Assembly (NCBI RefSeq): GCF_022808695.1
Contig: NZ_JAKZKW010000002.1
Coordinates: forward strand, 1 to 64,000
Length of the DNA stretch: 64,000 nt
DNA from: Fundidesulfovibrio soli
Lineage (GTDB): Bacteria > Desulfobacterota > Desulfovibrionia > Desulfovibrionales > Desulfovibrionaceae
Reading direction: 5' to 3'
Positions 1-64,000 of this stretch are shown one piece after another. The position numbers and the translations under genes were made by a program. Every line of letters begins with the position of its first letter. Position 1 is the first letter of the stretch. The notes below the pieces were generated by a model. That model ran no database searches and was not told where the DNA came from. It saw nothing but the letters and a program-made list of their open reading frames with translations.

Positions 1-1107
1 GCCGCCATCACCAAGCTGTCGCACATGCGCGGCTTCGGCGAGTACGTGGCCTTCGACCAGATCGACAAGGCTCCCGAAGAGAAGGAGCGCGGCATCACGA
101 TTTCCACGGCGCACGTGGAATACCAGACCGCGACCCGTCACTACGCCCACGTGGACTGCCCCGGCCACGCCGACTACATCAAGAACATGATCACCGGCGC
201 CGCTCAGATGGACGGCGCGATCCTGGTGGTCGCCGCCACCGACGGCCCCATGCCCCAGACCCGTGAGCACATCCTGCTCGCCCGTCAGGTCGGCGTGCCC
301 CACCTGGTGGTATTCATGAACAAGTGCGACCTGGTGGACGACGCCGAACTGCTGGAGCTGGTGGAGCTGGAAGTCCGCGAGCTGCTGACCAAGTACGGCT
401 TCCCCGGCGACGACATCCCGGTGATCAAGGGCTCCGCCCTGAAGGCCCTTGAGGCGGACGACGCCAAGAGCCCCGACGCCGCCCCGATCTTCGAGCTGCT
501 GGACGCCTGCGACTCCTACTTCCCCGAGCCGCAGCGCGACATCGACAAGCCGTTCCTGATGCCCATCGAGGACGTGTTCTCCATCTCCGGCCGCGGCACC
601 GTCGTGACCGGTCGTGTCGAGCGCGGCACCGTGAAGGTCGGCGAGGAAGTCGCCATCGTCGGCATCAAGGAAACCGTGAAGACCACCTGCACGGGCGTCG
701 AAATGTTCCGCAAGCTTCTAGACCAGGGCCAGGCCGGCGACAACGTCGGTGTGCTGCTGCGCGGCATCAAGCGTGAGGACGTGGAGCGCGGTCAGGTTCT
801 GGCCAAGCCCGGTTCCATCACCCCGCACAAGAAGTACAAGGCCGAGGTCTACATCCTGAACAAGGAAGAGGGCGGCCGCCACACCCCGTTCTTCTCGGGC
901 TACCGTCCGCAGTTCTACTTCCGCACGACCGACGTCACCGGCGTGGTGACCCTGAACGAGGGCGTGGAGATGGTCATGCCCGGCGATAACGCCACTTTCA
1001 ACGTCGAGCTCATCGCCCCCATCGCCATGGAGACCGGTCTGCGCTTCGCCATTCGCGAAGGCGGCCGCACCGTCGGCGCGGGCGTCGTGACCGAGATCAT
1101 GGAGTAA
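1..1107 (+). CDS. tuf: Elongation factor Tu, copy 1 (5' end outside window)
   Basis: EF-Tu, the GTPase that delivers aminoacyl-tRNA to the ribosomal A site. Only the 3' part is present: base 1 is the first base of codon 30 when aligned with the complete copy at 16636-17829, so the start and the GHIDHGKT P-loop lie upstream of the window. The DCPGH (residues 81-85 of the full protein) and NKCD (136-139) GTP-binding motifs and domains 2 and 3 are intact. The sequence appears identical to the second copy right up to the TAA stop and diverges immediately after it, as expected for gene conversion between tuf copies. It is followed 4 bases later by rpmG. Confidence 0.98.
1..1107 (+). repeat. Direct repeat, tuf copy A (pair with 16723-17829)
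   Basis: This stretch matches 16723-17829 in the same orientation with no difference noticed on reading. The repeat continues to the left beyond the window and ends exactly at the tuf stop codon on the right. The copies are 16722 bases apart. Confidence 0.9.
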
Positions 1108-1111
1108 CACC

Positions 1112-1261
1112 ATGCGGCTCAACATCATCTTGCAGTGCACCGAGTGCAAGCGCAAGAATTACGCAACTGAAAAGAACAAGAAAAACACGACTGGTCGCCT
1201 TGAGGTGAAGAAGTACTGTCCCTGGGACAAGAAGCACACCGTTCACCGCGAAGCGAAATAG
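1112..1261 (+). CDS. rpmG: 50S ribosomal protein L33
   Basis: A 49-residue L33 of the large subunit, beginning [12 protein letters not shown] and ending HREAK. It has one complete CxxC pair (C9, C12). In the second zinc knuckle only the first Cys remains (KYCPWDKKH), with Asp where many zinc-binding L33 proteins have the fourth Cys. It lies 4 bases after tuf and 9 bases before tRNA-Trp, so the mRNA and tRNA are probably processed from one transcript. The start ATG and length fit the family (about 49-55 residues). Confidence 0.95.
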
Positions 1262-1270
1262 TCGAAACGC

Positions 1271-1346
1271 AGGGCAGTAGCTCCAACGGCAGAGCAACGG
1301 ACTCCAAATCCGTGGGTTGTGGGTTCGAATCCCTCCTGCCCTGCCA
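1271..1346 (+). tRNA. tRNA-Trp (anticodon CCA)
   Basis: A 76-base cloverleaf with the terminal CCA encoded (1344-1346). The acceptor stem pairs AGGGCAG (1271-1277) with CTGCCCT (1336-1342), and the discriminator is G. The D-stem is GCTC/GAGC. The anticodon stem ACGGA/TCCGT closes a CTCCAAA loop with anticodon CCA. The T-loop is TTCGAAT; its stem GTGGG/CCCTC contains one apparent U-U mismatch. The position between rpmG and secE is the common bacterial arrangement for tRNA-Trp. Confidence 0.96.
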
Positions 1347-1364
1347 TATTTCTGGTAGGCACAA

Positions 1365-1622
1365 ATGGCCACGAAGAAGGTTAAATCCGGGGAAGCGGCG
1401 GACTCCGAGCAGTCCGCCGCCTCGTCGGTCCAGGGCAAGTTCGAGGAGTTCAAAGAGTTCTTCGAACTGTCCAAGGTGGAGATCAAGAAAGTCACTTGGC
1501 CCACCCGCAGGGAGACCGTCACCACATCGGTGGCCGTGCTTATCCTTGTGGTCGTGATGTCCATTTTCCTGGGCGTCGTGGACCTCGGACTTTCCAAACT
1601 GATGCAGATGGTCCTGTCATGA
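1365..1622 (+). CDS. secE: Preprotein translocase subunit SecE
   Basis: An 85-residue single-span SecE, the clamp subunit of the SecYEG channel in the inner membrane. A charged N-terminal extension (about residues 1-30) precedes the conserved amphipathic segment around KVEIKKVTWPTRRET and one transmembrane helix (about 53-76). It is the short, one-helix form, unlike the three-helix E. coli protein. Its stop overlaps the nusG start in an ATGA, so the two are translationally coupled. The partner secY lies at 26641-27954. Confidence 0.95.
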   Translation: MATKKVKSGEAADSEQSAASSVQGKFEEFKEFFELSKVEIKKVTWPTRRETVTTSVAVLILVVVMSIFLGVVDLGLSKLMQMVLS

Positions 1623-2191
1623 CGGCCGACGCGATCGACACCCCTCTTCCGGAGGCCCAGGCCAAGGCCAGGTGGTTCATCGTTCACACCTACTCGGGTT
1701 TCGAGCACCGTGTGGAGCAGACGATCCGGGAGATGATGCGCACCGGCCAGGCCGAAGGCTTCATCGAAGAGGTGGTCGTCCCGACCGAGAAGGTGATCGA
1801 ACTGGTCAAGGGCGAAAAAAGGACTTCCACGCGGAAGTTCTACCCCGGCTACGTCATGGTCAAGATGGTCATGAACGACAAGTCGTGGCATCTCGTGCAG
1901 GAAATTCCCAGGGTGACCGGGTTCGTCGGCGGCAAGAACCGTCCGACCCCCATGCGCGATTCCGAAGCCGAGCGCGTGCTCTCCCTGATGGAGAGCAGGC
2001 AGGAGCAGCCCCGTCCGAAGTTCAACTTCGATCGCGGGGACGAGGTTCGCGTCATCGACGGACCCTTCGGCGGGTTCAACGCACAGGTCGAGGACGTGAA
2101 CTACGACAAGGGCAAGCTGAAGGTCTCTGTTTCGATTTTCGGCCGTCAGACCCCTGTCGAGCTCGATTTCGTACAGGTTACCAAAAACTAG
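1619..2191 (+). CDS. nusG: Transcription termination/antitermination protein NusG
   Basis: A 190-residue NusG, which binds the RNA polymerase clamp, suppresses pausing and links RNAP to Rho or S10. The N-terminal NGN domain begins with KARWFIVHTYSGFEH, and the C-terminal KOW domain holds the GDEVRVIDGPFGGF signature. The start is placed at the ATG overlapping the secE stop (ATGA); a longer upstream reading would run through secE in another frame. The 42-base gap to rplK contains a 6-bp hairpin (2193-2210) before the Shine-Dalgarno GAAAGGA. Confidence 0.96.
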   Translation: MTADAIDTPLPEAQAKARWFIVHTYSGFEHRVEQTIREMMRTGQAEGFIEEVVVPTEKVIELVKGEKRTSTRKFYPGYVMVKMVMNDKSWHLVQEIPRVTGFVGGKNRPTPMRDSEAERVLSLMESRQEQPRPKFNFDRGDEVRVIDGPFGGFNAQVEDVNYDKGKLKVSVSIFGRQTPVELDFVQVTKN

Positions 2192-2233
2192 GCGGACCTC
2201 TCGGGGTCCGATTGATGAAAGGACGACACTACC

Positions 2234-2659
2234 ATGGCTAAGAAGGAAGTCGCCAAAATCAAGTTGCAGATTCCTGCCGGCAAGGCCAACCCCTCGCCCC
2301 CGGTGGGCCCCGCCCTGGGTCAGCACGGCGTGAACATCATGGAGTTCTGCAAGGCGTTCAACGCCAAGACGCAGGAACAGATGGGCATGATCACCCCCGT
2401 GGTCATCACCGTCTATGCCGACCGCTCCTTCACCTTCATCACCAAGACCCCCCCGGCCTCGGTCCTGCTGCTCAAAGCCGCCAAGATCGAGAAGGGTTCC
2501 GGTGAACCCAACAAGAACAAGGTCGGCAAGGTGAGCAAGGCTCAGGTCGAGGAGATCGCCAAGCTCAAAATGCAGGACATGACCGCCAAAGACCTTGACG
2601 CCGCCATGAATACCATCATGGGCACGGCCCGCAGCATGGGTCTGGACGTGGTGAGCTAA
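2234..2659 (+). CDS. rplK: 50S ribosomal protein L11
   Basis: A 141-residue L11, which binds 23S rRNA at the GTPase-associated centre and forms the base of the L10-L12 stalk. The proline-rich N-terminal signature [20 protein letters not shown] and the C-terminal RNA-binding half ([17 protein letters not shown]) are present at normal length. It is followed 14 bases later by rplA, the classical L11 operon pair that L1 usually autoregulates by binding the leader. The small hairpin just upstream could be part of that site, but I did not recognise the full L1 target. Confidence 0.97.
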
Positions 2660-2673
2660 AGAGGAATATCGCC

Positions 2674-3381
2674 ATGCCCCATTACGGAAAAAAGTACCGC
2701 AAAGCTGTGGAAGGCATCGATCGCACTCAGCGCTTCGAGATCGCCGACGCCGTGAAGATGGCTCTCGAGGCCGGGCCGGCCAAGTTCGACGAAACCGTCG
2801 ACGTGGCCATGTGCCTGGGTGTCGATCCTAAGTATTCCGACCAGATGGTGCGCGGCGCCGTCTCCCTGCCCCACGGGCTGGGCAAGACCATCCGCGTGGC
2901 CGTGTTCTGCAAGGGCGACAAGGCCGCCGAGGCCAAGGCCGCCGGAGCCGACATCGTGGGTGCGGAAGACCTGGTCGAACAGATCCAGGGCGGCATGCTC
3001 GACTTCGACAAGGCCGTCGCCACCCCGGACATGATGGCTCTGGTCGGCAAGATCGGCCGTCTGCTCGGACCCCGCGGCCTGATGCCCAACGCCAAGACCG
3101 GCACCGTCACCATGAACGTGGCCGAGGCCGTGCGCGAGCTCAAGGCCGGCCGCGTGGACTTCAAGGTGGACAAGGGCGGCGTGCTTCACGCCCCCCTGGG
3201 CAAGAAGAGCTTCGGCACCGAGAAGATCGTCGAGAACTTCAAGACTCTCATCGACACGGTGATCCGTCTGAAGCCCAGCGGAGCCAAGGGCACCTACCTG
3301 AAGGCCATGACAGTGGCCACCACCATGGGCCCCGGCTTCAAGATCGACACCACCACGGTGAAGAAGTTCCTGGAAGGCTAG
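2674..3381 (+). CDS. rplA: 50S ribosomal protein L1
   Basis: A 235-residue L1 of the mobile L1 stalk at the ribosomal E site, normally also the translational repressor of the L11-L1 mRNA. The family signature around [20 protein letters not shown] is intact, and length and N-terminus ([13 protein letters not shown]) are typical. A 117-base leader separates it from rplJ. Confidence 0.97.
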
Positions 3382-3398
3382 TCCGAAACGTTTTTTCT

Positions 3399-3470
3399 GA
3401 AGTGAGTCAAAGAAAGCGGGGGGGCCGTGCCCTTAATCATCCCGCCGAGACATGTGCTTTGGCTTACTTC
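3399..3470 (+). ncRNA. Ribosomal protein L10 leader (autoregulatory mRNA structure)
   Basis: The 117 bases between rplA and rplJ fold around a long-range stem. GAAGTGAG (3399-3406) pairs with CTTACTTC (3463-3470, one G-U pair). CAAAG (3408-3412) pairs with CTTTG (3457-3461). CGGG (3417-3420) can pair with CCCG (3441-3444). Internal loops separate these helices, as in the known L10 leader class where the L10-L12 complex binds to repress rplJL translation. The base pairing is seen in the sequence; the regulatory role is inferred from position and family knowledge. Confidence 0.7.
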
Positions 3471-3498
3471 TACCTTATAACCCTGGAGGAGGCAGACC

Positions 3499-4023
3499 TT
3501 GCAAACCCGCGAGCAGAAAGCCGAGATCATTGAGAAGCTCAAGGATCGCGCCGCTCGTGCGAGCATTGCCGTGGTCACCGATTTCAAGGGCTTGACGGTG
3601 GAAGAGGTGACGAACCTGCGTATGAAGCTCCGCGAACAGGGAGTGGAATATCAGGTCGTCAAGAACACCCTGGCCCGGATCGCGCTGACTGGCAGCCCGC
3701 ATGACGTCATCAAGGATCGATTCAAGGAGCAGTGCGCCGTCGCTTTCGGGTATGAAGACCCGGTCGCGGCAGCCAAGGCCCTGGTCGACTATGCCAAGAC
3801 CAACAAGAAGTTCTCCCTCCGTTTCGCCTGCCTGCAAGGCAAGGTGATCGATGAGGAAGGCATCAAGGCGCTGTCCACGCTCCCCAGCAAGCCGCAGCTG
3901 CTTGCCCAGGTGCTTGGAACCATGAACGCGGTGCCCACGAACTTCGTGTCGCTGCTGGCCAACGTCCCGCGTGGCATGCTCAACGTGCTCACGGCCCTCA
4001 AAGACAAAAAAGAAGCCGCTTAA
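3499..4023 (+). CDS. rplJ: 50S ribosomal protein L10
   Basis: A 174-residue L10, the stalk base that carries L7/L12 dimers on its C-terminal helix and joins L11 on 23S rRNA. It starts with TTG, chosen because the strong Shine-Dalgarno CTGGAGGAGG sits just upstream and no ATG lies nearby; a weak start codon fits a tightly regulated gene. The N-terminal globular domain includes the [15 protein letters not shown] and [12 protein letters not shown] segments. rplL follows after 27 bases. Confidence 0.96.
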
Positions 4024-4050
4024 GCCAAAGCGAATTTAAGGAGAGACGAA

Positions 4051-4440
4051 ATGTCCGATATCACCAAAGAGCAGGTTGTTGACTTCATCGCCAATATGAC
4101 CGTCCTTGAGCTTTCCGAGTTCATCAAGGAGCTCGAAGAGAAGTTCGGCGTCTCCGCTGCCGCCCCCATGGCCGCCATGCCCATGATGGCCATGGCTGGT
4201 GGCGAGGCCGCCGCCGAGGTCGAGGAGAAGACCGAGTTCGACGTGATCCTGACCGGCTCCGGCGCCAACAAGATCAACGTCATCAAGGTTGTCCGCGCTC
4301 TGACCGGCCTGGGCCTGAAGGAAGCCAAGGACAAGGTTGACGCTCTGCCCTCCACCATCAAGGAAGCCGTGTCCAAGGCCGACGCCGAAGACGCCAAGAA
4401 GCAGCTTGAAGAAGCTGGAGCTACTTGCGAAGTCAAATAA
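4051..4440 (+). CDS. rplL: 50S ribosomal protein L7/L12
   Basis: A 129-residue L7/L12, the flexible stalk protein that recruits translational GTPases. The N-terminal dimerisation helices (about 1-35) are followed by an Ala/Met/Pro-rich hinge ([16 protein letters not shown]) and the C-terminal factor-binding domain with the [15 protein letters not shown] motif. The ribosome binding site AAGGAGAG is strong, as expected for a protein needed in several copies per ribosome. A terminator follows 28 bases after the stop. Confidence 0.97.
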
Positions 4441-4467
4441 CTTGTTGCAAGGTATCGCATCGACGCC

Positions 4468-4507
4468 AAAAGAGCGCACCCCCCGAAAGGGGGGAGTGCG
4501 CTCTTTT
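4468..4507 (+). terminator. Intrinsic terminator after rplL
   Basis: GCGCAC plus CCCCC pair with GGGGG plus GTGCGC around a GAAA tetraloop, with a two-base bulge (4494-4495). A-rich flank on the left and TTTT on the right extend the stem. The hairpin sits between rplL and rpoB, so it probably acts as a partial terminator that lets stalk protein be made in excess over RNA polymerase. Confidence 0.85.
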
Positions 4508-4529
4508 GCGCTTTCATTTGTATTCCCCT

Positions 4530-4545
4530 AAATCATTAATGATTT
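4530..4545. promoter_or_regulatory. 16-bp perfect palindrome upstream of rpoB
   Basis: AAATCATTAATGATTT is a perfect palindrome in an AT-rich island between the rplL terminator and rpoB. A TTGACA sequence (4553-4558) lies just downstream, but no convincing -10 box follows at normal spacing. It could be an operator for a dimeric DNA-binding protein controlling rpoBC. The symmetry is visible; the function is inference. Confidence 0.4.
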
Positions 4546-4661
4546 CAGCGGGTTGACATATAGGGCGGCGAGGCCCAGGCCAGCCCGGCATCCACGCCGG
4601 GAAACCAATGTGAAGGCCGCCGGCCACCGGCGGATCAACACCACTTCTCTTCGAGGGAACA

Positions 4662-8762
<4,101 letters not shown>

Positions 8763-8812
8763 TCCGGTAACGATACAGACGGGACGACCCACAACTCAAA
8801 ACGAGGGTAACC

Positions 8813-12961
<4,149 letters not shown>

Positions 12962-12985
12962 CCTCGGCACGCTGATACGCTGACC

Positions 12986-13019
12986 AAGGCCCCGTCCGGG
13001 AAACCGGACGGGGCCTTTT
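12986..13019 (+). terminator. Intrinsic terminator after rpoC
   Basis: A 14-bp GC-rich stem (12986-12999 with 13004/13006-13019) closes a very small GAAA-type loop and runs into TTTT. AAGGCCCC on the left pairs with GGGGCCTT on the right. It ends the rpoBC transcript and separates it from the str operon. Confidence 0.9.
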
Positions 13020-13492
13020 GCTTTTCTGCAGGGTATTGCCAGGTGCATTGCGTCGGATGCCGCACGCCACAAGCAAAGCGAAGGCAAGGAACTTTCCGTT
13101 GGATTTGATCGAACGAGGAATTTGGTGAAGGGGGGGCTAAAGGGCACGATGCTCATACGCGACATGAACGAAGCGACGTGCGTCATTATTATATGTCGTC
13201 ACGCCCAGGGGCGGGGAGGGGGGCAGGAACCCCGGCAGCCGAAGGTGGGACCCTTATCCTAGAAAAAGCTACCTTGAGCGTCTTAGCCAAAATTCCGGGT
13301 AGCAGGGCAGAGGAACCTCCGACATGGAAAGTTTCATGATTATTTTCACCCGAACGAGAGACGGCACACCAACCAATCCCGGTGCGTCGATGCCCAATGA
13401 ATTCGGGCCGTAGCCGGAGATCTGTGCTCGATGCCAGTATTTGTGGCTGGTCAAACCGAGAATCTTGGTTATAATGCTTGCCAACCACGTCC

Positions 13493-13510
13493 TGACTTGC
13501 TATCAAGTCA
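13493..13510. promoter_or_regulatory. Inverted repeat, 7-bp arms, in the str leader region
   Basis: TGACTTG and CAAGTCA are perfect inverted arms around a CTAT spacer. It lies 18 bases after a TATAAT hexamer and about 100 bases before the mapped-by-eye str promoter. It could be an operator or a small RNA hairpin; no T-run follows, so it is not a standard terminator. Confidence 0.35.
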
Positions 13511-13609
13511 CGTTCTTAGCGAATCGCACGGTTTTCGCTGCCAGCGGCTGAACGGGGGAGCAGGTCTCTTCGCGCGGTCCCGAGCAAGCGTGTGTCCCGG
13601 CATTACTGC

Positions 13610-13637
13610 TTGACAGTACCGGGGTTTTTTGTCTACT
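13610..13637 (+). promoter_or_regulatory. Predicted sigma-70 promoter of the rpsL operon
   Basis: A perfect -35 TTGACA (13610-13615) is followed after 16 bases by TCTACT (13632-13637, four of six -10 positions). It is 41 bases upstream of the rpsL start and is the only good candidate immediately before the 33-gene ribosomal run. Confidence 0.6.
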
Positions 13638-13677
13638 CGTGCGCCCTTCGCAATTTAACCGTTGAACGGAGCCAGTC

Positions 13678-14049
13678 ATGCCCACGATCAACCAGCTTAT
13701 CCGCAAAGAGCGGATGAAGCAGACCAAGCGCAAGAAGACCCCGGCGCTGCAGGCCTGCCCCCAGCGCCGCGGTGTATGCACCCGCGTGTACACCACCACC
13801 CCCAAAAAGCCCAACTCGGCCTTGCGCAAGGTCGCACGCGTGCGCCTCACCAACGGCATCGAGGTCACCAGCTACATTCCTGGTGAGGGCCACAACCTTC
13901 AGGAACACTCTGTGGTGATGATCCGCGGCGGCCGCGTGAAGGACCTTCCCGGCGTTCGTTACCATATCGTTCGCGGCACCCTCGACACCGCCGGTGTTTC
14001 CGACCGCCGTCAGAGCCGCTCCAAGTATGGCGCCAAGCGCCCCAAATAA
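13678..14049 (+). CDS. rpsL: 30S ribosomal protein S12
   Basis: A 123-residue S12 of the decoding centre, first gene of the str operon. The KKPNSALRK loop and the [10 protein letters not shown] and [12 protein letters not shown] motifs are intact. The residues at the streptomycin-resistance positions (Lys in TPKKPN and Lys in GRVKDLPG) are of the sensitive type. rpsG follows 16 bases later. Confidence 0.97.
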
Positions 14050-14065
14050 GTTGAGGTAGCGTACA

Positions 14066-14536
<471 letters not shown>

Positions 14537-14553
14537 AATAGAGGATTGCCGAC

Positions 14554-16626
<2,073 letters not shown>

Positions 16627-16635
16627 AGGGACACC

Positions 16636-17829
16636 ATGGGTAAGGCCAAATTCGAGCGCAATAAGCCGCACGTCAACATCGGCACCATCGGTCATATCGA
16701 CCACGGCAAGACCACGCTGACTGCCGCCATCACCAAGCTGTCGCACATGCGCGGCTTCGGCGAGTACGTGGCCTTCGACCAGATCGACAAGGCTCCCGAA
16801 GAGAAGGAGCGCGGCATCACGATTTCCACGGCGCACGTGGAATACCAGACCGCGACCCGTCACTACGCCCACGTGGACTGCCCCGGCCACGCCGACTACA
16901 TCAAGAACATGATCACCGGCGCCGCTCAGATGGACGGCGCGATCCTGGTGGTCGCCGCCACCGACGGCCCCATGCCCCAGACCCGTGAGCACATCCTGCT
17001 CGCCCGTCAGGTCGGCGTGCCCCACCTGGTGGTATTCATGAACAAGTGCGACCTGGTGGACGACGCCGAACTGCTGGAGCTGGTGGAGCTGGAAGTCCGC
17101 GAGCTGCTGACCAAGTACGGCTTCCCCGGCGACGACATCCCGGTGATCAAGGGCTCCGCCCTGAAGGCCCTTGAGGCGGACGACGCCAAGAGCCCCGACG
17201 CCGCCCCGATCTTCGAGCTGCTGGACGCCTGCGACTCCTACTTCCCCGAGCCGCAGCGCGACATCGACAAGCCGTTCCTGATGCCCATCGAGGACGTGTT
17301 CTCCATCTCCGGCCGCGGCACCGTCGTGACCGGTCGTGTCGAGCGCGGCACCGTGAAGGTCGGCGAGGAAGTCGCCATCGTCGGCATCAAGGAAACCGTG
17401 AAGACCACCTGCACGGGCGTCGAAATGTTCCGCAAGCTTCTAGACCAGGGCCAGGCCGGCGACAACGTCGGTGTGCTGCTGCGCGGCATCAAGCGTGAGG
17501 ACGTGGAGCGCGGTCAGGTTCTGGCCAAGCCCGGTTCCATCACCCCGCACAAGAAGTACAAGGCCGAGGTCTACATCCTGAACAAGGAAGAGGGCGGCCG
17601 CCACACCCCGTTCTTCTCGGGCTACCGTCCGCAGTTCTACTTCCGCACGACCGACGTCACCGGCGTGGTGACCCTGAACGAGGGCGTGGAGATGGTCATG
17701 CCCGGCGATAACGCCACTTTCAACGTCGAGCTCATCGCCCCCATCGCCATGGAGACCGGTCTGCGCTTCGCCATTCGCGAAGGCGGCCGCACCGTCGGCG
17801 CGGGCGTCGTGACCGAGATCATGGAGTAA
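16636..17829 (+). CDS. tuf: Elongation factor Tu, copy 2
   Basis: Complete 397-residue EF-Tu. GTP-binding motifs GHIDHGKT (19-26), DCPGH (81-85) and NKCD (136-139) are intact. From codon 30 to the stop it reads the same as the partial copy at the left window edge. Located 9 bases after fusA and 7 bases before rpsJ, it bridges the str and S10 operons in one transcription unit. Confidence 0.98.
16723..17829 (+). repeat. Direct repeat, tuf copy B (pair with 1-1107)
   Basis: Same-orientation match to 1-1107. The two sequences separate at the base after the stop codon (CACCATG versus TATTGCA). Confidence 0.9.
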
Positions 17830-17836
17830 TATTGCA

Positions 17837-18145
17837 ATGAACAGCGATCGCATCCGGATCAAGCTCAAGGCATACGACTATCGCATTCTGGATAAGGCCG
17901 TGGCCGAGATTGTGGATACCGCGCGTAACACCGGCGCGGGCATTGCCGGGCCTATCCCTCTGCCCACCAACATCCACAAGACCACGGTGAACCGCTCCGT
18001 GCACGTGGACAAGAAGTCCCGCGAGCAGTTCGAGATGCGTGTTCACAAGCGTCTGCTGGACATTCTTGAACCGACGCAGCAGACCGTCGACGCCCTGGGC
18101 AAGCTTTCCCTGCCCGCCGGCGTTGATGTTGAAATCAAGCTTTAA
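17837..18145 (+). CDS. rpsJ: 30S ribosomal protein S10
   Basis: A 102-residue S10 (NusE), a 30S head protein that also takes part in antitermination and binds the NusG KOW domain. The [19 protein letters not shown]-terminus and the GPIPLPT loop are diagnostic. It opens the S10 cluster with no promoter visible in the 7-base spacer after tuf. Confidence 0.97.
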
Positions 18146-18163
18146 AGGAAGGGGTAGAGTATC

Positions 18164-18799
18164 ATGGCCAAGAAAACCCTTGGCATCATCGGCCGCAAAC
18201 TGGGCATGACCCGTGTGTTCAGCGACGACGGCTCGGTGGTCCCGGTGACGGTCATCGCCGCCGGCCCCTGTCCGGTGATGCAGATCAGGACCCAGGAGAA
18301 GGACGGCTACACCGCCCTCCAGCTTGGGTTCGACGCCCGCGAGGAGAAGGACCTCAACAAGCCCGAGCGCGGCCATCAGGCCAAGACCGGCAAGGGGTTC
18401 TACAACGTCCTTCGCGAAATCCGCCTGGACTCCACCGAAGGCTACGAGGCCGGCCAGGAAGTCACCGTGGACATCTTCGTCCCCGGCGACAAGATCAAGG
18501 TGACCGGCACCTCCATCGGTAAGGGCTTCCAGGGCCCCATGAAGCGCCACGGGTTCGGCGGCCTCCGCGCCACCCACGGCACCGAAAAGGCCCACCGTTC
18601 CGGCGGCTCCATCGGTCATAACACGGAACCCGGCAAGGTCATGAAGGGCAAGAAGATGGCCGGTCACATGGGTGCTCGCACCGTGACCTGCATCAACCTT
18701 GAGATCTTCGAAGTCCGGCCCGAAAACAACCTTATCCTGGTCAAGGGCCAGGTCCCCGGCCATCGCAACGGCCTGGTGATGATCCGCAAGCAGGGGTAG
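18164..18799 (+). CDS. rplC: 50S ribosomal protein L3
   Basis: A 211-residue L3, an early 23S rRNA-binding protein whose central loop reaches the peptidyl transferase centre. The [13 protein letters not shown] start and [13 protein letters not shown] loop are characteristic. The glutamine methylated in some bacteria is present in the segment [10 protein letters not shown] only as nearby residues, so modification cannot be judged. rplD follows after 3 bases. Confidence 0.97.
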
Positions 18800-18802
18800 G
18801 AC

Positions 18803-19423
18803 ATGGCCACCGTCACAGTTTTTGATCAGACCAATAAGGAAGTGGGGCAGATGGATCTGGCCTCCGAGGTGTTCGAGGTGGCAGTGCGCCCCGAGATCCT
18901 GCACCTCGTGGTCCGCTCCCAGCTGGCCGCCAAGCGCGCCGGCACCCACATGGTGAAGACCCGCTCGACCGTGTCCGGCTCCGGCTCCAAGCCCTGGCGC
19001 CAGAAGGGCACCGGCCGCGCACGGTCCGGCGCCAAACGCTCCATCATCTGGAAGGGCGGCGCTATCGCTCACGGCCCGCAGCCGCGCAGCTACGAGTTCA
19101 AGGTCAACAAGAAGATCAAGGCCCTGGCTCTGCGCATGGCTCTTTCCACCAAGGTGGCCGAACAGGCCCTGATCGTGGTGGACAAGCTGGATCTGCCCGA
19201 GATCAAGACCAAGCTGTTCGCAGGCCTGGCCGGCAACTTCGGGCTGAAAAAAGCCTTGATCGTCCTGAACGATTCGAATAACAATGTCGAGCTCTCCGCC
19301 CGGAACCTCCCGGGCATCAAGGTCGTTCGGCAGGACATGCTGAACGTTTACGATCTGCTCAAGCACCCCCAACTGGTGATGGTGCAGGGCGCAGCTCAAG
19401 CCGTTCAGGAGAGGTTGAAATAG
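18803..19423 (+). CDS. rplD: 50S ribosomal protein L4
   Basis: A 206-residue L4 that lines the exit tunnel with its extended loop (KPWRQKGTGRARSG). In E. coli it also represses the S10 operon through the leader upstream of rpsJ; no such leader can exist here because rpsJ lies 7 bases after tuf. Two bases separate it from rplW. Confidence 0.97.
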   Translation: MATVTVFDQTNKEVGQMDLASEVFEVAVRPEILHLVVRSQLAAKRAGTHMVKTRSTVSGSGSKPWRQKGTGRARSGAKRSIIWKGGAIAHGPQPRSYEFKVNKKIKALALRMALSTKVAEQALIVVDKLDLPEIKTKLFAGLAGNFGLKKALIVLNDSNNNVELSARNLPGIKVVRQDMLNVYDLLKHPQLVMVQGAAQAVQERLK

Positions 19424-19425
19424 CC

Positions 19426-19716
19426 ATGAGCTACGTGAACATCCTTTTGAAGCCTCTGATCTCCGAGAAGGCTACCAAGGCCAAGGAAGAGTCCAACCAG
19501 GTCATCTTCCTCGTCGCCCCGCAGTCCAACAAGATCGAGATCAAGGCTGCCGTCGAGGAGGCTTTCAAGGTGAAAGTCACCGAGGTGAACGTGGTTCGTC
19601 GGCGCCCCCTGAAGCGCGCCCGCCACGGCCGCCCCACCAGCCATGTCCCCGGCTACAAGAAAGCCTACGTGACCCTGGCCGAGGGCGAAAAGATCGAATT
19701 CTTCGAGGGAGTCTAA
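19426..19716 (+). CDS. rplW: 50S ribosomal protein L23
   Basis: A 96-residue L23 at the tunnel exit, the docking site for trigger factor and SRP. The [11 protein letters not shown] start, the [13 protein letters not shown] segment and the [15 protein letters not shown] tail are typical. It is 4 bases upstream of rplB. Confidence 0.97.
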
Positions 19717-19720
19717 AGCC

Positions 19721-20551
19721 ATGGCCGTCCGTAAGCTGAAACCCACTTCCGCTGGCCGTCGTTTCCAGACGGTCTCCGACTTTGCGGAAATCACTGCCGC
19801 CAAGCCGGAGAGGTCCCTCACCAAGGGCCTGAGCCAGAAGTCCGGCCGCAACAACCAGGGCCGCATCACTTCCCGTCGCCGTGGAGCCGGCAACAAGCGC
19901 CGTTACCGCGAGATCGACTTCCGCCGCGACAAGATGAACATTCCGGCCAAGGTCGCCACCATCGAGTACGATCCCAACCGCTCCGCCCGCATCGCCCTTC
20001 TGCACTATGCGGACGGCGAGAAGCGTTACATTCTCGCGCCGGTTGGCGTAAATGTCGGTGACACCGTGGTGTCCGGCGATAACGCCGACATCCGTCCCGG
20101 CAATGCTCTGCCCATGTTCAAGATGCCCGTCGGCACCCTGCTGCACAACATCGAGATGAGCCCGGGCCGCGGCGGCCAGATGTGCCGCGCCGCCGGTACC
20201 TACGCTCAGCTCATCGCCAAGGAAGGCAAGCTCGCCCTGCTGCGCCTGCCCTCCGGTGAAGTGCGCAACGTTCTGGCCGCCTGCATCGCCACCGTCGGTC
20301 AGGTGGGCAACGTGACCCACGAGAACGTGAGCATCGGCAAGGCTGGCCGCAACCGCTGGCTTGGCAAGCGCCCCGAAGTCCGCGGCGTCGCCATGAACCC
20401 TGTCGACCACCCGCATGGCGGCGGCGAAGGCAAGAGCTCCGGCGGCCGTCACCCCGTTTCGCCCTGGGGTATGCCGACCAAGGGTTACAAGACCAGAAAT
20501 CGCAAGAAGGCCTCGTCGCGGCTCATCGTCAAACGCCGCAACGAGAAGTAG
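19721..20551 (+). CDS. rplB: 50S ribosomal protein L2
   Basis: A 276-residue L2, needed for subunit association and peptidyl transferase activity. The C-terminal signature [17 protein letters not shown] includes the His residue at the family's key position, and the basic RNA-binding N-terminus ([18 protein letters not shown]) is intact. rpsS follows after 11 bases. Confidence 0.97.
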
Positions 20552-20562
20552 GAGCGTAGAAC

Positions 20563-20844
20563 ATGCCTCGGTCGCTCAAAAAAGGTCCCTTCCTGGACGG
20601 CCACTTGGCCGCGAAGGTGGAGAAGGCCAACGAGACCCAGGATCGCCGCGTCATCAAGACGTGGTCCCGTCGGTCCACCATTCTTCCCGAAATGGTTGGC
20701 CTCACCTTTGCCGTCCACAACGGCCGCAAGTTCATCCCGGTCTTCGTTTCCGAAAACATGGTGGGACACAAGTTGGGCGAGTTCGCGCCTACCCGTACGT
20801 TCCACGGCCATGCCGCGGATAAGAAGACCAAGGGTAAGAAGTAG
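20563..20844 (+). CDS. rpsS: 30S ribosomal protein S19
   Basis: A 93-residue S19 of the 30S head, forming a complex with S13. The [10 protein letters not shown] start and the motif around [22 protein letters not shown] are diagnostic. Spacing to rplV is 13 bases. Confidence 0.97.
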
Positions 20845-20857
20845 GGGAGCCTAAGCA

Positions 20858-21193
20858 ATGGAAGCCAAAGCCATCGCCAAATACATCCGGGTGTCTCCTC
20901 AGAAGGCACGCTTGGTGGCCAACGTCATCAAGGGCCGGGGCGTCGAGGATGCCATGAACATCCTCAAGTTCACGCCCAAGAAGGCCGCCGAGATCATCGG
21001 CAAGGTGTTGCATTCGGCCCTGTCCAACGCCGAGCAGATGTCCGCCGATGTGGACACCCTGAAGGTTAAGGACGTCATCGTGAACGAAGGGCCCACCTGG
21101 AAGCGCATCATGCCGCGGTCCATGGGCCGAGCCAACAAAATCCTCAAGCGTACCAGCCACATCACCGTGGTGGTCGAGGAAGAGAAGGAGTAG
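20858..21193 (+). CDS. rplV: 50S ribosomal protein L22
   Basis: A 111-residue L22 whose beta-hairpin lines the nascent peptide tunnel. The [17 protein letters not shown] start and the C-terminal hairpin ([19 protein letters not shown]) are conserved. It lies 5 bases before rpsC. Confidence 0.97.
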
Positions 21194-21198
21194 GGGGC

Positions 21199-21840
21199 AT
21201 GGGTCAGAAAGTCCACCCGTACGGCTTCCGCCTGGGCTACAACAAGACATGGAATTCCCGCTGGTTCGCCAAGAAGGAATACCCTGCATTTGTGTACGAG
21301 GACAGCAACATCCGTAAGTTTGTGAAGTCCTCTCTGTTCCACGCGGGAATTTCCCGGATCGAGATCGAGCGCGCTGGCGGCAAGATCAAGCTGATCATCC
21401 ACACCGCGCGTCCGGGCATCGTCATCGGCCGCAAAGGCACCGAGATCGAGAAGGTTCGCGCCGACCTCAAGAAGCGCTTCGGCCGCGAGTTCGCGGTTGA
21501 GGTCAATGAGATCCGCCGTCCCGAGATCGACGCCCAGCTGGTCGCCGAGAACATCGCTCTGCAGCTGGAGCGCCGCGTGGCCTTCCGCCGCGCCATGAAG
21601 CGCACTGTGGGCCTGGCCCGCAAGTTCGGCGCCGAAGGCATCAAGGTTTTCTGCGCCGGCCGCTTGGCTGGCGCCGAGATCGCCCGCTCCGAGTGGTACC
21701 GCGACGGCCGTGTGCCCCTGCACACCCTGCGCGCGGACATCGACTACGGTTTGGCCACCGCCAAGACCACCTATGGTGTGATCGGCGTGAAGGTCTGGAT
21801 ATTCAAGGGCGAGATTCTCGATAGCGAGGTTGAACAATAA
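21199..21840 (+). CDS. rpsC: 30S ribosomal protein S3
   Basis: A 213-residue S3 at the mRNA entry site, with an N-terminal KH domain ([15 protein letters not shown]) and the C-terminal domain ending in an acidic tail. The [14 protein letters not shown] start is diagnostic. Its TAA stop shares a base with the rplP ATG, so the two are translationally coupled. Confidence 0.97.
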
Positions 21841-22253
21841 TGCTCTCCCCTAACAGAACGAAATTCCGCAAGCGCCAGAAAGGCCGTCTTGACGGTCCCG
21901 CCACCGGCGGCACCACCATCTCCTTCGGTGAGGTGGGGATCAAGGCCCTGGAGCACGGCAAGCTGACCAGCCAGCAGATCGAAGCCGCCCGTGTGGCCAT
22001 CATGCGCCACATCAAGCGTGGCGGTAAGGTCTGGATTCGCGTGTTCCCCGACTTCCCGGTCACCTCGAAGCCCGCCGAAGTCCGCATGGGTTCCGGTAAG
22101 GGCTCCCCGGTGGGCTGGTGCGCCCCGGTCAAGCCCGGTCGCGTGCTCTACGAAGTCCGCGGCGTCGAAATGGAAGTCATGGTCGAGGCCCTGAAGCGCG
22201 CCCAGCACAAGCTGCCGATCAAGACCAAGATCGTCACCAAGGAGCTTGTCTAG
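21840..22253 (+). CDS. rplP: 50S ribosomal protein L16
   Basis: A 137-residue L16 near the A-site tRNA elbow. The [16 protein letters not shown] start and the [19 protein letters not shown] motif are typical. The start ATG overlaps the rpsC stop by one base. rpmC follows after 2 bases. Confidence 0.97.
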
Positions 22254-22255
22254 CC

Positions 22256-22453
22256 ATGTTGCAAGCCAAAGAACTGCGCGGTCTGGACGACGCCCAGCTT
22301 GCCGAGAAGCTCTCCCAGTCCCAGGAGGAGCTCTTCAAGCTGCGCTTCCAGCACGCCACGGCCCAATTGGAAAAGACCCACCGTCTGAACGAGCTGAAGA
22401 AAGACATCGCTCGCATCCAGACCGTGCTGACACAAAAGAACAGCGGCAGGTAG
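22256..22453 (+). CDS. rpmC: 50S ribosomal protein L29
   Basis: A 65-residue L29 at the tunnel exit beside L23. The reading starts at the ATG two bases after rplP ([19 protein letters not shown]); the open frame extends further upstream but only through rplP in another frame. The helical-hairpin signature [14 protein letters not shown] and [11 protein letters not shown] is clear. Confidence 0.95.
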
Positions 22454-22459
22454 GAAATC

Positions 22460-22720
22460 ATGGAAGAGCATAAAAGCAACCGCCGCGTGCTGACCGGCAT
22501 CGTGGTCTCGGACAAGTGCGACAAGACCATTGTCGTGCGCGTCGAGACCCTGGTCAAGCACCCCCTGGTGAAGAAGTACATCCGCCGCCGCAAGAAGTTC
22601 ATGGCCCATGACCCGATGAACGACTGCGGCATCGGCGACAAGGTGCAGATCATCGAGCACCGCCCGCTGTCGGCCCGCAAGCGCTGGCATCTGGTGAAGA
22701 TCATGGAGAAGGCGAAATGA
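22460..22720 (+). CDS. rpsQ: 30S ribosomal protein S17
   Basis: An 86-residue S17, a primary 16S rRNA-binding protein of OB fold. The [21 protein letters not shown] start and [18 protein letters not shown] signature are present. Its stop overlaps the rplN start in an ATGA. Confidence 0.97.
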
Positions 22721-23085
22721 TCCAGGTAGAATCCGTCCTCGACGTCGCCGACAACTCCGGTGCCAAGAAGGTGGCCTGCATCAAGGTTCTCGGCGGCTCC
22801 CGTCGCCGTTACGCCTCGGTGGGCGATATCATCGTCGTTTCCGTCAAGGAAGCCATGCCCCACTCGAAGGTCAAGAAAGGCCAGGTGATGAAGGCCGTCA
22901 TCGTGCGCACCAAGAAAGAAGTTGGTCGCCCCGATGGCTCCTACATCAAGTTCGACAACAACTCCGCCGTGCTGCTTACCGCGCAGATGGAGCCTGTCGG
23001 CACCCGTATCTTCGGACCCGTGGCCCGCGAGCTTCGCCTGAAGAACTTCATGAAGATCGTCTCTCTGGCCCCTGAGGTCCTGTAG
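22717..23085 (+). CDS. rplN: 50S ribosomal protein L14
   Basis: A 122-residue L14, part of the intersubunit bridge and the binding site for the silencing factor RsfS. The [18 protein letters not shown] start and [13 protein letters not shown] end are diagnostic. It is coupled to rpsQ by a four-base overlap. Confidence 0.98.
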
Positions 23086-23105
23086 GGCGAGGCTTTGAGG
23101 TCACT

Positions 23106-23429
23106 ATGAAAACGTATCGTATCCGCAAGGACGACAAGGTGATGGTCATCGCCGGGAAGGACAAGGGCAAGATCGGCAAGGTCCTGCGCGTACTCCCCAA
23201 GACTGACCGGATCCTGGTGGAAAAGGTGAACATTGTGAAGCGTCACCGCAAGGGCAACCCCTACGCTGGCCAGGCCGGCGGCATCGAGGAGAAGGAGGCC
23301 CCCCTGGCTCTCTCCAACGTTGCCCTGCTGTGCGACGCCTGCGCCAAGCCCACGCGCGTTGGCTACAAGTACACCGAAGACGGCAAGAAACTCCGCTTCT
23401 GCAAGAAGTGCAACGAAGTCATCAGCTAA
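23106..23429 (+). CDS. rplX: 50S ribosomal protein L24
   Basis: A 107-residue L24, one of the assembly initiator proteins of the 50S subunit. The KOW motif ([20 protein letters not shown]) is at the N-terminus. The C-terminal part carries a CDAC...CKKC arrangement that could form a zinc ribbon, a variation seen in some L24 proteins. rplE follows after 13 bases. Confidence 0.96.
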
Positions 23430-23442
23430 AGGGAATCATTCA

Positions 23443-23982
23443 ATGACTCGCCTCGAACAAATCTACTCCGAGAAGGTCGTCCCGGCCTTGCAAAAGGAGT
23501 TCGGGTACAAGTCGCCCATGCAGATTCCCAAGTTCAAGTTCATTTCCCTGAACATCGGACTTGGCGAAGCCTCGCAGAACTCCAAACTCATCGACGAGGC
23601 CGTGGCCGAGCTTACCACCATTGCCGGTCAGAAGGCCGTCATCACCCGCGCAAAGAAGTCCATCGCCGCATTCAAACTGCGCGAGAACCAGCCTGTCGGC
23701 TGCCGGGTGACGCTTCGCCATGAACGCATGTGGGACTTTTACGACAAACTGGTCAACTTCGCCCTTCCTCGCGTTCGCGACTTCCGCGGCGTCCCCGACA
23801 GGGGCTTTGACGGCCGGGGTAACTTCACCCTGGGCATCAAGGAGCACACCATTTTTCCCGAGATCAACGTTGACCGGGTCGAACGTGTCAAGGGCATGAA
23901 CATCACAATCGTCACCACCGCCGGGAGCGATAAGGAAGGCAAGGTTCTTCTCGATCTGCTCGGCATGCCCTTCAGAAAGTAG
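23443..23982 (+). CDS. rplE: 50S ribosomal protein L5
   Basis: A 179-residue L5 that binds 5S rRNA with L18. The start is the ATG at 23443 ([16 protein letters not shown]), preceded by AAAGGGAATC; the frame is open further upstream only across rplX. Signature segments [14 protein letters not shown] and [17 protein letters not shown] are intact. Confidence 0.97.
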
Positions 23983-23994
23983 GAGGATACGACC

Positions 23995-24180
23995 GTGGCA
24001 CGCACGTCACTCAAGGTGAAAGCCCGGCGCAAGCCCAAGTTCTCTTCCCGGGCCTACAACCGCTGCCCCATTTGCGGCCGTTCCCGGGCGTTCCTTCGCC
24101 GGTATGGCATTTGCCGTATCTGCTTCCGTAACATGGCCCTGGCTGGTGAACTGCCTGGTGTCAGGAAATCGAGCTGGTAG
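23995..24180 (+). CDS. rpsN: 30S ribosomal protein S14, zinc-binding (type Z)
   Basis: A 61-residue S14 of the short zinc form, with two CxxC pairs (CPIC and CRIC) in the segment following RAYNRC. Type Z S14 is the ancestral, zinc-containing class. It starts with GTG at 23995 behind a strong [23 protein letters not shown] is the standard N-terminus. No zinc-free duplicate appears in this window. Confidence 0.96.
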
Positions 24181-24189
24181 GAGGCCGAC

Positions 24190-24573
24190 ATGTCCGTGAC
24201 CGATCCAATCGCCGATATGCTGGCCCGCATCCGCAACGCGTACCACGCGCTGCATAAGAAAGTCTCCATGCCGCACTCCAAGATGAAGGAGTCGATGGCC
24301 GGGATTCTGAAGGATCAGGGCTACATTGAAGAATTTGCCGTCGAAGAGCGCGATCTCGTCATCTCGCTCAAGTACGCCAAAGGCCGTCCCATTATCTCCG
24401 GCCTGAAGCGTGTCAGCAAGCCTGGCCGGCGCATCTACGTGGGGGCGCACGACATCCCTCGCGTTCAGAATGGACTTGGCATCTGCATTCTGTCCACCTC
24501 GCATGGCATCATGGACGGCATCGCCGCCAAGAGCGCCAACGTGGGCGGCGAACTGCTCTGCGAAGTCTGGTAA
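24190..24573 (+). CDS. rpsH: 30S ribosomal protein S8
   Basis: A 127-residue S8, a 16S rRNA-binding protein of the platform and, in E. coli, the repressor of the spc operon at the rplE site. The [17 protein letters not shown] start and the C-terminal [11 protein letters not shown] motif are diagnostic. Confidence 0.97.
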
Positions 24574-24584
24574 GGGGGAGAGCC

Positions 24585-25124
24585 ATGTCGCGCATAGGCA
24601 AAAAAGAAATCACCATCCCCAGCGGCGTCGATCTTCAGATCACCGCCGATATGGTGAACGTCAAAGGCCCCAAGGGCACTCTGTCCACGCCCACGCACCC
24701 CAAAATCAATCTCGTGATTGAAGGCGGAGTGTTGCGTGTCGAGCGCCTCGACGACACCCGCATCGCCCGCGCCCAGCACGGTCTGCGCCGCACCCTGCTC
24801 TCCAACTGCATCGAGGGCGTCACCAAGGGCTTCACCAAGACCCTTGAGGTCATCGGTGTCGGCTACAAGGTGCAGGTCTCCGGTAAGTCCGTGGTGCTGA
24901 CCGTCGGTTTCTCCCACCCCGTGGAGTATCCTCTCCCGGCCGGTGTTGAAGCCAAGGCGGAAGGCAACAAGCTGACCCTCTCCGGCATCGACAAGCAGAT
25001 GGTCGGCGAAGTGGCTGCCACCCTGCGCCGCGTGCGTCCGCCCGAACCCTTCAAGGGCAAGGGCATCAAGTACGAAAACGAGCAGATTCGCCGCAAGGCC
25101 GGCAAGTCTGGCGGTAAGAAGTAA
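24585..25124 (+). CDS. rplF: 50S ribosomal protein L6
   Basis: A 179-residue L6 near the sarcin-ricin loop, made of two repeated domains. The [14 protein letters not shown] start and the C-terminal signature [15 protein letters not shown] are conserved. rplR follows after 11 bases. Confidence 0.97.
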
Positions 25125-25135
25125 GGGGCCTGGCC

Positions 25136-25495
25136 ATGAAGCATACCAAGCAAGCCGCGCGCATGCGCCGCAAGGTGCGCATCCGCAAGAAAATCTCCGG
25201 TACCGCTGCACGTCCCAGGCTGGTCGTCTACCGTTCCAACCTGCACACGTACGCGCAGATCATCAACGACGAAACCGGCCAGACCCTGGTTTCCGCTTCC
25301 TCTCTGGCGCTTGTAAAGGCCGGGGAGACCCTGAAGTGCAACAAGGCCAGCGCGACGAAAGTCGGTCTTGAAGTGGCTGCCAAGGCCAAGGCCCAGGCCA
25401 TCGAGAGCGTGGTCTTCGATCGTAACGGCTACCTCTATCACGGGATCATCAAGGCTTTGGCCGATGGCGCCCGTGAGGGTGGACTTAAGTTCTAA
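25136..25495 (+). CDS. rplR: 50S ribosomal protein L18
   Basis: A 119-residue L18, the 5S rRNA-binding partner of L5. The basic N-terminal tail and the [20 protein letters not shown] strand are typical, as is the C-terminal [20 protein letters not shown]. Confidence 0.97.
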
Positions 25496-25506
25496 CGAGG
25501 CACGCT

Positions 25507-25998
25507 ATGGAACAGTCTGAACTGACTCAAATCGAGAAGATCGTCTCGCTCAACCGCGTGGCCAAGGTCGTCAAGGGCGGCCGCCGGTTCAGCTTCAGCG
25601 CTCTGGTTGTCGTTGGCGATGGCAAGGGCTCTGTGGGCTACGGTCTGGGCAAGGCCAACGAGGTCCCCGAGGCCATCCGTAAGGCTACCGAACAGGCCAG
25701 GAAGTCCATGGTCAAGGTGCCCCTGTTGGACGGGACTCTGCCCTACCAGGTCATGGGGCGCTTCGGCGCCGGCCGCGTGGTGCTCATTCCCGCCTCCAAG
25801 GGTACCGGCATCATCGCTGGCGGTCCTGTTCGCGCCGTCATGGAAGCCGCAGGCGTGCACGATATCCTCACCAAGGCCATCGGCACCAACAATCCCCACA
25901 ACGTCCTCAGGGCGGCGGTTGCCGGTCTCGCTTCGCTGCGCAGCGCGGAGCAGGTCTCCGAGCTTCGCGGCAGGTCCCTGGAAACCCCGAGGAAATAA
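25507..25998 (+). CDS. rpsE: 30S ribosomal protein S5
   Basis: A 163-residue S5 at the mRNA entry channel. The [20 protein letters not shown] double-stranded RNA-binding segment includes the loop where spectinomycin resistance maps and looks wild type. The [18 protein letters not shown] motif is intact. Confidence 0.97.
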
Positions 25999-26002
25999 GA
26001 CC

Positions 26003-26179
26003 ATGAGCGGGCAAGTGACCATCACGCTCGTCAAGAGCAAGATCGGCTGCAATCCCAAGCAGAAGGCCACTCTGGAGGCCTTGGGGCTCAAGCGCATCCG
26101 CCAGGAGAAAACCCTGCCGGACACGCCTGCCGTGCGTGGGATGATTTTTAAAGTTTCTCACCTTGTCGAGGTGAAATAG
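26003..26179 (+). CDS. rpmD: 50S ribosomal protein L30
   Basis: A 58-residue L30 of the large subunit. It begins at the ATG four bases after rpsE (MSGQVTITLVKSKIGC) and contains the KQKATLEALGLKRIRQ signature and the PAVRGMIFKVSHLVEV tail. It lies directly before rplO. Confidence 0.95.
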   Translation: MSGQVTITLVKSKIGCNPKQKATLEALGLKRIRQEKTLPDTPAVRGMIFKVSHLVEVK

Positions 26180-26180
26180 T

Positions 26181-26639
26181 ATGCAACTGCACGAACTCTA
26201 TCCTTTCCCTGAGGAGCGCAAGCAGCGCAAGCGCCTGGGCCGCGGACGCGGCACCGGTCAGGGCTGCACCGCCGGCAAGGGCAACAAGGGCCAGAACGCT
26301 CGCGCCGGCGGCGGTGTCCGCCCCAGCTTCGAGGGCGGCCAGATGCCTATCCAGCGTCGTCTGCCCAAGCGCGGCTTCAAGAACCCCTTCAAGGTGACCT
26401 ACTCTCCGGTGAACCTGGACCGTCTCGTCGAGGCGTTCCCCAACACCGCCGAGATCACCCTGGAAGCCATCTACGAGCGCGGCCTGGTTGCCCGTGGCAA
26501 CCTGGTGAAGGTGCTGGCCAACGGAGACCTGGACAAGGCCCTGACTATCGAGGCCCACAAGTTCAGCGCTTCCGCTCAGGACAAGATCACCAAGGCCGGC
26601 GGCACCGCCAAGGCCCTGGAAAGCGTGACGGAAGGCTAA
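26181..26639 (+). CDS. rplO: 50S ribosomal protein L15
   Basis: A 152-residue L15, a late assembly protein. The Gly-rich RGRGTGQGCTAGKGNKGQ stretch and the FEGGQMPIQRRLPKRGF motif are diagnostic. It ends one base before secY. Confidence 0.97.
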   Translation: MQLHELYPFPEERKQRKRLGRGRGTGQGCTAGKGNKGQNARAGGGVRPSFEGGQMPIQRRLPKRGFKNPFKVTYSPVNLDRLVEAFPNTAEITLEAIYERGLVARGNLVKVLANGDLDKALTIEAHKFSASAQDKITKAGGTAKALESVTEG

Positions 26640-26640
26640 C

Positions 26641-27954
26641 GTGGCTCTTCAAGGCGTGGAGAATCTGGCGCGTTTGCCGGAGCTTAAAAAGAAGATCTTC
26701 TGGACCTTCGCGCTTCTCGCCGTTTACCGCTTGGGTATCCATGTCCCGGTTCCGGGCGTGGATGCCCTCGCGCTGGCGGATTTCTTCGACAGCTCCAAGA
26801 ACACCCTTCTTGGCCTGTTCGACATGTTCTCCGGCGGCGGCCTGAACAAGCTCTCCATCTTCACCCTGGGCATCATGCCCTACATATCCGCCTCCATCGT
26901 GATGCAGCTGCTGACTGTGGTCAGCCCCGAACTGGGCAGGCTGCAGAAGGAGGAGGGGGCCCAAGGCCGCAAAAAGATCACCCAGTACACACGCTACGGC
27001 ACGGTGCTGATCACCCTGATCCAGGGTTTCGGCATCGCGGTCGGGCTTGAGAGCATGACGAGCCCCACCGGAGCTCCGCTCGTTCTCACCCCCGGCATCG
27101 GCTTCAAGTTCATGACCGTCATGACCCTGACCGCCGGCACCGTTTTCCTGATGTGGCTGGGCGAGCAGATCACCGAAAAAGGCATCGGCAACGGCATCTC
27201 CCTGATCATCTTCGCTGGTATTGTGGCCGGGCTTCCGCGCGCGCTTATCAATACCTTCTCTCTTGTCGGTCAGGGCGAAATGAGCCTGCTGGTGCTGCTG
27301 TTGCTTGTGGCTGTCATGGCCGCAGTCCTCGTTGCGATCGTCTTTATGGAGCGCGGCCAGCGCCGCATTCCCATCCAGTACGCGAAGCGCATGGTCGGCA
27401 GGAAGATGTACGGCGGGCAGACCACCCATCTGCCGTTGCGCATCAACACCGCCGGCGTCATTCCGCCCATCTTCGCGTCCTCGATCCTGTTGTTCCCGGC
27501 CACCATCGCCAACTTCTCCCAGGCTGACTGGGTCCAGATGGTCGCGCAGTGGTTCAACCCCAGCTCCATCGTCTACAACGTCCTGTTCATCGGCATGATC
27601 ATCTTCTTCTGCTATTTTTATACGGCGATCATTTTCGATCCCAAGCAGATCTCCGAGAACATCCGTAAGCAGGGCGGGTTTGTGCCTGGCATCAGGCCTG
27701 GCCAGAAGACCAAGGAGTACCTTGACAGGGTGCTGGCGCGTCTTACCCTGTGGGGCTCGATGTACATCTCCGCGGTGTGCGTGCTGCCCATGTTCCTGAT
27801 CGCGCAGTTCAACGTCCCCTTCTATTTCGGCGGCACGAGCATCCTGATCGTCGTTGGCGTCGCAATGGACTTCATGAGCCAGATCGAGTCCTACATGATC
27901 AGCAGGCAGTACGAAGGCCTGCTGGCCAAAGGCCGCATCAAGGGCAGGGCGTAG
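26641..27954 (+). CDS. secY: Preprotein translocase subunit SecY
   Basis: A 437-residue SecY with about ten transmembrane helices, the pore of the SecYEG translocon. It starts with GTG one base after rplO; MALQGVENLARLPELKKKIFWTF is the usual cytosolic lead-in. The plug and first-helix region (VPGVDALALADFF), the GIGNGISLIIF segment and the cytosolic loop IPIQYAKRMVG are conserved. Partners SecE (1365-1622) and ribosomal genes are in the window. Confidence 0.97.
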   Translation: MALQGVENLARLPELKKKIFWTFALLAVYRLGIHVPVPGVDALALADFFDSSKNTLLGLFDMFSGGGLNKLSIFTLGIMPYISASIVMQLLTVVSPELGRLQKEEGAQGRKKITQYTRYGTVLITLIQGFGIAVGLESMTSPTGAPLVLTPGIGFKFMTVMTLTAGTVFLMWLGEQITEKGIGNGISLIIFAGIVAGLPRALINTFSLVGQGEMSLLVLLLLVAVMAAVLVAIVFMERGQRRIPIQYAKRMVGRKMYGGQTTHLPLRINTAGVIPPIFASSILLFPATIANFSQADWVQMVAQWFNPSSIVYNVLFIGMIIFFCYFYTAIIFDPKQISENIRKQGGFVPGIRPGQKTKEYLDRVLARLTLWGSMYISAVCVLPMFLIAQFNVPFYFGGTSILIVVGVAMDFMSQIESYMISRQYEGLLAKGRIKGRA

Positions 27955-27955
27955 G

Positions 27956-28729
27956 TTGAAGAAATATCGCGGCATCTTCGTCAAGAATGATGCCGAAATC
28001 GAGATCATGCGCAAGGCCGGCGGCATCGTCGCCGTTATCCTTGACGAGTTGGAAAAGGCCGTTCGCCCGGGGGTCAAGACCATGACCTTCGAGAAACTGG
28101 CCCTGCAGATGTGCGAAGAATTCAAGGTCCGCCCGGCCTTCAAGGGCTACCTTGGCTACCCGTTCGCACTCTGCTGCTCTGTGAACGAAGAAGTTGTGCA
28201 CGGGTTCCCCTCCGAGCGCGAGCTCAACGAGGGGGACATCGTGTCCTTCGATATGGGAGTCGTGTACAACGGCTTCTATGGCGATTCCGCCAGGACCATT
28301 CCTGTTGGAGAGGTTTCCCCTGACGTGGCGCGGCTGCTGGATGTCACGGAGAAATCGCTCTATGCTGGTATCGAAATGGCCCAGGCGGAAGCCAACCTGT
28401 ACGATATATCACTGGCTGTTCAAAAATATGTTGAAAGCCAGGGGTACTTTGTTGTAAGACGGTTCGTTGGCCACGGGATTGGACGCAGTCTTCACGAGAA
28501 GCCTGAAGTTCCGAACTTCGTACCCTCCGGGGCTGGAGTCGTGGCTCTTAAGCCAGGGATGACCCTGGCGATCGAGCCGATGGTCACGGTGGGCGGCCCC
28601 GAGGTGGAAATCCTCGCTGACAAGTGGACTGCGGTCACGAAAGACCGTTCCCTTGCCGCCCACTTCGAACATACGGTAGTGATCACCAACGACGGACCCA
28701 AGATTCTGAGCCGACGCCCCGAGGCGTAG
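27956..28729 (+). CDS. map: Methionine aminopeptidase, type I
   Basis: A 257-residue type I methionyl aminopeptidase, removing the initiator Met from nascent chains. Metal ligands are recognisable: the Asp pair in FDMGVVYNGFYGDSA, His in GHGIGRSLHEKPEVPN, and Glu residues in IEPMVT and the C-terminal EHTVVIT. It starts with TTG one base after the secY stop, because KKYRGIFVKNDAEIEIMRKAG needs that position and no ATG is available upstream. The pairing secY-map is common. Confidence 0.96.
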   Translation: MKKYRGIFVKNDAEIEIMRKAGGIVAVILDELEKAVRPGVKTMTFEKLALQMCEEFKVRPAFKGYLGYPFALCCSVNEEVVHGFPSERELNEGDIVSFDMGVVYNGFYGDSARTIPVGEVSPDVARLLDVTEKSLYAGIEMAQAEANLYDISLAVQKYVESQGYFVVRRFVGHGIGRSLHEKPEVPNFVPSGAGVVALKPGMTLAIEPMVTVGGPEVEILADKWTAVTKDRSLAAHFEHTVVITNDGPKILSRRPEA

Positions 28730-28756
28730 GCCATACCCATTTATGGGAGAAACCCA

Positions 28757-28870
28757 ATGAAAGTTCGGCCCTCGGTTAAGAAGCTTTGTCCGAAATGCAA
28801 GATCATCCGTCGCCACGGCGTCCTGAGGGTGGTCTGTGAAAATCCCCGGCACAAACAGCGTCAGGGATAA
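28757..28870 (+). CDS. rpmJ: 50S ribosomal protein L36
   Basis: A 37-residue L36 starting [14 protein letters not shown]. The zinc ribbon ligands are C11, C14, C27 and H32, so it is the zinc-binding form. It is preceded by a GGGAGAAA ribosome binding site and lies between map and rpsM, where infA is found in some other bacteria. Confidence 0.95.
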
Positions 28871-28885
28871 GTGAGGTAACGAAAC

Positions 28886-29257
28886 GTGGCACGTATTGCT
28901 GGAGTCGATCTGCCCAGGAACAAGCGCATGGATATCGCCCTGACCTACATTTACGGTGTCGGGCGCACCACTGCTCTGCGAGTTCTGGACGCCACCGGCG
29001 TGGACTGGACCAAAAAGTCCGATGACCTCACTCCCGAGGAAGTCAACACCATCCGCAAGGAGCTCGAAGCCAACCACAAGGTTGAAGGCGACCTCCGCCG
29101 GGAAGTGACCGCCAACATTAAGCGGCTGATGGATATCGGCTGCTACAGGGGCCTGAGGCACCGCAAGGGCCTGCCCGTCCACGGCCAGCGCACTCACACC
29201 AACGCCCGCACCCGCAAGGGCCCGCGCCGCGCTGTGATGGCCAAGAAGAAGAAATAA
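28886..29257 (+). CDS. rpsM: 30S ribosomal protein S13
   Basis: A 123-residue S13 of the 30S head, forming intersubunit bridges and contacting P-site tRNA with its C-terminal tail. It starts with GTG ([24 protein letters not shown]). The [19 protein letters not shown] motif is diagnostic. rpsK follows after 36 bases. Confidence 0.97.
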
Positions 29258-29293
29258 CCGCCTCGCGCGTTATTTACCCATAGAGGATTCACC

Positions 29294-29683
29294 ATGGCTG
29301 CTAGACCGCGCCGTACCGGCAAGAAAGAAAAGAAAAACATCCCGGTTGGTGTTGCCCACATTCAGGCGACCTTCAACAACACCATCATCACCTTCACGGA
29401 CCCCAGGGGCAACGTGGTGAGCTGGGCCACCTCCGGCGGCGCCGGTTTCAAGGGTTCGCGCAAGTCCACCCCCTTCGCCGCCCAGGTCGCCGCCGAGACT
29501 GCCGCCCGCAAGGCTCAGGACAACGGCATGCGTACCGTCGGCATCTTCGTGAAGGGCCCCGGCTCCGGCCGCGAGGCTGCCATGCGCGCCATCAACGCCG
29601 CTGGCTTCAAGGTGAGCTTCATCCGTGACGTCACCCCCATCCCCCACAACGGCTGCCGTCCTCCGAAACGGCGCCGGGTCTAG
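29294..29683 (+). CDS. rpsK: 30S ribosomal protein S11
   Basis: A 129-residue S11 of the platform. The [19 protein letters not shown] segment and the C-terminal [18 protein letters not shown] are conserved. It sits in the standard rpsM-rpsK-rpsD-rpoA-rplQ order. Confidence 0.97.
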
Positions 29684-29701
29684 TTCAGGAGGAACATCAC
29701 A

Positions 29702-30328
29702 GTGGCTCGCTATACCGGTCCCAAGTGCCGTCTCTGCCGCCGCGAAGGCGCCAAGCTTTTTCTGAAGGGTGATCGCTGCTTCACGGACAAGTGCGCTTAC
29801 GAGCGCCGTCCCTACGCCCCCGGCCAGCACGGCCGCATCCGTAAGAAGATGAGCGACTACGCCGTGCAGCTGCGTGAAAAGCAGAAGGCCCGCCGCGTCT
29901 ACGGCATTCTCGAAGAGCAGTTCCGCAGCTACTTCGCCCAGGCTGATCGCCAGAAGGGCGTCACCGGCGCCAACCTGCTCATCAACCTGGAGCGTCGACT
30001 GGACAACGTCGTTTATCGCATGGGCTTCGCCAACTCCCGCGACCAGGCTCGCCAGCTTGTTCGCCATGGCCTGTTCGTGCTCAACGGCCGCCGCGTCAAC
30101 ATCCCCTCCATCCAAGTGAAGGTGGGCGACGTGGTCGAAGTCCGCGAGAAGAACCGCCAGTCCCCCATCATCCAGGAAGCCCAGCAGGTCATTGCCCGCC
30201 GGGGCACTCCCACCTGGGTTGAAGTGGACGGTGCGGCCTTCAAGGGCAAGGTCAACGCCCTGCCCAGCCGCGAAGACATCCAGCTGGCAGTGAACGAGCA
30301 GCTCATCGTCGAACTGTACTCCAAGTAA
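29702..30328 (+). CDS. rpsD: 30S ribosomal protein S4
   Basis: A 208-residue S4, a primary 16S rRNA-binding protein and, in E. coli, repressor of the alpha operon. It starts with GTG behind CAGGAGGA. The N-terminus keeps a CRLC...CFTDKC zinc site, the cysteine-containing form lost in E. coli. The S4 RNA-binding fold ([20 protein letters not shown]) is intact. Confidence 0.97.
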
Positions 30329-30337
30329 GAGGATACA

Positions 30338-31381
30338 ATGCTCATTCGTACAGGCGACAGGCTCATCAACACGCGCAACTGGTCCGAGCTGGTCCGTCCC
30401 GAGAAACTCGTTCGGGACCCCAAGTCCACCTCGACTTTCGGCAGGTTCACCTGTGAACCCCTGGAGCGCGGATTCGGCACCACGCTGGGCAACGCCCTGC
30501 GCCGTGTGCTGCTTTCCTCGCTACAGGGCGCGGCCATCGTGTCCGTGAGCATCGAGGGCGTACAGCACGAGTTCACGACCATTCCTGGCGTCATCGAGGA
30601 TGTCACCGACGTCATCCTCAACCTCAAGCTTGTCCGCCTTGCCATGACCACGGACGATCCCCAGCGGCTCGTCCTGTCCGTGAACAAGCAGGGGGCTGTC
30701 ACCGCCGGGGATATCACCACGAACCAGAACGTGACCGTGCTCGACCCCACGCAGCACATCTGCACCCTCTCCGACTCCCGTCAGCTGACCATGGAGTTCG
30801 AGGTGCGCATGGGCAAGGGCTACGTTCCGGCCGACATGCACGAGAACCTGGGCCAGGAAATCGGGCTGATCACCATGGACTCCAGCTTCACCCCGGTGAA
30901 GAAGGTCTCCTACACGGTGGACCAGGCTCGCGTGGGCCAGATGACGAACTACGACAAACTCATCCTCGACGTCTGGACCGATGGTTCCGTGACGCCTGAG
31001 GACGCCATCGCCTACAGCGCCAAGATCCTCAAGGATCAGCTCACGGTCTTCATCAACTTCGATGAGAAGGAGTCTGAGACCGAGGGTGCGCGCGGCGGCG
31101 ACGACATGGACCTGAACCCGAACCTGTTCAAGTCGATCGACGAACTGGAGCTGTCCGTCCGTGCGACCAACTGCCTTAAGAGCGCCAACATTACCCTTGT
31201 TGGTGAACTTATGCAGAAGTCCGAACACGAGATGCTCAAGACCAAGAACTTCGGCAAGAAATCCCTCGAGGAAATCCGCCGCGTTCTGGAAGAGCTGGGC
31301 CTCGATTTCGGCATGCGCATCGAGAACTTCGAACAGAAATACCAGGAATGGCTGAAGAGGAAGCAGACCAATGAGGCATAG
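30338..31381 (+). CDS. rpoA: DNA-directed RNA polymerase subunit alpha
   Basis: A 347-residue alpha subunit. The N-terminal dimerisation and assembly domain includes [20 protein letters not shown]. The C-terminal domain (from about residue 265: [20 protein letters not shown]) carries the UP-element-binding helix and the [10 protein letters not shown] motif. The last 11 bases overlap rplQ, giving translational coupling between alpha and L17. Confidence 0.98.
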
Positions 31382-31772
31382 TAAAGCTGGAGTCAAACTC
31401 GGTAGGACCAGTTCCCACCGCAAGGCCATGTTCCGCAATATGGTCCGGTCTCTTCTGACCTACGGCCGCATCAAGACCACCGAAACCAAGGCCATGGAAC
31501 TGCGCAAGGACGCCGACAAGCTGATCACCCTTGGTCTGCGCGACGACGTGCACTCCCGCCGCCTGGCCTACAAGGTGCTGGAGAACCACCAGCTGGTGAA
31601 GAAGCTCTTCGACGAGATCGCCCCTCGTTTCAAGGGCATCGGTGGCGGATACACCAGGGTGTATAAGCTCGGCCTGCCCCGCGTGGGCGACTGCGCTCCC
31701 ATGGCGATCATCGAGTTGACCAAGCTCGAGACCGCCGAAACCGCCCCTGCCGAGAGCGCTGCCAACGCCTAG
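31371..31772 (+). CDS. rplQ: 50S ribosomal protein L17
   Basis: A 133-residue L17 near the tunnel exit, last gene of the 33-gene ribosomal run. [24 protein letters not shown] is the typical start, overlapping the end of rpoA. A perfect palindromic terminator follows 26 bases after the stop. Confidence 0.97.
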
Positions 31773-31798
31773 GCTCGACGGTTTTGAATGTCTACCTT

Positions 31799-31829
31799 AC
31801 GGAGCGGCAATTGCCGCTCCGTTTTTTTT
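31799..31829 (+). terminator. Intrinsic terminator of the str-S10-spc-alpha run
   Basis: A perfect 24-base palindrome (31799-31822, arms ACGGAGCGGCAA and its complement) is followed by a run of eight T residues. It is the first terminator-like structure seen after rpsL, 18 kb upstream. Confidence 0.95.
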
Positions 31830-31870
31830 GTGCTATTCCATAGAAACAGTCGATCATAAGGATTGTTGTC

Positions 31871-32773
31871 ATGGATATCCGCCGTCTTGAAGCGTTTCGC
31901 AAGGTGTATGAACTCGGCAGCTTCTCCAAGGCAGGGCAGGAGCTTTTCCTTTCGCAGCCCACCATCAGCGCTCATGTGCTCTCCCTGGAGCAGGAGCTTT
32001 CCACCCAGCTTTTCGACCGCCTCGGCAGAACCATCCTCTCGACCCAGGCTGGCGAGATTCTGTACCGACACTCGCTTGAGGTCTTCGCCGCGTTGGAAAA
32101 CGCCAAGGCAGAGATCAGCCTGTTGCAGAAGAAAATTGCTGGCGAGATCCTCGTAGGTGGAAGCACCATCCCGGCGACATACATCCTTCCGAAGTATCTG
32201 GCCGAATTCACGAGACGCTACCCTGACGTCCGCGTGCGCCTGACCGTTGGTGACTCCCAGGAGATCATCGGCAAGGTCTCATCTGGCGAGCTTTCCCTGG
32301 GAGTTGTGGGCTCTTCCAACAACGATCCCGACCTGATCTTCACCCCTCTCATCGAGGACACACTGCTTATCGCCGTATCTCCGACCCTCCCCGGGATTAT
32401 GGAGCATTTTTCGGACGGTTTGGTGCGGCTCAATGCAGACGAGTTGCGGAACTGGCCCTGGGTGCTGCGCGAGCTTGGCTCCGGTACGCGTAAGGCGTTC
32501 GACCAGTCATTGGCCAATCTCGGTATCGACATCCGCGGACTGGACGCGGCCATTGAAGCTCGCACGCAGGAATCCGTGATCCAATGCGCATACTACGGTT
32601 TGGGGTTATGCGTTACCTCCCGGTTTGCCGTGCAGAATTTTATCGACAAGGGCGACCTCCTGCCTGTTGCGGTCGAGGGCCTGTCCATGCAGCGCAGCTT
32701 CCACATCGTGCAGAATGCAAAGCGCTACGTCTTCCCGGCCATGCGTTTCTTCCTCGAGTTCCTCAACAAATAG
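31871..32773 (+). CDS. LysR-family regulator, selenium-metabolism type
   Basis: A 300-residue LysR-type regulator. The N-terminal winged helix (about 1-60, MDIRRLEAFRKVYELGSFSK and QPTISAHVLSLEQEL) is followed by a substrate-binding effector domain (about 90-300). It lies 12 bases upstream of the selenoprotein selD on the same strand, so the two are probably one transcript. A LysR subgroup is known beside selenium genes in sulfate reducers; assignment here rests on sequence resemblance and context. The effector is unknown. It could autoregulate the pair. Confidence 0.85.
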   Translation: MDIRRLEAFRKVYELGSFSKAGQELFLSQPTISAHVLSLEQELSTQLFDRLGRTILSTQAGEILYRHSLEVFAALENAKAEISLLQKKIAGEILVGGSTIPATYILPKYLAEFTRRYPDVRVRLTVGDSQEIIGKVSSGELSLGVVGSSNNDPDLIFTPLIEDTLLIAVSPTLPGIMEHFSDGLVRLNADELRNWPWVLRELGSGTRKAFDQSLANLGIDIRGLDAAIEARTQESVIQCAYYGLGLCVTSRFAVQNFIDKGDLLPVAVEGLSMQRSFHIVQNAKRYVFPAMRFFLEFLNK

Positions 32774-32785
32774 GAGCAAATCACT

Positions 32786-33847
32786 ATGATGCCCTTCGCG
32801 CCTCAGCCTGTCCGCCTGGTGGACGGGGTCCGCGCAGCCGGTTGAGCCGCCAAATTACCTCCAGGGGTCCTGGAGGATGTACTGGCCGGTCTTTCAGGCC
32901 CGCACGACCCTCGAATGCTCACCGGTGCCGGCGACAACGAGGACGCCGCAGTATTGTGCTTTCCCCCGGGCAAATGCCTGATCCAGACGGTTGATTTCTT
33001 CACGCCCGTGGTCAACGACCCCTTTCGGTTCGGTCAGATCGCGGCCGCAAATTCCCTCTCCGACGTGTATGCCATGGGCGGCGAGCCCTATTCGGTCATG
33101 AACATCGTCTGCTTCCCGGCGCGATGCATGGACCTGGGCATCCTCAAGGAGATCCTTCGCGGAGGGCTCTCCAAGGTCCAGGAGGCAGGCGCCGTGCTGG
33201 CCGGCGGGCACAGCGTGGACGACCAGGAGGTCAAGTACGGTCTCTCGGTGAGCGGCATCGTGGACCCCGATGCCTTCGCTTCCAATCGGGGGCTTCGCCC
33301 GGGCGATGTGCTGGTGCTGACCAAGCCCGTGGGAACGGGCATTCTGGCCACGGCGGTTAAGGCCAACGCCCCGGGTTCACCCGAGTTCGAGCAGCGGCTC
33401 TGGGAAGTGGCCTCGCGCCTCAACGCCGTTCCGGGCGAGGTGATCCGGCGTTTCGGGCTCAAAGCCGCTACGGACGTCACCGGGTTCGGGCTAGGGGGGC
33501 ACGCTCTGGAAATGTCCAAGGCTTCAGGGCTGTCGATAGAACTGGATGTTCGGCACATCCCGGTGCTGGAGTCGGTCGCCGAGTTGGCTGCCCAGGGGTT
33601 CGTCCCGGCCGGAAGCCACGCCAACAGGAAGCATTTCTCCAATATGGTTGAGCAGGGGGAGGGCGTGGAGCAAGGGCATCTGGATATCGTCTTCGACGCC
33701 CAGACCTCAGGCGGATTGTTGCTGGCTGTGCCTCCAGGGCTGCTTGAGGATGTGTGCGCGGACCTTGCCGAGGGTGGGGATCTGGCCGCCCAGGTCGGGC
33801 GCGTGCTGGATGAGCCTACCGGTACGGGCCGTCTCAAGCTGCGGTGA
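32786..33847 (+). CDS. selD: Selenide, water dikinase SelD (selenoprotein, Sec at residue 20)
   Basis: SelD makes selenophosphate from selenide and ATP, the selenium donor for selenocysteine. The frame starts at the ATG pair 32786 behind TAGGAGCAAA and runs 353 residues, if the TGA at 32843-32845 is read as selenocysteine (AAG-Sec-AAKLPPG). That is exactly where SelD proteins have their catalytic Cys or Sec, followed by the conserved Lys. Downstream the nucleotide-binding GAGDNEDAAV, DVYAMGG and LAGGHSVDD motifs are intact. Automatic calling would begin falsely at 32915. A SECIS-like hairpin lies 12 bases after the TGA. The gene follows the LysR regulator by 12 bases. Confidence 0.93.
32858..32876 (+). 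promoter_or_regulatory. bSECIS-like hairpin for selD selenocysteine insertion
   Basis: CCTCCAGG (32858-32865) pairs perfectly with CCTGGAGG (32869-32876) around a GGT apex. With the last G-C pair open, the loop reads GGGTC, similar to the GGUC in the E. coli fdhF element. The apex is about 20 bases after the UGA, within the range bacterial SelB needs. It lies within the coding sequence. Confidence 0.75.
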
Positions 33848-33957
33848 ACGCGGGGGGGGCGTGCTCAGCCATCTGGACATCGCCCTCAAAACATGAGATT
33901 TGAGAAAACCGCGCATCACTTGCCGGACCCACTCCGCCATACCCAAGGAGGACATAG

Positions 33958-34374
33958 ATGAAGCCTGAGGAGAAGATCGTATCCATGGAAAGTTACCGCA
34001 CTAGCAAGGAGACCGAGGTGACTTCGATCAATGATCTCAATGCCAAGACGTCGCAGGATATCAGCCGTATGGCTCTGCTTCTGGCGTTGTTGGCTGTGCT
34101 GCTGGCCGGCGTGCTCTTTTTCAAGGCGAACCAGAACATCAACGTCCTGGGCACCGACATCAAAGGCATCGCTACCAAGGTCGGCGCTATGGACGTCCGT
34201 ATGGCCGAGTTGGAAAATCTGCCTGCCAAGTCCAAGCGGATGGTCATGGGCACCATGATCATGGAGATGGCCCAGAAGGCCTCCTACCTCTCCACCCAGC
34301 TGGACAATCCCGAGCAGGCCGCCAAGCTGCTGCAGGCTATGGAGCTGATGCAGCAGGCCAAGCCCGCGGAATAG
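33958..34374 (+). CDS. Small single-span membrane protein, unknown function
   Basis: A 138-residue protein I do not recognise. It has a charged N-terminus of about 37 residues, one transmembrane helix (about 38-56, MALLLALLAVLLAGVLFF), then a long predicted helical region ending in a Met/Gln/Ala-rich stretch that could form a coiled coil. A strong Shine-Dalgarno AAGGAGG precedes the ATG. It sits alone between selD and a chemoreceptor and has its own terminator. The 110 bases before it show no clear promoter. Confidence 0.85.
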   Translation: MKPEEKIVSMESYRTSKETEVTSINDLNAKTSQDISRMALLLALLAVLLAGVLFFKANQNINVLGTDIKGIATKVGAMDVRMAELENLPAKSKRMVMGTMIMEMAQKASYLSTQLDNPEQAAKLLQAMELMQQAKPAE

Positions 34375-34398
34375 AAACCGTTCCTCTTAAGCTCCGTT

Positions 34399-34430
34399 GC
34401 CCGGCGTCTCCTACGGCGCCGGGCTTTTTT
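34399..34430 (+). terminator. Intrinsic terminator after the small membrane protein
   Basis: GCCCGGCG (34399-34406) pairs with CGCCGGGC (34417-34424) around a 10-base loop, followed by six T residues. Confidence 0.9.
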
Positions 34431-34554
34431 ATTGGGGAATCGTCGCAATGGCGGCCTTTGAGATATTGACATTTGTCGGCGCAAGGAGTCCCAGGGCATG
34501 CAGCGCCTCCGCGCTGTCAATCAGTGCACCTTGGGAGGGGGGGATTGATTATGA

Positions 34555-34581
34555 TTTACAGCGGTTGCAATTTGTTATAAA
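34555..34581 (+). promoter_or_regulatory. Possible promoter of the chemoreceptor gene
   Basis: TTTACA (34555-34560) and TATAAA (34576-34581) are separated by 15 bases, slightly short for sigma-70. They lie in the AT-rich stretch about 40 bases before the chemoreceptor start. Confidence 0.35.
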
Positions 34582-34619
34582 AGTATCAAGCTCAAATATG
34601 TCGTACGAAAGGAGCTGTG

Positions 34620-36650
34620 ATGCGCATCTCATTCTCCCTCAAGATCGCCGCCCTCCTGGTAGCTTGCATCGCTGTCGTCAGTTTGGGGATCTTCGCCACA
34701 ACCTTCTATTTCATCTCTTCGGGATTCGATGCGGAAGCCGTCAAAGAGCTCGACGCCCGCCAGAAATCAGTCCAGTCGCGCCTTGAGGCCCTCAAGGAGG
34801 CGACTTTGGCGGAATCCTTCCTGATCGCATCCGATCTGGCTATCGCCCAGGGCATTGCCAAAGGCGATACCGCTTTCCTGCAGAAACAGGCAAAGACGAT
34901 TATCCAGAAGACGGGGATCGATTTCCTGACCATAACCGACGCAAGCGGCAAGGTCGTCGCCCGGGGCCACTCCGACAAGATCGGGGATTCGGCTTTAAGC
35001 CAGCTTGCCATCACCAAGGGTCTCAAGGGGGAAGAGAGCGTCGGTATCGAAGAGGGCACCGTGGTCAAGCTCTCGGTGCGCGGCGGAGCCCCTGTGCGCC
35101 TGGACGGCAAGATCGTCGGCGCCGTTTCCGTCGGAGAGGACCTCGGCACGCACGCCTTCGTGGATCAGGTCAAGAACGACATGGGCGTGGAGTGCACCAT
35201 CTTCAAGGGTGACATGCGCGAAACCACCTCCATCGTGCGCGAGGGCAAACGGGCCGTGGGCACCGTCATGGACAACGCCAACGTCATCGAGACAGTGCTC
35301 AAGAAGTCCTCGACGTTCCGGTCGCAGAACACGATCCTCGGCTCCCTCTACGACACCGTCTATTGGCCGCTCATCACCGCCGACGGCAAAACCGGCGGCA
35401 TGCTCTTCATCGGAAAGGACCGCAAGAGCATCGACGCCACCAAGCGCGGCATCACCTGGAGCGTGCTGGGCTCCGCCGTGGTGATCGGCCTGCTCCTACT
35501 GGTGGTGGCTCTATTCGTCACCCGCAAGCTCACCAAACCCATTTCAACAACCATCGCTTTCGCCAAGGACGTGGCGGCCGGACAACTGGACAAACAGTTG
35601 ACCGTGCAGGCCAAGGACGAGATCGGCGAACTGGCGGACTCGCTACGGCACATGGTTTCGGCCATCAAAGGCAAGATCGCCGAAGCCGAGGAGAAGAGCC
35701 AGGAAGCCCGCTCCCTGGCTGCCCAGGCCGAGGAGGGCAGGGTCAAGGTCGAACAGGCGTTGAAGCATGCGGAGTCGGCCCGCAAGGAAGGCATGCTCGC
35801 CGCAGCCGATCAGTTGGAGGGAGTGGTGCAGGGCATCAGCGTGGTCAGCACGCAGATAGCCCGCCAGATCGACCTCACCGTGGAGGACATGGGCGTGCAG
35901 GAAAGACGGACCTCCGAAGCGGCCACCGCCATGGAGCAGATGAACGCCACCGTGCTCGAAGTCGCCCGCAGCGCCTCCAACGCGGCCCAGCAGGCCGCCC
36001 AGGCCCGAGCCAAGGCTCAGGAAGGCAGCGAAGTGGTCAATCGGGTGGTGGGAGCCATCAACGATGTGGACCGTATGTCCACGGAGCTGGAAAAGGAGAT
36101 GGTCACCCTGGGCGACCAGGCCCGCTCCATCAGCGGGATCATGGGAGTCATTTCCGACATCGCGGATCAGACCAACCTTTTGGCCCTGAATGCCGCCATC
36201 GAGGCTGCCCGTGCGGGCGATGCCGGACGTGGCTTCGCAGTGGTCGCTGACGAAGTGCGCAAACTGGCCGAGAAGACCATGACCGCGACGAAGGAGGTGG
36301 GAGACTCCATCCGCGCCATCCAAACAGGCACAACGAACAACGTCCAGCGTGTAAAGAGCGCCGCCGAGGCCGCCAAGAACGCCTCCGGCATGGCTGGGCA
36401 GTCAGGCACTACCTTGCATGAAATCGTCCGTCTGGTGGACGACACCTCCGCCCAGGTGCAGTCCATCGCCGCCGCAGCCGAGGAGCAGTCCGCCTCCAGC
36501 GAAGAGATCAACCGCATCGTGGATGAGGTCAGCCGCATCTCGGCCTCAACGGCCAACGGCATGCGCGGTTCCGGTCAGGGCGTTTCCGAACTGGCTACCC
36601 GCTCCAAGGAGTTGGAGGGCCTTATCAGCTCTTTCAGGGACGGCAGCTGA
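34620..36650 (+). CDS. Methyl-accepting chemotaxis protein with Cache sensor
   Basis: A 676-residue chemoreceptor. Two transmembrane helices (about 7-29 and 278-300) flank a periplasmic single-Cache-like sensor (about 35-275). A HAMP domain (about 302-355), a linker coiled coil and the MCP signalling domain (about 400-640) follow, with the hairpin tip segment from [21 protein letters not shown] intact. The C-terminus ends LISSFRDGS with no CheR-docking pentapeptide. The start is the ATG at 34620, five bases after AAAGGAG; a GTG one codon earlier is too close to it. The ligand is unknown. Confidence 0.93.
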
Positions 36651-36659
36651 GGGATCGGA

Positions 36660-37232
36660 TCAGGTCAGCACGCTCGCCAGGTCGGCGGGGGTGTTCACGT
36701 TGAAGAAGGGCCGGGCGTCGGCCGTCGAATACATCACCACGTGGCGTAAGGCTGCCGGAATGGCTCGCGAGAGCTTCCGGCAGCCTTCTTCATTGGCGCG
36801 TCGGAGCAGAGGTGCCGCCTGGGGCTCATAAACTGCCACCAGGGCCTCGATGAAGCCCGTCTCTATTTGTTGGAATGTTGTCATGACGGCGTGCTCCGGT
36901 CGGGAGCGCCAAGCGGCGAACAGGATCTTAAGCGTGGCGGCGTCCAGCAGCGGAAGATCGCAGGAGAGCACAAGGCAGGACGTGCCGTAGTGCTCCAGGG
37001 CGGTGATGATGCCCCCCAGGGGGCCAAGGCCGGCTTCAGCGTCCAGGAACCAGGGCACTCCCTCCACCAGGGGGGCTGGGTCGCGTCCCGAGACGGCCAC
37101 GGCGGGGCAGAAATCCCCCGCCAGCCTGACCATGCGTGCCAGCATGGGAAGCCCATCCAACACCACTGCAGCCTTGTCCCTGCCCAGGCGGCGGCTCTTG
37201 CCCCCGGCGAGCACCACGGCGACTCCCGGCGT
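36660..37232 (-). CDS. mobA: Molybdenum cofactor guanylyltransferase MobA
   Basis: MobA joins GMP from GTP to Mo-molybdopterin, giving the MGD cofactor used by formate dehydrogenases. The nucleotidyltransferase motif LAGGKSRRLGRDKA, the GPLGGI loop, SCDLPLLD metal site and the C-terminal FFNVNTPADL are all present. I start it at the ATG at 37232 (190 residues, family-like, with GAAGG upstream). Longer readings from 37328 or 37358 add a 32-42 residue tail containing DCEGC and would begin at or overlap the fdhD stop. It follows fdhD on the same strand. Confidence 0.9.
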   Translation of the reverse strand, partial: TPGVAVVLAGGKSRRLGRDKAAVVLDGLPMLARMVRLAGDFCPAVAVSGRDPAPLVEGVPWFLDAEAGLGPLGGIITALEHYGTSCLVLSCDLPLLDAATLKILFAAWRSRPEHAVMTTFQQIETGFIEALVAVYEPQAAPLLRRANEEGCRKLSRAIPAALRHVVMYSTADARPFFNVNTPADLASVLT

Positions 37233-37332
37233 CATGCCGCAGCCTTCGCAATCAGCCCCAGGGATGACTGTGGCTCGTGCCTGGCGCGCTACGCCTTCGG
37301 GAATATCATCTCCTGGGGTGGCGCTCATGGAG

Positions 37333-38073
37333 CTAGCCAGCCTCGGCGATGCGCTCATTGGCGTCAGTGAAGATGCTGAACCTGTTCTCCCGCGAGAAGC
37401 CGATCAGGCTCATGGAGCCCTTGCGCGCAATGTCCACGCCCGCCGTGGTCACGGCGGAGCGGCTGACCATCATGGCGTAGCCCGTGCGCACCGCCTTGCC
37501 CACCAGGGAGGCCGTGGCCCGGGCGGAGACGAAGAGCACCCGGCCAGCCAGGGCCTCGCCGCGCGACAGGGCCCAGCCCGCCATGCGATCCAGGCAGTTG
37601 TGGCGGCCGATATCCTCAACGTGGTGGATGAAGGTCCTGCTGGCGGGGTCGAACACTGCCGCTCTGTGGAAGCAGCCTGTGGCGTCCCAGCGTCCTGCCA
37701 TCTCCATGAAGCGGGCGGCCCCCTCCAGAATGTCCTGGGGCGTGAGGGGGCCGGGCCAGGGCCTGGCCTGCGGCGGGGAGCCGGGCTTGATGCGCAGGCG
37801 GAAGCCCTCTTCGGACTCCTCGACGATCTCCGGGATGGTGCCAGCCTTGCAGACGTCGAGCAGGGCGTGCCCCAGGGCCAGATCGCGCAGGCGTCCGTCG
37901 GGGAAGGCCCAGAGGTTCTTCTGGAACCCGTCCTCGAAATTCAGGGTCAGGCGGATTTCAGTCGCGGCCTCGTCCTGGAAGTTGCGCCAGGTGCCGTCCT
38001 TGAACTGCCGGCACGGCAGGCGCGCAAGGTCGAAGGAGGTGTTGTTCATGTGACATTCTTGACATAGATGCAT
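37333..38073 (-). CDS. fdhD: Formate dehydrogenase accessory protein FdhD-like
   Basis: FdhD passes sulfur from a cysteine desulfurase to the Mo/W-bis-MGD cofactor of formate dehydrogenase. The family signature EDIGRHNCLDRMAGWAL and the TGCFHRAAVFD and VSARATASLVGKAVRTG segments are present in a 246-residue protein. The usual sulfur-carrying CxxC loop before the TGxxH segment is missing; the region reads PPQARPWPGPLTPQDIL. The only CxxC is at the extreme N-terminus (CQEC, residues 4-7) and depends on the longer start; an ATG at 38049 would remove it. Neither start has a good Shine-Dalgarno. It is divergent from tupA. Confidence 0.88.
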   Translation of the reverse strand: MHLCQECHMNNTSFDLARLPCRQFKDGTWRNFQDEAATEIRLTLNFEDGFQKNLWAFPDGRLRDLALGHALLDVCKAGTIPEIVEESEEGFRLRIKPGSPPQARPWPGPLTPQDILEGAARFMEMAGRWDATGCFHRAAVFDPASRTFIHHVEDIGRHNCLDRMAGWALSRGEALAGRVLFVSARATASLVGKAVRTGYAMMVSRSAVTTAGVDIARKGSMSLIGFSRENRFSIFTDANERIAEAG

Positions 38074-38087
38074 CCCTGCTGCAAGTA
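38059..38087 (+). promoter_or_regulatory. Possible tupA promoter in the fdhD-tupA divergent region
   Basis: A perfect TTGACA (38059-38064) precedes tupA by 51 bases; possible -10 sequences downstream (GTATTG or AAGTAT) are poor. TGACAT occurs twice as a direct repeat (38051-38056 and 38060-38065) with 9-base periodicity, overlapping the -35. Confidence 0.35.
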
Positions 38088-38115
38088 TTGTTCAGCAAAG
38101 AACAAGGAGACGTAA

Positions 38116-38940
38116 ATGAGAAAAGTCGCTGTTTTCCAGCTGATTGCCTGCATGATCCTCCTGAATTCCGCCTTCGCCCTGGCGCAGGACAAGGTGCTGA
38201 TGATGGCGACGACCACCAGCACGGAGGACACCGGGCTCCTCCCCGTGCTGGCCGAGGCGTTCAAGAAGAAGACCGGCGTGGAGCTGCGCTGGGTGGCCGT
38301 GGGCACCGGCAAGGCCCTGGAGCACGGCAAGGCCTGCGACGTGGACGTGCTCATGGTCCATGCCCCCGAAGCCGAGAAGAAGTTCATGGACGATGGCGCG
38401 GGCCAGGACCGGACCCAGATCATGTACAACGACTTCGTGCTCGTGGGCCCCAAGGCCGACCCCATGAAGGTCAAGGGCAAGACCTCCGCCGAGGCGCTGA
38501 AGGCCATCGCCGAGGGCAAGGGCGTGTTCATCAGCCGCGGCGACAAGTCCGGCACGCACATGGCCGAGCTCAAGCTCTGGAAGAACGCCGGCATGGAGAC
38601 CCCCGACAAGCAGGAGTGGTATGTCTCCCCCGGCCAGGGGATGCTCCAGGCCCTGCGCATGGCCTCCGAGAAGGGCGGCTACGCCCTGACCGACCGCGGC
38701 ACCTGGATCAAGTTCGAGGCCAGCCCCGAAGGCAAGGGCATGGCCATCGTGGTCGAGGGCGACAAGGCCCTGCTCAACCAGTACAGCGTGATCACCCTCA
38801 ACACGGCCGCCTGTCCCAAGGCGAAGCATGACCTGGCCAGGCAGTTCGCGGCGTGGATCGCCTCCCCCGAGGGCCAGAAGGTCATCGCGGACTTCAAGGT
38901 CATGGACAAGCAGCTGTTCTTCCCCAACGCCGGGAAGTAG
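38116..38940 (+). CDS. tupA: Tungstate ABC transporter substrate-binding protein
   Basis: A 274-residue periplasmic binding protein for tungstate. A Sec signal peptide (1-23, cleaved near ALA-Q) precedes the TupA ligand-loop motif TTTSTEDTG (32-40). The conserved SRGDKSGTH segment and the C-terminal YSVITLN region match the TupA/WtpA-type rather than ModA. It has an AAGGAGA ribosome binding site and is followed without any spacer by tupB. The import of tungstate next to fdhD and mobA suggests W-containing formate dehydrogenase. Confidence 0.93.
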   Translation: MRKVAVFQLIACMILLNSAFALAQDKVLMMATTTSTEDTGLLPVLAEAFKKKTGVELRWVAVGTGKALEHGKACDVDVLMVHAPEAEKKFMDDGAGQDRTQIMYNDFVLVGPKADPMKVKGKTSAEALKAIAEGKGVFISRGDKSGTHMAELKLWKNAGMETPDKQEWYVSPGQGMLQALRMASEKGGYALTDRGTWIKFEASPEGKGMAIVVEGDKALLNQYSVITLNTAACPKAKHDLARQFAAWIASPEGQKVIADFKVMDKQLFFPNAGK

Positions 38941-39636
38941 ATGGACTACCTGCTGGAGGGTCTCTCGCGGGCCGTGGACCTTCTGTCCACGGGGGACCCC
39001 GAGACGTTCTCGGCCGTGGCCGCCACGCTGGAGGCCACGGCCCTTTCCATGGGCATGGCCCTGGCTGTCGGGATGCCGGTGGGGTTCTGCCTGGGGTATT
39101 TCAACTTCCCGGGCAGGCGGCTGCTGCGCATGTGCTCGGACGCGCTCATGGCCTTCCCCACGGTGGTCATCGGCCTGCTGGTCTATGCCCTGCTGTCTCG
39201 CCGGGGTCCCCTGGGCGACCTGGATCTGCTCTTCACCATCCCGGGCATGGCCCTGGGCCTGACCCTGCTGGCCCTGCCCATGATCGCCAGCCTGACCGCC
39301 GCCGCCGTGGAGCAGCTGGACCCCAGGCTCCGCCTCACCCTGCTGACCCTGGGCGCGGACCGCCGCCAGCTGCTGCTGGGCATCCTCTGGGAGGCCCGCT
39401 TCGGCGTCGTGGCCGGGGCCGTGGCCACTTTCGGGCGCGTGGTTTCCGAGGTGGGTATCGCCATGATGGTGGGCGGCAACATCAAATGGCACACCCGTAC
39501 CATCACCACGGCCATCGCCCTGGAGACGGGCAAGGGCGAGTTCGCCCAGGGGGTCGCTCTGGGCGCGGTGCTCATGGGCATCTCCCTGCTGGTCAACGCG
39601 GCCCTGGTAGTGCTCCGGCGAAGGAGCGGCGCATGA
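38941..39636 (+). CDS. tupB: Tungstate ABC transporter permease
   Basis: A 231-residue inner-membrane permease with about five or six helices. The binding-protein-dependent permease signature, the EAA-type loop around GADRRQLLLGILWEARFGVVAG, contacts the ATPase. The ATG immediately follows the tupA stop, and the gene ends overlapping the tupC start in an ATGA, so all three transporter genes are tightly coupled. Confidence 0.93.
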   Translation: MDYLLEGLSRAVDLLSTGDPETFSAVAATLEATALSMGMALAVGMPVGFCLGYFNFPGRRLLRMCSDALMAFPTVVIGLLVYALLSRRGPLGDLDLLFTIPGMALGLTLLALPMIASLTAAAVEQLDPRLRLTLLTLGADRRQLLLGILWEARFGVVAGAVATFGRVVSEVGIAMMVGGNIKWHTRTITTAIALETGKGEFAQGVALGAVLMGISLLVNAALVVLRRRSGA

Positions 39637-40298
39637 GCGGCCCCCTCGTATACGAGATTTCGGGCCTCGAGCACCGCTTCGGGGATCGTGTGGCCACCCG
39701 TTGCGAGCATCTGGCCGTGGAGCAAGGCGGCATCGTGGGTCTGCGCGGCCCGAACGGCGCGGGCAAGAGCACGCTTCTGGCCATTATGGCCTTCCTGCTG
39801 GCTCCATCAACAGGCGAGGTGCTGTTCATGGGGCGTCCCGGGCTCTGCGGGGACCCGGCCCTGCGCCGCCAGGCCGTGCTCATGCCCCAGGACCCGGCCC
39901 TGCTGCGCCGCCGGGTGGAGGACAACGTGCTCTACGGCCTGCGTGTCAGGGGCAGGGAAGATCCGGGCAGCCTGCGGCAGGCCCTTGAGCTGGTCGGGCT
40001 TGATCCCCAAACCTATCGCCGCCGCTGGTGGTGGGAGCTTTCCGGCGGGGAAGGCAGGCGCGTGGCCCTGGCGGCCCGCCTGGCGCTCAATCCCTTGGTG
40101 CTGCTCCTGGACGAGCCCACCGCAAGCCTGGACCCTCAGAGTTCGGAGCTGGTTCGCCGCGCGGTGCTCAGCGCCAGGGACAAGCGCGGGCTCACCTGCG
40201 TCGTGGTCAGCCACGACCCGCAGTGGCTTGAAAGCCTCTGCGACGTGATACACACTGTCGAGCCTTGGGCCGCGGAACCCCAGGCCGCGATCCCCTGA
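39633..40298 (+). CDS. tupC: Tungstate ABC transporter ATP-binding protein
   Basis: A 221-residue ABC ATPase energising tungstate uptake. Walker A GPNGAGKS (39-46), signature LSGGE (137-141) and Walker B LVLLLDEP (156-163) are present, and the switch His lies in VVSHDP. The start is the ATG overlapping the tupB stop. A MobB-type gene follows after 18 bases and may be cotranscribed. Confidence 0.93.
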   Translation: MSGPLVYEISGLEHRFGDRVATRCEHLAVEQGGIVGLRGPNGAGKSTLLAIMAFLLAPSTGEVLFMGRPGLCGDPALRRQAVLMPQDPALLRRRVEDNVLYGLRVRGREDPGSLRQALELVGLDPQTYRRRWWWELSGGEGRRVALAARLALNPLVLLLDEPTASLDPQSSELVRRAVLSARDKRGLTCVVVSHDPQWLESLCDVIHTVEPWAAEPQAAIP

Positions 40299-40316
40299 AA
40301 GCCAAAGGAGGCGCCC

Positions 40317-41030
40317 ATGCGCGCTGTGAACGTTGTCGGATTCAAGGATACGGGCAAGACCACCCTCTGCGTGCGGCTCATCGCCGAGTTGTCCGCGCTG
40401 GGCGTGGAGGCCGCATCGCTCAAGTTCACGCATCAGGCCGGGCTGGACAAGCAGAACACGGACACGGCCAAGCTGCTCGCTGTCAGCCCCGCGGTGGGGG
40501 CCATCGGCGAGGGCGAGTCGGCCATGTTCTGGCGCGGCAAGCGCCACCTGGACCAGATGCTGCCCCTGCTGGGCCGCGACATGGTCGTGGTGGAAGGCGG
40601 CAAGGATCTGACCGTCATGCCCAGGGTGGTCATCGCGGCCAACGCGGCCCAGGCCCGCGACCTGGGCGCGGGCGCGGGCGGCCTGGCCATCGCGGTCTAC
40701 GGGCCCGAGGGCGTGGACGGCGTACCCGCCGTGACGGACGTGGCCGCCCTGGCCAAACTGGTGAACGAGCACGCCTTCCTGCTGCCCGGGCTGGACTGCG
40801 GGGGCTGCGGCCAGGCCGACTGCCGTGAGCTGGCCGCCAGCATCGTGTCAGGGGCTGTCGGGGTCGCGGGATGCACTTCCCTGGGCGGCAGCCTGGAAAT
40901 CACCGTGAACGGCGCACCCCTGGGCCTGAACCCGTTCGTGGGCCGCATGCTGCGCGCCGGGCTGGCCGGAATGCTCGGGGAGCTCAAGGGCGTCACGCCA
41001 GGCAAGGTCGTCATCACCATGGAGATGTAA
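40317..41030 (+). CDS. mobB: MobB-type GTPase fused to a four-cysteine Fe-S motif
   Basis: A 237-residue protein. The N-terminal half is a MobB-like P-loop protein (GFKDTGKTT, 8-16; VVVEGGKD around 91-97), which assists MobA in making MGD cofactor. After about residue 155 it carries Cys161, 164, 169 and 186 with spacing C-x2-C-x4-C-x16-C, the pattern of the small Fe-S domain found in RnfB and CODH proteins. A C-terminal segment (about 190-237) with GLNPFVGRMLRAGLAGMLG is unassigned. Strong AAAGGAGG. Its place behind tupABC suggests a role in tungsten or molybdenum cofactor assembly; the Fe-S part is inference. Confidence 0.88.
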   Translation: MRAVNVVGFKDTGKTTLCVRLIAELSALGVEAASLKFTHQAGLDKQNTDTAKLLAVSPAVGAIGEGESAMFWRGKRHLDQMLPLLGRDMVVVEGGKDLTVMPRVVIAANAAQARDLGAGAGGLAIAVYGPEGVDGVPAVTDVAALAKLVNEHAFLLPGLDCGGCGQADCRELAASIVSGAVGVAGCTSLGGSLEITVNGAPLGLNPFVGRMLRAGLAGMLGELKGVTPGKVVITMEM

Positions 41031-41121
41031 GGGCGCGCGGAATCGGGCTTGTCCTTGTCATCCGATGGTTGAATGTGTAGTCCTCAGATGGGACTCCAAC
41101 TTGCCTTCGCCAGGAGAGAAC

Positions 41122-42549
41122 ATGGACGTCGCCGAGAGCGCCCCGGTTCCCGATGATGACGCTGAGCTGCAAGACCAGCATCTCAAGCGCCTGGAGGTGG
41201 TAAATAGCCGCATTCAGGCCAAGCTCGGCAATTACAAGGCATACAATTTCACGCAGCTTCAAAGCGTTGCGCTGAATATCTTTTTCGACCTGGCGCAGGA
41301 GTTCACCTGCGTCGAGGACGTCTACGCCGTCTGTGTCATGATTCCCAAGGCCCTCTTCGGCTTGGAATGCACCCTCTACGTGGCCGACGGCCACAACGAG
41401 ATCATCAGTTGCTGCTCCAGCTACTGCCCCAGGATAGAACAGAACGTCGAATTCACCGAGGAGATGGCCGTCACCAGCGGCCACCTGATGGTGCCCATCA
41501 AGGGCAACCGTGAGCTCATATCGCAGTTGCCGTTCACCCCGCGCGGGGACGTGATCGGCATGCTGCAACTCTTCCCCGGGGATACGCTCAACGAACACGA
41601 CAAGCTCTTCTGGGGTCGGTACGCCAACCGCATCGGTTTTCAGCTGCACAACAGATTCATCAGCATGAAGAACAAGGAGCATGTGCAGTTCATCCGCAAT
41701 CTGGTGAAAGACATCGGGCATAACGTGATAGTGCCCAATATGTACTTCAAGCTGTTCTACAAGCGGCTCGAAGCGCGCATCAATCTCGTGCGCCCGCTGC
41801 AGGAAAAATTCCTTCGACTGAAATCCATCTGTACGGTGGATGACGAAGCCACGATGCGCGAATGGTCAAAGATTGAGAATGATATTGAATATATATATAA
41901 CACGATTCAAGAACAGTTCAAAGAAATCTACAGCCACTATCAGAACACGAGCCTGTTCCTGGAGACCTTGCTGAGGAGCAGCCACTTTGAGGAGGGCCGG
42001 TATGTTCTCGAAAAGCGCAAGTGCAACTTCAAGAGCCAGGTGATCGACCCGCAGGTGGAGCGCTTCAGGGCCCGGCTGGCGGAGCGCGGCATCGAGATCG
42101 ACACCTCCATGGGCGGCGTGCCCGATCAGGAGATCGAGGTGGTGGCGGACCTGGGGCTCATCTCCCAGGTATTCTCGAACCTGTTCTCCAACGTGGTGAA
42201 GTACACCCGCGACGTGCTGGACGACTCCGGACGCAGGCGCAAATTCATGTCCTACGGCTGGTATGTGGCCAGGGATTATTTCGGAGCCGGCCGCGACGGC
42301 GTGAAGCTCAACGTGTTCAGCACCGGCCCGCGCATCCAGGCGGAGCAGCGCGCCGGCCTGTTCACCGAGGGCTACCGCGCCGAGAATTCCCAAGGGGAGT
42401 ACGGCACCGGGCACGGGCTGTACTTCATCCGCGAGGTGGTGAAGCTCCACGGCGGGGATGTGGGCTACGAGCCTACCCCGCTGGGCAACAACTTCTACAT
42501 CGTGCTGCCCTTCGTATCCCAGCCTAAGGAGGGCGAGCCCTCCGATTGA
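41122..42549 (+). CDS. Soluble sensor histidine kinase-like protein
   Basis: A 475-residue cytoplasmic protein without membrane segments. A GAF-like sensory region (about 45-190) precedes a probable phosphoacceptor His200 in GHNVIVPN, followed by long helices and a HATPase domain (about 310-470) with an N-box (NLFSNVVKYTRDV) and a G2-type GTGHGLYFIRE motif. The start is the ATG at 41122 behind CAGGAGAG; an upstream ATG at 41065 lacks a site. No response regulator is adjacent. It could act on a distant partner. Confidence 0.85.
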   Translation: MDVAESAPVPDDDAELQDQHLKRLEVVNSRIQAKLGNYKAYNFTQLQSVALNIFFDLAQEFTCVEDVYAVCVMIPKALFGLECTLYVADGHNEIISCCSSYCPRIEQNVEFTEEMAVTSGHLMVPIKGNRELISQLPFTPRGDVIGMLQLFPGDTLNEHDKLFWGRYANRIGFQLHNRFISMKNKEHVQFIRNLVKDIGHNVIVPNMYFKLFYKRLEARINLVRPLQEKFLRLKSICTVDDEATMREWSKIENDIEYIYNTIQEQFKEIYSHYQNTSLFLETLLRSSHFEEGRYVLEKRKCNFKSQVIDPQVERFRARLAERGIEIDTSMGGVPDQEIEVVADLGLISQVFSNLFSNVVKYTRDVLDDSGRRRKFMSYGWYVARDYFGAGRDGVKLNVFSTGPRIQAEQRAGLFTEGYRAENSQGEYGTGHGLYFIREVVKLHGGDVGYEPTPLGNNFYIVLPFVSQPKEGEPSD

Positions 42550-42762
42550 GGCGGCGACGGCGGGCGCGGCCGGATTCAGCGGTTCAGGCCCGCCTGTGGC
42601 CGTGCAGTTCCCGGCTTCCCGGGGGCGGAACCCGAAAAACAGTGCGTCCGGCAATGCGTGGACGATGATGCCGGTGCGGGCCTGATCCAGCTCCGCGCCC
42701 GTCAATCTTCCGTACTATGAGGCGAAGGACCGCCGACATGTCCGCCAGAGAGGTTTCGATTC

Positions 42763-43188
42763 ATGTCCAGCAGTTATCTCGATGAGGTCTTGAAGCCTGA
42801 CCAGCGCGTCAACGCCCTGTTCAACCTGCTGGGTGTGCGCCCTGTCCGCCTGGGGGCGGATGGCGCCGAGCTGGAGCTGCCCTTCAAGCCTGACCTGCTG
42901 CAGGGCGCGGGCGTTCTGGCGGGAGGAGTGATGGCGGCGCTGGCCGACGAGGCGATGGCCCATGTGGTTCTGGCCAACCTGGAGCCCGGGCTGCAGACGG
43001 CCACCATCGAGATGAGCGTGCGCTACTTCCGCCCCGTGCTGCGCAGCGGCCTGCGCGCGGCGGCATCACTGGTCAACAAGGGCAAGAAGATCATCAGCGC
43101 CGAGGCCACCGTGACCGACGATCAGGGGCGCCTGGTCTGCAAGGCGAGCGCATCGTTTTTCGTGGTGGATAGACGGCAGGGGGCTTGA
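42763..43188 (+). CDS. PaaI-family hotdog thioesterase
   Basis: A 141-residue hotdog-fold protein. The GVLAGGVMAALADEAMAHV helix and the ATIEMSVRYFRPV strand match the PaaI/YdiI acyl-CoA thioesterase group, whose members release free acids from aryl- or acyl-CoA. The substrate cannot be told. The gene stands alone on the plus strand, convergent with uspA; the preceding 213 bases show no other gene. Confidence 0.88.
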   Translation: MSSSYLDEVLKPDQRVNALFNLLGVRPVRLGADGAELELPFKPDLLQGAGVLAGGVMAALADEAMAHVVLANLEPGLQTATIEMSVRYFRPVLRSGLRAAASLVNKGKKIISAEATVTDDQGRLVCKASASFFVVDRRQGA

Positions 43189-43190
43189 AT

Positions 43191-43228
43191 CGGGGCCGCG
43201 GCGGGCGTCACGCCGCGCAACGGCCCCG
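43191..43228. terminator. GC-rich hairpin between convergent genes
   Basis: CGGGGCCG (43191-43198) pairs with CGGCCCCG (43221-43228), with an inner five-bp stem (43199-43203 with 43211-43215). It lies between the convergent thioesterase and uspA genes. There is no T-run, so bidirectional termination is only suggested. Confidence 0.4.
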
Positions 43229-43236
43229 CGTCCGGC

Positions 43237-43650
43237 TCAGCGGACGACCAGTACGCTGCAGGGGGCTTGGCTGACCACCTTGCTGGCGACGCTGCCGATG
43301 AGGAAGCGGTCCAGTTTGGTCTTGGCCCTGCTGCCCATGATGATCAGGTCGGGTTTGGCCTTCTCGGCATAGGTCAGGATCGTGTCGGCGGGCGAGGTGC
43401 CGTACTCGAGAGCCGTGCTGACCTCCATGCCCATCTTCTTGGCCTCCCCGCGGGCCTTTTCCAGGGAGTTGCGGGCGAAGTCCATCAGCTGTTGGCTGAC
43501 GCTTTCAGGAATCCCTTCGCCGAAATCGACGAAATCCTCCACCACGGTGAACAGCACAAGTTCGGCGTTTTTCGACTTGGCCAGATCCACGGCCTTTTCG
43601 AGAAGAGCGGGAGCGGTCGGTGAGAAGTCAAGGCAGGCAATCATTTTCAT
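43237..43650 (-). CDS. Universal stress protein, UspA family
   Basis: A 137-residue single-domain Usp protein. The ATP-binding signature is seen as G-SRAK...IGSVASKVV near the C-terminus, ending APCSVLVVR. I start at the ATG at 43650, six to seven bases after GAGAGG; the longer frame to 43701 has no such site. It is the last gene of a minus-strand series headed by the sigma-54 promoter at 47.1 kb, 47 bases after the preceding gene, and may be its distal member. Confidence 0.9.
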   Translation of the reverse strand: MKMIACLDFSPTAPALLEKAVDLAKSKNAELVLFTVVEDFVDFGEGIPESVSQQLMDFARNSLEKARGEAKKMGMEVSTALEYGTSPADTILTYAEKAKPDLIIMGSRAKTKLDRFLIGSVASKVVSQAPCSVLVVR

Positions 43651-43697
43651 GGCATACCTCTCATCTGGTTTCGCCGTGGCACGATGCCGGCGGCACG

Positions 43698-44516
43698 TCA
43701 CTCATTTCCGTCTTTCTTGATGCCGGAGGGCAATTCCACCATGTAGCCAGGTTTACATGCGCCCGTCACCATCCGGGCTGTGCAGTCGTCTGATTGGCAG
43801 CCGTCCACCAGCGCTTCACCCGTCTGTATGCCGCGCTCGTCGAAGACCGGAACGTGCACGCCGGTCCGCAGGCCGTGTCTGGTGCCCATGGAAAAGGCTA
43901 TCACCATGCCGTTTTCGTCCTTCTTGGCCAGATAGACCACCGCCTGGCCATTTTGGGCCAGAATACGCTCAAACGTGCGGTTTGCAAGGTATCCGGCAAC
44001 CCCGAAAGGCAGCGCGAGCAGCAGCATGGCGACGCTCGCGCTGAAGGGGTGAACCCCGGTGGCCCGCGTGACGAATGAGGGCGAAGCGCTCCGCATGGCG
44101 TCCGCGTTGGCGTGTACGGTAACAGCTATGATCAGGGGCTTGGGGGCAGGGGCCAGGGGGTCTGTGGAGGGCCCGGTGAGCGTGAAAATGGTCTTCCCGG
44201 GGGGGGCGTCCTCGGCGATGAGCACATCGCCCCGCCACATGGTGCCGCCCAACCAGAAACCGCTGAACTCGCTCTGTGGAGTGAGGCTCACCTGACCGTC
44301 GCCGCCCTGCACGATGATGTCGCGGATGGTGGCCGCGCCCTGCGGCAGGGGGGCCGTAACGGGCTGGGTGGAGCCGGGCAGGCCCTGGAGGTCGCGCTGT
44401 TCGCCCTTGAAACCGGCGGCCAGCCCGTCAGCCAGGCAGGCCAGGGCGGCGAAGAGCAGGGCGGAGGCGATCCAGCCGGAAAACCTGCGCACATTCTGGC
44501 AATCGGAAATGTTCAT
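43698..44516 (-). CDS. Membrane protein of unknown function with periplasmic domain
   Basis: A 272-residue protein I do not recognise. A first hydrophobic helix (about 12-31) is followed by an extracytoplasmic region of mostly beta character (about 35-155), a second helix (about 158-178, SASVAMLLLALPFGVAGYL) and a cytoplasmic domain of about 90 residues with a possible beta-barrel (GTRHGLRTGVHVPVFDERG). Two Cys in the C-terminal part (DGCQSDDC) could bind metal. The ATG at 44516 is preferred to the GTG at 44522. It lies between a small membrane gene and uspA. Confidence 0.8.
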   Translation of the reverse strand: MNISDCQNVRRFSGWIASALLFAALACLADGLAAGFKGEQRDLQGLPGSTQPVTAPLPQGAATIRDIIVQGGDGQVSLTPQSEFSGFWLGGTMWRGDVLIAEDAPPGKTIFTLTGPSTDPLAPAPKPLIIAVTVHANADAMRSASPSFVTRATGVHPFSASVAMLLLALPFGVAGYLANRTFERILAQNGQAVVYLAKKDENGMVIAFSMGTRHGLRTGVHVPVFDERGIQTGEALVDGCQSDDCTARMVTGACKPGYMVELPSGIKKDGNE

Positions 44517-44597
44517 GGGCACCTGATGTCACGTTCGGGAAGGGAAGGAAAGCCGCGCACGAACAATCTGTGCTGAACGCCCGGGTGAGCGGGCCTC

Positions 44598-44813
44598 TCA
44601 GGCTGCGTCCGGCTCGCTGCGGACCTTGTCGCGCAGCAGGCGGATCAAAGTGATGCCGCCCAGCAGGGTGGGCACGAAGAGGGAGAAAAAGGCCTTGCAG
44701 AAGGCGGGGGTGAAGTTCTCGGGATCGTGCGAGGCGGCGTACATGCCCACGCAGAGCTCCACGAGAATGGCCACGTCCACGGCGATGAGGGTGATCTTCT
44801 GCTTGGCGTTCAT
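44598..44813 (-). CDS. Small two-helix membrane protein
   Basis: A 71-residue protein with two predicted transmembrane helices (about 7-28 and 41-60) and a charged C-terminus (RDKVRSEPDAA). The ATG at 44813 has a clear AAGGAG eight bases upstream, which supports a real gene. No family recognised. It follows the lipoprotein gene after a 145-base gap containing a large hairpin. Confidence 0.8.
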   Translation of the reverse strand: MNAKQKITLIAVDVAILVELCVGMYAASHDPENFTPAFCKAFFSLFVPTLLGGITLIRLLRDKVRSEPDAA

Positions 44814-44856
44814 TCCATTTTCTCCTTGGGTCGCGCTGGGCGCTTCTGCTGTTGGG

Positions 44857-44910
44857 TCCAGAGTCGGAGGGCCGGCGATGGGGGGTCGAGGTCCGGCCCT
44901 CCGCTCTGGA
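44857..44910 (-). other. Large intergenic hairpin
   Basis: TCCAGAG and GGAGGGCCGG (44857-44863, 44866-44875) pair perfectly with CCGGCCCTCC and CTCTGGA (44893-44902, 44904-44910), giving 17 base pairs with one small internal loop and a 17-base apex. No T-run follows on either strand. In the minus-strand transcript it could stabilise or stop the mRNA between the lipoprotein gene and the small membrane gene. Confidence 0.6.
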
Positions 44911-44958
44911 GGTATGGCTGGCGGCCGCGGTGGGGGGGTGCGGCCTTACCTGCCTCTA

Positions 44959-45561
44959 CTACTTCTTGAAGATGTCGGTCTTGCTGATGTTCATGAACCG
45001 CAGCGCCTTGCCTTCGTCCTTGTAGTACACCCGGACTTCGTCGCCGGCGTCCCAGGTGGCGTCGGGCCAAGCCATGTACTCGTCAGGCACGCTGAAGGTC
45101 ACGAGCAGCTTCTGGCGGCCGGAGTAGATGGTGACGGTCTTCTTGGCCTTGTCGACCATGGGGAACTGCTTGGCCTTGCTGGCTTCCTTGTCGAACACCA
45201 GGGGGTGGTCCTTGTCCACGTTCTCCTGGATGTCGTGGATCTTGAAGTTGATGGTCTTGAAGGCCTGAGCCTGGGGATCGAAGATCACGATCTGGCTCTT
45301 CTGGGTGTCCAGCTTCATGCGCAGGCCGGCCTTGGGCGCGGGGCCGGTCTCGGCGGGGTCTACGGGCATCTGGTACACCACCGGAGGCAGGCCGTTGTAG
45401 TCAGGGGCGGCCGGGTCGGCCTTCTTGTCCCTGATGAAAGTGACCTTCTTGGCGTCCTTGTCGAAGGCCACGACTCTGCCCTGATCCACCTTGCCGAAGT
45501 CGCTGCAGCCCAAGAGAGAGGCCAGCGCCAGAGCGGCCAAGAGAAGTGGGAATCGCTTCAT
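44959..45561 (-). CDS. Lipoprotein of unknown function (DUF4881-like)
   Basis: A 200-residue lipoprotein with signal peptide and lipobox LLGC (lipidated Cys19). The mature part is rich in Lys and Asp, predicted mostly beta, and resembles the DUF4881 proteins of sulfate reducers; I am moderately sure of that label. The ATG at 45561 is eight bases after AAGGAG, so it is preferred to an ATG two codons earlier that sits too close. It is 30 bases downstream of the TauE-type transporter, which suggests a joint role at the membrane. Confidence 0.85.
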   Translation of the reverse strand: MKRFPLLLAALALASLLGCSDFGKVDQGRVVAFDKDAKKVTFIRDKKADPAAPDYNGLPPVVYQMPVDPAETGPAPKAGLRMKLDTQKSQIVIFDPQAQAFKTINFKIHDIQENVDKDHPLVFDKEASKAKQFPMVDKAKKTVTIYSGRQKLLVTFSVPDEYMAWPDATWDAGDEVRVYYKDEGKALRFMNISKTDIFKK

Positions 45562-45591
45562 GTTCATTGCTCCTTGGCTCTGTTGTTGCGT

Positions 45592-46644
45592 TTACGCGGC
45601 CTTCTTGGCGGCGAGTTCCATCTTGGCGCCCTGGATCATCTTCACGAAGATGTAGAGGCTCATGCCCGCCACCAAGCCCAGGATGAGCACTGTGGAGGCA
45701 ACGTCCATGGCGTAGTTGAGCTGCTTGAAGGTAGACCCGATCATCTTCATTGCGATGGAAACCGCGCAGCCAATGACCGCCAGGCCGAAGGCGATGCGGA
45801 TGCCGTAGCCCTTGATGTACTTGGTGGCCACGGTGCCCACCTGGGCGCCGATGGATGCGCCGCAGAGCATGATGATGGCGGCCACGAGCTCGGTGCGGCC
45901 CTTGAAGGTGTAGGAGGCGGCGCCGTAGAGGCCCGAGATCATGACTTCGAAGAGGTCCGTGCCCACGGCCACGTGGGTGGGGCAGCCGACCAGGTAGATC
46001 AGGGCGGGCATGCGGATGAGACCGCCGCCGATGCCCAGGATGCCAGCCAGCCAGCCGGTGAGGAAGCTCACGCCGATGGGCAGCCAGGCCGAGCAGGTGA
46101 TGCCGGCGGCCTCAAGGGTCACCATGGGAGGAATCTTGATCTTGTGCAGGGTCTTGTGCCACTCGATGCCGGTAGCCAGAGCGTCCACTTCCTTGCCGGC
46201 GGCCTTGGCGGCGCGTTCCTTCTGGCGGCGCTTGTTGACATCGTGGAAGACCATCCAGGCGATGAGGAAGAGCAGGCCCAGGTAGATGTAGCGCACGACC
46301 TTCTCGACACTGCCTATGCGCTCGAGCCACATGACCATCTGCGCGCCGACCTCGAAGCCGCCGACTGTGCCGACGATCATGATCATGCCCAGTTTGTAGT
46401 CCACGTTGCCGAACTTGCCGTGGCGCATGGTGGCGATGAGGGACTTGCCCGCCATGTGGGCGATGTCCGTGCCGATGGCGAAGGCCATGGGGAAACCGAG
46501 AATGTTCAGGCCGGGGGTGACCATCCAGGCGCCGCCCATGCCGAAGAAGCCGCCGATGATGCCCACGCCCACACCGAGGATGATGAGGCCGGGCCAGAAG
46601 ATCTTAACGCCCGCGATGGGCATGAGGATATAGAGCCATTCCAT
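45592..46644 (-). CDS. TauE/SafE-family transporter (putative sulfite/organosulfonate exporter)
   Basis: A 350-residue inner-membrane protein with about eight helices. The duplicated TauE/SafE signature is visible: GVGVGIIGGFFGMGGAWMVTP near residue 25 and GWLAGILGIGGGLIRMPALIY in the second half. Family members export or import sulfite, sulfoacetate, sulfonates or related anions. The Shine-Dalgarno AAGGAG lies seven bases before the ATG. It is the second gene after a perfect sigma-54 promoter and opposite a membrane-bound enhancer-binding protein, so its expression is probably switched by a signal sensed outside the cell. Confidence 0.9.
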   Translation of the reverse strand: MEWLYILMPIAGVKIFWPGLIILGVGVGIIGGFFGMGGAWMVTPGLNILGFPMAFAIGTDIAHMAGKSLIATMRHGKFGNVDYKLGMIMIVGTVGGFEVGAQMVMWLERIGSVEKVVRYIYLGLLFLIAWMVFHDVNKRRQKERAAKAAGKEVDALATGIEWHKTLHKIKIPPMVTLEAAGITCSAWLPIGVSFLTGWLAGILGIGGGLIRMPALIYLVGCPTHVAVGTDLFEVMISGLYGAASYTFKGRTELVAAIIMLCGASIGAQVGTVATKYIKGYGIRIAFGLAVIGCAVSIAMKMIGSTFKQLNYAMDVASTVLILGLVAGMSLYIFVKMIQGAKMELAAKKAA

Positions 46645-46664
46645 GTTGGTTCTCCTTGCCGGGC

Positions 46665-46955
46665 TTAGTGTTCAGCCAGTTCGCGGGACTTCAGGTCCAG
46701 ACCGATCCAGTGCATGATGATGTCCGCCAGCACGCCGAAGATCACACCGATCAGCGGGATCAGGATGACGGTCAGGATGGTGAAATACAGGTGGCTCTCA
46801 TTGTAGAGATTGGCCCACCAGGCCATGATGCCGGTCAGCTTGCGGGTATCCGCAACCAGGACGATGGGTGCTCCACCTCCGCCTGCGGCCAGCGCCAGGC
46901 CGGGCGCTCCCAACGCGAGCATCAACGTGATAGCCAGTTGTGTGATCCTCTTCAT
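46665..46955 (-). CDS. Small membrane protein preceding the TauE-type transporter
   Basis: A 96-residue protein with a signal peptide (about 1-23), a short Gly-rich segment and a long hydrophobic region (about 52-77) near the C-terminus, ending KSRELAEH. The start is the ATG at 46955 behind a strong AAGGAGGA; the frame is open upstream without a site. It is the first gene after the sigma-54 promoter, 20 bases before the transporter. It may be an accessory subunit; no family recognised. Confidence 0.85.
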   Translation of the reverse strand: MKRITQLAITLMLALGAPGLALAAGGGGAPIVLVADTRKLTGIMAWWANLYNESHLYFTILTVILIPLIGVIFGVLADIIMHWIGLDLKSRELAEH

Positions 46956-47089
46956 CTGTGCTCCTCCTTGGTGTTCCTGCCAGTTCTCCACCGGGCCGGG
47001 GCTCCACCCCGGACATCCCGGATTGATAGCCACCGTGGGCGGGCCGGTCCTGCGCCGGCCCGAAAAACGCGCAAAATCAGCATTTGTAC

Positions 47090-47105
47090 AGCAACCCGCG
47101 TGCCA
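47090..47105 (-). promoter_or_regulatory. Sigma-54 promoter of the TauE operon
   Basis: On the minus strand the sequence is TGGCACGCGGGTTGCT, an exact match to the -24/-12 consensus TGGCAC-N5-TTGCW. The expected start of transcription is near 47079, about 120 bases before the first gene (46955). A divergent enhancer-binding protein gene starts 126 bases away. The leader contains an 8-bp hairpin (47040-47062). Confidence 0.88.
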
Positions 47106-47202
47106 AGTTCTAAAACTTGACGGAATGCTTGAGGAAATATATTATCGCGCAAGCTTGAACGCCTTGTTGTAACTTGATCTCGTGTGAATTTGCGCGTCTT
47201 GA
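47104..47202. promoter_or_regulatory. Putative enhancer region with CTTGA repeats
   Basis: Between the sigma-54 promoter and the divergent regulator gene, CTTGA occurs five times in the same orientation (47116, 47128, 47154, 47173, 47198). An inverted repeat CAAGTT-CTAA-AACTTG (47104-47119) and the palindrome CAAGCTTG (47150-47157) include some of them. This is where activator binding sites of a sigma-54 promoter are expected. Binding is inference. Confidence 0.5.
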
Positions 47203-47230
47203 GAGCATCGCGCGTAGCAGGAGGCGGGGT

Positions 47231-49777
47231 ATGGGCTTTTTCGCGCCACAGCGGCCGGTTCGTGGGAGCCTGGCTGAGAACCTGGGGAGGTTCTCGGCCA
47301 TGAGCGTGCGCAACAAGCTTCTGGTGACGATCATTCCGCTGGTCTCGCTGGTGCTGCTGGCCACGGGCTACGCCACCAGGCTCACTGCCGTCCGCTACCT
47401 CAACCTGGCCCTGGAGCGCACCACCAAGGTGCTGACCATGGGGCAGGCCAACGCCCTGACCGAGTATTTCGAGAACGCCAGGGAAGACATCCTTCTGCTT
47501 GCGCGAGGCGACATCGACGAGGAGCCGATCCGCGCGATACTCTCCATCCAGGCGCACGTCCGCCCTGGCAACTACCGCGAGGTGGCCTACATCCCGGCCA
47601 ACGGTGATGCTCCCCTCATGCTGGTGGACACAGGCCAGGAGGTGGTCCGTCTCACGAAGGAGCAGTGCGAGCGGGTCTTCAACTCTCCGCTCATGGCCCC
47701 TTCGCGGCTCCAGAGCCCCAAGGCCGGCTCGGTGACACTGGTGGGCCTCTCGGAATCCATCTACCCGCCGGGACTGATCCCCAGCCTGAGCAGCGGGTTG
47801 ACCCTCGCCGTATTCCGCATGGTCACGCCGGTGACCGACAAATCAGGCAAGGTGCTCGGCTTCTGGGTGATCTCCCTGGACGGCCGGGCCGCGCGGGACA
47901 TCCTCTCCCTGCACAACTCCCCCAAGTCGCCCCTTGCGGCATTCGCGCGCACGGCCGTGAAGCGCTACAGTTTCTTTTTCGACAGCAACGGCTGGATATT
48001 GTTCCAGTCCGGCAACCACGAGGACAAGGAATCCACCTTGGCCACCGACGTTGCCCGCTCCGGCCTCTCCGGGGATCACGGGATGCCGGGCCTGCACAGC
48101 GCGTTCAGGCCTGCCGCCTCCAACGAGACCTACTGGCGCATGGTTGTGGACGTGCAGAACGGCCAGACCGGCATAGAAAGCGTAGGGGCGGAGCTGGATC
48201 CCACCGTGACCTCGCACGACAGCTACGCCTTGGGGTATTCCCCCGTGTTTTTCATGAGTTCGCCCGAGAAGGGCCTCGAGGTTGTGGGCGGCGTGGCCTT
48301 CATGGACCGCTCCAAGCTTGTTATTGCCGCCGAGTACAGGATATTCGACGTGCTGCTGCTCATCTTCGTGGCAGCGCTCTTTGTCAGCGCCATCGTGCTC
48401 GTGCTGGTGGGGCGCTACATCACCCGGCCAGTGCTCGACTTGGCCCGGGCGGTGCGCTCCATGCCCCAGAACGGGGAACTGGCCCTGCTCGAATTGCCCA
48501 TGCGCGACAAGGAGACCACGGAGCTCAAGGACGCCATCAACACCTTGGTCGTCTCCCTGATCGGGCAGAAGGACGAACTCAAGATCAAGGATGCGAGCCT
48601 CAGGGACTATCTGAACAGGCAGCCCCTTGATCTTGAGAAGAAAGTCACCGCAGCCCGCGACGACGAGCCGGTGGAAGGCATCGTCGGGGCGAGCTCCGGG
48701 ATGCGGCAGTTCAAGCAGCTGGTGCGCAAGGCCGCGTCAGTTGACGCGGACGTGCTCATCGTCGGCGAGACGGGCACGGGCAAGGAAGTGACGGCCCAGG
48801 CCATCCACCACATGTCCCGTCGGGCAGGGGGCCCCTACATCACCATGAACTGCGGCGCACTGGACGAAAACCTGCTCATGGACGCGCTCTTCGGGCACGT
48901 CAAAGGCGCATTTTCCGAGGCCAAGACCGACCGCAAGGGGGCGTTCCTGGCGGCCAGCGGCGGGTCCATCCTTCTCGACGAGATCGGCAACGCCTCCCCC
49001 AAGGTGCAGCAGGCACTGCTGCGCGCCCTGGCCGCGCGGACGATCATCCCGCTGGGCAGCGACCAGGAGGTGGCCTTTGACGCCCGGGTCATCGCGGCCA
49101 CAAACGAGAACCTGATGGAGTGCGTGGAGCAGGGGACCTTCCGTGAAGACCTCTATTACAGGTTGAAGGTGCTCACCCTCCAGACCCTGCCCTTGCGCGA
49201 GCGCAAGGAGGATATCCCGCTGCTGGTGGACGCCTTCATCCGGGAGTCGTCCCAGGTGATGCGCAAGGGCCCCGTGACCCTGAGCCAGGGCGCCTGGGAG
49301 CGCATCGCCGCGCACGACTGGCCGGGCAACGTCCGTGAGCTCAAGCATTGTCTCATGCGCGCGGTGGCCATGGCGGATTCCAGCGTCATCCTCATGGAGG
49401 ACCTGCGCTTCGAGGGCCAGGCCGAGGCTCAGAAAGCCAGGCCGATCCCGCCGGAGGACGGTCCCGCTTCCGTGCGGGAAGTTTCAGGCCGGGAGGGTGC
49501 GTCACGGACTGTTCCGGCTGCCGCTCCCGTGTCGGCCCAGGATCAGCCTGCCCAGGCCGTCGATGCCCTGAACCCCCGCCAGCGTCTCGGGCTGGCCTAC
49601 ATTCGCGAGAACGGCAGCATGTCGCGTGCCCAATACCAGGGCATCGTGGGGCAGAACGTGCCCCCGCGCACCGCGCAATACGATTTGCGCGATCTGGTGG
49701 AACGGGGCTTGCTGGTCGTCAAGGGACGCGGCCCCGCGACGCGCTACCATCTGCCGGCGGAAGGCAAATCCAGCTGA
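47231..49777 (+). CDS. Membrane-anchored sigma-54-dependent enhancer-binding protein
   Basis: An 848-residue regulator. Two transmembrane helices (about 25-45 and 375-395) enclose a large Cache-like periplasmic sensor, followed by a HAMP-like linker and an AAA+ domain (about 480-715) with Walker A GETGTGKE (512-519). The sigma-54 contact loop reads GAFSEA (559-564) instead of GAFTGA. After a Pro/Ala linker the C-terminus is a winged helix (LNPRQRLGLAYIRENGSMSR and TAQYDLRDLVERGLL) rather than a Fis helix-turn-helix. The ATG at 47231 is six bases after AGGAGG. It is divergent from the sigma-54-promoted TauE operon, its likely target. Confidence 0.9.
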   Translation: MGFFAPQRPVRGSLAENLGRFSAMSVRNKLLVTIIPLVSLVLLATGYATRLTAVRYLNLALERTTKVLTMGQANALTEYFENAREDILLLARGDIDEEPIRAILSIQAHVRPGNYREVAYIPANGDAPLMLVDTGQEVVRLTKEQCERVFNSPLMAPSRLQSPKAGSVTLVGLSESIYPPGLIPSLSSGLTLAVFRMVTPVTDKSGKVLGFWVISLDGRAARDILSLHNSPKSPLAAFARTAVKRYSFFFDSNGWILFQSGNHEDKESTLATDVARSGLSGDHGMPGLHSAFRPAASNETYWRMVVDVQNGQTGIESVGAELDPTVTSHDSYALGYSPVFFMSSPEKGLEVVGGVAFMDRSKLVIAAEYRIFDVLLLIFVAALFVSAIVLVLVGRYITRPVLDLARAVRSMPQNGELALLELPMRDKETTELKDAINTLVVSLIGQKDELKIKDASLRDYLNRQPLDLEKKVTAARDDEPVEGIVGASSGMRQFKQLVRKAASVDADVLIVGETGTGKEVTAQAIHHMSRRAGGPYITMNCGALDENLLMDALFGHVKGAFSEAKTDRKGAFLAASGGSILLDEIGNASPKVQQALLRALAARTIIPLGSDQEVAFDARVIAATNENLMECVEQGTFREDLYYRLKVLTLQTLPLRERKEDIPLLVDAFIRESSQVMRKGPVTLSQGAWERIAAHDWPGNVRELKHCLMRAVAMADSSVILMEDLRFEGQAEAQKARPIPPEDGPASVREVSGREGASRTVPAAAPVSAQDQPAQAVDALNPRQRLGLAYIRENGSMSRAQYQGIVGQNVPPRTAQYDLRDLVERGLLVVKGRGPATRYHLPAEGKSS

Positions 49778-49824
49778 CGGTTTCGGCGCATTGCGCATGA
49801 ATTCGGCTGCCACAGGGAGGAACC

Positions 49825-52461
49825 ATGGACCGGATGCACAGTCCGATTCTCGCTAACCTCAAGAGGTTGCTGCTCCCCCTTATCGGCCTCAAGCCCCAGC
49901 CGGTCAGGAAAGACCAGAACGCCTTCAGGTTCAAGTACGCCAACTTCCAGGAACTGCTCGAATCGAATTCCGACGTGCTGCGCACCATCGCCTCCCTTGA
50001 GGAAATGCTGCCCGGGCGCGAGGTCTTCGGCATGTCCTTCCTTCAGTCCTCTGCAAGCCAGGCGGTATTTCATTGCCTGCGAATGCTCCGTGGATACGAA
50101 AACCTCTCAGGCGAAAAGCTGCCCGTCCTGCGGGAGAGGATCGAGGCCGTCCGTGAGGAGCTCAAGAATATTCTGGCCTCCGGCCGGGGCGTCGCCCAAG
50201 GCCCCTGGTTTCTCGATCTGGACGAAATCGCGCCAGCGAGTGGCGAGTATGTGGGCGGTAAATGCGCAAACCTCGCGGAAACGCGCAATCGCGCAAAAAT
50301 GCCGGTGCCCGACGGCTTTTGCGTGACCACTTCTGCCTTCAGGGCTTTTCTCGAACACTCCGACCTCGATGCCGAAATCGCCAAGCGCACCATGGGGCTG
50401 GACGCCGCCGACCCTGCCTCACTGCAACTGGCCAGCGAGGATATCCAGCGCATGATCCTGCTGGCTCCTTACCCTGACGGTTTCGAGACAGAACTCCTGG
50501 AACGCCACGCGGCCCTGGCCCGGCGGACCGGGCGGGACAACGGAGATTTCAGGGTCGCGCTTCGCTCCAGCGCCGTGGGCGAGGACGGGGCCTTGAGCTT
50601 CGCCGGGCAGTACCTCTCGGTGCTCGGCGTCGCGCCTGGCAAGGTGGCGGAGAGTTACCGCTATGTCGCCGCAAGTTTGTATACCCCACGGGCAATCGCC
50701 TATCGCCTGCTCAAGGGCGTGCCGGACGAAGCCGCATCCATGGCCGTCGCCTGTCTCGAGATGGTTTGCTCCCGAGCCAGCGGGGTGCTTTACACGCGCC
50801 ATCCCTTCGATGCCGGCAACACGGATGTCCTCATCAACGCCGTATGGGGTTTGGGCCCGTACGCTGTGGACGGCGTGGTCAACCCCAACCGTTTCAGCGT
50901 AAGCCGGGAAACCCTGGAGATCGTCTCGCAGGACATTCCAGGCCAGGAGGTCAGGCTGGAGTGCGGCCCTGCTGGCGGGTTGGTGGAAACCGTCGTGGAG
51001 CAGGACCGCAGGGCGCTAGCATGCCTGTCTGAGCTTGAGGTCAAGACCCTGGCCGAATGGGGGCTGCAGCTCGAAGAGCATTTCGGTTCACCACAGGATG
51101 TGGAATGGGCCCAGGACCAGGCCGGGCGTCTGCTGATCCTTCAGTCCAGGCCGCTCGCATCCGGAGTCGAAGGCGGGGCAACCCAGGCGCGACGAAAGGC
51201 TCTGGAGGGCTATGCCGTGCTGGCCGAAGGCGGGGATGCGGCCTGCCCCGGGTCTGGATTCGGACCGGTCTACATCGTGCGGCGCGAGGACGATCTGGCG
51301 GAGTTTCCCCAGGACGGGGTGCTTGTGGCCGGGCACTCCTCACCTTCATTCATGGTGGCCATGAACAAGGCCAGCGCCATAGTAACCGAGCATGGCAGCG
51401 TGACCGGGCATATGGCCTCGCTGGCGCGGGAGTTCGGCGTGCCGACGGTGCTTGGGCTGCGCGGCGCGATGGACACCCTGAAGCCTGGCGAGATGGTCAC
51501 GGTGGACGCCACGAACCGCCGTGTCTACATGGGGCGGGTCGAGCCGCTGCTCGATCAGAACCAGGGGGTATCCGCCCCCATGCTGGGCACCCCGGTGCAT
51601 GATCTGCTCAAACGCGTGAGCGCCCTCATCTCCCCGCTGCATCTGGTGGACCCCAAATCACCAAAGTTCACGCCCCAGCATTGCACCACGCTGCACGACG
51701 TCACACGCTTCCTGCACGAACGCTGCTACGCGGCCATGTTCCGTCTGGGTGACCAGGCTTCGGGCGAGGGCGGCATGGCCGTCCACCTCGACGTGGGCAT
51801 CGGGCTGGACCTGCACGTCATCGATCTGGGCGGCGGCCTGCGAGATGAAGTGGGTGACGCCGACACGATCACGCGCGCCGACGTGATCTCATTGCCCTTC
51901 AAGGCCCTGCTGCACGGCCTGGCCGACAGGGATTTCGTGGCAAGCGGCCCCAGGCCGGTGCAGCTGCGCGGGTTTCTGTCCGTGATGGGGCGGCAGATGA
52001 TCGACGGGGCGAATCAGGGCGCGGAGCGTTTCGGCGAGAAAAGCTACGCCATCATCTCGGACAAGTACCTCAATTTCAGCTCTCGCGTGGGCTACCACTA
52101 CGGCGTGCTGGACAGCTACTGCGGCAAGACCGTGGCCAAGAACTACATCACCTTCGCCTTCAAGGGCGGGGCCGCAGGGGAGGATCGCCGGGAGCGCCGC
52201 GCCAGGGCTATCGCCCTGATACTGGAGTCTCTGGGCTTCAAGGTGGCCGTGACCGGAGACCGGGTGGAGGGGCGTTTCCAGAAGTATACGCCCGACGTCA
52301 TCGAGGAGAAGCTGGTGCAGATCGGCCGGCTGCTGCAGTTCACCCGCCAGACGGACATGCTCATGACGAGCGACAGCGCTGTGCCCGCCATGGTGGAGAG
52401 CTTCTTGCGCGGGGACACGGTGTTCGGGGCATCCTGCCCGTTGCCATCAAGCGACGCTTGA
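49825..52461 (+). CDS. PEP-synthase-like phosphotransferase without PEP-binding barrel
   Basis: An 878-residue protein. An N-terminal region (1-130) of unknown type is followed by a PPDK/PEP-synthase ATP-binding domain (about 140-460, with GGKCANLAETRN and RSSAVGEDGALSFAGQY). The swivelling phosphohistidine domain comes next, with the active His529 in TGHMASLAREFGVP. The C-terminal 270 residues (about 600-878) are not the TIM barrel that binds pyruvate/PEP in PEP synthase and PPDK. So the phosphoryl acceptor is unknown. It follows the enhancer-binding gene by 47 bases, with AGGGAGGA before the ATG, and may be cotranscribed with it. Confidence 0.85.
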   Translation: MDRMHSPILANLKRLLLPLIGLKPQPVRKDQNAFRFKYANFQELLESNSDVLRTIASLEEMLPGREVFGMSFLQSSASQAVFHCLRMLRGYENLSGEKLPVLRERIEAVREELKNILASGRGVAQGPWFLDLDEIAPASGEYVGGKCANLAETRNRAKMPVPDGFCVTTSAFRAFLEHSDLDAEIAKRTMGLDAADPASLQLASEDIQRMILLAPYPDGFETELLERHAALARRTGRDNGDFRVALRSSAVGEDGALSFAGQYLSVLGVAPGKVAESYRYVAASLYTPRAIAYRLLKGVPDEAASMAVACLEMVCSRASGVLYTRHPFDAGNTDVLINAVWGLGPYAVDGVVNPNRFSVSRETLEIVSQDIPGQEVRLECGPAGGLVETVVEQDRRALACLSELEVKTLAEWGLQLEEHFGSPQDVEWAQDQAGRLLILQSRPLASGVEGGATQARRKALEGYAVLAEGGDAACPGSGFGPVYIVRREDDLAEFPQDGVLVAGHSSPSFMVAMNKASAIVTEHGSVTGHMASLAREFGVPTVLGLRGAMDTLKPGEMVTVDATNRRVYMGRVEPLLDQNQGVSAPMLGTPVHDLLKRVSALISPLHLVDPKSPKFTPQHCTTLHDVTRFLHERCYAAMFRLGDQASGEGGMAVHLDVGIGLDLHVIDLGGGLRDEVGDADTITRADVISLPFKALLHGLADRDFVASGPRPVQLRGFLSVMGRQMIDGANQGAERFGEKSYAIISDKYLNFSSRVGYHYGVLDSYCGKTVAKNYITFAFKGGAAGEDRRERRARAIALILESLGFKVAVTGDRVEGRFQKYTPDVIEEKLVQIGRLLQFTRQTDMLMTSDSAVPAMVESFLRGDTVFGASCPLPSSDA

Positions 52462-52489
52462 ACGTCGGCCAACGCGAAGCCGGAAGGGA

Positions 52490-52525
52490 TTCCTAAGGGA
52501 GGAACTCCCTTAGGCCGCCGGAGGC
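52490..52525 (-). repeat. Intergenic repeat unit, inverted copy
   Basis: Read on the minus strand: GCCTCCGGCGGCC followed by a perfect 10-bp hairpin (arms 52492-52501 and 52505-52514, loop GAA) and a GGAATCC end. Same ends as the longer unit at 52684-52757 but with a single hairpin. Confidence 0.65.
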
Positions 52526-52683
52526 TTGTCTTTTCCACGCCCGCGCCTTTTCGCGGTGCTGGCGCTGTGAACTGCTGCGGGTCCAGCCTTGGCCTCTCCA
52601 GGGCCGAACGGGCCGATGTTCTTCAAATTCAGCGGACGGTTCGACCCCGGGGAGGGTAAGGCTGGAGCCAGGACAGGCAGGAT

Positions 52684-52757
52684 GCCTCCGGCGGCCAGAG
52701 AGGGCGCTGCCCTCTCTGGACTCTCCCGCCAAAGGAACTTCGTCCCTTTGGAATCCT
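52684..52757 (+). repeat. Intergenic repeat unit, two-hairpin copy
   Basis: GCCTCCGGCGGCC (52684-52696) is followed by two perfect hairpins: arms 52695-52704/52710-52719 (10 bp, loop CGCTG) and 52729-52735/52745-52751 (7 bp, CCAAAGG/CCTTTGG), ending GGAATCC. This modular look resembles intergenic palindromic repeats common in Desulfovibrio-like genomes. Confidence 0.65.
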
Positions 52758-52783
52758 TTATAGCTTTGCCCCCGAGCGCGGGG

Positions 52784-53170
52784 CTACAGCCCCTTGGCGG
52801 CCCTCCGCTCCACGGCGGAGAGGATCTTGGCGGCCACGTCGTCCGTGGGGCAGGGTTTGAGCAGATAGTCAGAGCCGCCCTTGCCCATGATCTCCGCCGC
52901 GATGTCCACGGAGGCGTGCCCGGTGAGCACGATGACCTCCAGGTTCGGGTCGCGTTTCTTGAGCTCGGCCAGCAGCTCCACGCCGGACATCCCCGGCATC
53001 TTCACATCCACCAGGGCCACGTCGAAGGCTCCAGGGGCGAAGGACTCCAGGGCCTGTTCCCCGCTGAAGGCCGTGGTCACCTCCATCTGGCGCATGGAGA
53101 GCAGCCGGGCCAGGGTGGAGACGAAGCGCTCCTCGTCGTCAACTATGAGCAGGCGGATGGGGCTTTTCAT
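52784..53170 (-). CDS. Single-domain response regulator
   Basis: A 128-residue receiver with no output domain. The acidic pair D11-D12, phosphoacceptor D55 (in VALVDVKMPG), Thr in VLTGHAS and K105 (YLLKP) are all in place. Its start overlaps the end of the upstream kinase gene by 32 bases, so the two proteins are almost certainly partners. It closely resembles the receiver at 54265-54654 (both contain LTGHASV). Confidence 0.92.
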   Translation of the reverse strand: MKSPIRLLIVDDEERFVSTLARLLSMRQMEVTTAFSGEQALESFAPGAFDVALVDVKMPGMSGVELLAELKKRDPNLEVIVLTGHASVDIAAEIMGKGGSDYLLKPCPTDDVAAKILSAVERRAAKGL

Positions 53171-54080
53171 TGCTGGGCTCCGTGCCGGGCGCGCCGGCGA
53201 GTGTGATGGTGAAGACCGCGCCGGACCCGGGCTGGTTGGCGGCGGTTATCAAGCCGCCGAGCCGGTCCACGATGCGCTGGGTGATGGCCAGGCCAAGGCC
53301 GGTGCCCTTGCCGGGCGCCTTGGTGGTGAAGAAGGGGTCGAACACCCGGGAGAGGTGCTCGGCCGGGATGCCGGGGCCGGTGTCGGCCACGCGGATGTAG
53401 GGCCGCCCATCGGGGTGGAGGCCCGTCGAGGCGGTCACGCTGCCGCCCGGGCTTACGGCCTGCAAGGCGTTGACCAGCAGATTGAGCACCGCCTGGCGCA
53501 GCAGGGGAGGGTCCACCGGGACGGGGGGCATGCCCGGCTCGAACTCGCGGCGCAAGGTGATGTTGCGGGGCGAGGCCTCGCGTTCCACGAGGCGCAGCAT
53601 GTCCTCCACGAGGCGGCTGAGGTCCGCGGGCTGGCGAACGGGCTTCCAGTTGCGGGCCAGCCCCAGCAGGTTGTGGGTGATGTCCGCGCAGCGGCGCACC
53701 TGGGACTGCACCCCGGCCAGGCTCTGGCGCAACTCGGCCGCGTCGGGCTCCGGCTGGGCGAGCAAGTGCCCCATCCATTCGGCCTCCTGGGTGATGACGG
53801 CCAGGGGGTTGTTGATCTCGTGGGCTATGCCCGAGGCGATCTCGCCGATGGCCGCCAGCTTCTGGGATTGCAGGAGCTGCTCGTCCAGGGCGCACTTCTG
53901 CGATTCGAGGCGCTCCACGCACTCCTGCGAGCGCCTGAGCAGCCGCCAGGCGAGCAGGCAGGCCCCCGCTCCCGGCAGCAGGGACCACGGCGGCGGCGCG
54001 ACTGCCGTCAGCAGGATGAGCAGGAGGGCCGCCGCGCCCTGGACGCCCTGGCTGGAGGCGAGTTGTCGCAGCGGGGTCAT
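53139..54080 (-). CDS. Sensor histidine kinase (short, membrane-linked)
   Basis: A 313-residue kinase. A hydrophobic N-terminal stretch (about 14-48) probably makes one or two membrane helices with almost no external domain. Phosphoacceptor His87 is in IAHEINNPLA, and the HATPase domain follows with N-box (NLLVNALQAV), DTGPGIP, FFTTK and GTGLGLAIT motifs. It is followed with a 32-base overlap by a receiver gene. The signal is unknown; a neighbouring longer kinase (54668-56323) has a full Cache sensor. Confidence 0.9.
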   Translation of the reverse strand: MTPLRQLASSQGVQGAAALLLILLTAVAPPPWSLLPGAGACLLAWRLLRRSQECVERLESQKCALDEQLLQSQKLAAIGEIASGIAHEINNPLAVITQEAEWMGHLLAQPEPDAAELRQSLAGVQSQVRRCADITHNLLGLARNWKPVRQPADLSRLVEDMLRLVEREASPRNITLRREFEPGMPPVPVDPPLLRQAVLNLLVNALQAVSPGGSVTASTGLHPDGRPYIRVADTGPGIPAEHLSRVFDPFFTTKAPGKGTGLGLAITQRIVDRLGGLITAANQPGSGAVFTITLAGAPGTEPSNEKPHPPAHS

Positions 54081-54264
54081 GGCGTTTCCGGGAGTGGCCG
54101 GGAGGAAGGGCGGGGAGGGCGAACGCGGACGGTCCCGGCGGCGTGCCGCGCGCGGGGCGGGAGGGGCGTGCGTTGGCCGAAGGGCGGCGCCCTGTGGATT
54201 CCCGTGTTCGGCATGTGTATTCCGCTCGCGCCGGGGATGGGGGAGGAGTCCGCCGGGCTGAAGG

Positions 54265-54654
54265 CTAGGACCCGCTTCCGCTCAAGCGCTTTCGTTCGTA
54301 GGCCTGGCCGATGGCGGCCAGCAGCTCGTCGAAGTCCACGGGCTTGAGCAGGTAGGAGTTTGCCCCGATGGACATCCCCAGTACGCCCGACTCCACGGAG
54401 GCGTGCCCTGTGAGCAGGATGACCTCCACCTCGGGGGTGCGCTTCTTGAGCTCGCGCAGCACCTCGATCCCGTCCATGCCGGGCATCATGATGTCCAGCA
54501 GGGCCACGTCGAAGCTCTTGGCTGACAGCAGCTCCAGGGCCTCCGGGCCGGAGAGGGCCGTCTCCGCCTCGAAGCCCCTGCGCCGCAGCCGCTTGACGAT
54601 GGTCTCGTTGTAGTCCCGCTCGTCATCGACCACCAGTATCCGCGCCTGATCCAT
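54265..54654 (-). CDS. Single-domain response regulator
   Basis: A 129-residue receiver: D10-D11, phosphoacceptor D54 (ALLDIMMPG), LTGHAS Thr and K104 (YLLKP) present, no output domain. It lies 13 bases after the Cache kinase gene and 184 bases before the second kinase. The pair with 52784-53170 looks like a duplicated kinase-receiver module. Confidence 0.92.
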   Translation of the reverse strand: MDQARILVVDDERDYNETIVKRLRRRGFEAETALSGPEALELLSAKSFDVALLDIMMPGMDGIEVLRELKKRTPEVEVILLTGHASVESGVLGMSIGANSYLLKPVDFDELLAAIGQAYERKRLSGSGS

Positions 54655-54667
54655 GCCGCCTCCTTCG

Positions 54668-56323
54668 TCAGACCGCCGGGACGTAGACAGTGAAGGTGGT
54701 CCCCTTCCCCAGCGTGCTCGTCACGGTGATGCGCCCGCCCAGCTTTTCGATGATCCCGAAGGCTATGGCCAGGCCGAGCCCGGTGCCTTCGCCGGGCTTC
54801 TTGGTCGTGAAGAAGGGGTCGAAGATCTTGTCCAGCGTTTCCGGTGAAATGCCGCAGCCCGTGTCGGTGAATACGGCCGCGAGTTCGTTCTTGTCGGCGT
54901 GGTAGCGGGTGGTCAGGGTGATCTGCCCGTTCTTGCCGATGGCGTCGATGGCGTTGTCGATGAGATTCAGGAACACCTGCTGCAGTTGCGTCGGGTCCGA
55001 CTTGGTGGGGGGCAGGTTCTCCCCGAGGGTCAGGCGCACGTCGATGTTGCGCAGCAGGGCTTCGGTCTTGAGGAACTGCACTGTCTCGCCCAGGAGCTTG
55101 TTGAAATCCACCTCGTGCAGGGATGGCTCCATCCTGCGCGCGAACCCGAGCATGCGGTGGGTCACGGTCTTGGCGCGCTCCACGTGGTGCTCGATGCGGT
55201 GCACGGAGTCGTAGATTTCCTTGAATTGGGGCACGGCCTTGACCTCGTCCTCTTCAAGCAGGTCCTTGATCCAGCCGGCCTGCTCGCGGATGATGGCCAG
55301 GGGGTTGTTGATCTCGTGGGCCACGCCCGCCGCCATCTTGCCCAGGGCGGCCATCTTGCCGGACTGGGTGAGGTTGGCGTCCAGCTCGGCCTTCTCGCGC
55401 TCGGCCTTCTCCAGCCTGCGCACCATGGAATTTGTGACGATGACGGTGCCGGCGATGATCACGGCCACGCCCCCGGCCAGCAGCAGCCAGACGAGGTATT
55501 CGGCTTCGAACAGGGGACGCAGTTCGTCCTCGGGGTCTTCGCGGATGACCAGCATCCAGTCCTTGTTTTCGAGCCACGTCCAGCCATACAGATAGGAGCG
55601 GTGGCTCACCGTGAGCTCCTGCACGCGCACGCCCTGGAAGCGGCCCTCCACGCGGAAGGGCAGCTCCATGTCCTCCATGGCGTGGCCGCCGAAGCGGGGG
55701 TTGGTTTGGAGCACCTGCTTGTCGTTGAGCAGGAAGGCGTCGCCCTTGCGGCCCATCTGCACGCGCTTCACGAAGGATTCGAAGATGTCGGAGTCGATGG
55801 TGGCCCGCACGATCCAGGATCGGTTGCCCTCCCGGCGCAGCACCGCGATGATGATGTGGGGCACCTTGCGGAAACCAAGGAACACGTCCGAGATGTAGAC
55901 GCCCTTGGACGTGACCTTGGCGAACCACTCCTCGTTCTTGTAGTTCAGGCCCTCCAGGTTGTAGGGCCCGGCGTAGGCCATGTGGTAGCCGTCCATGCCG
56001 ATGACGCCGATGTCGATGTAGTAGCGCGTGGAGCTCTGCATGAGCGCGAAGATGCGCTCCAGCGCGGGCTGATCGGAGGATTCCTCAAAGCTGAGGGCGC
56101 TGGCCAGGGTCGTCACCTGGCTCAACCGCTCGTTGAGGAAGAGGTCGATTGCGTTGCGCTTGCTCTCCACCAGGGTGCGCAGGTTGCCTCGCAGGGCGTC
56201 CTGGTAGGCGCTGGAGAAGCGTTGCTTGATCCCGATGCCCAGCACCAGCAGCGGCAACAGTGAAAAACCCACCGTGAACACGATGATGGAGAGGCGCAGG
56301 CGTTTAAAATCGAGTGTTTTCAT
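54668..56323 (-). CDS. Cache-domain sensor histidine kinase
   Basis: A 551-residue kinase. Transmembrane helices at about 12-34 and 285-308 flank a periplasmic double-Cache-type sensor, which in this family binds small ligands such as organic or amino acids. The phosphoacceptor His336 is in VAHEINNPLA, and the ATPase domain has DNAIDAIGK, FFTTKKPGEGTGLGLAI motifs. The start ATG (MKTLDFKRLRLS) is at 56323; the longer open frame upstream crosses a divergent gene. Its neighbour 13 bases on is its likely receiver. Confidence 0.92.
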   Translation of the reverse strand: MKTLDFKRLRLSIIVFTVGFSLLPLLVLGIGIKQRFSSAYQDALRGNLRTLVESKRNAIDLFLNERLSQVTTLASALSFEESSDQPALERIFALMQSSTRYYIDIGVIGMDGYHMAYAGPYNLEGLNYKNEEWFAKVTSKGVYISDVFLGFRKVPHIIIAVLRREGNRSWIVRATIDSDIFESFVKRVQMGRKGDAFLLNDKQVLQTNPRFGGHAMEDMELPFRVEGRFQGVRVQELTVSHRSYLYGWTWLENKDWMLVIREDPEDELRPLFEAEYLVWLLLAGGVAVIIAGTVIVTNSMVRRLEKAEREKAELDANLTQSGKMAALGKMAAGVAHEINNPLAIIREQAGWIKDLLEEDEVKAVPQFKEIYDSVHRIEHHVERAKTVTHRMLGFARRMEPSLHEVDFNKLLGETVQFLKTEALLRNIDVRLTLGENLPPTKSDPTQLQQVFLNLIDNAIDAIGKNGQITLTTRYHADKNELAAVFTDTGCGISPETLDKIFDPFFTTKKPGEGTGLGLAIAFGIIEKLGGRITVTSTLGKGTTFTVYVPAV

Positions 56324-56431
56324 CTCGCCGCCAGAAGAAGGACGGTAATTTGTTATTTTGGGCGCATGGTAACGTGATGGACAGGCAGGGGCAAGTCCGT
56401 CTATCAGCGGGGGATCATTTTTGAGGACACC

Positions 56432-57571
56432 ATGACCATTCTCGGATTCCACGGCGCGCATCCGCTGCTGCTGCTGGCCTTCCCCCTCGTTCCGGCGATC
56501 GTCCTGGCGGGCCCGGTGCTCATGTGGCGCTGCCGGGGCAGGCTGGGGCGCGACCGGCATCGCCTTTTCGTCCGGCTGTACTGCGGCTTGCCGTTGGCTG
56601 CTCTCGTCGCAGTGGCGCTCGGGGTCCAGGACGTTATCAGTCGTCTGTTTTTCTATCTCAGCCTGCTTGCGGCGCTGGCCGTGCTGGACGTGCTCCTGGC
56701 CCTGGCCGTGATGCGCGGGGGCCGCCCCGCCGGCGGCGCGGCGCACGACGGCTCCAGGCGTCGCTTCCTGGCCTGGGGCACCGTGGCCGCGGCTGGGTCG
56801 CTGGCCGTGGTCCCCGTGCTGCGCGGGGGGGAGGGCGAGTCCTCTCCAGGGGTGATCGAACGGCGCATCGAGCTGACGCGAAGCCCCAAGGCAACGCCGG
56901 GCAAACCGCTGCGCCTGAGCCTGATCACCGACCTGCACGCCGGGTTCTTCCTGCCTGACTCAAACCTGGAGCAGGCCCTGGCCCTGGTGCGCGGCTTCGG
57001 GCCGGACGTGATCCTCTTCGGGGGCGACCTGGTGGAATACCACCTGGAAACGGCCGCCCAGACGTCGCCCTTCTTCAAGGCCCTGGCAGCCGTCGCCCCG
57101 GTGTTCGCGGTGCTCGGCAACCATGACTGCTACATCGACCCCGAGGCCGTCTGCGCCTTCCACCGGCGCAACGGAGTCATCCCCCTGCGTGACAGCCGCG
57201 TGGAGCTGTCCGGCCCCTGGGGGCGCTTCCAGCTCTGCGGCGCGCGCGACTACTGGGAGCGCGACAGGCGCATGGCCTGCCTGGACGGGGCGGACCCGGA
57301 CTCCACCCTGCTGCTGGCCCACAACCCGCAGAGCGTCATGGAGCTGCCCACCGCCAGGCTGCCCTGGCTGAGCCTCGTGGGGCACACCCACGGGGGCCAG
57401 ATCCGCCTGCCCCTCATGGGGCCGCTGGTCAACCAGGCGGACAGGCGTCTCGGCCCGGGCCTGAGCGAGGTGGACGGCCGCAGGATCGTGCTCTCCGCCG
57501 GGCTGGGCTTCGCCGGGCTCCCCATCCGTGTGGATTGCCCCCCGGACGTGACCAACGTGGTCCTGCTGTGA
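56432..57571 (+). CDS. Membrane-anchored metallophosphoesterase
   Basis: A 379-residue protein. The calcineurin-like phosphoesterase domain (about 160-379) has D167-x-H169, GGD (197-199), GNHD (229-232) and GHTHGGQ (317-323), the full metal-ligand set, close to the YkuE type. The N-terminus has three hydrophobic helices (about 11-31, 50-68, 72-94), then an internal twin-arginine-like SRRRFLA (108-114) followed by another hydrophobic helix. The substrate is unknown (nucleotide, phospholipid or undecaprenyl derivative are possible). It overlaps the next gene in a GTGA. Confidence 0.88.
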   Translation: MTILGFHGAHPLLLLAFPLVPAIVLAGPVLMWRCRGRLGRDRHRLFVRLYCGLPLAALVAVALGVQDVISRLFFYLSLLAALAVLDVLLALAVMRGGRPAGGAAHDGSRRRFLAWGTVAAAGSLAVVPVLRGGEGESSPGVIERRIELTRSPKATPGKPLRLSLITDLHAGFFLPDSNLEQALALVRGFGPDVILFGGDLVEYHLETAAQTSPFFKALAAVAPVFAVLGNHDCYIDPEAVCAFHRRNGVIPLRDSRVELSGPWGRFQLCGARDYWERDRRMACLDGADPDSTLLLAHNPQSVMELPTARLPWLSLVGHTHGGQIRLPLMGPLVNQADRRLGPGLSEVDGRRIVLSAGLGFAGLPIRVDCPPDVTNVVLL

Positions 57572-58470
57572 GCGGGGCGCACCCCATCTTCTGGGACGGG
57601 CTGGGCCTAGAGGCCCCCGCCGGGTGGGAGCCAGCCGCCCTGGGCAAGGGGTACCTGCGCCTGGACGACGCGGACGGCCCGCGACTGACCTTGCGCTGGC
57701 AGCGCGTGAAGCCCGGGTCGGCACCGGCCGGTGTGCTGGGCAGGCTCAAGCGCAAATACCGCTTCGCACCGGACGACGCTCCTGGGCCGATGGCGGCAAA
57801 GCTCGGTGAAGTTCTGGCCCCGGGTGGGGCCGTGCTGGCCTGCCTCGGGCCGGACGGGGGCGAGGCCGTGTTGTGTGTGCTCCCCGGACTCCAAGGAGCT
57901 GGGGGCGCGGACCTGGCCGTGCTGGCCGTGCCTCATGCACATCCTGCCGAAAGCGCTGAGCCCTGGCTGGGCTGCGCCCGCACCCTGCGCGCGTCGGACC
58001 CCGGCCTGCTGCGCCTCTACGACGTTTCGGCGCAGGCCCCGCCGGGCTTCACCCTGGCGGAATGCAGCGTCCAGCTGGGCCATTTCAGGTTTCTCTTCCG
58101 GGCCGGGCGCAGCAGCCTGGAATACCACCGCTTCGCCCCGGCGCAGGCCATCCTGCGCGGCACCAGCCTGGAGGCCTGGGCCGGGAAGGTGTTCCCGGAC
58201 AGGCGGGGCAAGGCAAGGGTATTCGTCCCGGGGCGGCTCCAAGGGCCGGACTTCGCGGCGGCGCTCCATCCCCCGGCGGAGGTCCAGGCGGGCGCGGCCC
58301 GACGCCTGGCCGCGCGCTGGCTGCCCGCCCTGCGCCTGCTGCGGGCGGCGGTCTGGCTCGGGGACGAGTCCAGGATCCTGGCCGTGCTGGCCGTGCACAC
58401 GGGGGAGCTTTCCCCGCAATTCTTCAAGGAGGTCTGCGCACGCTATGTGGTTCAAACGCCGCCCCGCTAA
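57568..58470 (+). CDS. Unknown protein coupled to a PqqD-type gene
   Basis: A 300-residue protein I do not recognise. I start it at the GTG overlapping the previous stop (GTGA) because there is no spacer for another start. It is predicted soluble, GC-rich in codons, with many Ala, Gly and Arg. Its two halves have similar-looking beta segments (LEAPAGWEPAALGKGYLRL and AQAPPGFTLAECSVQLGHFRF), hinting at a duplicated fold. The end overlaps the PqqD-like gene by 26 bases, so all three genes are translated together. Confidence 0.82.
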   Translation: MSGAHPIFWDGLGLEAPAGWEPAALGKGYLRLDDADGPRLTLRWQRVKPGSAPAGVLGRLKRKYRFAPDDAPGPMAAKLGEVLAPGGAVLACLGPDGGEAVLCVLPGLQGAGGADLAVLAVPHAHPAESAEPWLGCARTLRASDPGLLRLYDVSAQAPPGFTLAECSVQLGHFRFLFRAGRSSLEYHRFAPAQAILRGTSLEAWAGKVFPDRRGKARVFVPGRLQGPDFAAALHPPAEVQAGAARRLAARWLPALRLLRAAVWLGDESRILAVLAVHTGELSPQFFKEVCARYVVQTPPR

Positions 58471-58855
58471 GCCGGTTGAGCCAGCCCCCGCCCCGGAAGG
58501 TGCGGAAGAGAGGCGGCGCAACCTGGACATGCGCCCCGCGCGCAACCGCCTGGTGCGCGAGGAGCGCACGGAGCAGGGGTTCGCGCGGCTGATCTATCTG
58601 AGCGCCTACAAGCCGTGGTTCGCGGGCATGGCCCGGCGGCTGGGCATGTGGGACGGCAAGCCTCTGGAGCGCAAGCTGGAGCTGGACGAGCTGGGCACCT
58701 TCTGCTGGGAGCTGATCGACGGCCGCAACTCCGTGCGGGATATGGCCGCGCGTCTGGCGGAGCATTACAGCCTGCCCGGGCGCGAGGCCGAGCTGGCCGT
58801 GGCGGGGTTCCTGCGCGAGCTGGGCAGGCGGGGAGTCATCGGCCTGAGAGACTAG
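58445..58855 (+). CDS. PqqD-family peptide-recognition protein
   Basis: A 136-residue protein with a PqqD-like winged-helix fold (about residues 70-136: ELDELGTFCWELIDGRNSVRD and a C-terminal FLRELGRRGVIGL). PqqD-type domains bind precursor peptides for radical-SAM or other modifying enzymes. An arginine-rich N-terminus of about 60 residues precedes it. AAGGAGG is 11 bases before the ATG, inside the preceding gene. No precursor peptide or radical-SAM gene was found nearby, so a RiPP role is open. Confidence 0.85.
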   Translation: MWFKRRPAKPVEPAPAPEGAEERRRNLDMRPARNRLVREERTEQGFARLIYLSAYKPWFAGMARRLGMWDGKPLERKLELDELGTFCWELIDGRNSVRDMAARLAEHYSLPGREAELAVAGFLRELGRRGVIGLRD

Positions 58856-58896
58856 GGCGGAGCGCCCGCCTCCGCAGCCCCGCCTTCCCGGGAGGC

Positions 58897-60663
58897 TCAG
58901 GGCATGCGTTTGAAGTGGTAGCCGGAGTAGTACAGCCCGTCCTCAACGGCCCGGAGCGTCGCGCCCGAGCCGATGCCCAGGCCCGCCACCACTGCCTGGT
59001 CGTCCCCCAGCACGACGAGCGGGGATACGGCCGGGATTGACGGCGCATCTTCCCCGGGAAGCGACACGCCGATCACCGCCATGAGCTGGCCGTCGCGCAC
59101 GGTCAGGGCCAATGCCTTGTAGCACAGCCCGGCGCATTCGCCCGAGGCGGCGTAGACACCCTGCCGGGCCGTCCAGGCCTCGGGGATGGACTTGTTCTCG
59201 AGCTTCACCAGAGGCACGGGCCTGGCCCTGCCCCTGAGCACCAGCACGTCCTGCCCGTCGGGGTGCACGTGCTCCAGATACTCCTCTTGCCCGGCCTTGG
59301 GCAGCTGGGGCAGCAGGCTCTTTTCCGGCTGAAGCCGCAACAGGCCGCCCCTGGCCGGGGTGAGCTCCACGTCCCGTCCTTCCACGCTGGCCTTGAGCAC
59401 GCCGTCCACCAGCCGGATGGTGCTCAGCAGGCCGCCCTCTCCGGCATAGTCGCCTGCATAGGTGGCCAGCTCCTCCGGGGTGAGCTTCTCCGGCCGGAAG
59501 GCCTCGGGCCTGAACACGCGGCTCCCGGGCACGGGGCGGGCGGCGGGGCCCGGGCGCGAGGCCACGGCCAGCTCCAGGGCCTTCAACGCCATGTCGGAGA
59601 TGAAATGCGCGGCCTCCTGCGAGTTGGCCAGCACCACCACCCCGAGCTTGCGGTTGGGCTCCATGGCCATGAAGGCCTGGAAGGGCAGGGCCGTGCCCGC
59701 GTGCCAGATCAGCCGGCTTCCGTCGGAGAGGTTCAGCCCGGATAGCATGAAGCCAAGCCCCATCTGGAACTCGAAATCCAGGGGCAGGCCGGGAAACTGG
59801 GGCGTGACCATCTGGCGGAAATACCGGTGGGAGAGGACGTCGCCCCCTCCGGCCAGCATGGCCTGGATGAAGGCGGCCATGTCCGTCGCGGTGGAGTAGA
59901 GCGACCCGGCGGGCAGGTCCCGCAGGGCGGGGCGGGGCGTCTCCTTGCCGCCGGAGTAGCCTTGCGAGTAGCGCGGGGCCAGCTCCGGGGTCATTACATA
60001 GCTGGAGCTGGTCATGCCCAGGGGCTCCAGCAGGCTCCAGCGCACGGACTGGTCGAAGCTCTGGGCCTGCACCTTCTCCACCATGCGCCCAAGCAGGCTG
60101 AATCCCACGTTGGAGTAGCGCCAGAGCTTGCCCGGGGGGGCGGCCATGCTCTCCTGCGCGAGTGTGGGGATGTAGGCCGCCAGGGACTGCGGATGGTCGG
60201 ACCACATGCCCGCCACCACGTCCGTGGGCAGGCCCGAATGGTGGGACATGAGCATCCGCGGGGTGATAAGCGTGTCCGGCCCGAAGCGGCTGCGGATGGA
60301 GAATTCGGGGACGTAGGTCTTGATGTCGGCGTCGATGTCCACCAGCCCTGATTCGGCCAGTTGCATCACGTGAACGGAGCTGACCGCTTTGGAGATGGAG
60401 CCCACCCGGAAGATGGTGTCCAGCGTCGCCGGGACGCCCCTGGCCTCGTCGGCCAGGCCGAAGGCCTGCGCCCAGAGGGCGTGCTGGTCGTCCACCAGGG
60501 CGATGGTGAGACCCTTGACGCCGTGGCGGGTCATGTTCTTGCGGATTTCCGCCTCCAGCTCCCTGCCGCCGGTGAACGCGCCCCTGGCGGCCCAGCCGGG
60601 GGGGCACAACGTCAGCACGGCCACGAACGCCAGCAGCGCGGCGGTGCAAGTGAGCCTACCCAT
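58897..60663 (-). CDS. Serine beta-lactamase-like hydrolase, secreted
   Basis: A 588-residue protein with a signal peptide (about 1-26) and a class C beta-lactamase/DD-peptidase-like domain (about 35-360). The catalytic S89-x-x-K92 (SISK) and Y183-S-N motifs are present, and HAG likely takes the third motif place. A C-terminal beta-rich extension of about 200 residues may be lipocalin-like. The ATG at 60663 is seven bases after GGAG; a longer start at 60678 is possible. It overlaps the upstream nucleoside phosphorylase gene by 8 bases. Confidence 0.88.
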   Translation of the reverse strand: MGRLTCTAALLAFVAVLTLCPPGWAARGAFTGGRELEAEIRKNMTRHGVKGLTIALVDDQHALWAQAFGLADEARGVPATLDTIFRVGSISKAVSSVHVMQLAESGLVDIDADIKTYVPEFSIRSRFGPDTLITPRMLMSHHSGLPTDVVAGMWSDHPQSLAAYIPTLAQESMAAPPGKLWRYSNVGFSLLGRMVEKVQAQSFDQSVRWSLLEPLGMTSSSYVMTPELAPRYSQGYSGGKETPRPALRDLPAGSLYSTATDMAAFIQAMLAGGGDVLSHRYFRQMVTPQFPGLPLDFEFQMGLGFMLSGLNLSDGSRLIWHAGTALPFQAFMAMEPNRKLGVVVLANSQEAAHFISDMALKALELAVASRPGPAARPVPGSRVFRPEAFRPEKLTPEELATYAGDYAGEGGLLSTIRLVDGVLKASVEGRDVELTPARGGLLRLQPEKSLLPQLPKAGQEEYLEHVHPDGQDVLVLRGRARPVPLVKLENKSIPEAWTARQGVYAASGECAGLCYKALALTVRDGQLMAVIGVSLPGEDAPSIPAVSPLVVLGDDQAVVAGLGIGSGATLRAVEDGLYYSGYHFKRMP

Positions 60664-61486
60664 CGAGCTTCTCCACAATGTCGGCTAGAAGGAGGCTCAG
60701 GTCCTTACCTGAACTCTGCGCCACGGCCAGCACCTCCTCGATGCTCACCTCGGCCATGCAGTCGGGCAGGTTCTTGTTCACCAGGCAGGAGAGGCCAAGC
60801 ACCTCCAGGCCCATGTGCCTCGCCGCGATGGCTTCCATCACCGTGGACATGCCCACCGCGTCCGCGCCGATGGCCCGCAGGAAGCGGGTTTCGGCCGGGG
60901 TCTCAAGCTGCGGCCCGGCCACGCCCGCGTAGACCCCGAGCTCCAGGCGCAGCCCCAGGTTCATGGCGCGGTCCTGGGCGATCCGCAGCAGGCGGGGGCT
61001 GTAGACCCGGCTCATGTCCGGGAATCTGGGCCCCCAGGAGTCCTCGTTGGGACCGGTGAGCGGGCTGCGCCCCGTCAGATTGACATGGTCCACAATGGCC
61101 AGTAATCCTCCTGCGTTGTACTTGGGGTCGAGCGCCCCGGCCGCGTTGGTGATGATCAGCGTGCGCACGCCCAGCAGGGCGGAGACGCGCACCCCCATGC
61201 AGACCTGGCCCGGTGTGTACCCTTCATACAAATGAAAGCGCCCCTGCCACACCAGCACGGGCCTGCCCCTGAGCGCGCCCGCCAGCAGGCGTCCGGCGTG
61301 GCCCGGCACCGTTGATTCGGGAAAGCCGGGTATCTCGCGGTAGTCCGCCGAGAGCACGGGGGTAAGGCCTTCCGCCACGTCGCCCAGGCCCGTGCCGAGG
61401 ATGACGGCGGCCTCGGGCCTGAAGCCCGGGGGCAGCGCTCCGGCAAGGTGCTTCACTGCCTTCTCCACTGAAATTCTGTCCTGCAT
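60656..61486 (-). CDS. Purine nucleoside phosphorylase
   Basis: A 276-residue trimeric-type PNP, cleaving guanosine or inosine with phosphate. ILGTGLG and phosphate-site His in FHLYEGY, GPQLETPAETR (active Glu) and SCLVNKN near the C-terminus are recognisable. GGAGAAGG lies upstream of the ATG at 61486. It is divergent from motA, with 44 bases between, and overlaps the hydrolase gene. The symbol is withheld because deoD-type and punA-type naming cannot be settled by eye. Confidence 0.92.
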   Translation of the reverse strand: MQDRISVEKAVKHLAGALPPGFRPEAAVILGTGLGDVAEGLTPVLSADYREIPGFPESTVPGHAGRLLAGALRGRPVLVWQGRFHLYEGYTPGQVCMGVRVSALLGVRTLIITNAAGALDPKYNAGGLLAIVDHVNLTGRSPLTGPNEDSWGPRFPDMSRVYSPRLLRIAQDRAMNLGLRLELGVYAGVAGPQLETPAETRFLRAIGADAVGMSTVMEAIAARHMGLEVLGLSCLVNKNLPDCMAEVSIEEVLAVAQSSGKDLSLLLADIVEKLDG

Positions 61487-61530
61487 TGGGCGCGCCTTCT
61501 CCGGGTAGTTTGACGAGGAGAGTTGTAGCG

Positions 61531-62286
61531 ATGGACATAGCGACCCTGCTCGGGTTGACCACCGGCATGGGGTTGGTGCTCGGGGCCATCTTTATGGGCG
61601 GCTCCCTGCTCCAGTTCATGGACCCACCCGCCGTGATGATCGTGGTGGGTGGCACGCTGGCCGCCATCTGCGTCAGCCATCCTCTTGAGGAAGTAGTACA
61701 GGCCTTCAAGGCAGGCTTCAAGATATTCGCCTCGCGCAAGGTCACCGCCCAGGAGGTGGTGAACGTCATGGTGCGCATCGCGGACATCTCCCGCCGGGAG
61801 GGCCTCCTGGCCCTGGAGAAGATCCGCACGGACAACATGGTCCTCAAAAAGGCCTGCAAGCTCATCGCGGACAACGCCGGGCCGCAGCTCATCCAGGACA
61901 CGCTGCGCATCGAGATCCACTCCCTCAGGCGCCGCCATCAGATCGGCGAGACGGTCTTCAGGTCCCTGGGCACATTCTCCCCGGCATTCGGTCTCATCGG
62001 CACGCTCATCGGCCTGGTGCAGATGCTGGCGCGCCTGGAGAACCCCAAGACCCTCGGCCCGGCCATGGCCGTGGCCCTGCTCACCACCTTCTACGGCGCC
62101 CTGCTGGCCAACCTGGTGTTCCTGCCCGTGGCCGGAAAGCTCAGGGCGCGCACCCAGCAGGAGCTGCTCAACCTGGAGATCATCTTCGAGGGCGCGCGCT
62201 GCATCCTCCAGAACAACAACCCCGTGCTCGTGCGGGACAAGCTCTCCTCCTTCGTTCCTCCCAAGGAGAGGACCTATGGCGGATGA
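61531..62286 (+). CDS. motA: Flagellar motor stator protein MotA
   Basis: A 251-residue stator with four helices and a large cytoplasmic loop (about 60-150). The conserved helix 3/4 region (GTFSPAFGLIGTLIGLVQML) carries the proton-channel Pro residues. The ATG at 61531 follows GAGGAGAG; the open frame further upstream is excluded. Its end overlaps motB by 11 bases. Confidence 0.93.
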   Translation: MDIATLLGLTTGMGLVLGAIFMGGSLLQFMDPPAVMIVVGGTLAAICVSHPLEEVVQAFKAGFKIFASRKVTAQEVVNVMVRIADISRREGLLALEKIRTDNMVLKKACKLIADNAGPQLIQDTLRIEIHSLRRRHQIGETVFRSLGTFSPAFGLIGTLIGLVQMLARLENPKTLGPAMAVALLTTFYGALLANLVFLPVAGKLRARTQQELLNLEIIFEGARCILQNNNPVLVRDKLSSFVPPKERTYGG

Positions 62287-63016
62287 GAACGGACTCTTCG
62301 ATGATGAGCAGGAGGACACCTCGCTGCCGCAGGTCTGGGTCATCACCCTGGCCGACCTCTCCATGCTGCTCATGGCCTTCTTCATCTTTCTGTTCTCCCT
62401 GGCCTCGCTCAAGCCGGAGGGCGTGACCGAGACCCTCGAGAGCGTGCGCAAACAGCTCAAGGGCGGCACCACGTCCATGCGGCCCCTCTCCAAACCGAGC
62501 GACGCCATCACGGAGAAGGCCCTGGAGCAGGTGAACCTCCGCGAGCAGCTCATCAAGCGGGAACGCCAAGTCTACGAGGACCTCACGGCCTTCCTCAAGG
62601 GGCGCGGCGAAACCTCCATGCGCACCAACCTCGATGGCGCCCGCGCAATCATCTCGGTGCCCACCGACGGCATGTTCGCCCCCGGGGACCCGGGCCAGCT
62701 CACGGACCTGGGCCGCCAGCGCGTGACGGCCATCAAGGATTTCCTGGCCCGCCACCCGGACCAGCGCGTGCATATCAAGGGCTTTACCGACGACGTGCCC
62801 CCGCCGCCCCAGTCCAGGTTCCGAAACAACTGGGAGGTGTCCTCCCTCGAGGCCGTGACTGCCTTGCGCTTCCTGCTCTCCCAGGGGGTGCCCCCGACAC
62901 GGTTGACATCCACCGGGTTAGCTGATTTAGAACCTCTTTTCCCCAATACGAGCGACGCCAACCGGGCTCGCAACAGACGCCTGGATTTCGTCCTGGAAGT
63001 GCAGGTTGAGGGATGA
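62276..63016 (+). CDS. motB: Flagellar motor stator protein MotB
   Basis: A 246-residue stator subunit with one N-terminal helix and the ion-binding Asp27 (TLADLSMLL). A peptidoglycan-binding OmpA-like domain (about 135-246) has the NWEVSSLEAV and NRARNRRLDFVLEV motifs. The spacing and overlap with motA (11 bases) and the PilZ gene (4 bases) make a coupled unit. Asp rather than other residues gives no clear hint whether protons or sodium drive it. Confidence 0.93.
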   Translation: MADENGLFDDEQEDTSLPQVWVITLADLSMLLMAFFIFLFSLASLKPEGVTETLESVRKQLKGGTTSMRPLSKPSDAITEKALEQVNLREQLIKRERQVYEDLTAFLKGRGETSMRTNLDGARAIISVPTDGMFAPGDPGQLTDLGRQRVTAIKDFLARHPDQRVHIKGFTDDVPPPPQSRFRNNWEVSSLEAVTALRFLLSQGVPPTRLTSTGLADLEPLFPNTSDANRARNRRLDFVLEVQVEG

Positions 63017-63411
63017 ACGAACTGGAATTCAGCTACGAGGGCGACGCCAACGAGCACCGCAAGGCCTTCAGGGCCAGTATGCCCGGCCTCGTCGCGCTGG
63101 CGGCCGGGATGCCCGAGCCGTACCACGTGGGGGACGTCAGCGCGGGCGGAATCTCCCTGGCGGACCCGCGGAGCCTGCTCCAGCCCGGCGACGAGCGTGA
63201 GCTTGACCTCGTGTGCAAGGGGCGCAAACTGATTTCCGGCCTTGCGGCCCGGGTGGCCAGGCGCAATGGCGAGCTGGCCGGGCTCACATTCACGGACCTC
63301 ACCTTGATCCAGGAGCAGAAGCTGGACAAGCTGGTGCTTGAGGTCCAGAAGTATCAAATCACTCAAAGCAAAAACCGTGGGTGCCACATTGACGACGAGC
63401 ACGCGACATAA
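63013..63411 (+). CDS. PilZ-domain c-di-GMP-binding protein
   Basis: A 132-residue PilZ protein. The two c-di-GMP-binding elements are seen as HRKAFR (RxxxR-like) at about 16-21 and DVSAGGISL (the D/N-x-S-x-x-G motif) around 41-49. It overlaps motB by four bases, so it probably tunes the motor according to c-di-GMP, as YcgR-type proteins do. It overlaps the next gene if that starts at 63389. Confidence 0.88.
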   Translation: MNELEFSYEGDANEHRKAFRASMPGLVALAAGMPEPYHVGDVSAGGISLADPRSLLQPGDERELDLVCKGRKLISGLAARVARRNGELAGLTFTDLTLIQEQKLDKLVLEVQKYQITQSKNRGCHIDDEHAT

Positions 63412-64000
63412 AGTACTGGTTGCGAACCGGGGCGAGATCGCCATGCGCATCATCCAGGCCTGCTGCAAGCTGGGCCTGGATTTTGTTTGCGTCTACACCG
63501 CCGAGGACGAAGCCTCGGGCCACCTCTCATTGGCCAGGGAGCTTGGCGGCCAGGCCTTCCGCATCAGCTCCTACCACGACGCCAACGAGATCATGGCCGT
63601 GGCCGACCACGCCGGGGCCACCGCCGTGCATCCGGGCTACGGCTATTTCGCTGAGGACTACCGCTTCGCCCGCCGGGTGTGCGAGCGCACCCGCCCCATG
63701 ATCTGGATCGGACCCAGCTGGCGCGTGATCCGCACCCTGGGCGACAAGATCAACACCAAGCGGCTGGCGCGCTCCCTGGGAGTGCCCACGGTGCCCGGGT
63801 CCGACAGGCCCGTCTACGACGAGCTCGAGGCCGAGGAGATCGCGGACTCCCTGTTCCGCTTCCAGGCCGAGCAGGGCATCGACCTGGCCCGCGTGCTGGT
63901 CAAGGCCTCTGCGGGCGGCGGCGGCATGGGCATCGAGGAGGTCCACAACCTGGACCACTTCAAGACCGTGTACCGGCGCATCCGCAACTACTCCAAGCGC
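63389..64000 (+). CDS. Biotin carboxylase N-terminal part (3' end outside window)
   Basis: The start of a biotin-dependent carboxylase subunit. The KVLVANRGEIAMRIIQ signature, HPGYGYFAE and GDKINTKRLA segments, and the ATP-grasp KASAGGGGMGI loop are intact. In the second strand it diverges from the common form (VYTAEDEASGHLSLARELGG). The start is uncertain: TTG at 63389 (preferred) or GTG at 63377, neither with a clear Shine-Dalgarno and both inside the PilZ gene. It may be a pyruvate, acetyl-CoA or propionyl-CoA carboxylase. Confidence 0.85.
   Translation, partial: MTTSTRHKVLVANRGEIAMRIIQACCKLGLDFVCVYTAEDEASGHLSLARELGGQAFRISSYHDANEIMAVADHAGATAVHPGYGYFAEDYRFARRVCERTRPMIWIGPSWRVIRTLGDKINTKRLARSLGVPTVPGSDRPVYDELEAEEIADSLFRFQAEQGIDLARVLVKASAGGGGMGIEEVHNLDHFKTVYRRIRNYSKR

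Follow-up and report, generated by a model that had tools for sequence, protein, structure and literature searches.

A conserved sigma-54 promoter facing a DVU0151-type membrane-anchored activator in Fundidesulfovibrio soli and its probable role in a dedicated switch for a TauE/SafE operon

In Desulfovibrio vulgaris, DVU0151 has been described as a single-component activator with a GAFSEA motif and an unusual winged-helix domain, and the operon DVU0150-DVU0146, which has a sigma-54 promoter and was labelled 'transmembrane transport', was predicted to be its target (main text of Kazakov et al. 2015; PMC4641369). According to the same main text, other sigma-54 TSUP/PSE operons of Desulfovibrio, such as DVU0132-DVU0133, likewise have a TSUP-type transporter under a sigma-54 promoter. 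In the literature searched, the 2015 regulome paper was the only one found on DVU0147-DVU0152.

The locus studied here lies in a window (i.e., the whole stretch of DNA analysed) of 64,000 nucleotides from Fundidesulfovibrio soli. Compared with the description of the DVU0151 regulon of D. vulgaris Hildenborough in that main text, the activator type, the sigma-54 operon and the first operon gene are alike. The activator has the GAFSEA motif, a long N-terminal region and a winged-helix domain, as in the published account; the 96-aa product of the first operon gene matched the DVU0150_fam model (NF040783.1) with 144 bits against a cut-off of 70; and with its five conserved genes the operon equals DVU0150-DVU0146 in gene number. 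Since the family match is at twice the cut-off and five genes are conserved, the locus can be placed as a new member of the published DVU0151 regulon, and the activator is treated here as an orthologue of DVU0151 based on the family model, the features given in the main text and synteny. The system is thus largely known, the pairing having been predicted earlier in D. vulgaris (PMC4641369, main text). It differs from the regulon as described there in the UspA gene at the operon end. Moreover, the N-terminal region of DVU0151 was termed 'unknown' in the main text, whereas its counterpart here is predicted to adopt a double-Cache fold. No TTGCGCGA-like sites, sigma-70 promoter of the activator or double-Cache sensor were found in the main text of PMC4641369; the present analysis therefore extends the published picture by a map of these sites, a hypothesis of autorepression, a predicted double-Cache fold and a survey of two target types.

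Table 1. Features of the sigma-54 locus of F. soli, with positions counted from the first letter of the window (contig NZ_JAKZKW010000002.1, 1 to 64,000).
Feature	Position	Strand	Basis
Universal stress protein (UspA)	43237..43701	-	PF00582; synteny
Membrane protein, 274 aa, two hydrophobic segments	43698..44522	-	synteny; no family match
Small membrane protein, 71 aa, two hydrophobic segments	44598..44813	-	synteny; no family match
DUF4881 lipoprotein	44959..45567	-	PF16222, E=1e-80
TauE/SafE (TSUP) permease	45592..46644	-	PF01925, E=2e-40
DVU0150-family small membrane protein, 96 aa, first operon gene	46665..46955	-	NCBIfam NF040783.1
Sigma-54 promoter, TGGCACG(CGGG)TTGCT	47090..47105	-	exact consensus match; kept in 37/40 relatives
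Predicted sigma-70 promoter of the activator, TTGACG-17-TATTAT	47117..47145	+	10/12 consensus bases
Predicted activator-binding site 1, TTGCGCGA	47145..47152	-	~43 bp upstream of -24; genus conservation
Predicted activator-binding site 2, ACGCGCAA on the minus strand, one mismatch	47190..47197	+	genus alignment
Predicted activator-binding site 3, ACGCGCGA, two mismatches, degenerate here	47208..47215	-	genus alignment
Membrane-anchored sigma-54 activator, 848 aa, DVU0151 type	47231..49777	+	domains, motifs, TM segments

The exact sigma-54 consensus that the earlier note had claimed on the minus strand was recovered as the 16-mer TGGCACGCGGGTTGCT, which reads from 47105 to 47090 and faces the operon. 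It is the single exact match of TGGCACGNNNNTTGCT in the window, where 0.03 would be expected from shuffled sequences, and the looser pattern TGGCACN5TTGC also matched once (0.23 expected). The GG at -24 and the GC at -12 are correctly spaced, which together with the exact match and its conservation makes a sigma-54 promoter very likely, and the sequence fits the Desulfovibrio consensus tGGcacg/tTGCt (PMC4641369, main text). Counting from the -12 GC (C = 47091), the predicted +1 falls at 47079, the same figure as in the earlier note, with a leader of ~125 nt (46956-47079) ahead of the DVU0150-family gene; the activator does start divergently 126 bases from the promoter edge, with its ATG at 47231. 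The rpoN gene is present in a single copy in the genome. The same promoter-gene pairing, for which a search in relatives had been suggested, was sought in the ~15-kb surroundings of 40 activators related to this one, taken from the bacterial family. A near-consensus promoter upstream of the related activator (score of at least 13 of 14.7) was found on the operon strand, in the same orientation, in 37 of the 40 and on the opposite strand in one, with 0.5 promoter-like sites expected by chance in first-order Markov sequences.

In 30 of these 40 neighbourhoods, a TauE gene is found on the strand opposite to the activator together with a DVU0150-family small protein, the permeases adjoining the activator being 61-97% identical, and in the TauE loci DUF4881 and the two small membrane proteins are often present too in unchanged order. 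The sequence supports the TauE/TSUP operon as the target of the promoter, and the Pfam assignments agree with the earlier identification of a TauE-type transporter and UspA, while the lipoprotein falls in Pfam DUF4881. The activator is 91% identical to its counterpart in Fundidesulfovibrio agrisoli SG106, and a contig search with the activator alone gave F. agrisoli as the sole close relative, besides a single distant AAA+ match.

For the first operon gene, the ATG at 46955 is the most likely start. The DUF4881 lipoprotein is hydrophobic in a segment at its N terminus, its Cys21 is invariant, and it is predicted to be mostly beta-strand; its predicted structure had no significant fold match in the PDB, and a function based on that structure was therefore dropped. 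No paper on DUF4881 was found, and the 71-aa and 274-aa membrane proteins had no family match in Pfam or NCBIfam. Since a gap of 145 bp separates DUF4881 from the 71-aa gene, the operon may be more than one transcript. The UspA gene is possibly the last operon gene; among the relatives, a terminal Usp gene was observed in this genus only, and in many of them the promoter and the DVU0150-family gene are separated by a Usp gene, in place of or besides one at the end. In congeners a Usp gene also occupies the place of 46956-47079; it is absent here and in the closest relative, where Usp is present at the operon end only. The anion export or import proposed earlier for the operon is a reasonable suggestion. 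TauE-like proteins need not be sulfite exporters, since interruption of another TauE-like gene of Desulfovibrio, DVU0251, accompanies high fitness under nitrate (PMC4001038). Downstream of the activator, and often kept beside it, a protein with a PPDK ATP-grasp domain (PPDK_N) and a phospho-His swivelling domain is encoded at 49825..52461 (+), the C-terminal 300 residues of which have no PEP/pyruvate-binding barrel in Pfam; as many relatives also have it behind the activator, it could be part of this system.

The activator, the ATG of which is preceded by AGGAGG, is a membrane-anchored sigma-54 activator, as had been stated earlier. Its two TM segments (30-48 and 374-392) enclose a predicted periplasmic domain of double-Cache fold, and it further has a HAMP domain (weak by sequence, E=0.0018), an AAA+ domain (PF00158, E=2e-59 in Pfam) and a winged-helix type C terminus. 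The translation contains GETGTGKE, LLDEIG and GAFSEA, i.e., the Walker A and B motifs and a GAFTGA-type loop; among 41 activators the loop reads GAFSEA in 17 and GAFTEA in 15. An RTAxxDL-type motif in the C terminus is present in 41/41, and this region matched HTH_20 weakly, as it did the C-terminal part of a Fic-family protein (E=0.0047). A Fis-type C-terminal HTH, a feature typical but not universal of bacterial enhancer-binding proteins, had no match in the activator, and the same exception, a winged helix instead of Fis, was published for DVU0151 (PMC4641369, main text).

Pfam lists no Cache model for the periplasmic domain, and the double-Cache assignment therefore comes from the predicted fold. 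The AlphaFold2 model of the domain has a mean pLDDT of 78, i.e., moderate confidence, and Foldseek matched it to the double-Cache domains of TlpA and TlpC with a probability of 1.00 and a TM-score of up to 0.69 on the target. These Helicobacter pylori chemoreceptors resemble the predicted sensor at 10-13% identity, and their output is a chemotaxis signalling domain, whereas that of the activator is a sigma-54 AAA+ domain. As the ligands of the nearest structures vary and the identity is so low, a ligand was not assigned from the Cache fold. The extracellular signal proposed in the earlier note could thus be retained in the sense of a periplasmic one, based on the predicted domain, but it names no ligand.

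Between the activator and the promoter, TTGCGCGA-like sites occur at 12.6 per kb, whereas their density is 1.4 per kb elsewhere in the loci and 1.2 per kb in intergenic DNA of other regions. TTGCGCGA alone is common in the window, with 8 matches (3.7 expected). Across the genus, the sites are placed about -43, -89 and -109 relative to the -24 element, and the first of them keeps exact register. Here, sites 2 and 3 both carry mismatches, and the position of site 3 reads TTGCGCGA in 5/6 congeners. A composite pattern, TTGCGYGA-N25..50-promoter, was found in 25 of 149 genomes, against one match of the reversed pattern used as control; of the matches, 15 are at most 400 bp from the start of an activator, and for another 5 this distance is ~2 kb. 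In this genome the pattern occurs once, at the promoter 47090-47105, and nowhere else, so a wider regulon in the genome was discarded. The sigma-70 promoter predicted for the activator is the sole match in 43000-47400, where 0.8 would be expected; its TTGACG is kept in 5/6 congeners, and outside the genus the promoter is less conserved. Site 1 overlaps the -10/+1 of this promoter, which suggests, as far as the sequence goes, that the activator represses its own synthesis.

Three explanations other than a dedicated switch could account for parts of this picture. Sites with at most one mismatch to the sigma-54 consensus are not above chance in the window (4 found versus 5.5 expected), which speaks for a chance consensus without function. 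However, the retention of the site in 37/40 relatives, with place and orientation the same, led to the rejection of a chance match as hardly credible, and the functional significance of the promoter is very likely. It is also unlikely, although less so, that the TTGCGCGA-like sites serve another DNA-binding protein, such as a repressor or nucleoid protein, and that the activator binds elsewhere. Binding by the activator is deduced only from where the sites lie and how enriched they are, a large number of them deviate from the motif and the spacing between them varies outside the genus, all of which would suit another binder. On the other hand, the sites are enriched about ninefold upstream of the activator, they recur at the composite promoters of kinase/DASS operons facing the same activator family, and they are nearly absent beside the nine other exact sigma-54 sites of the same genome, with 2 in all, although 6/9 of those loci were not strand-oriented in the scan.

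The promoter could, moreover, be real and the operon be under another sigma-54 activator, e.g., a two-component response regulator, while the neighbouring activator acts elsewhere. Six further activators with strong matches are listed in the genome, and TSUP operons of Desulfovibrio can obey response regulators, as with DVU0110/DVUA0057 on DVU0132-DVU0133 (PMC4641369, main text). This was considered quite improbable, because the DVU0150-family gene is almost never found without this activator (of its 71 matches in the bacterial family, 69 are no more than 3.5 kb from the start of an activator) and the upstream sites track this activator family across differing target operons.

The dedicated one-component sigma-54 switch, taken as a whole with the activator, the upstream sites and the operon, is accordingly the explanation held with considerable confidence. 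Promoter conservation, gene order, domain content and site enrichment are read from the sequence, whereas binding, activation, autorepression, ligand and transported substrate are inferred. The activator would be made from its own sigma-70 promoter and inserted in the inner membrane, where its double-Cache domain would sense a small periplasmic molecule, the signal being relayed by HAMP to the AAA+ ring. The winged helix would hold the activator on the three TTGCGCGA-like sites, so that it could remodel the sigma-54 RNA polymerase waiting at 47105-47090 and switch on the DVU0150-family, TauE, DUF4881 and two membrane protein genes, and binding at the promoter-proximal site would also limit activator synthesis. 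The operon would most likely carry a small anion across the inner membrane. Such a mechanism would be nothing unusual among sigma-54 switches.

Nine of the 40 relatives (L059, L066, L070, L071, L073, L074, L075, L076 and L077) have the same activator family facing an operon of another kind, which encodes a histidine kinase with a double-Cache domain, two response regulators, of which one has CBS, a Na+/anion symporter of the DASS type and, in many cases, a Yip1 protein. The activator tree requires three target changes, which are forced by well-supported branches, although one of the three depends on L074, where the DASS match is weak (23%). In five genomes (G074, G093, G036, G013 and G077), ~2 kb separates the composite pattern from the activator, and in L066 the pattern is flanked by the genes for the kinase and the first response regulator. 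No mention of a pairing between the activator and a DASS operon was found in the main text of PMC4641369, a statement confined to that text. Since the same regulator type and site kind occur with TSUP/DVU0150-family genes or with DASS/double-Cache kinase genes, the two may share a ligand class. It is conceivable, but doubtful at present, that the double-Cache winged-helix activator family is an interchangeable extracellular-anion sensor in Desulfovibrionaceae serving two unrelated transporter classes.

Sulfate reducers have many TSUP transporters, several of them sigma-54-controlled, and the substrates of these proteins are not established (PMC4641369, PMC5840216). With a conserved dedicated sensor and its predicted DNA sites beside a TSUP transporter, finding the ligand to which the promoter responds should give a lead to the transported substrate, and the swap between TSUP and DASS would narrow the candidates to those common to both, e.g., sulfur oxyanions, sulfonates or carboxylates.

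Elsewhere in the window, the translations at 37333-41030 read as an FdhD-like protein followed by a tungstate-type ABC transporter (binding protein, permease and ATPase), after which a MobB-like protein is encoded at 40317-41030. On the other side, two response-regulator/histidine-kinase pairs, also identified from their translations, adjoin the activator block at 52784-56938 (-), and response-regulator genes related to these pairs recur near the activator in other genomes.
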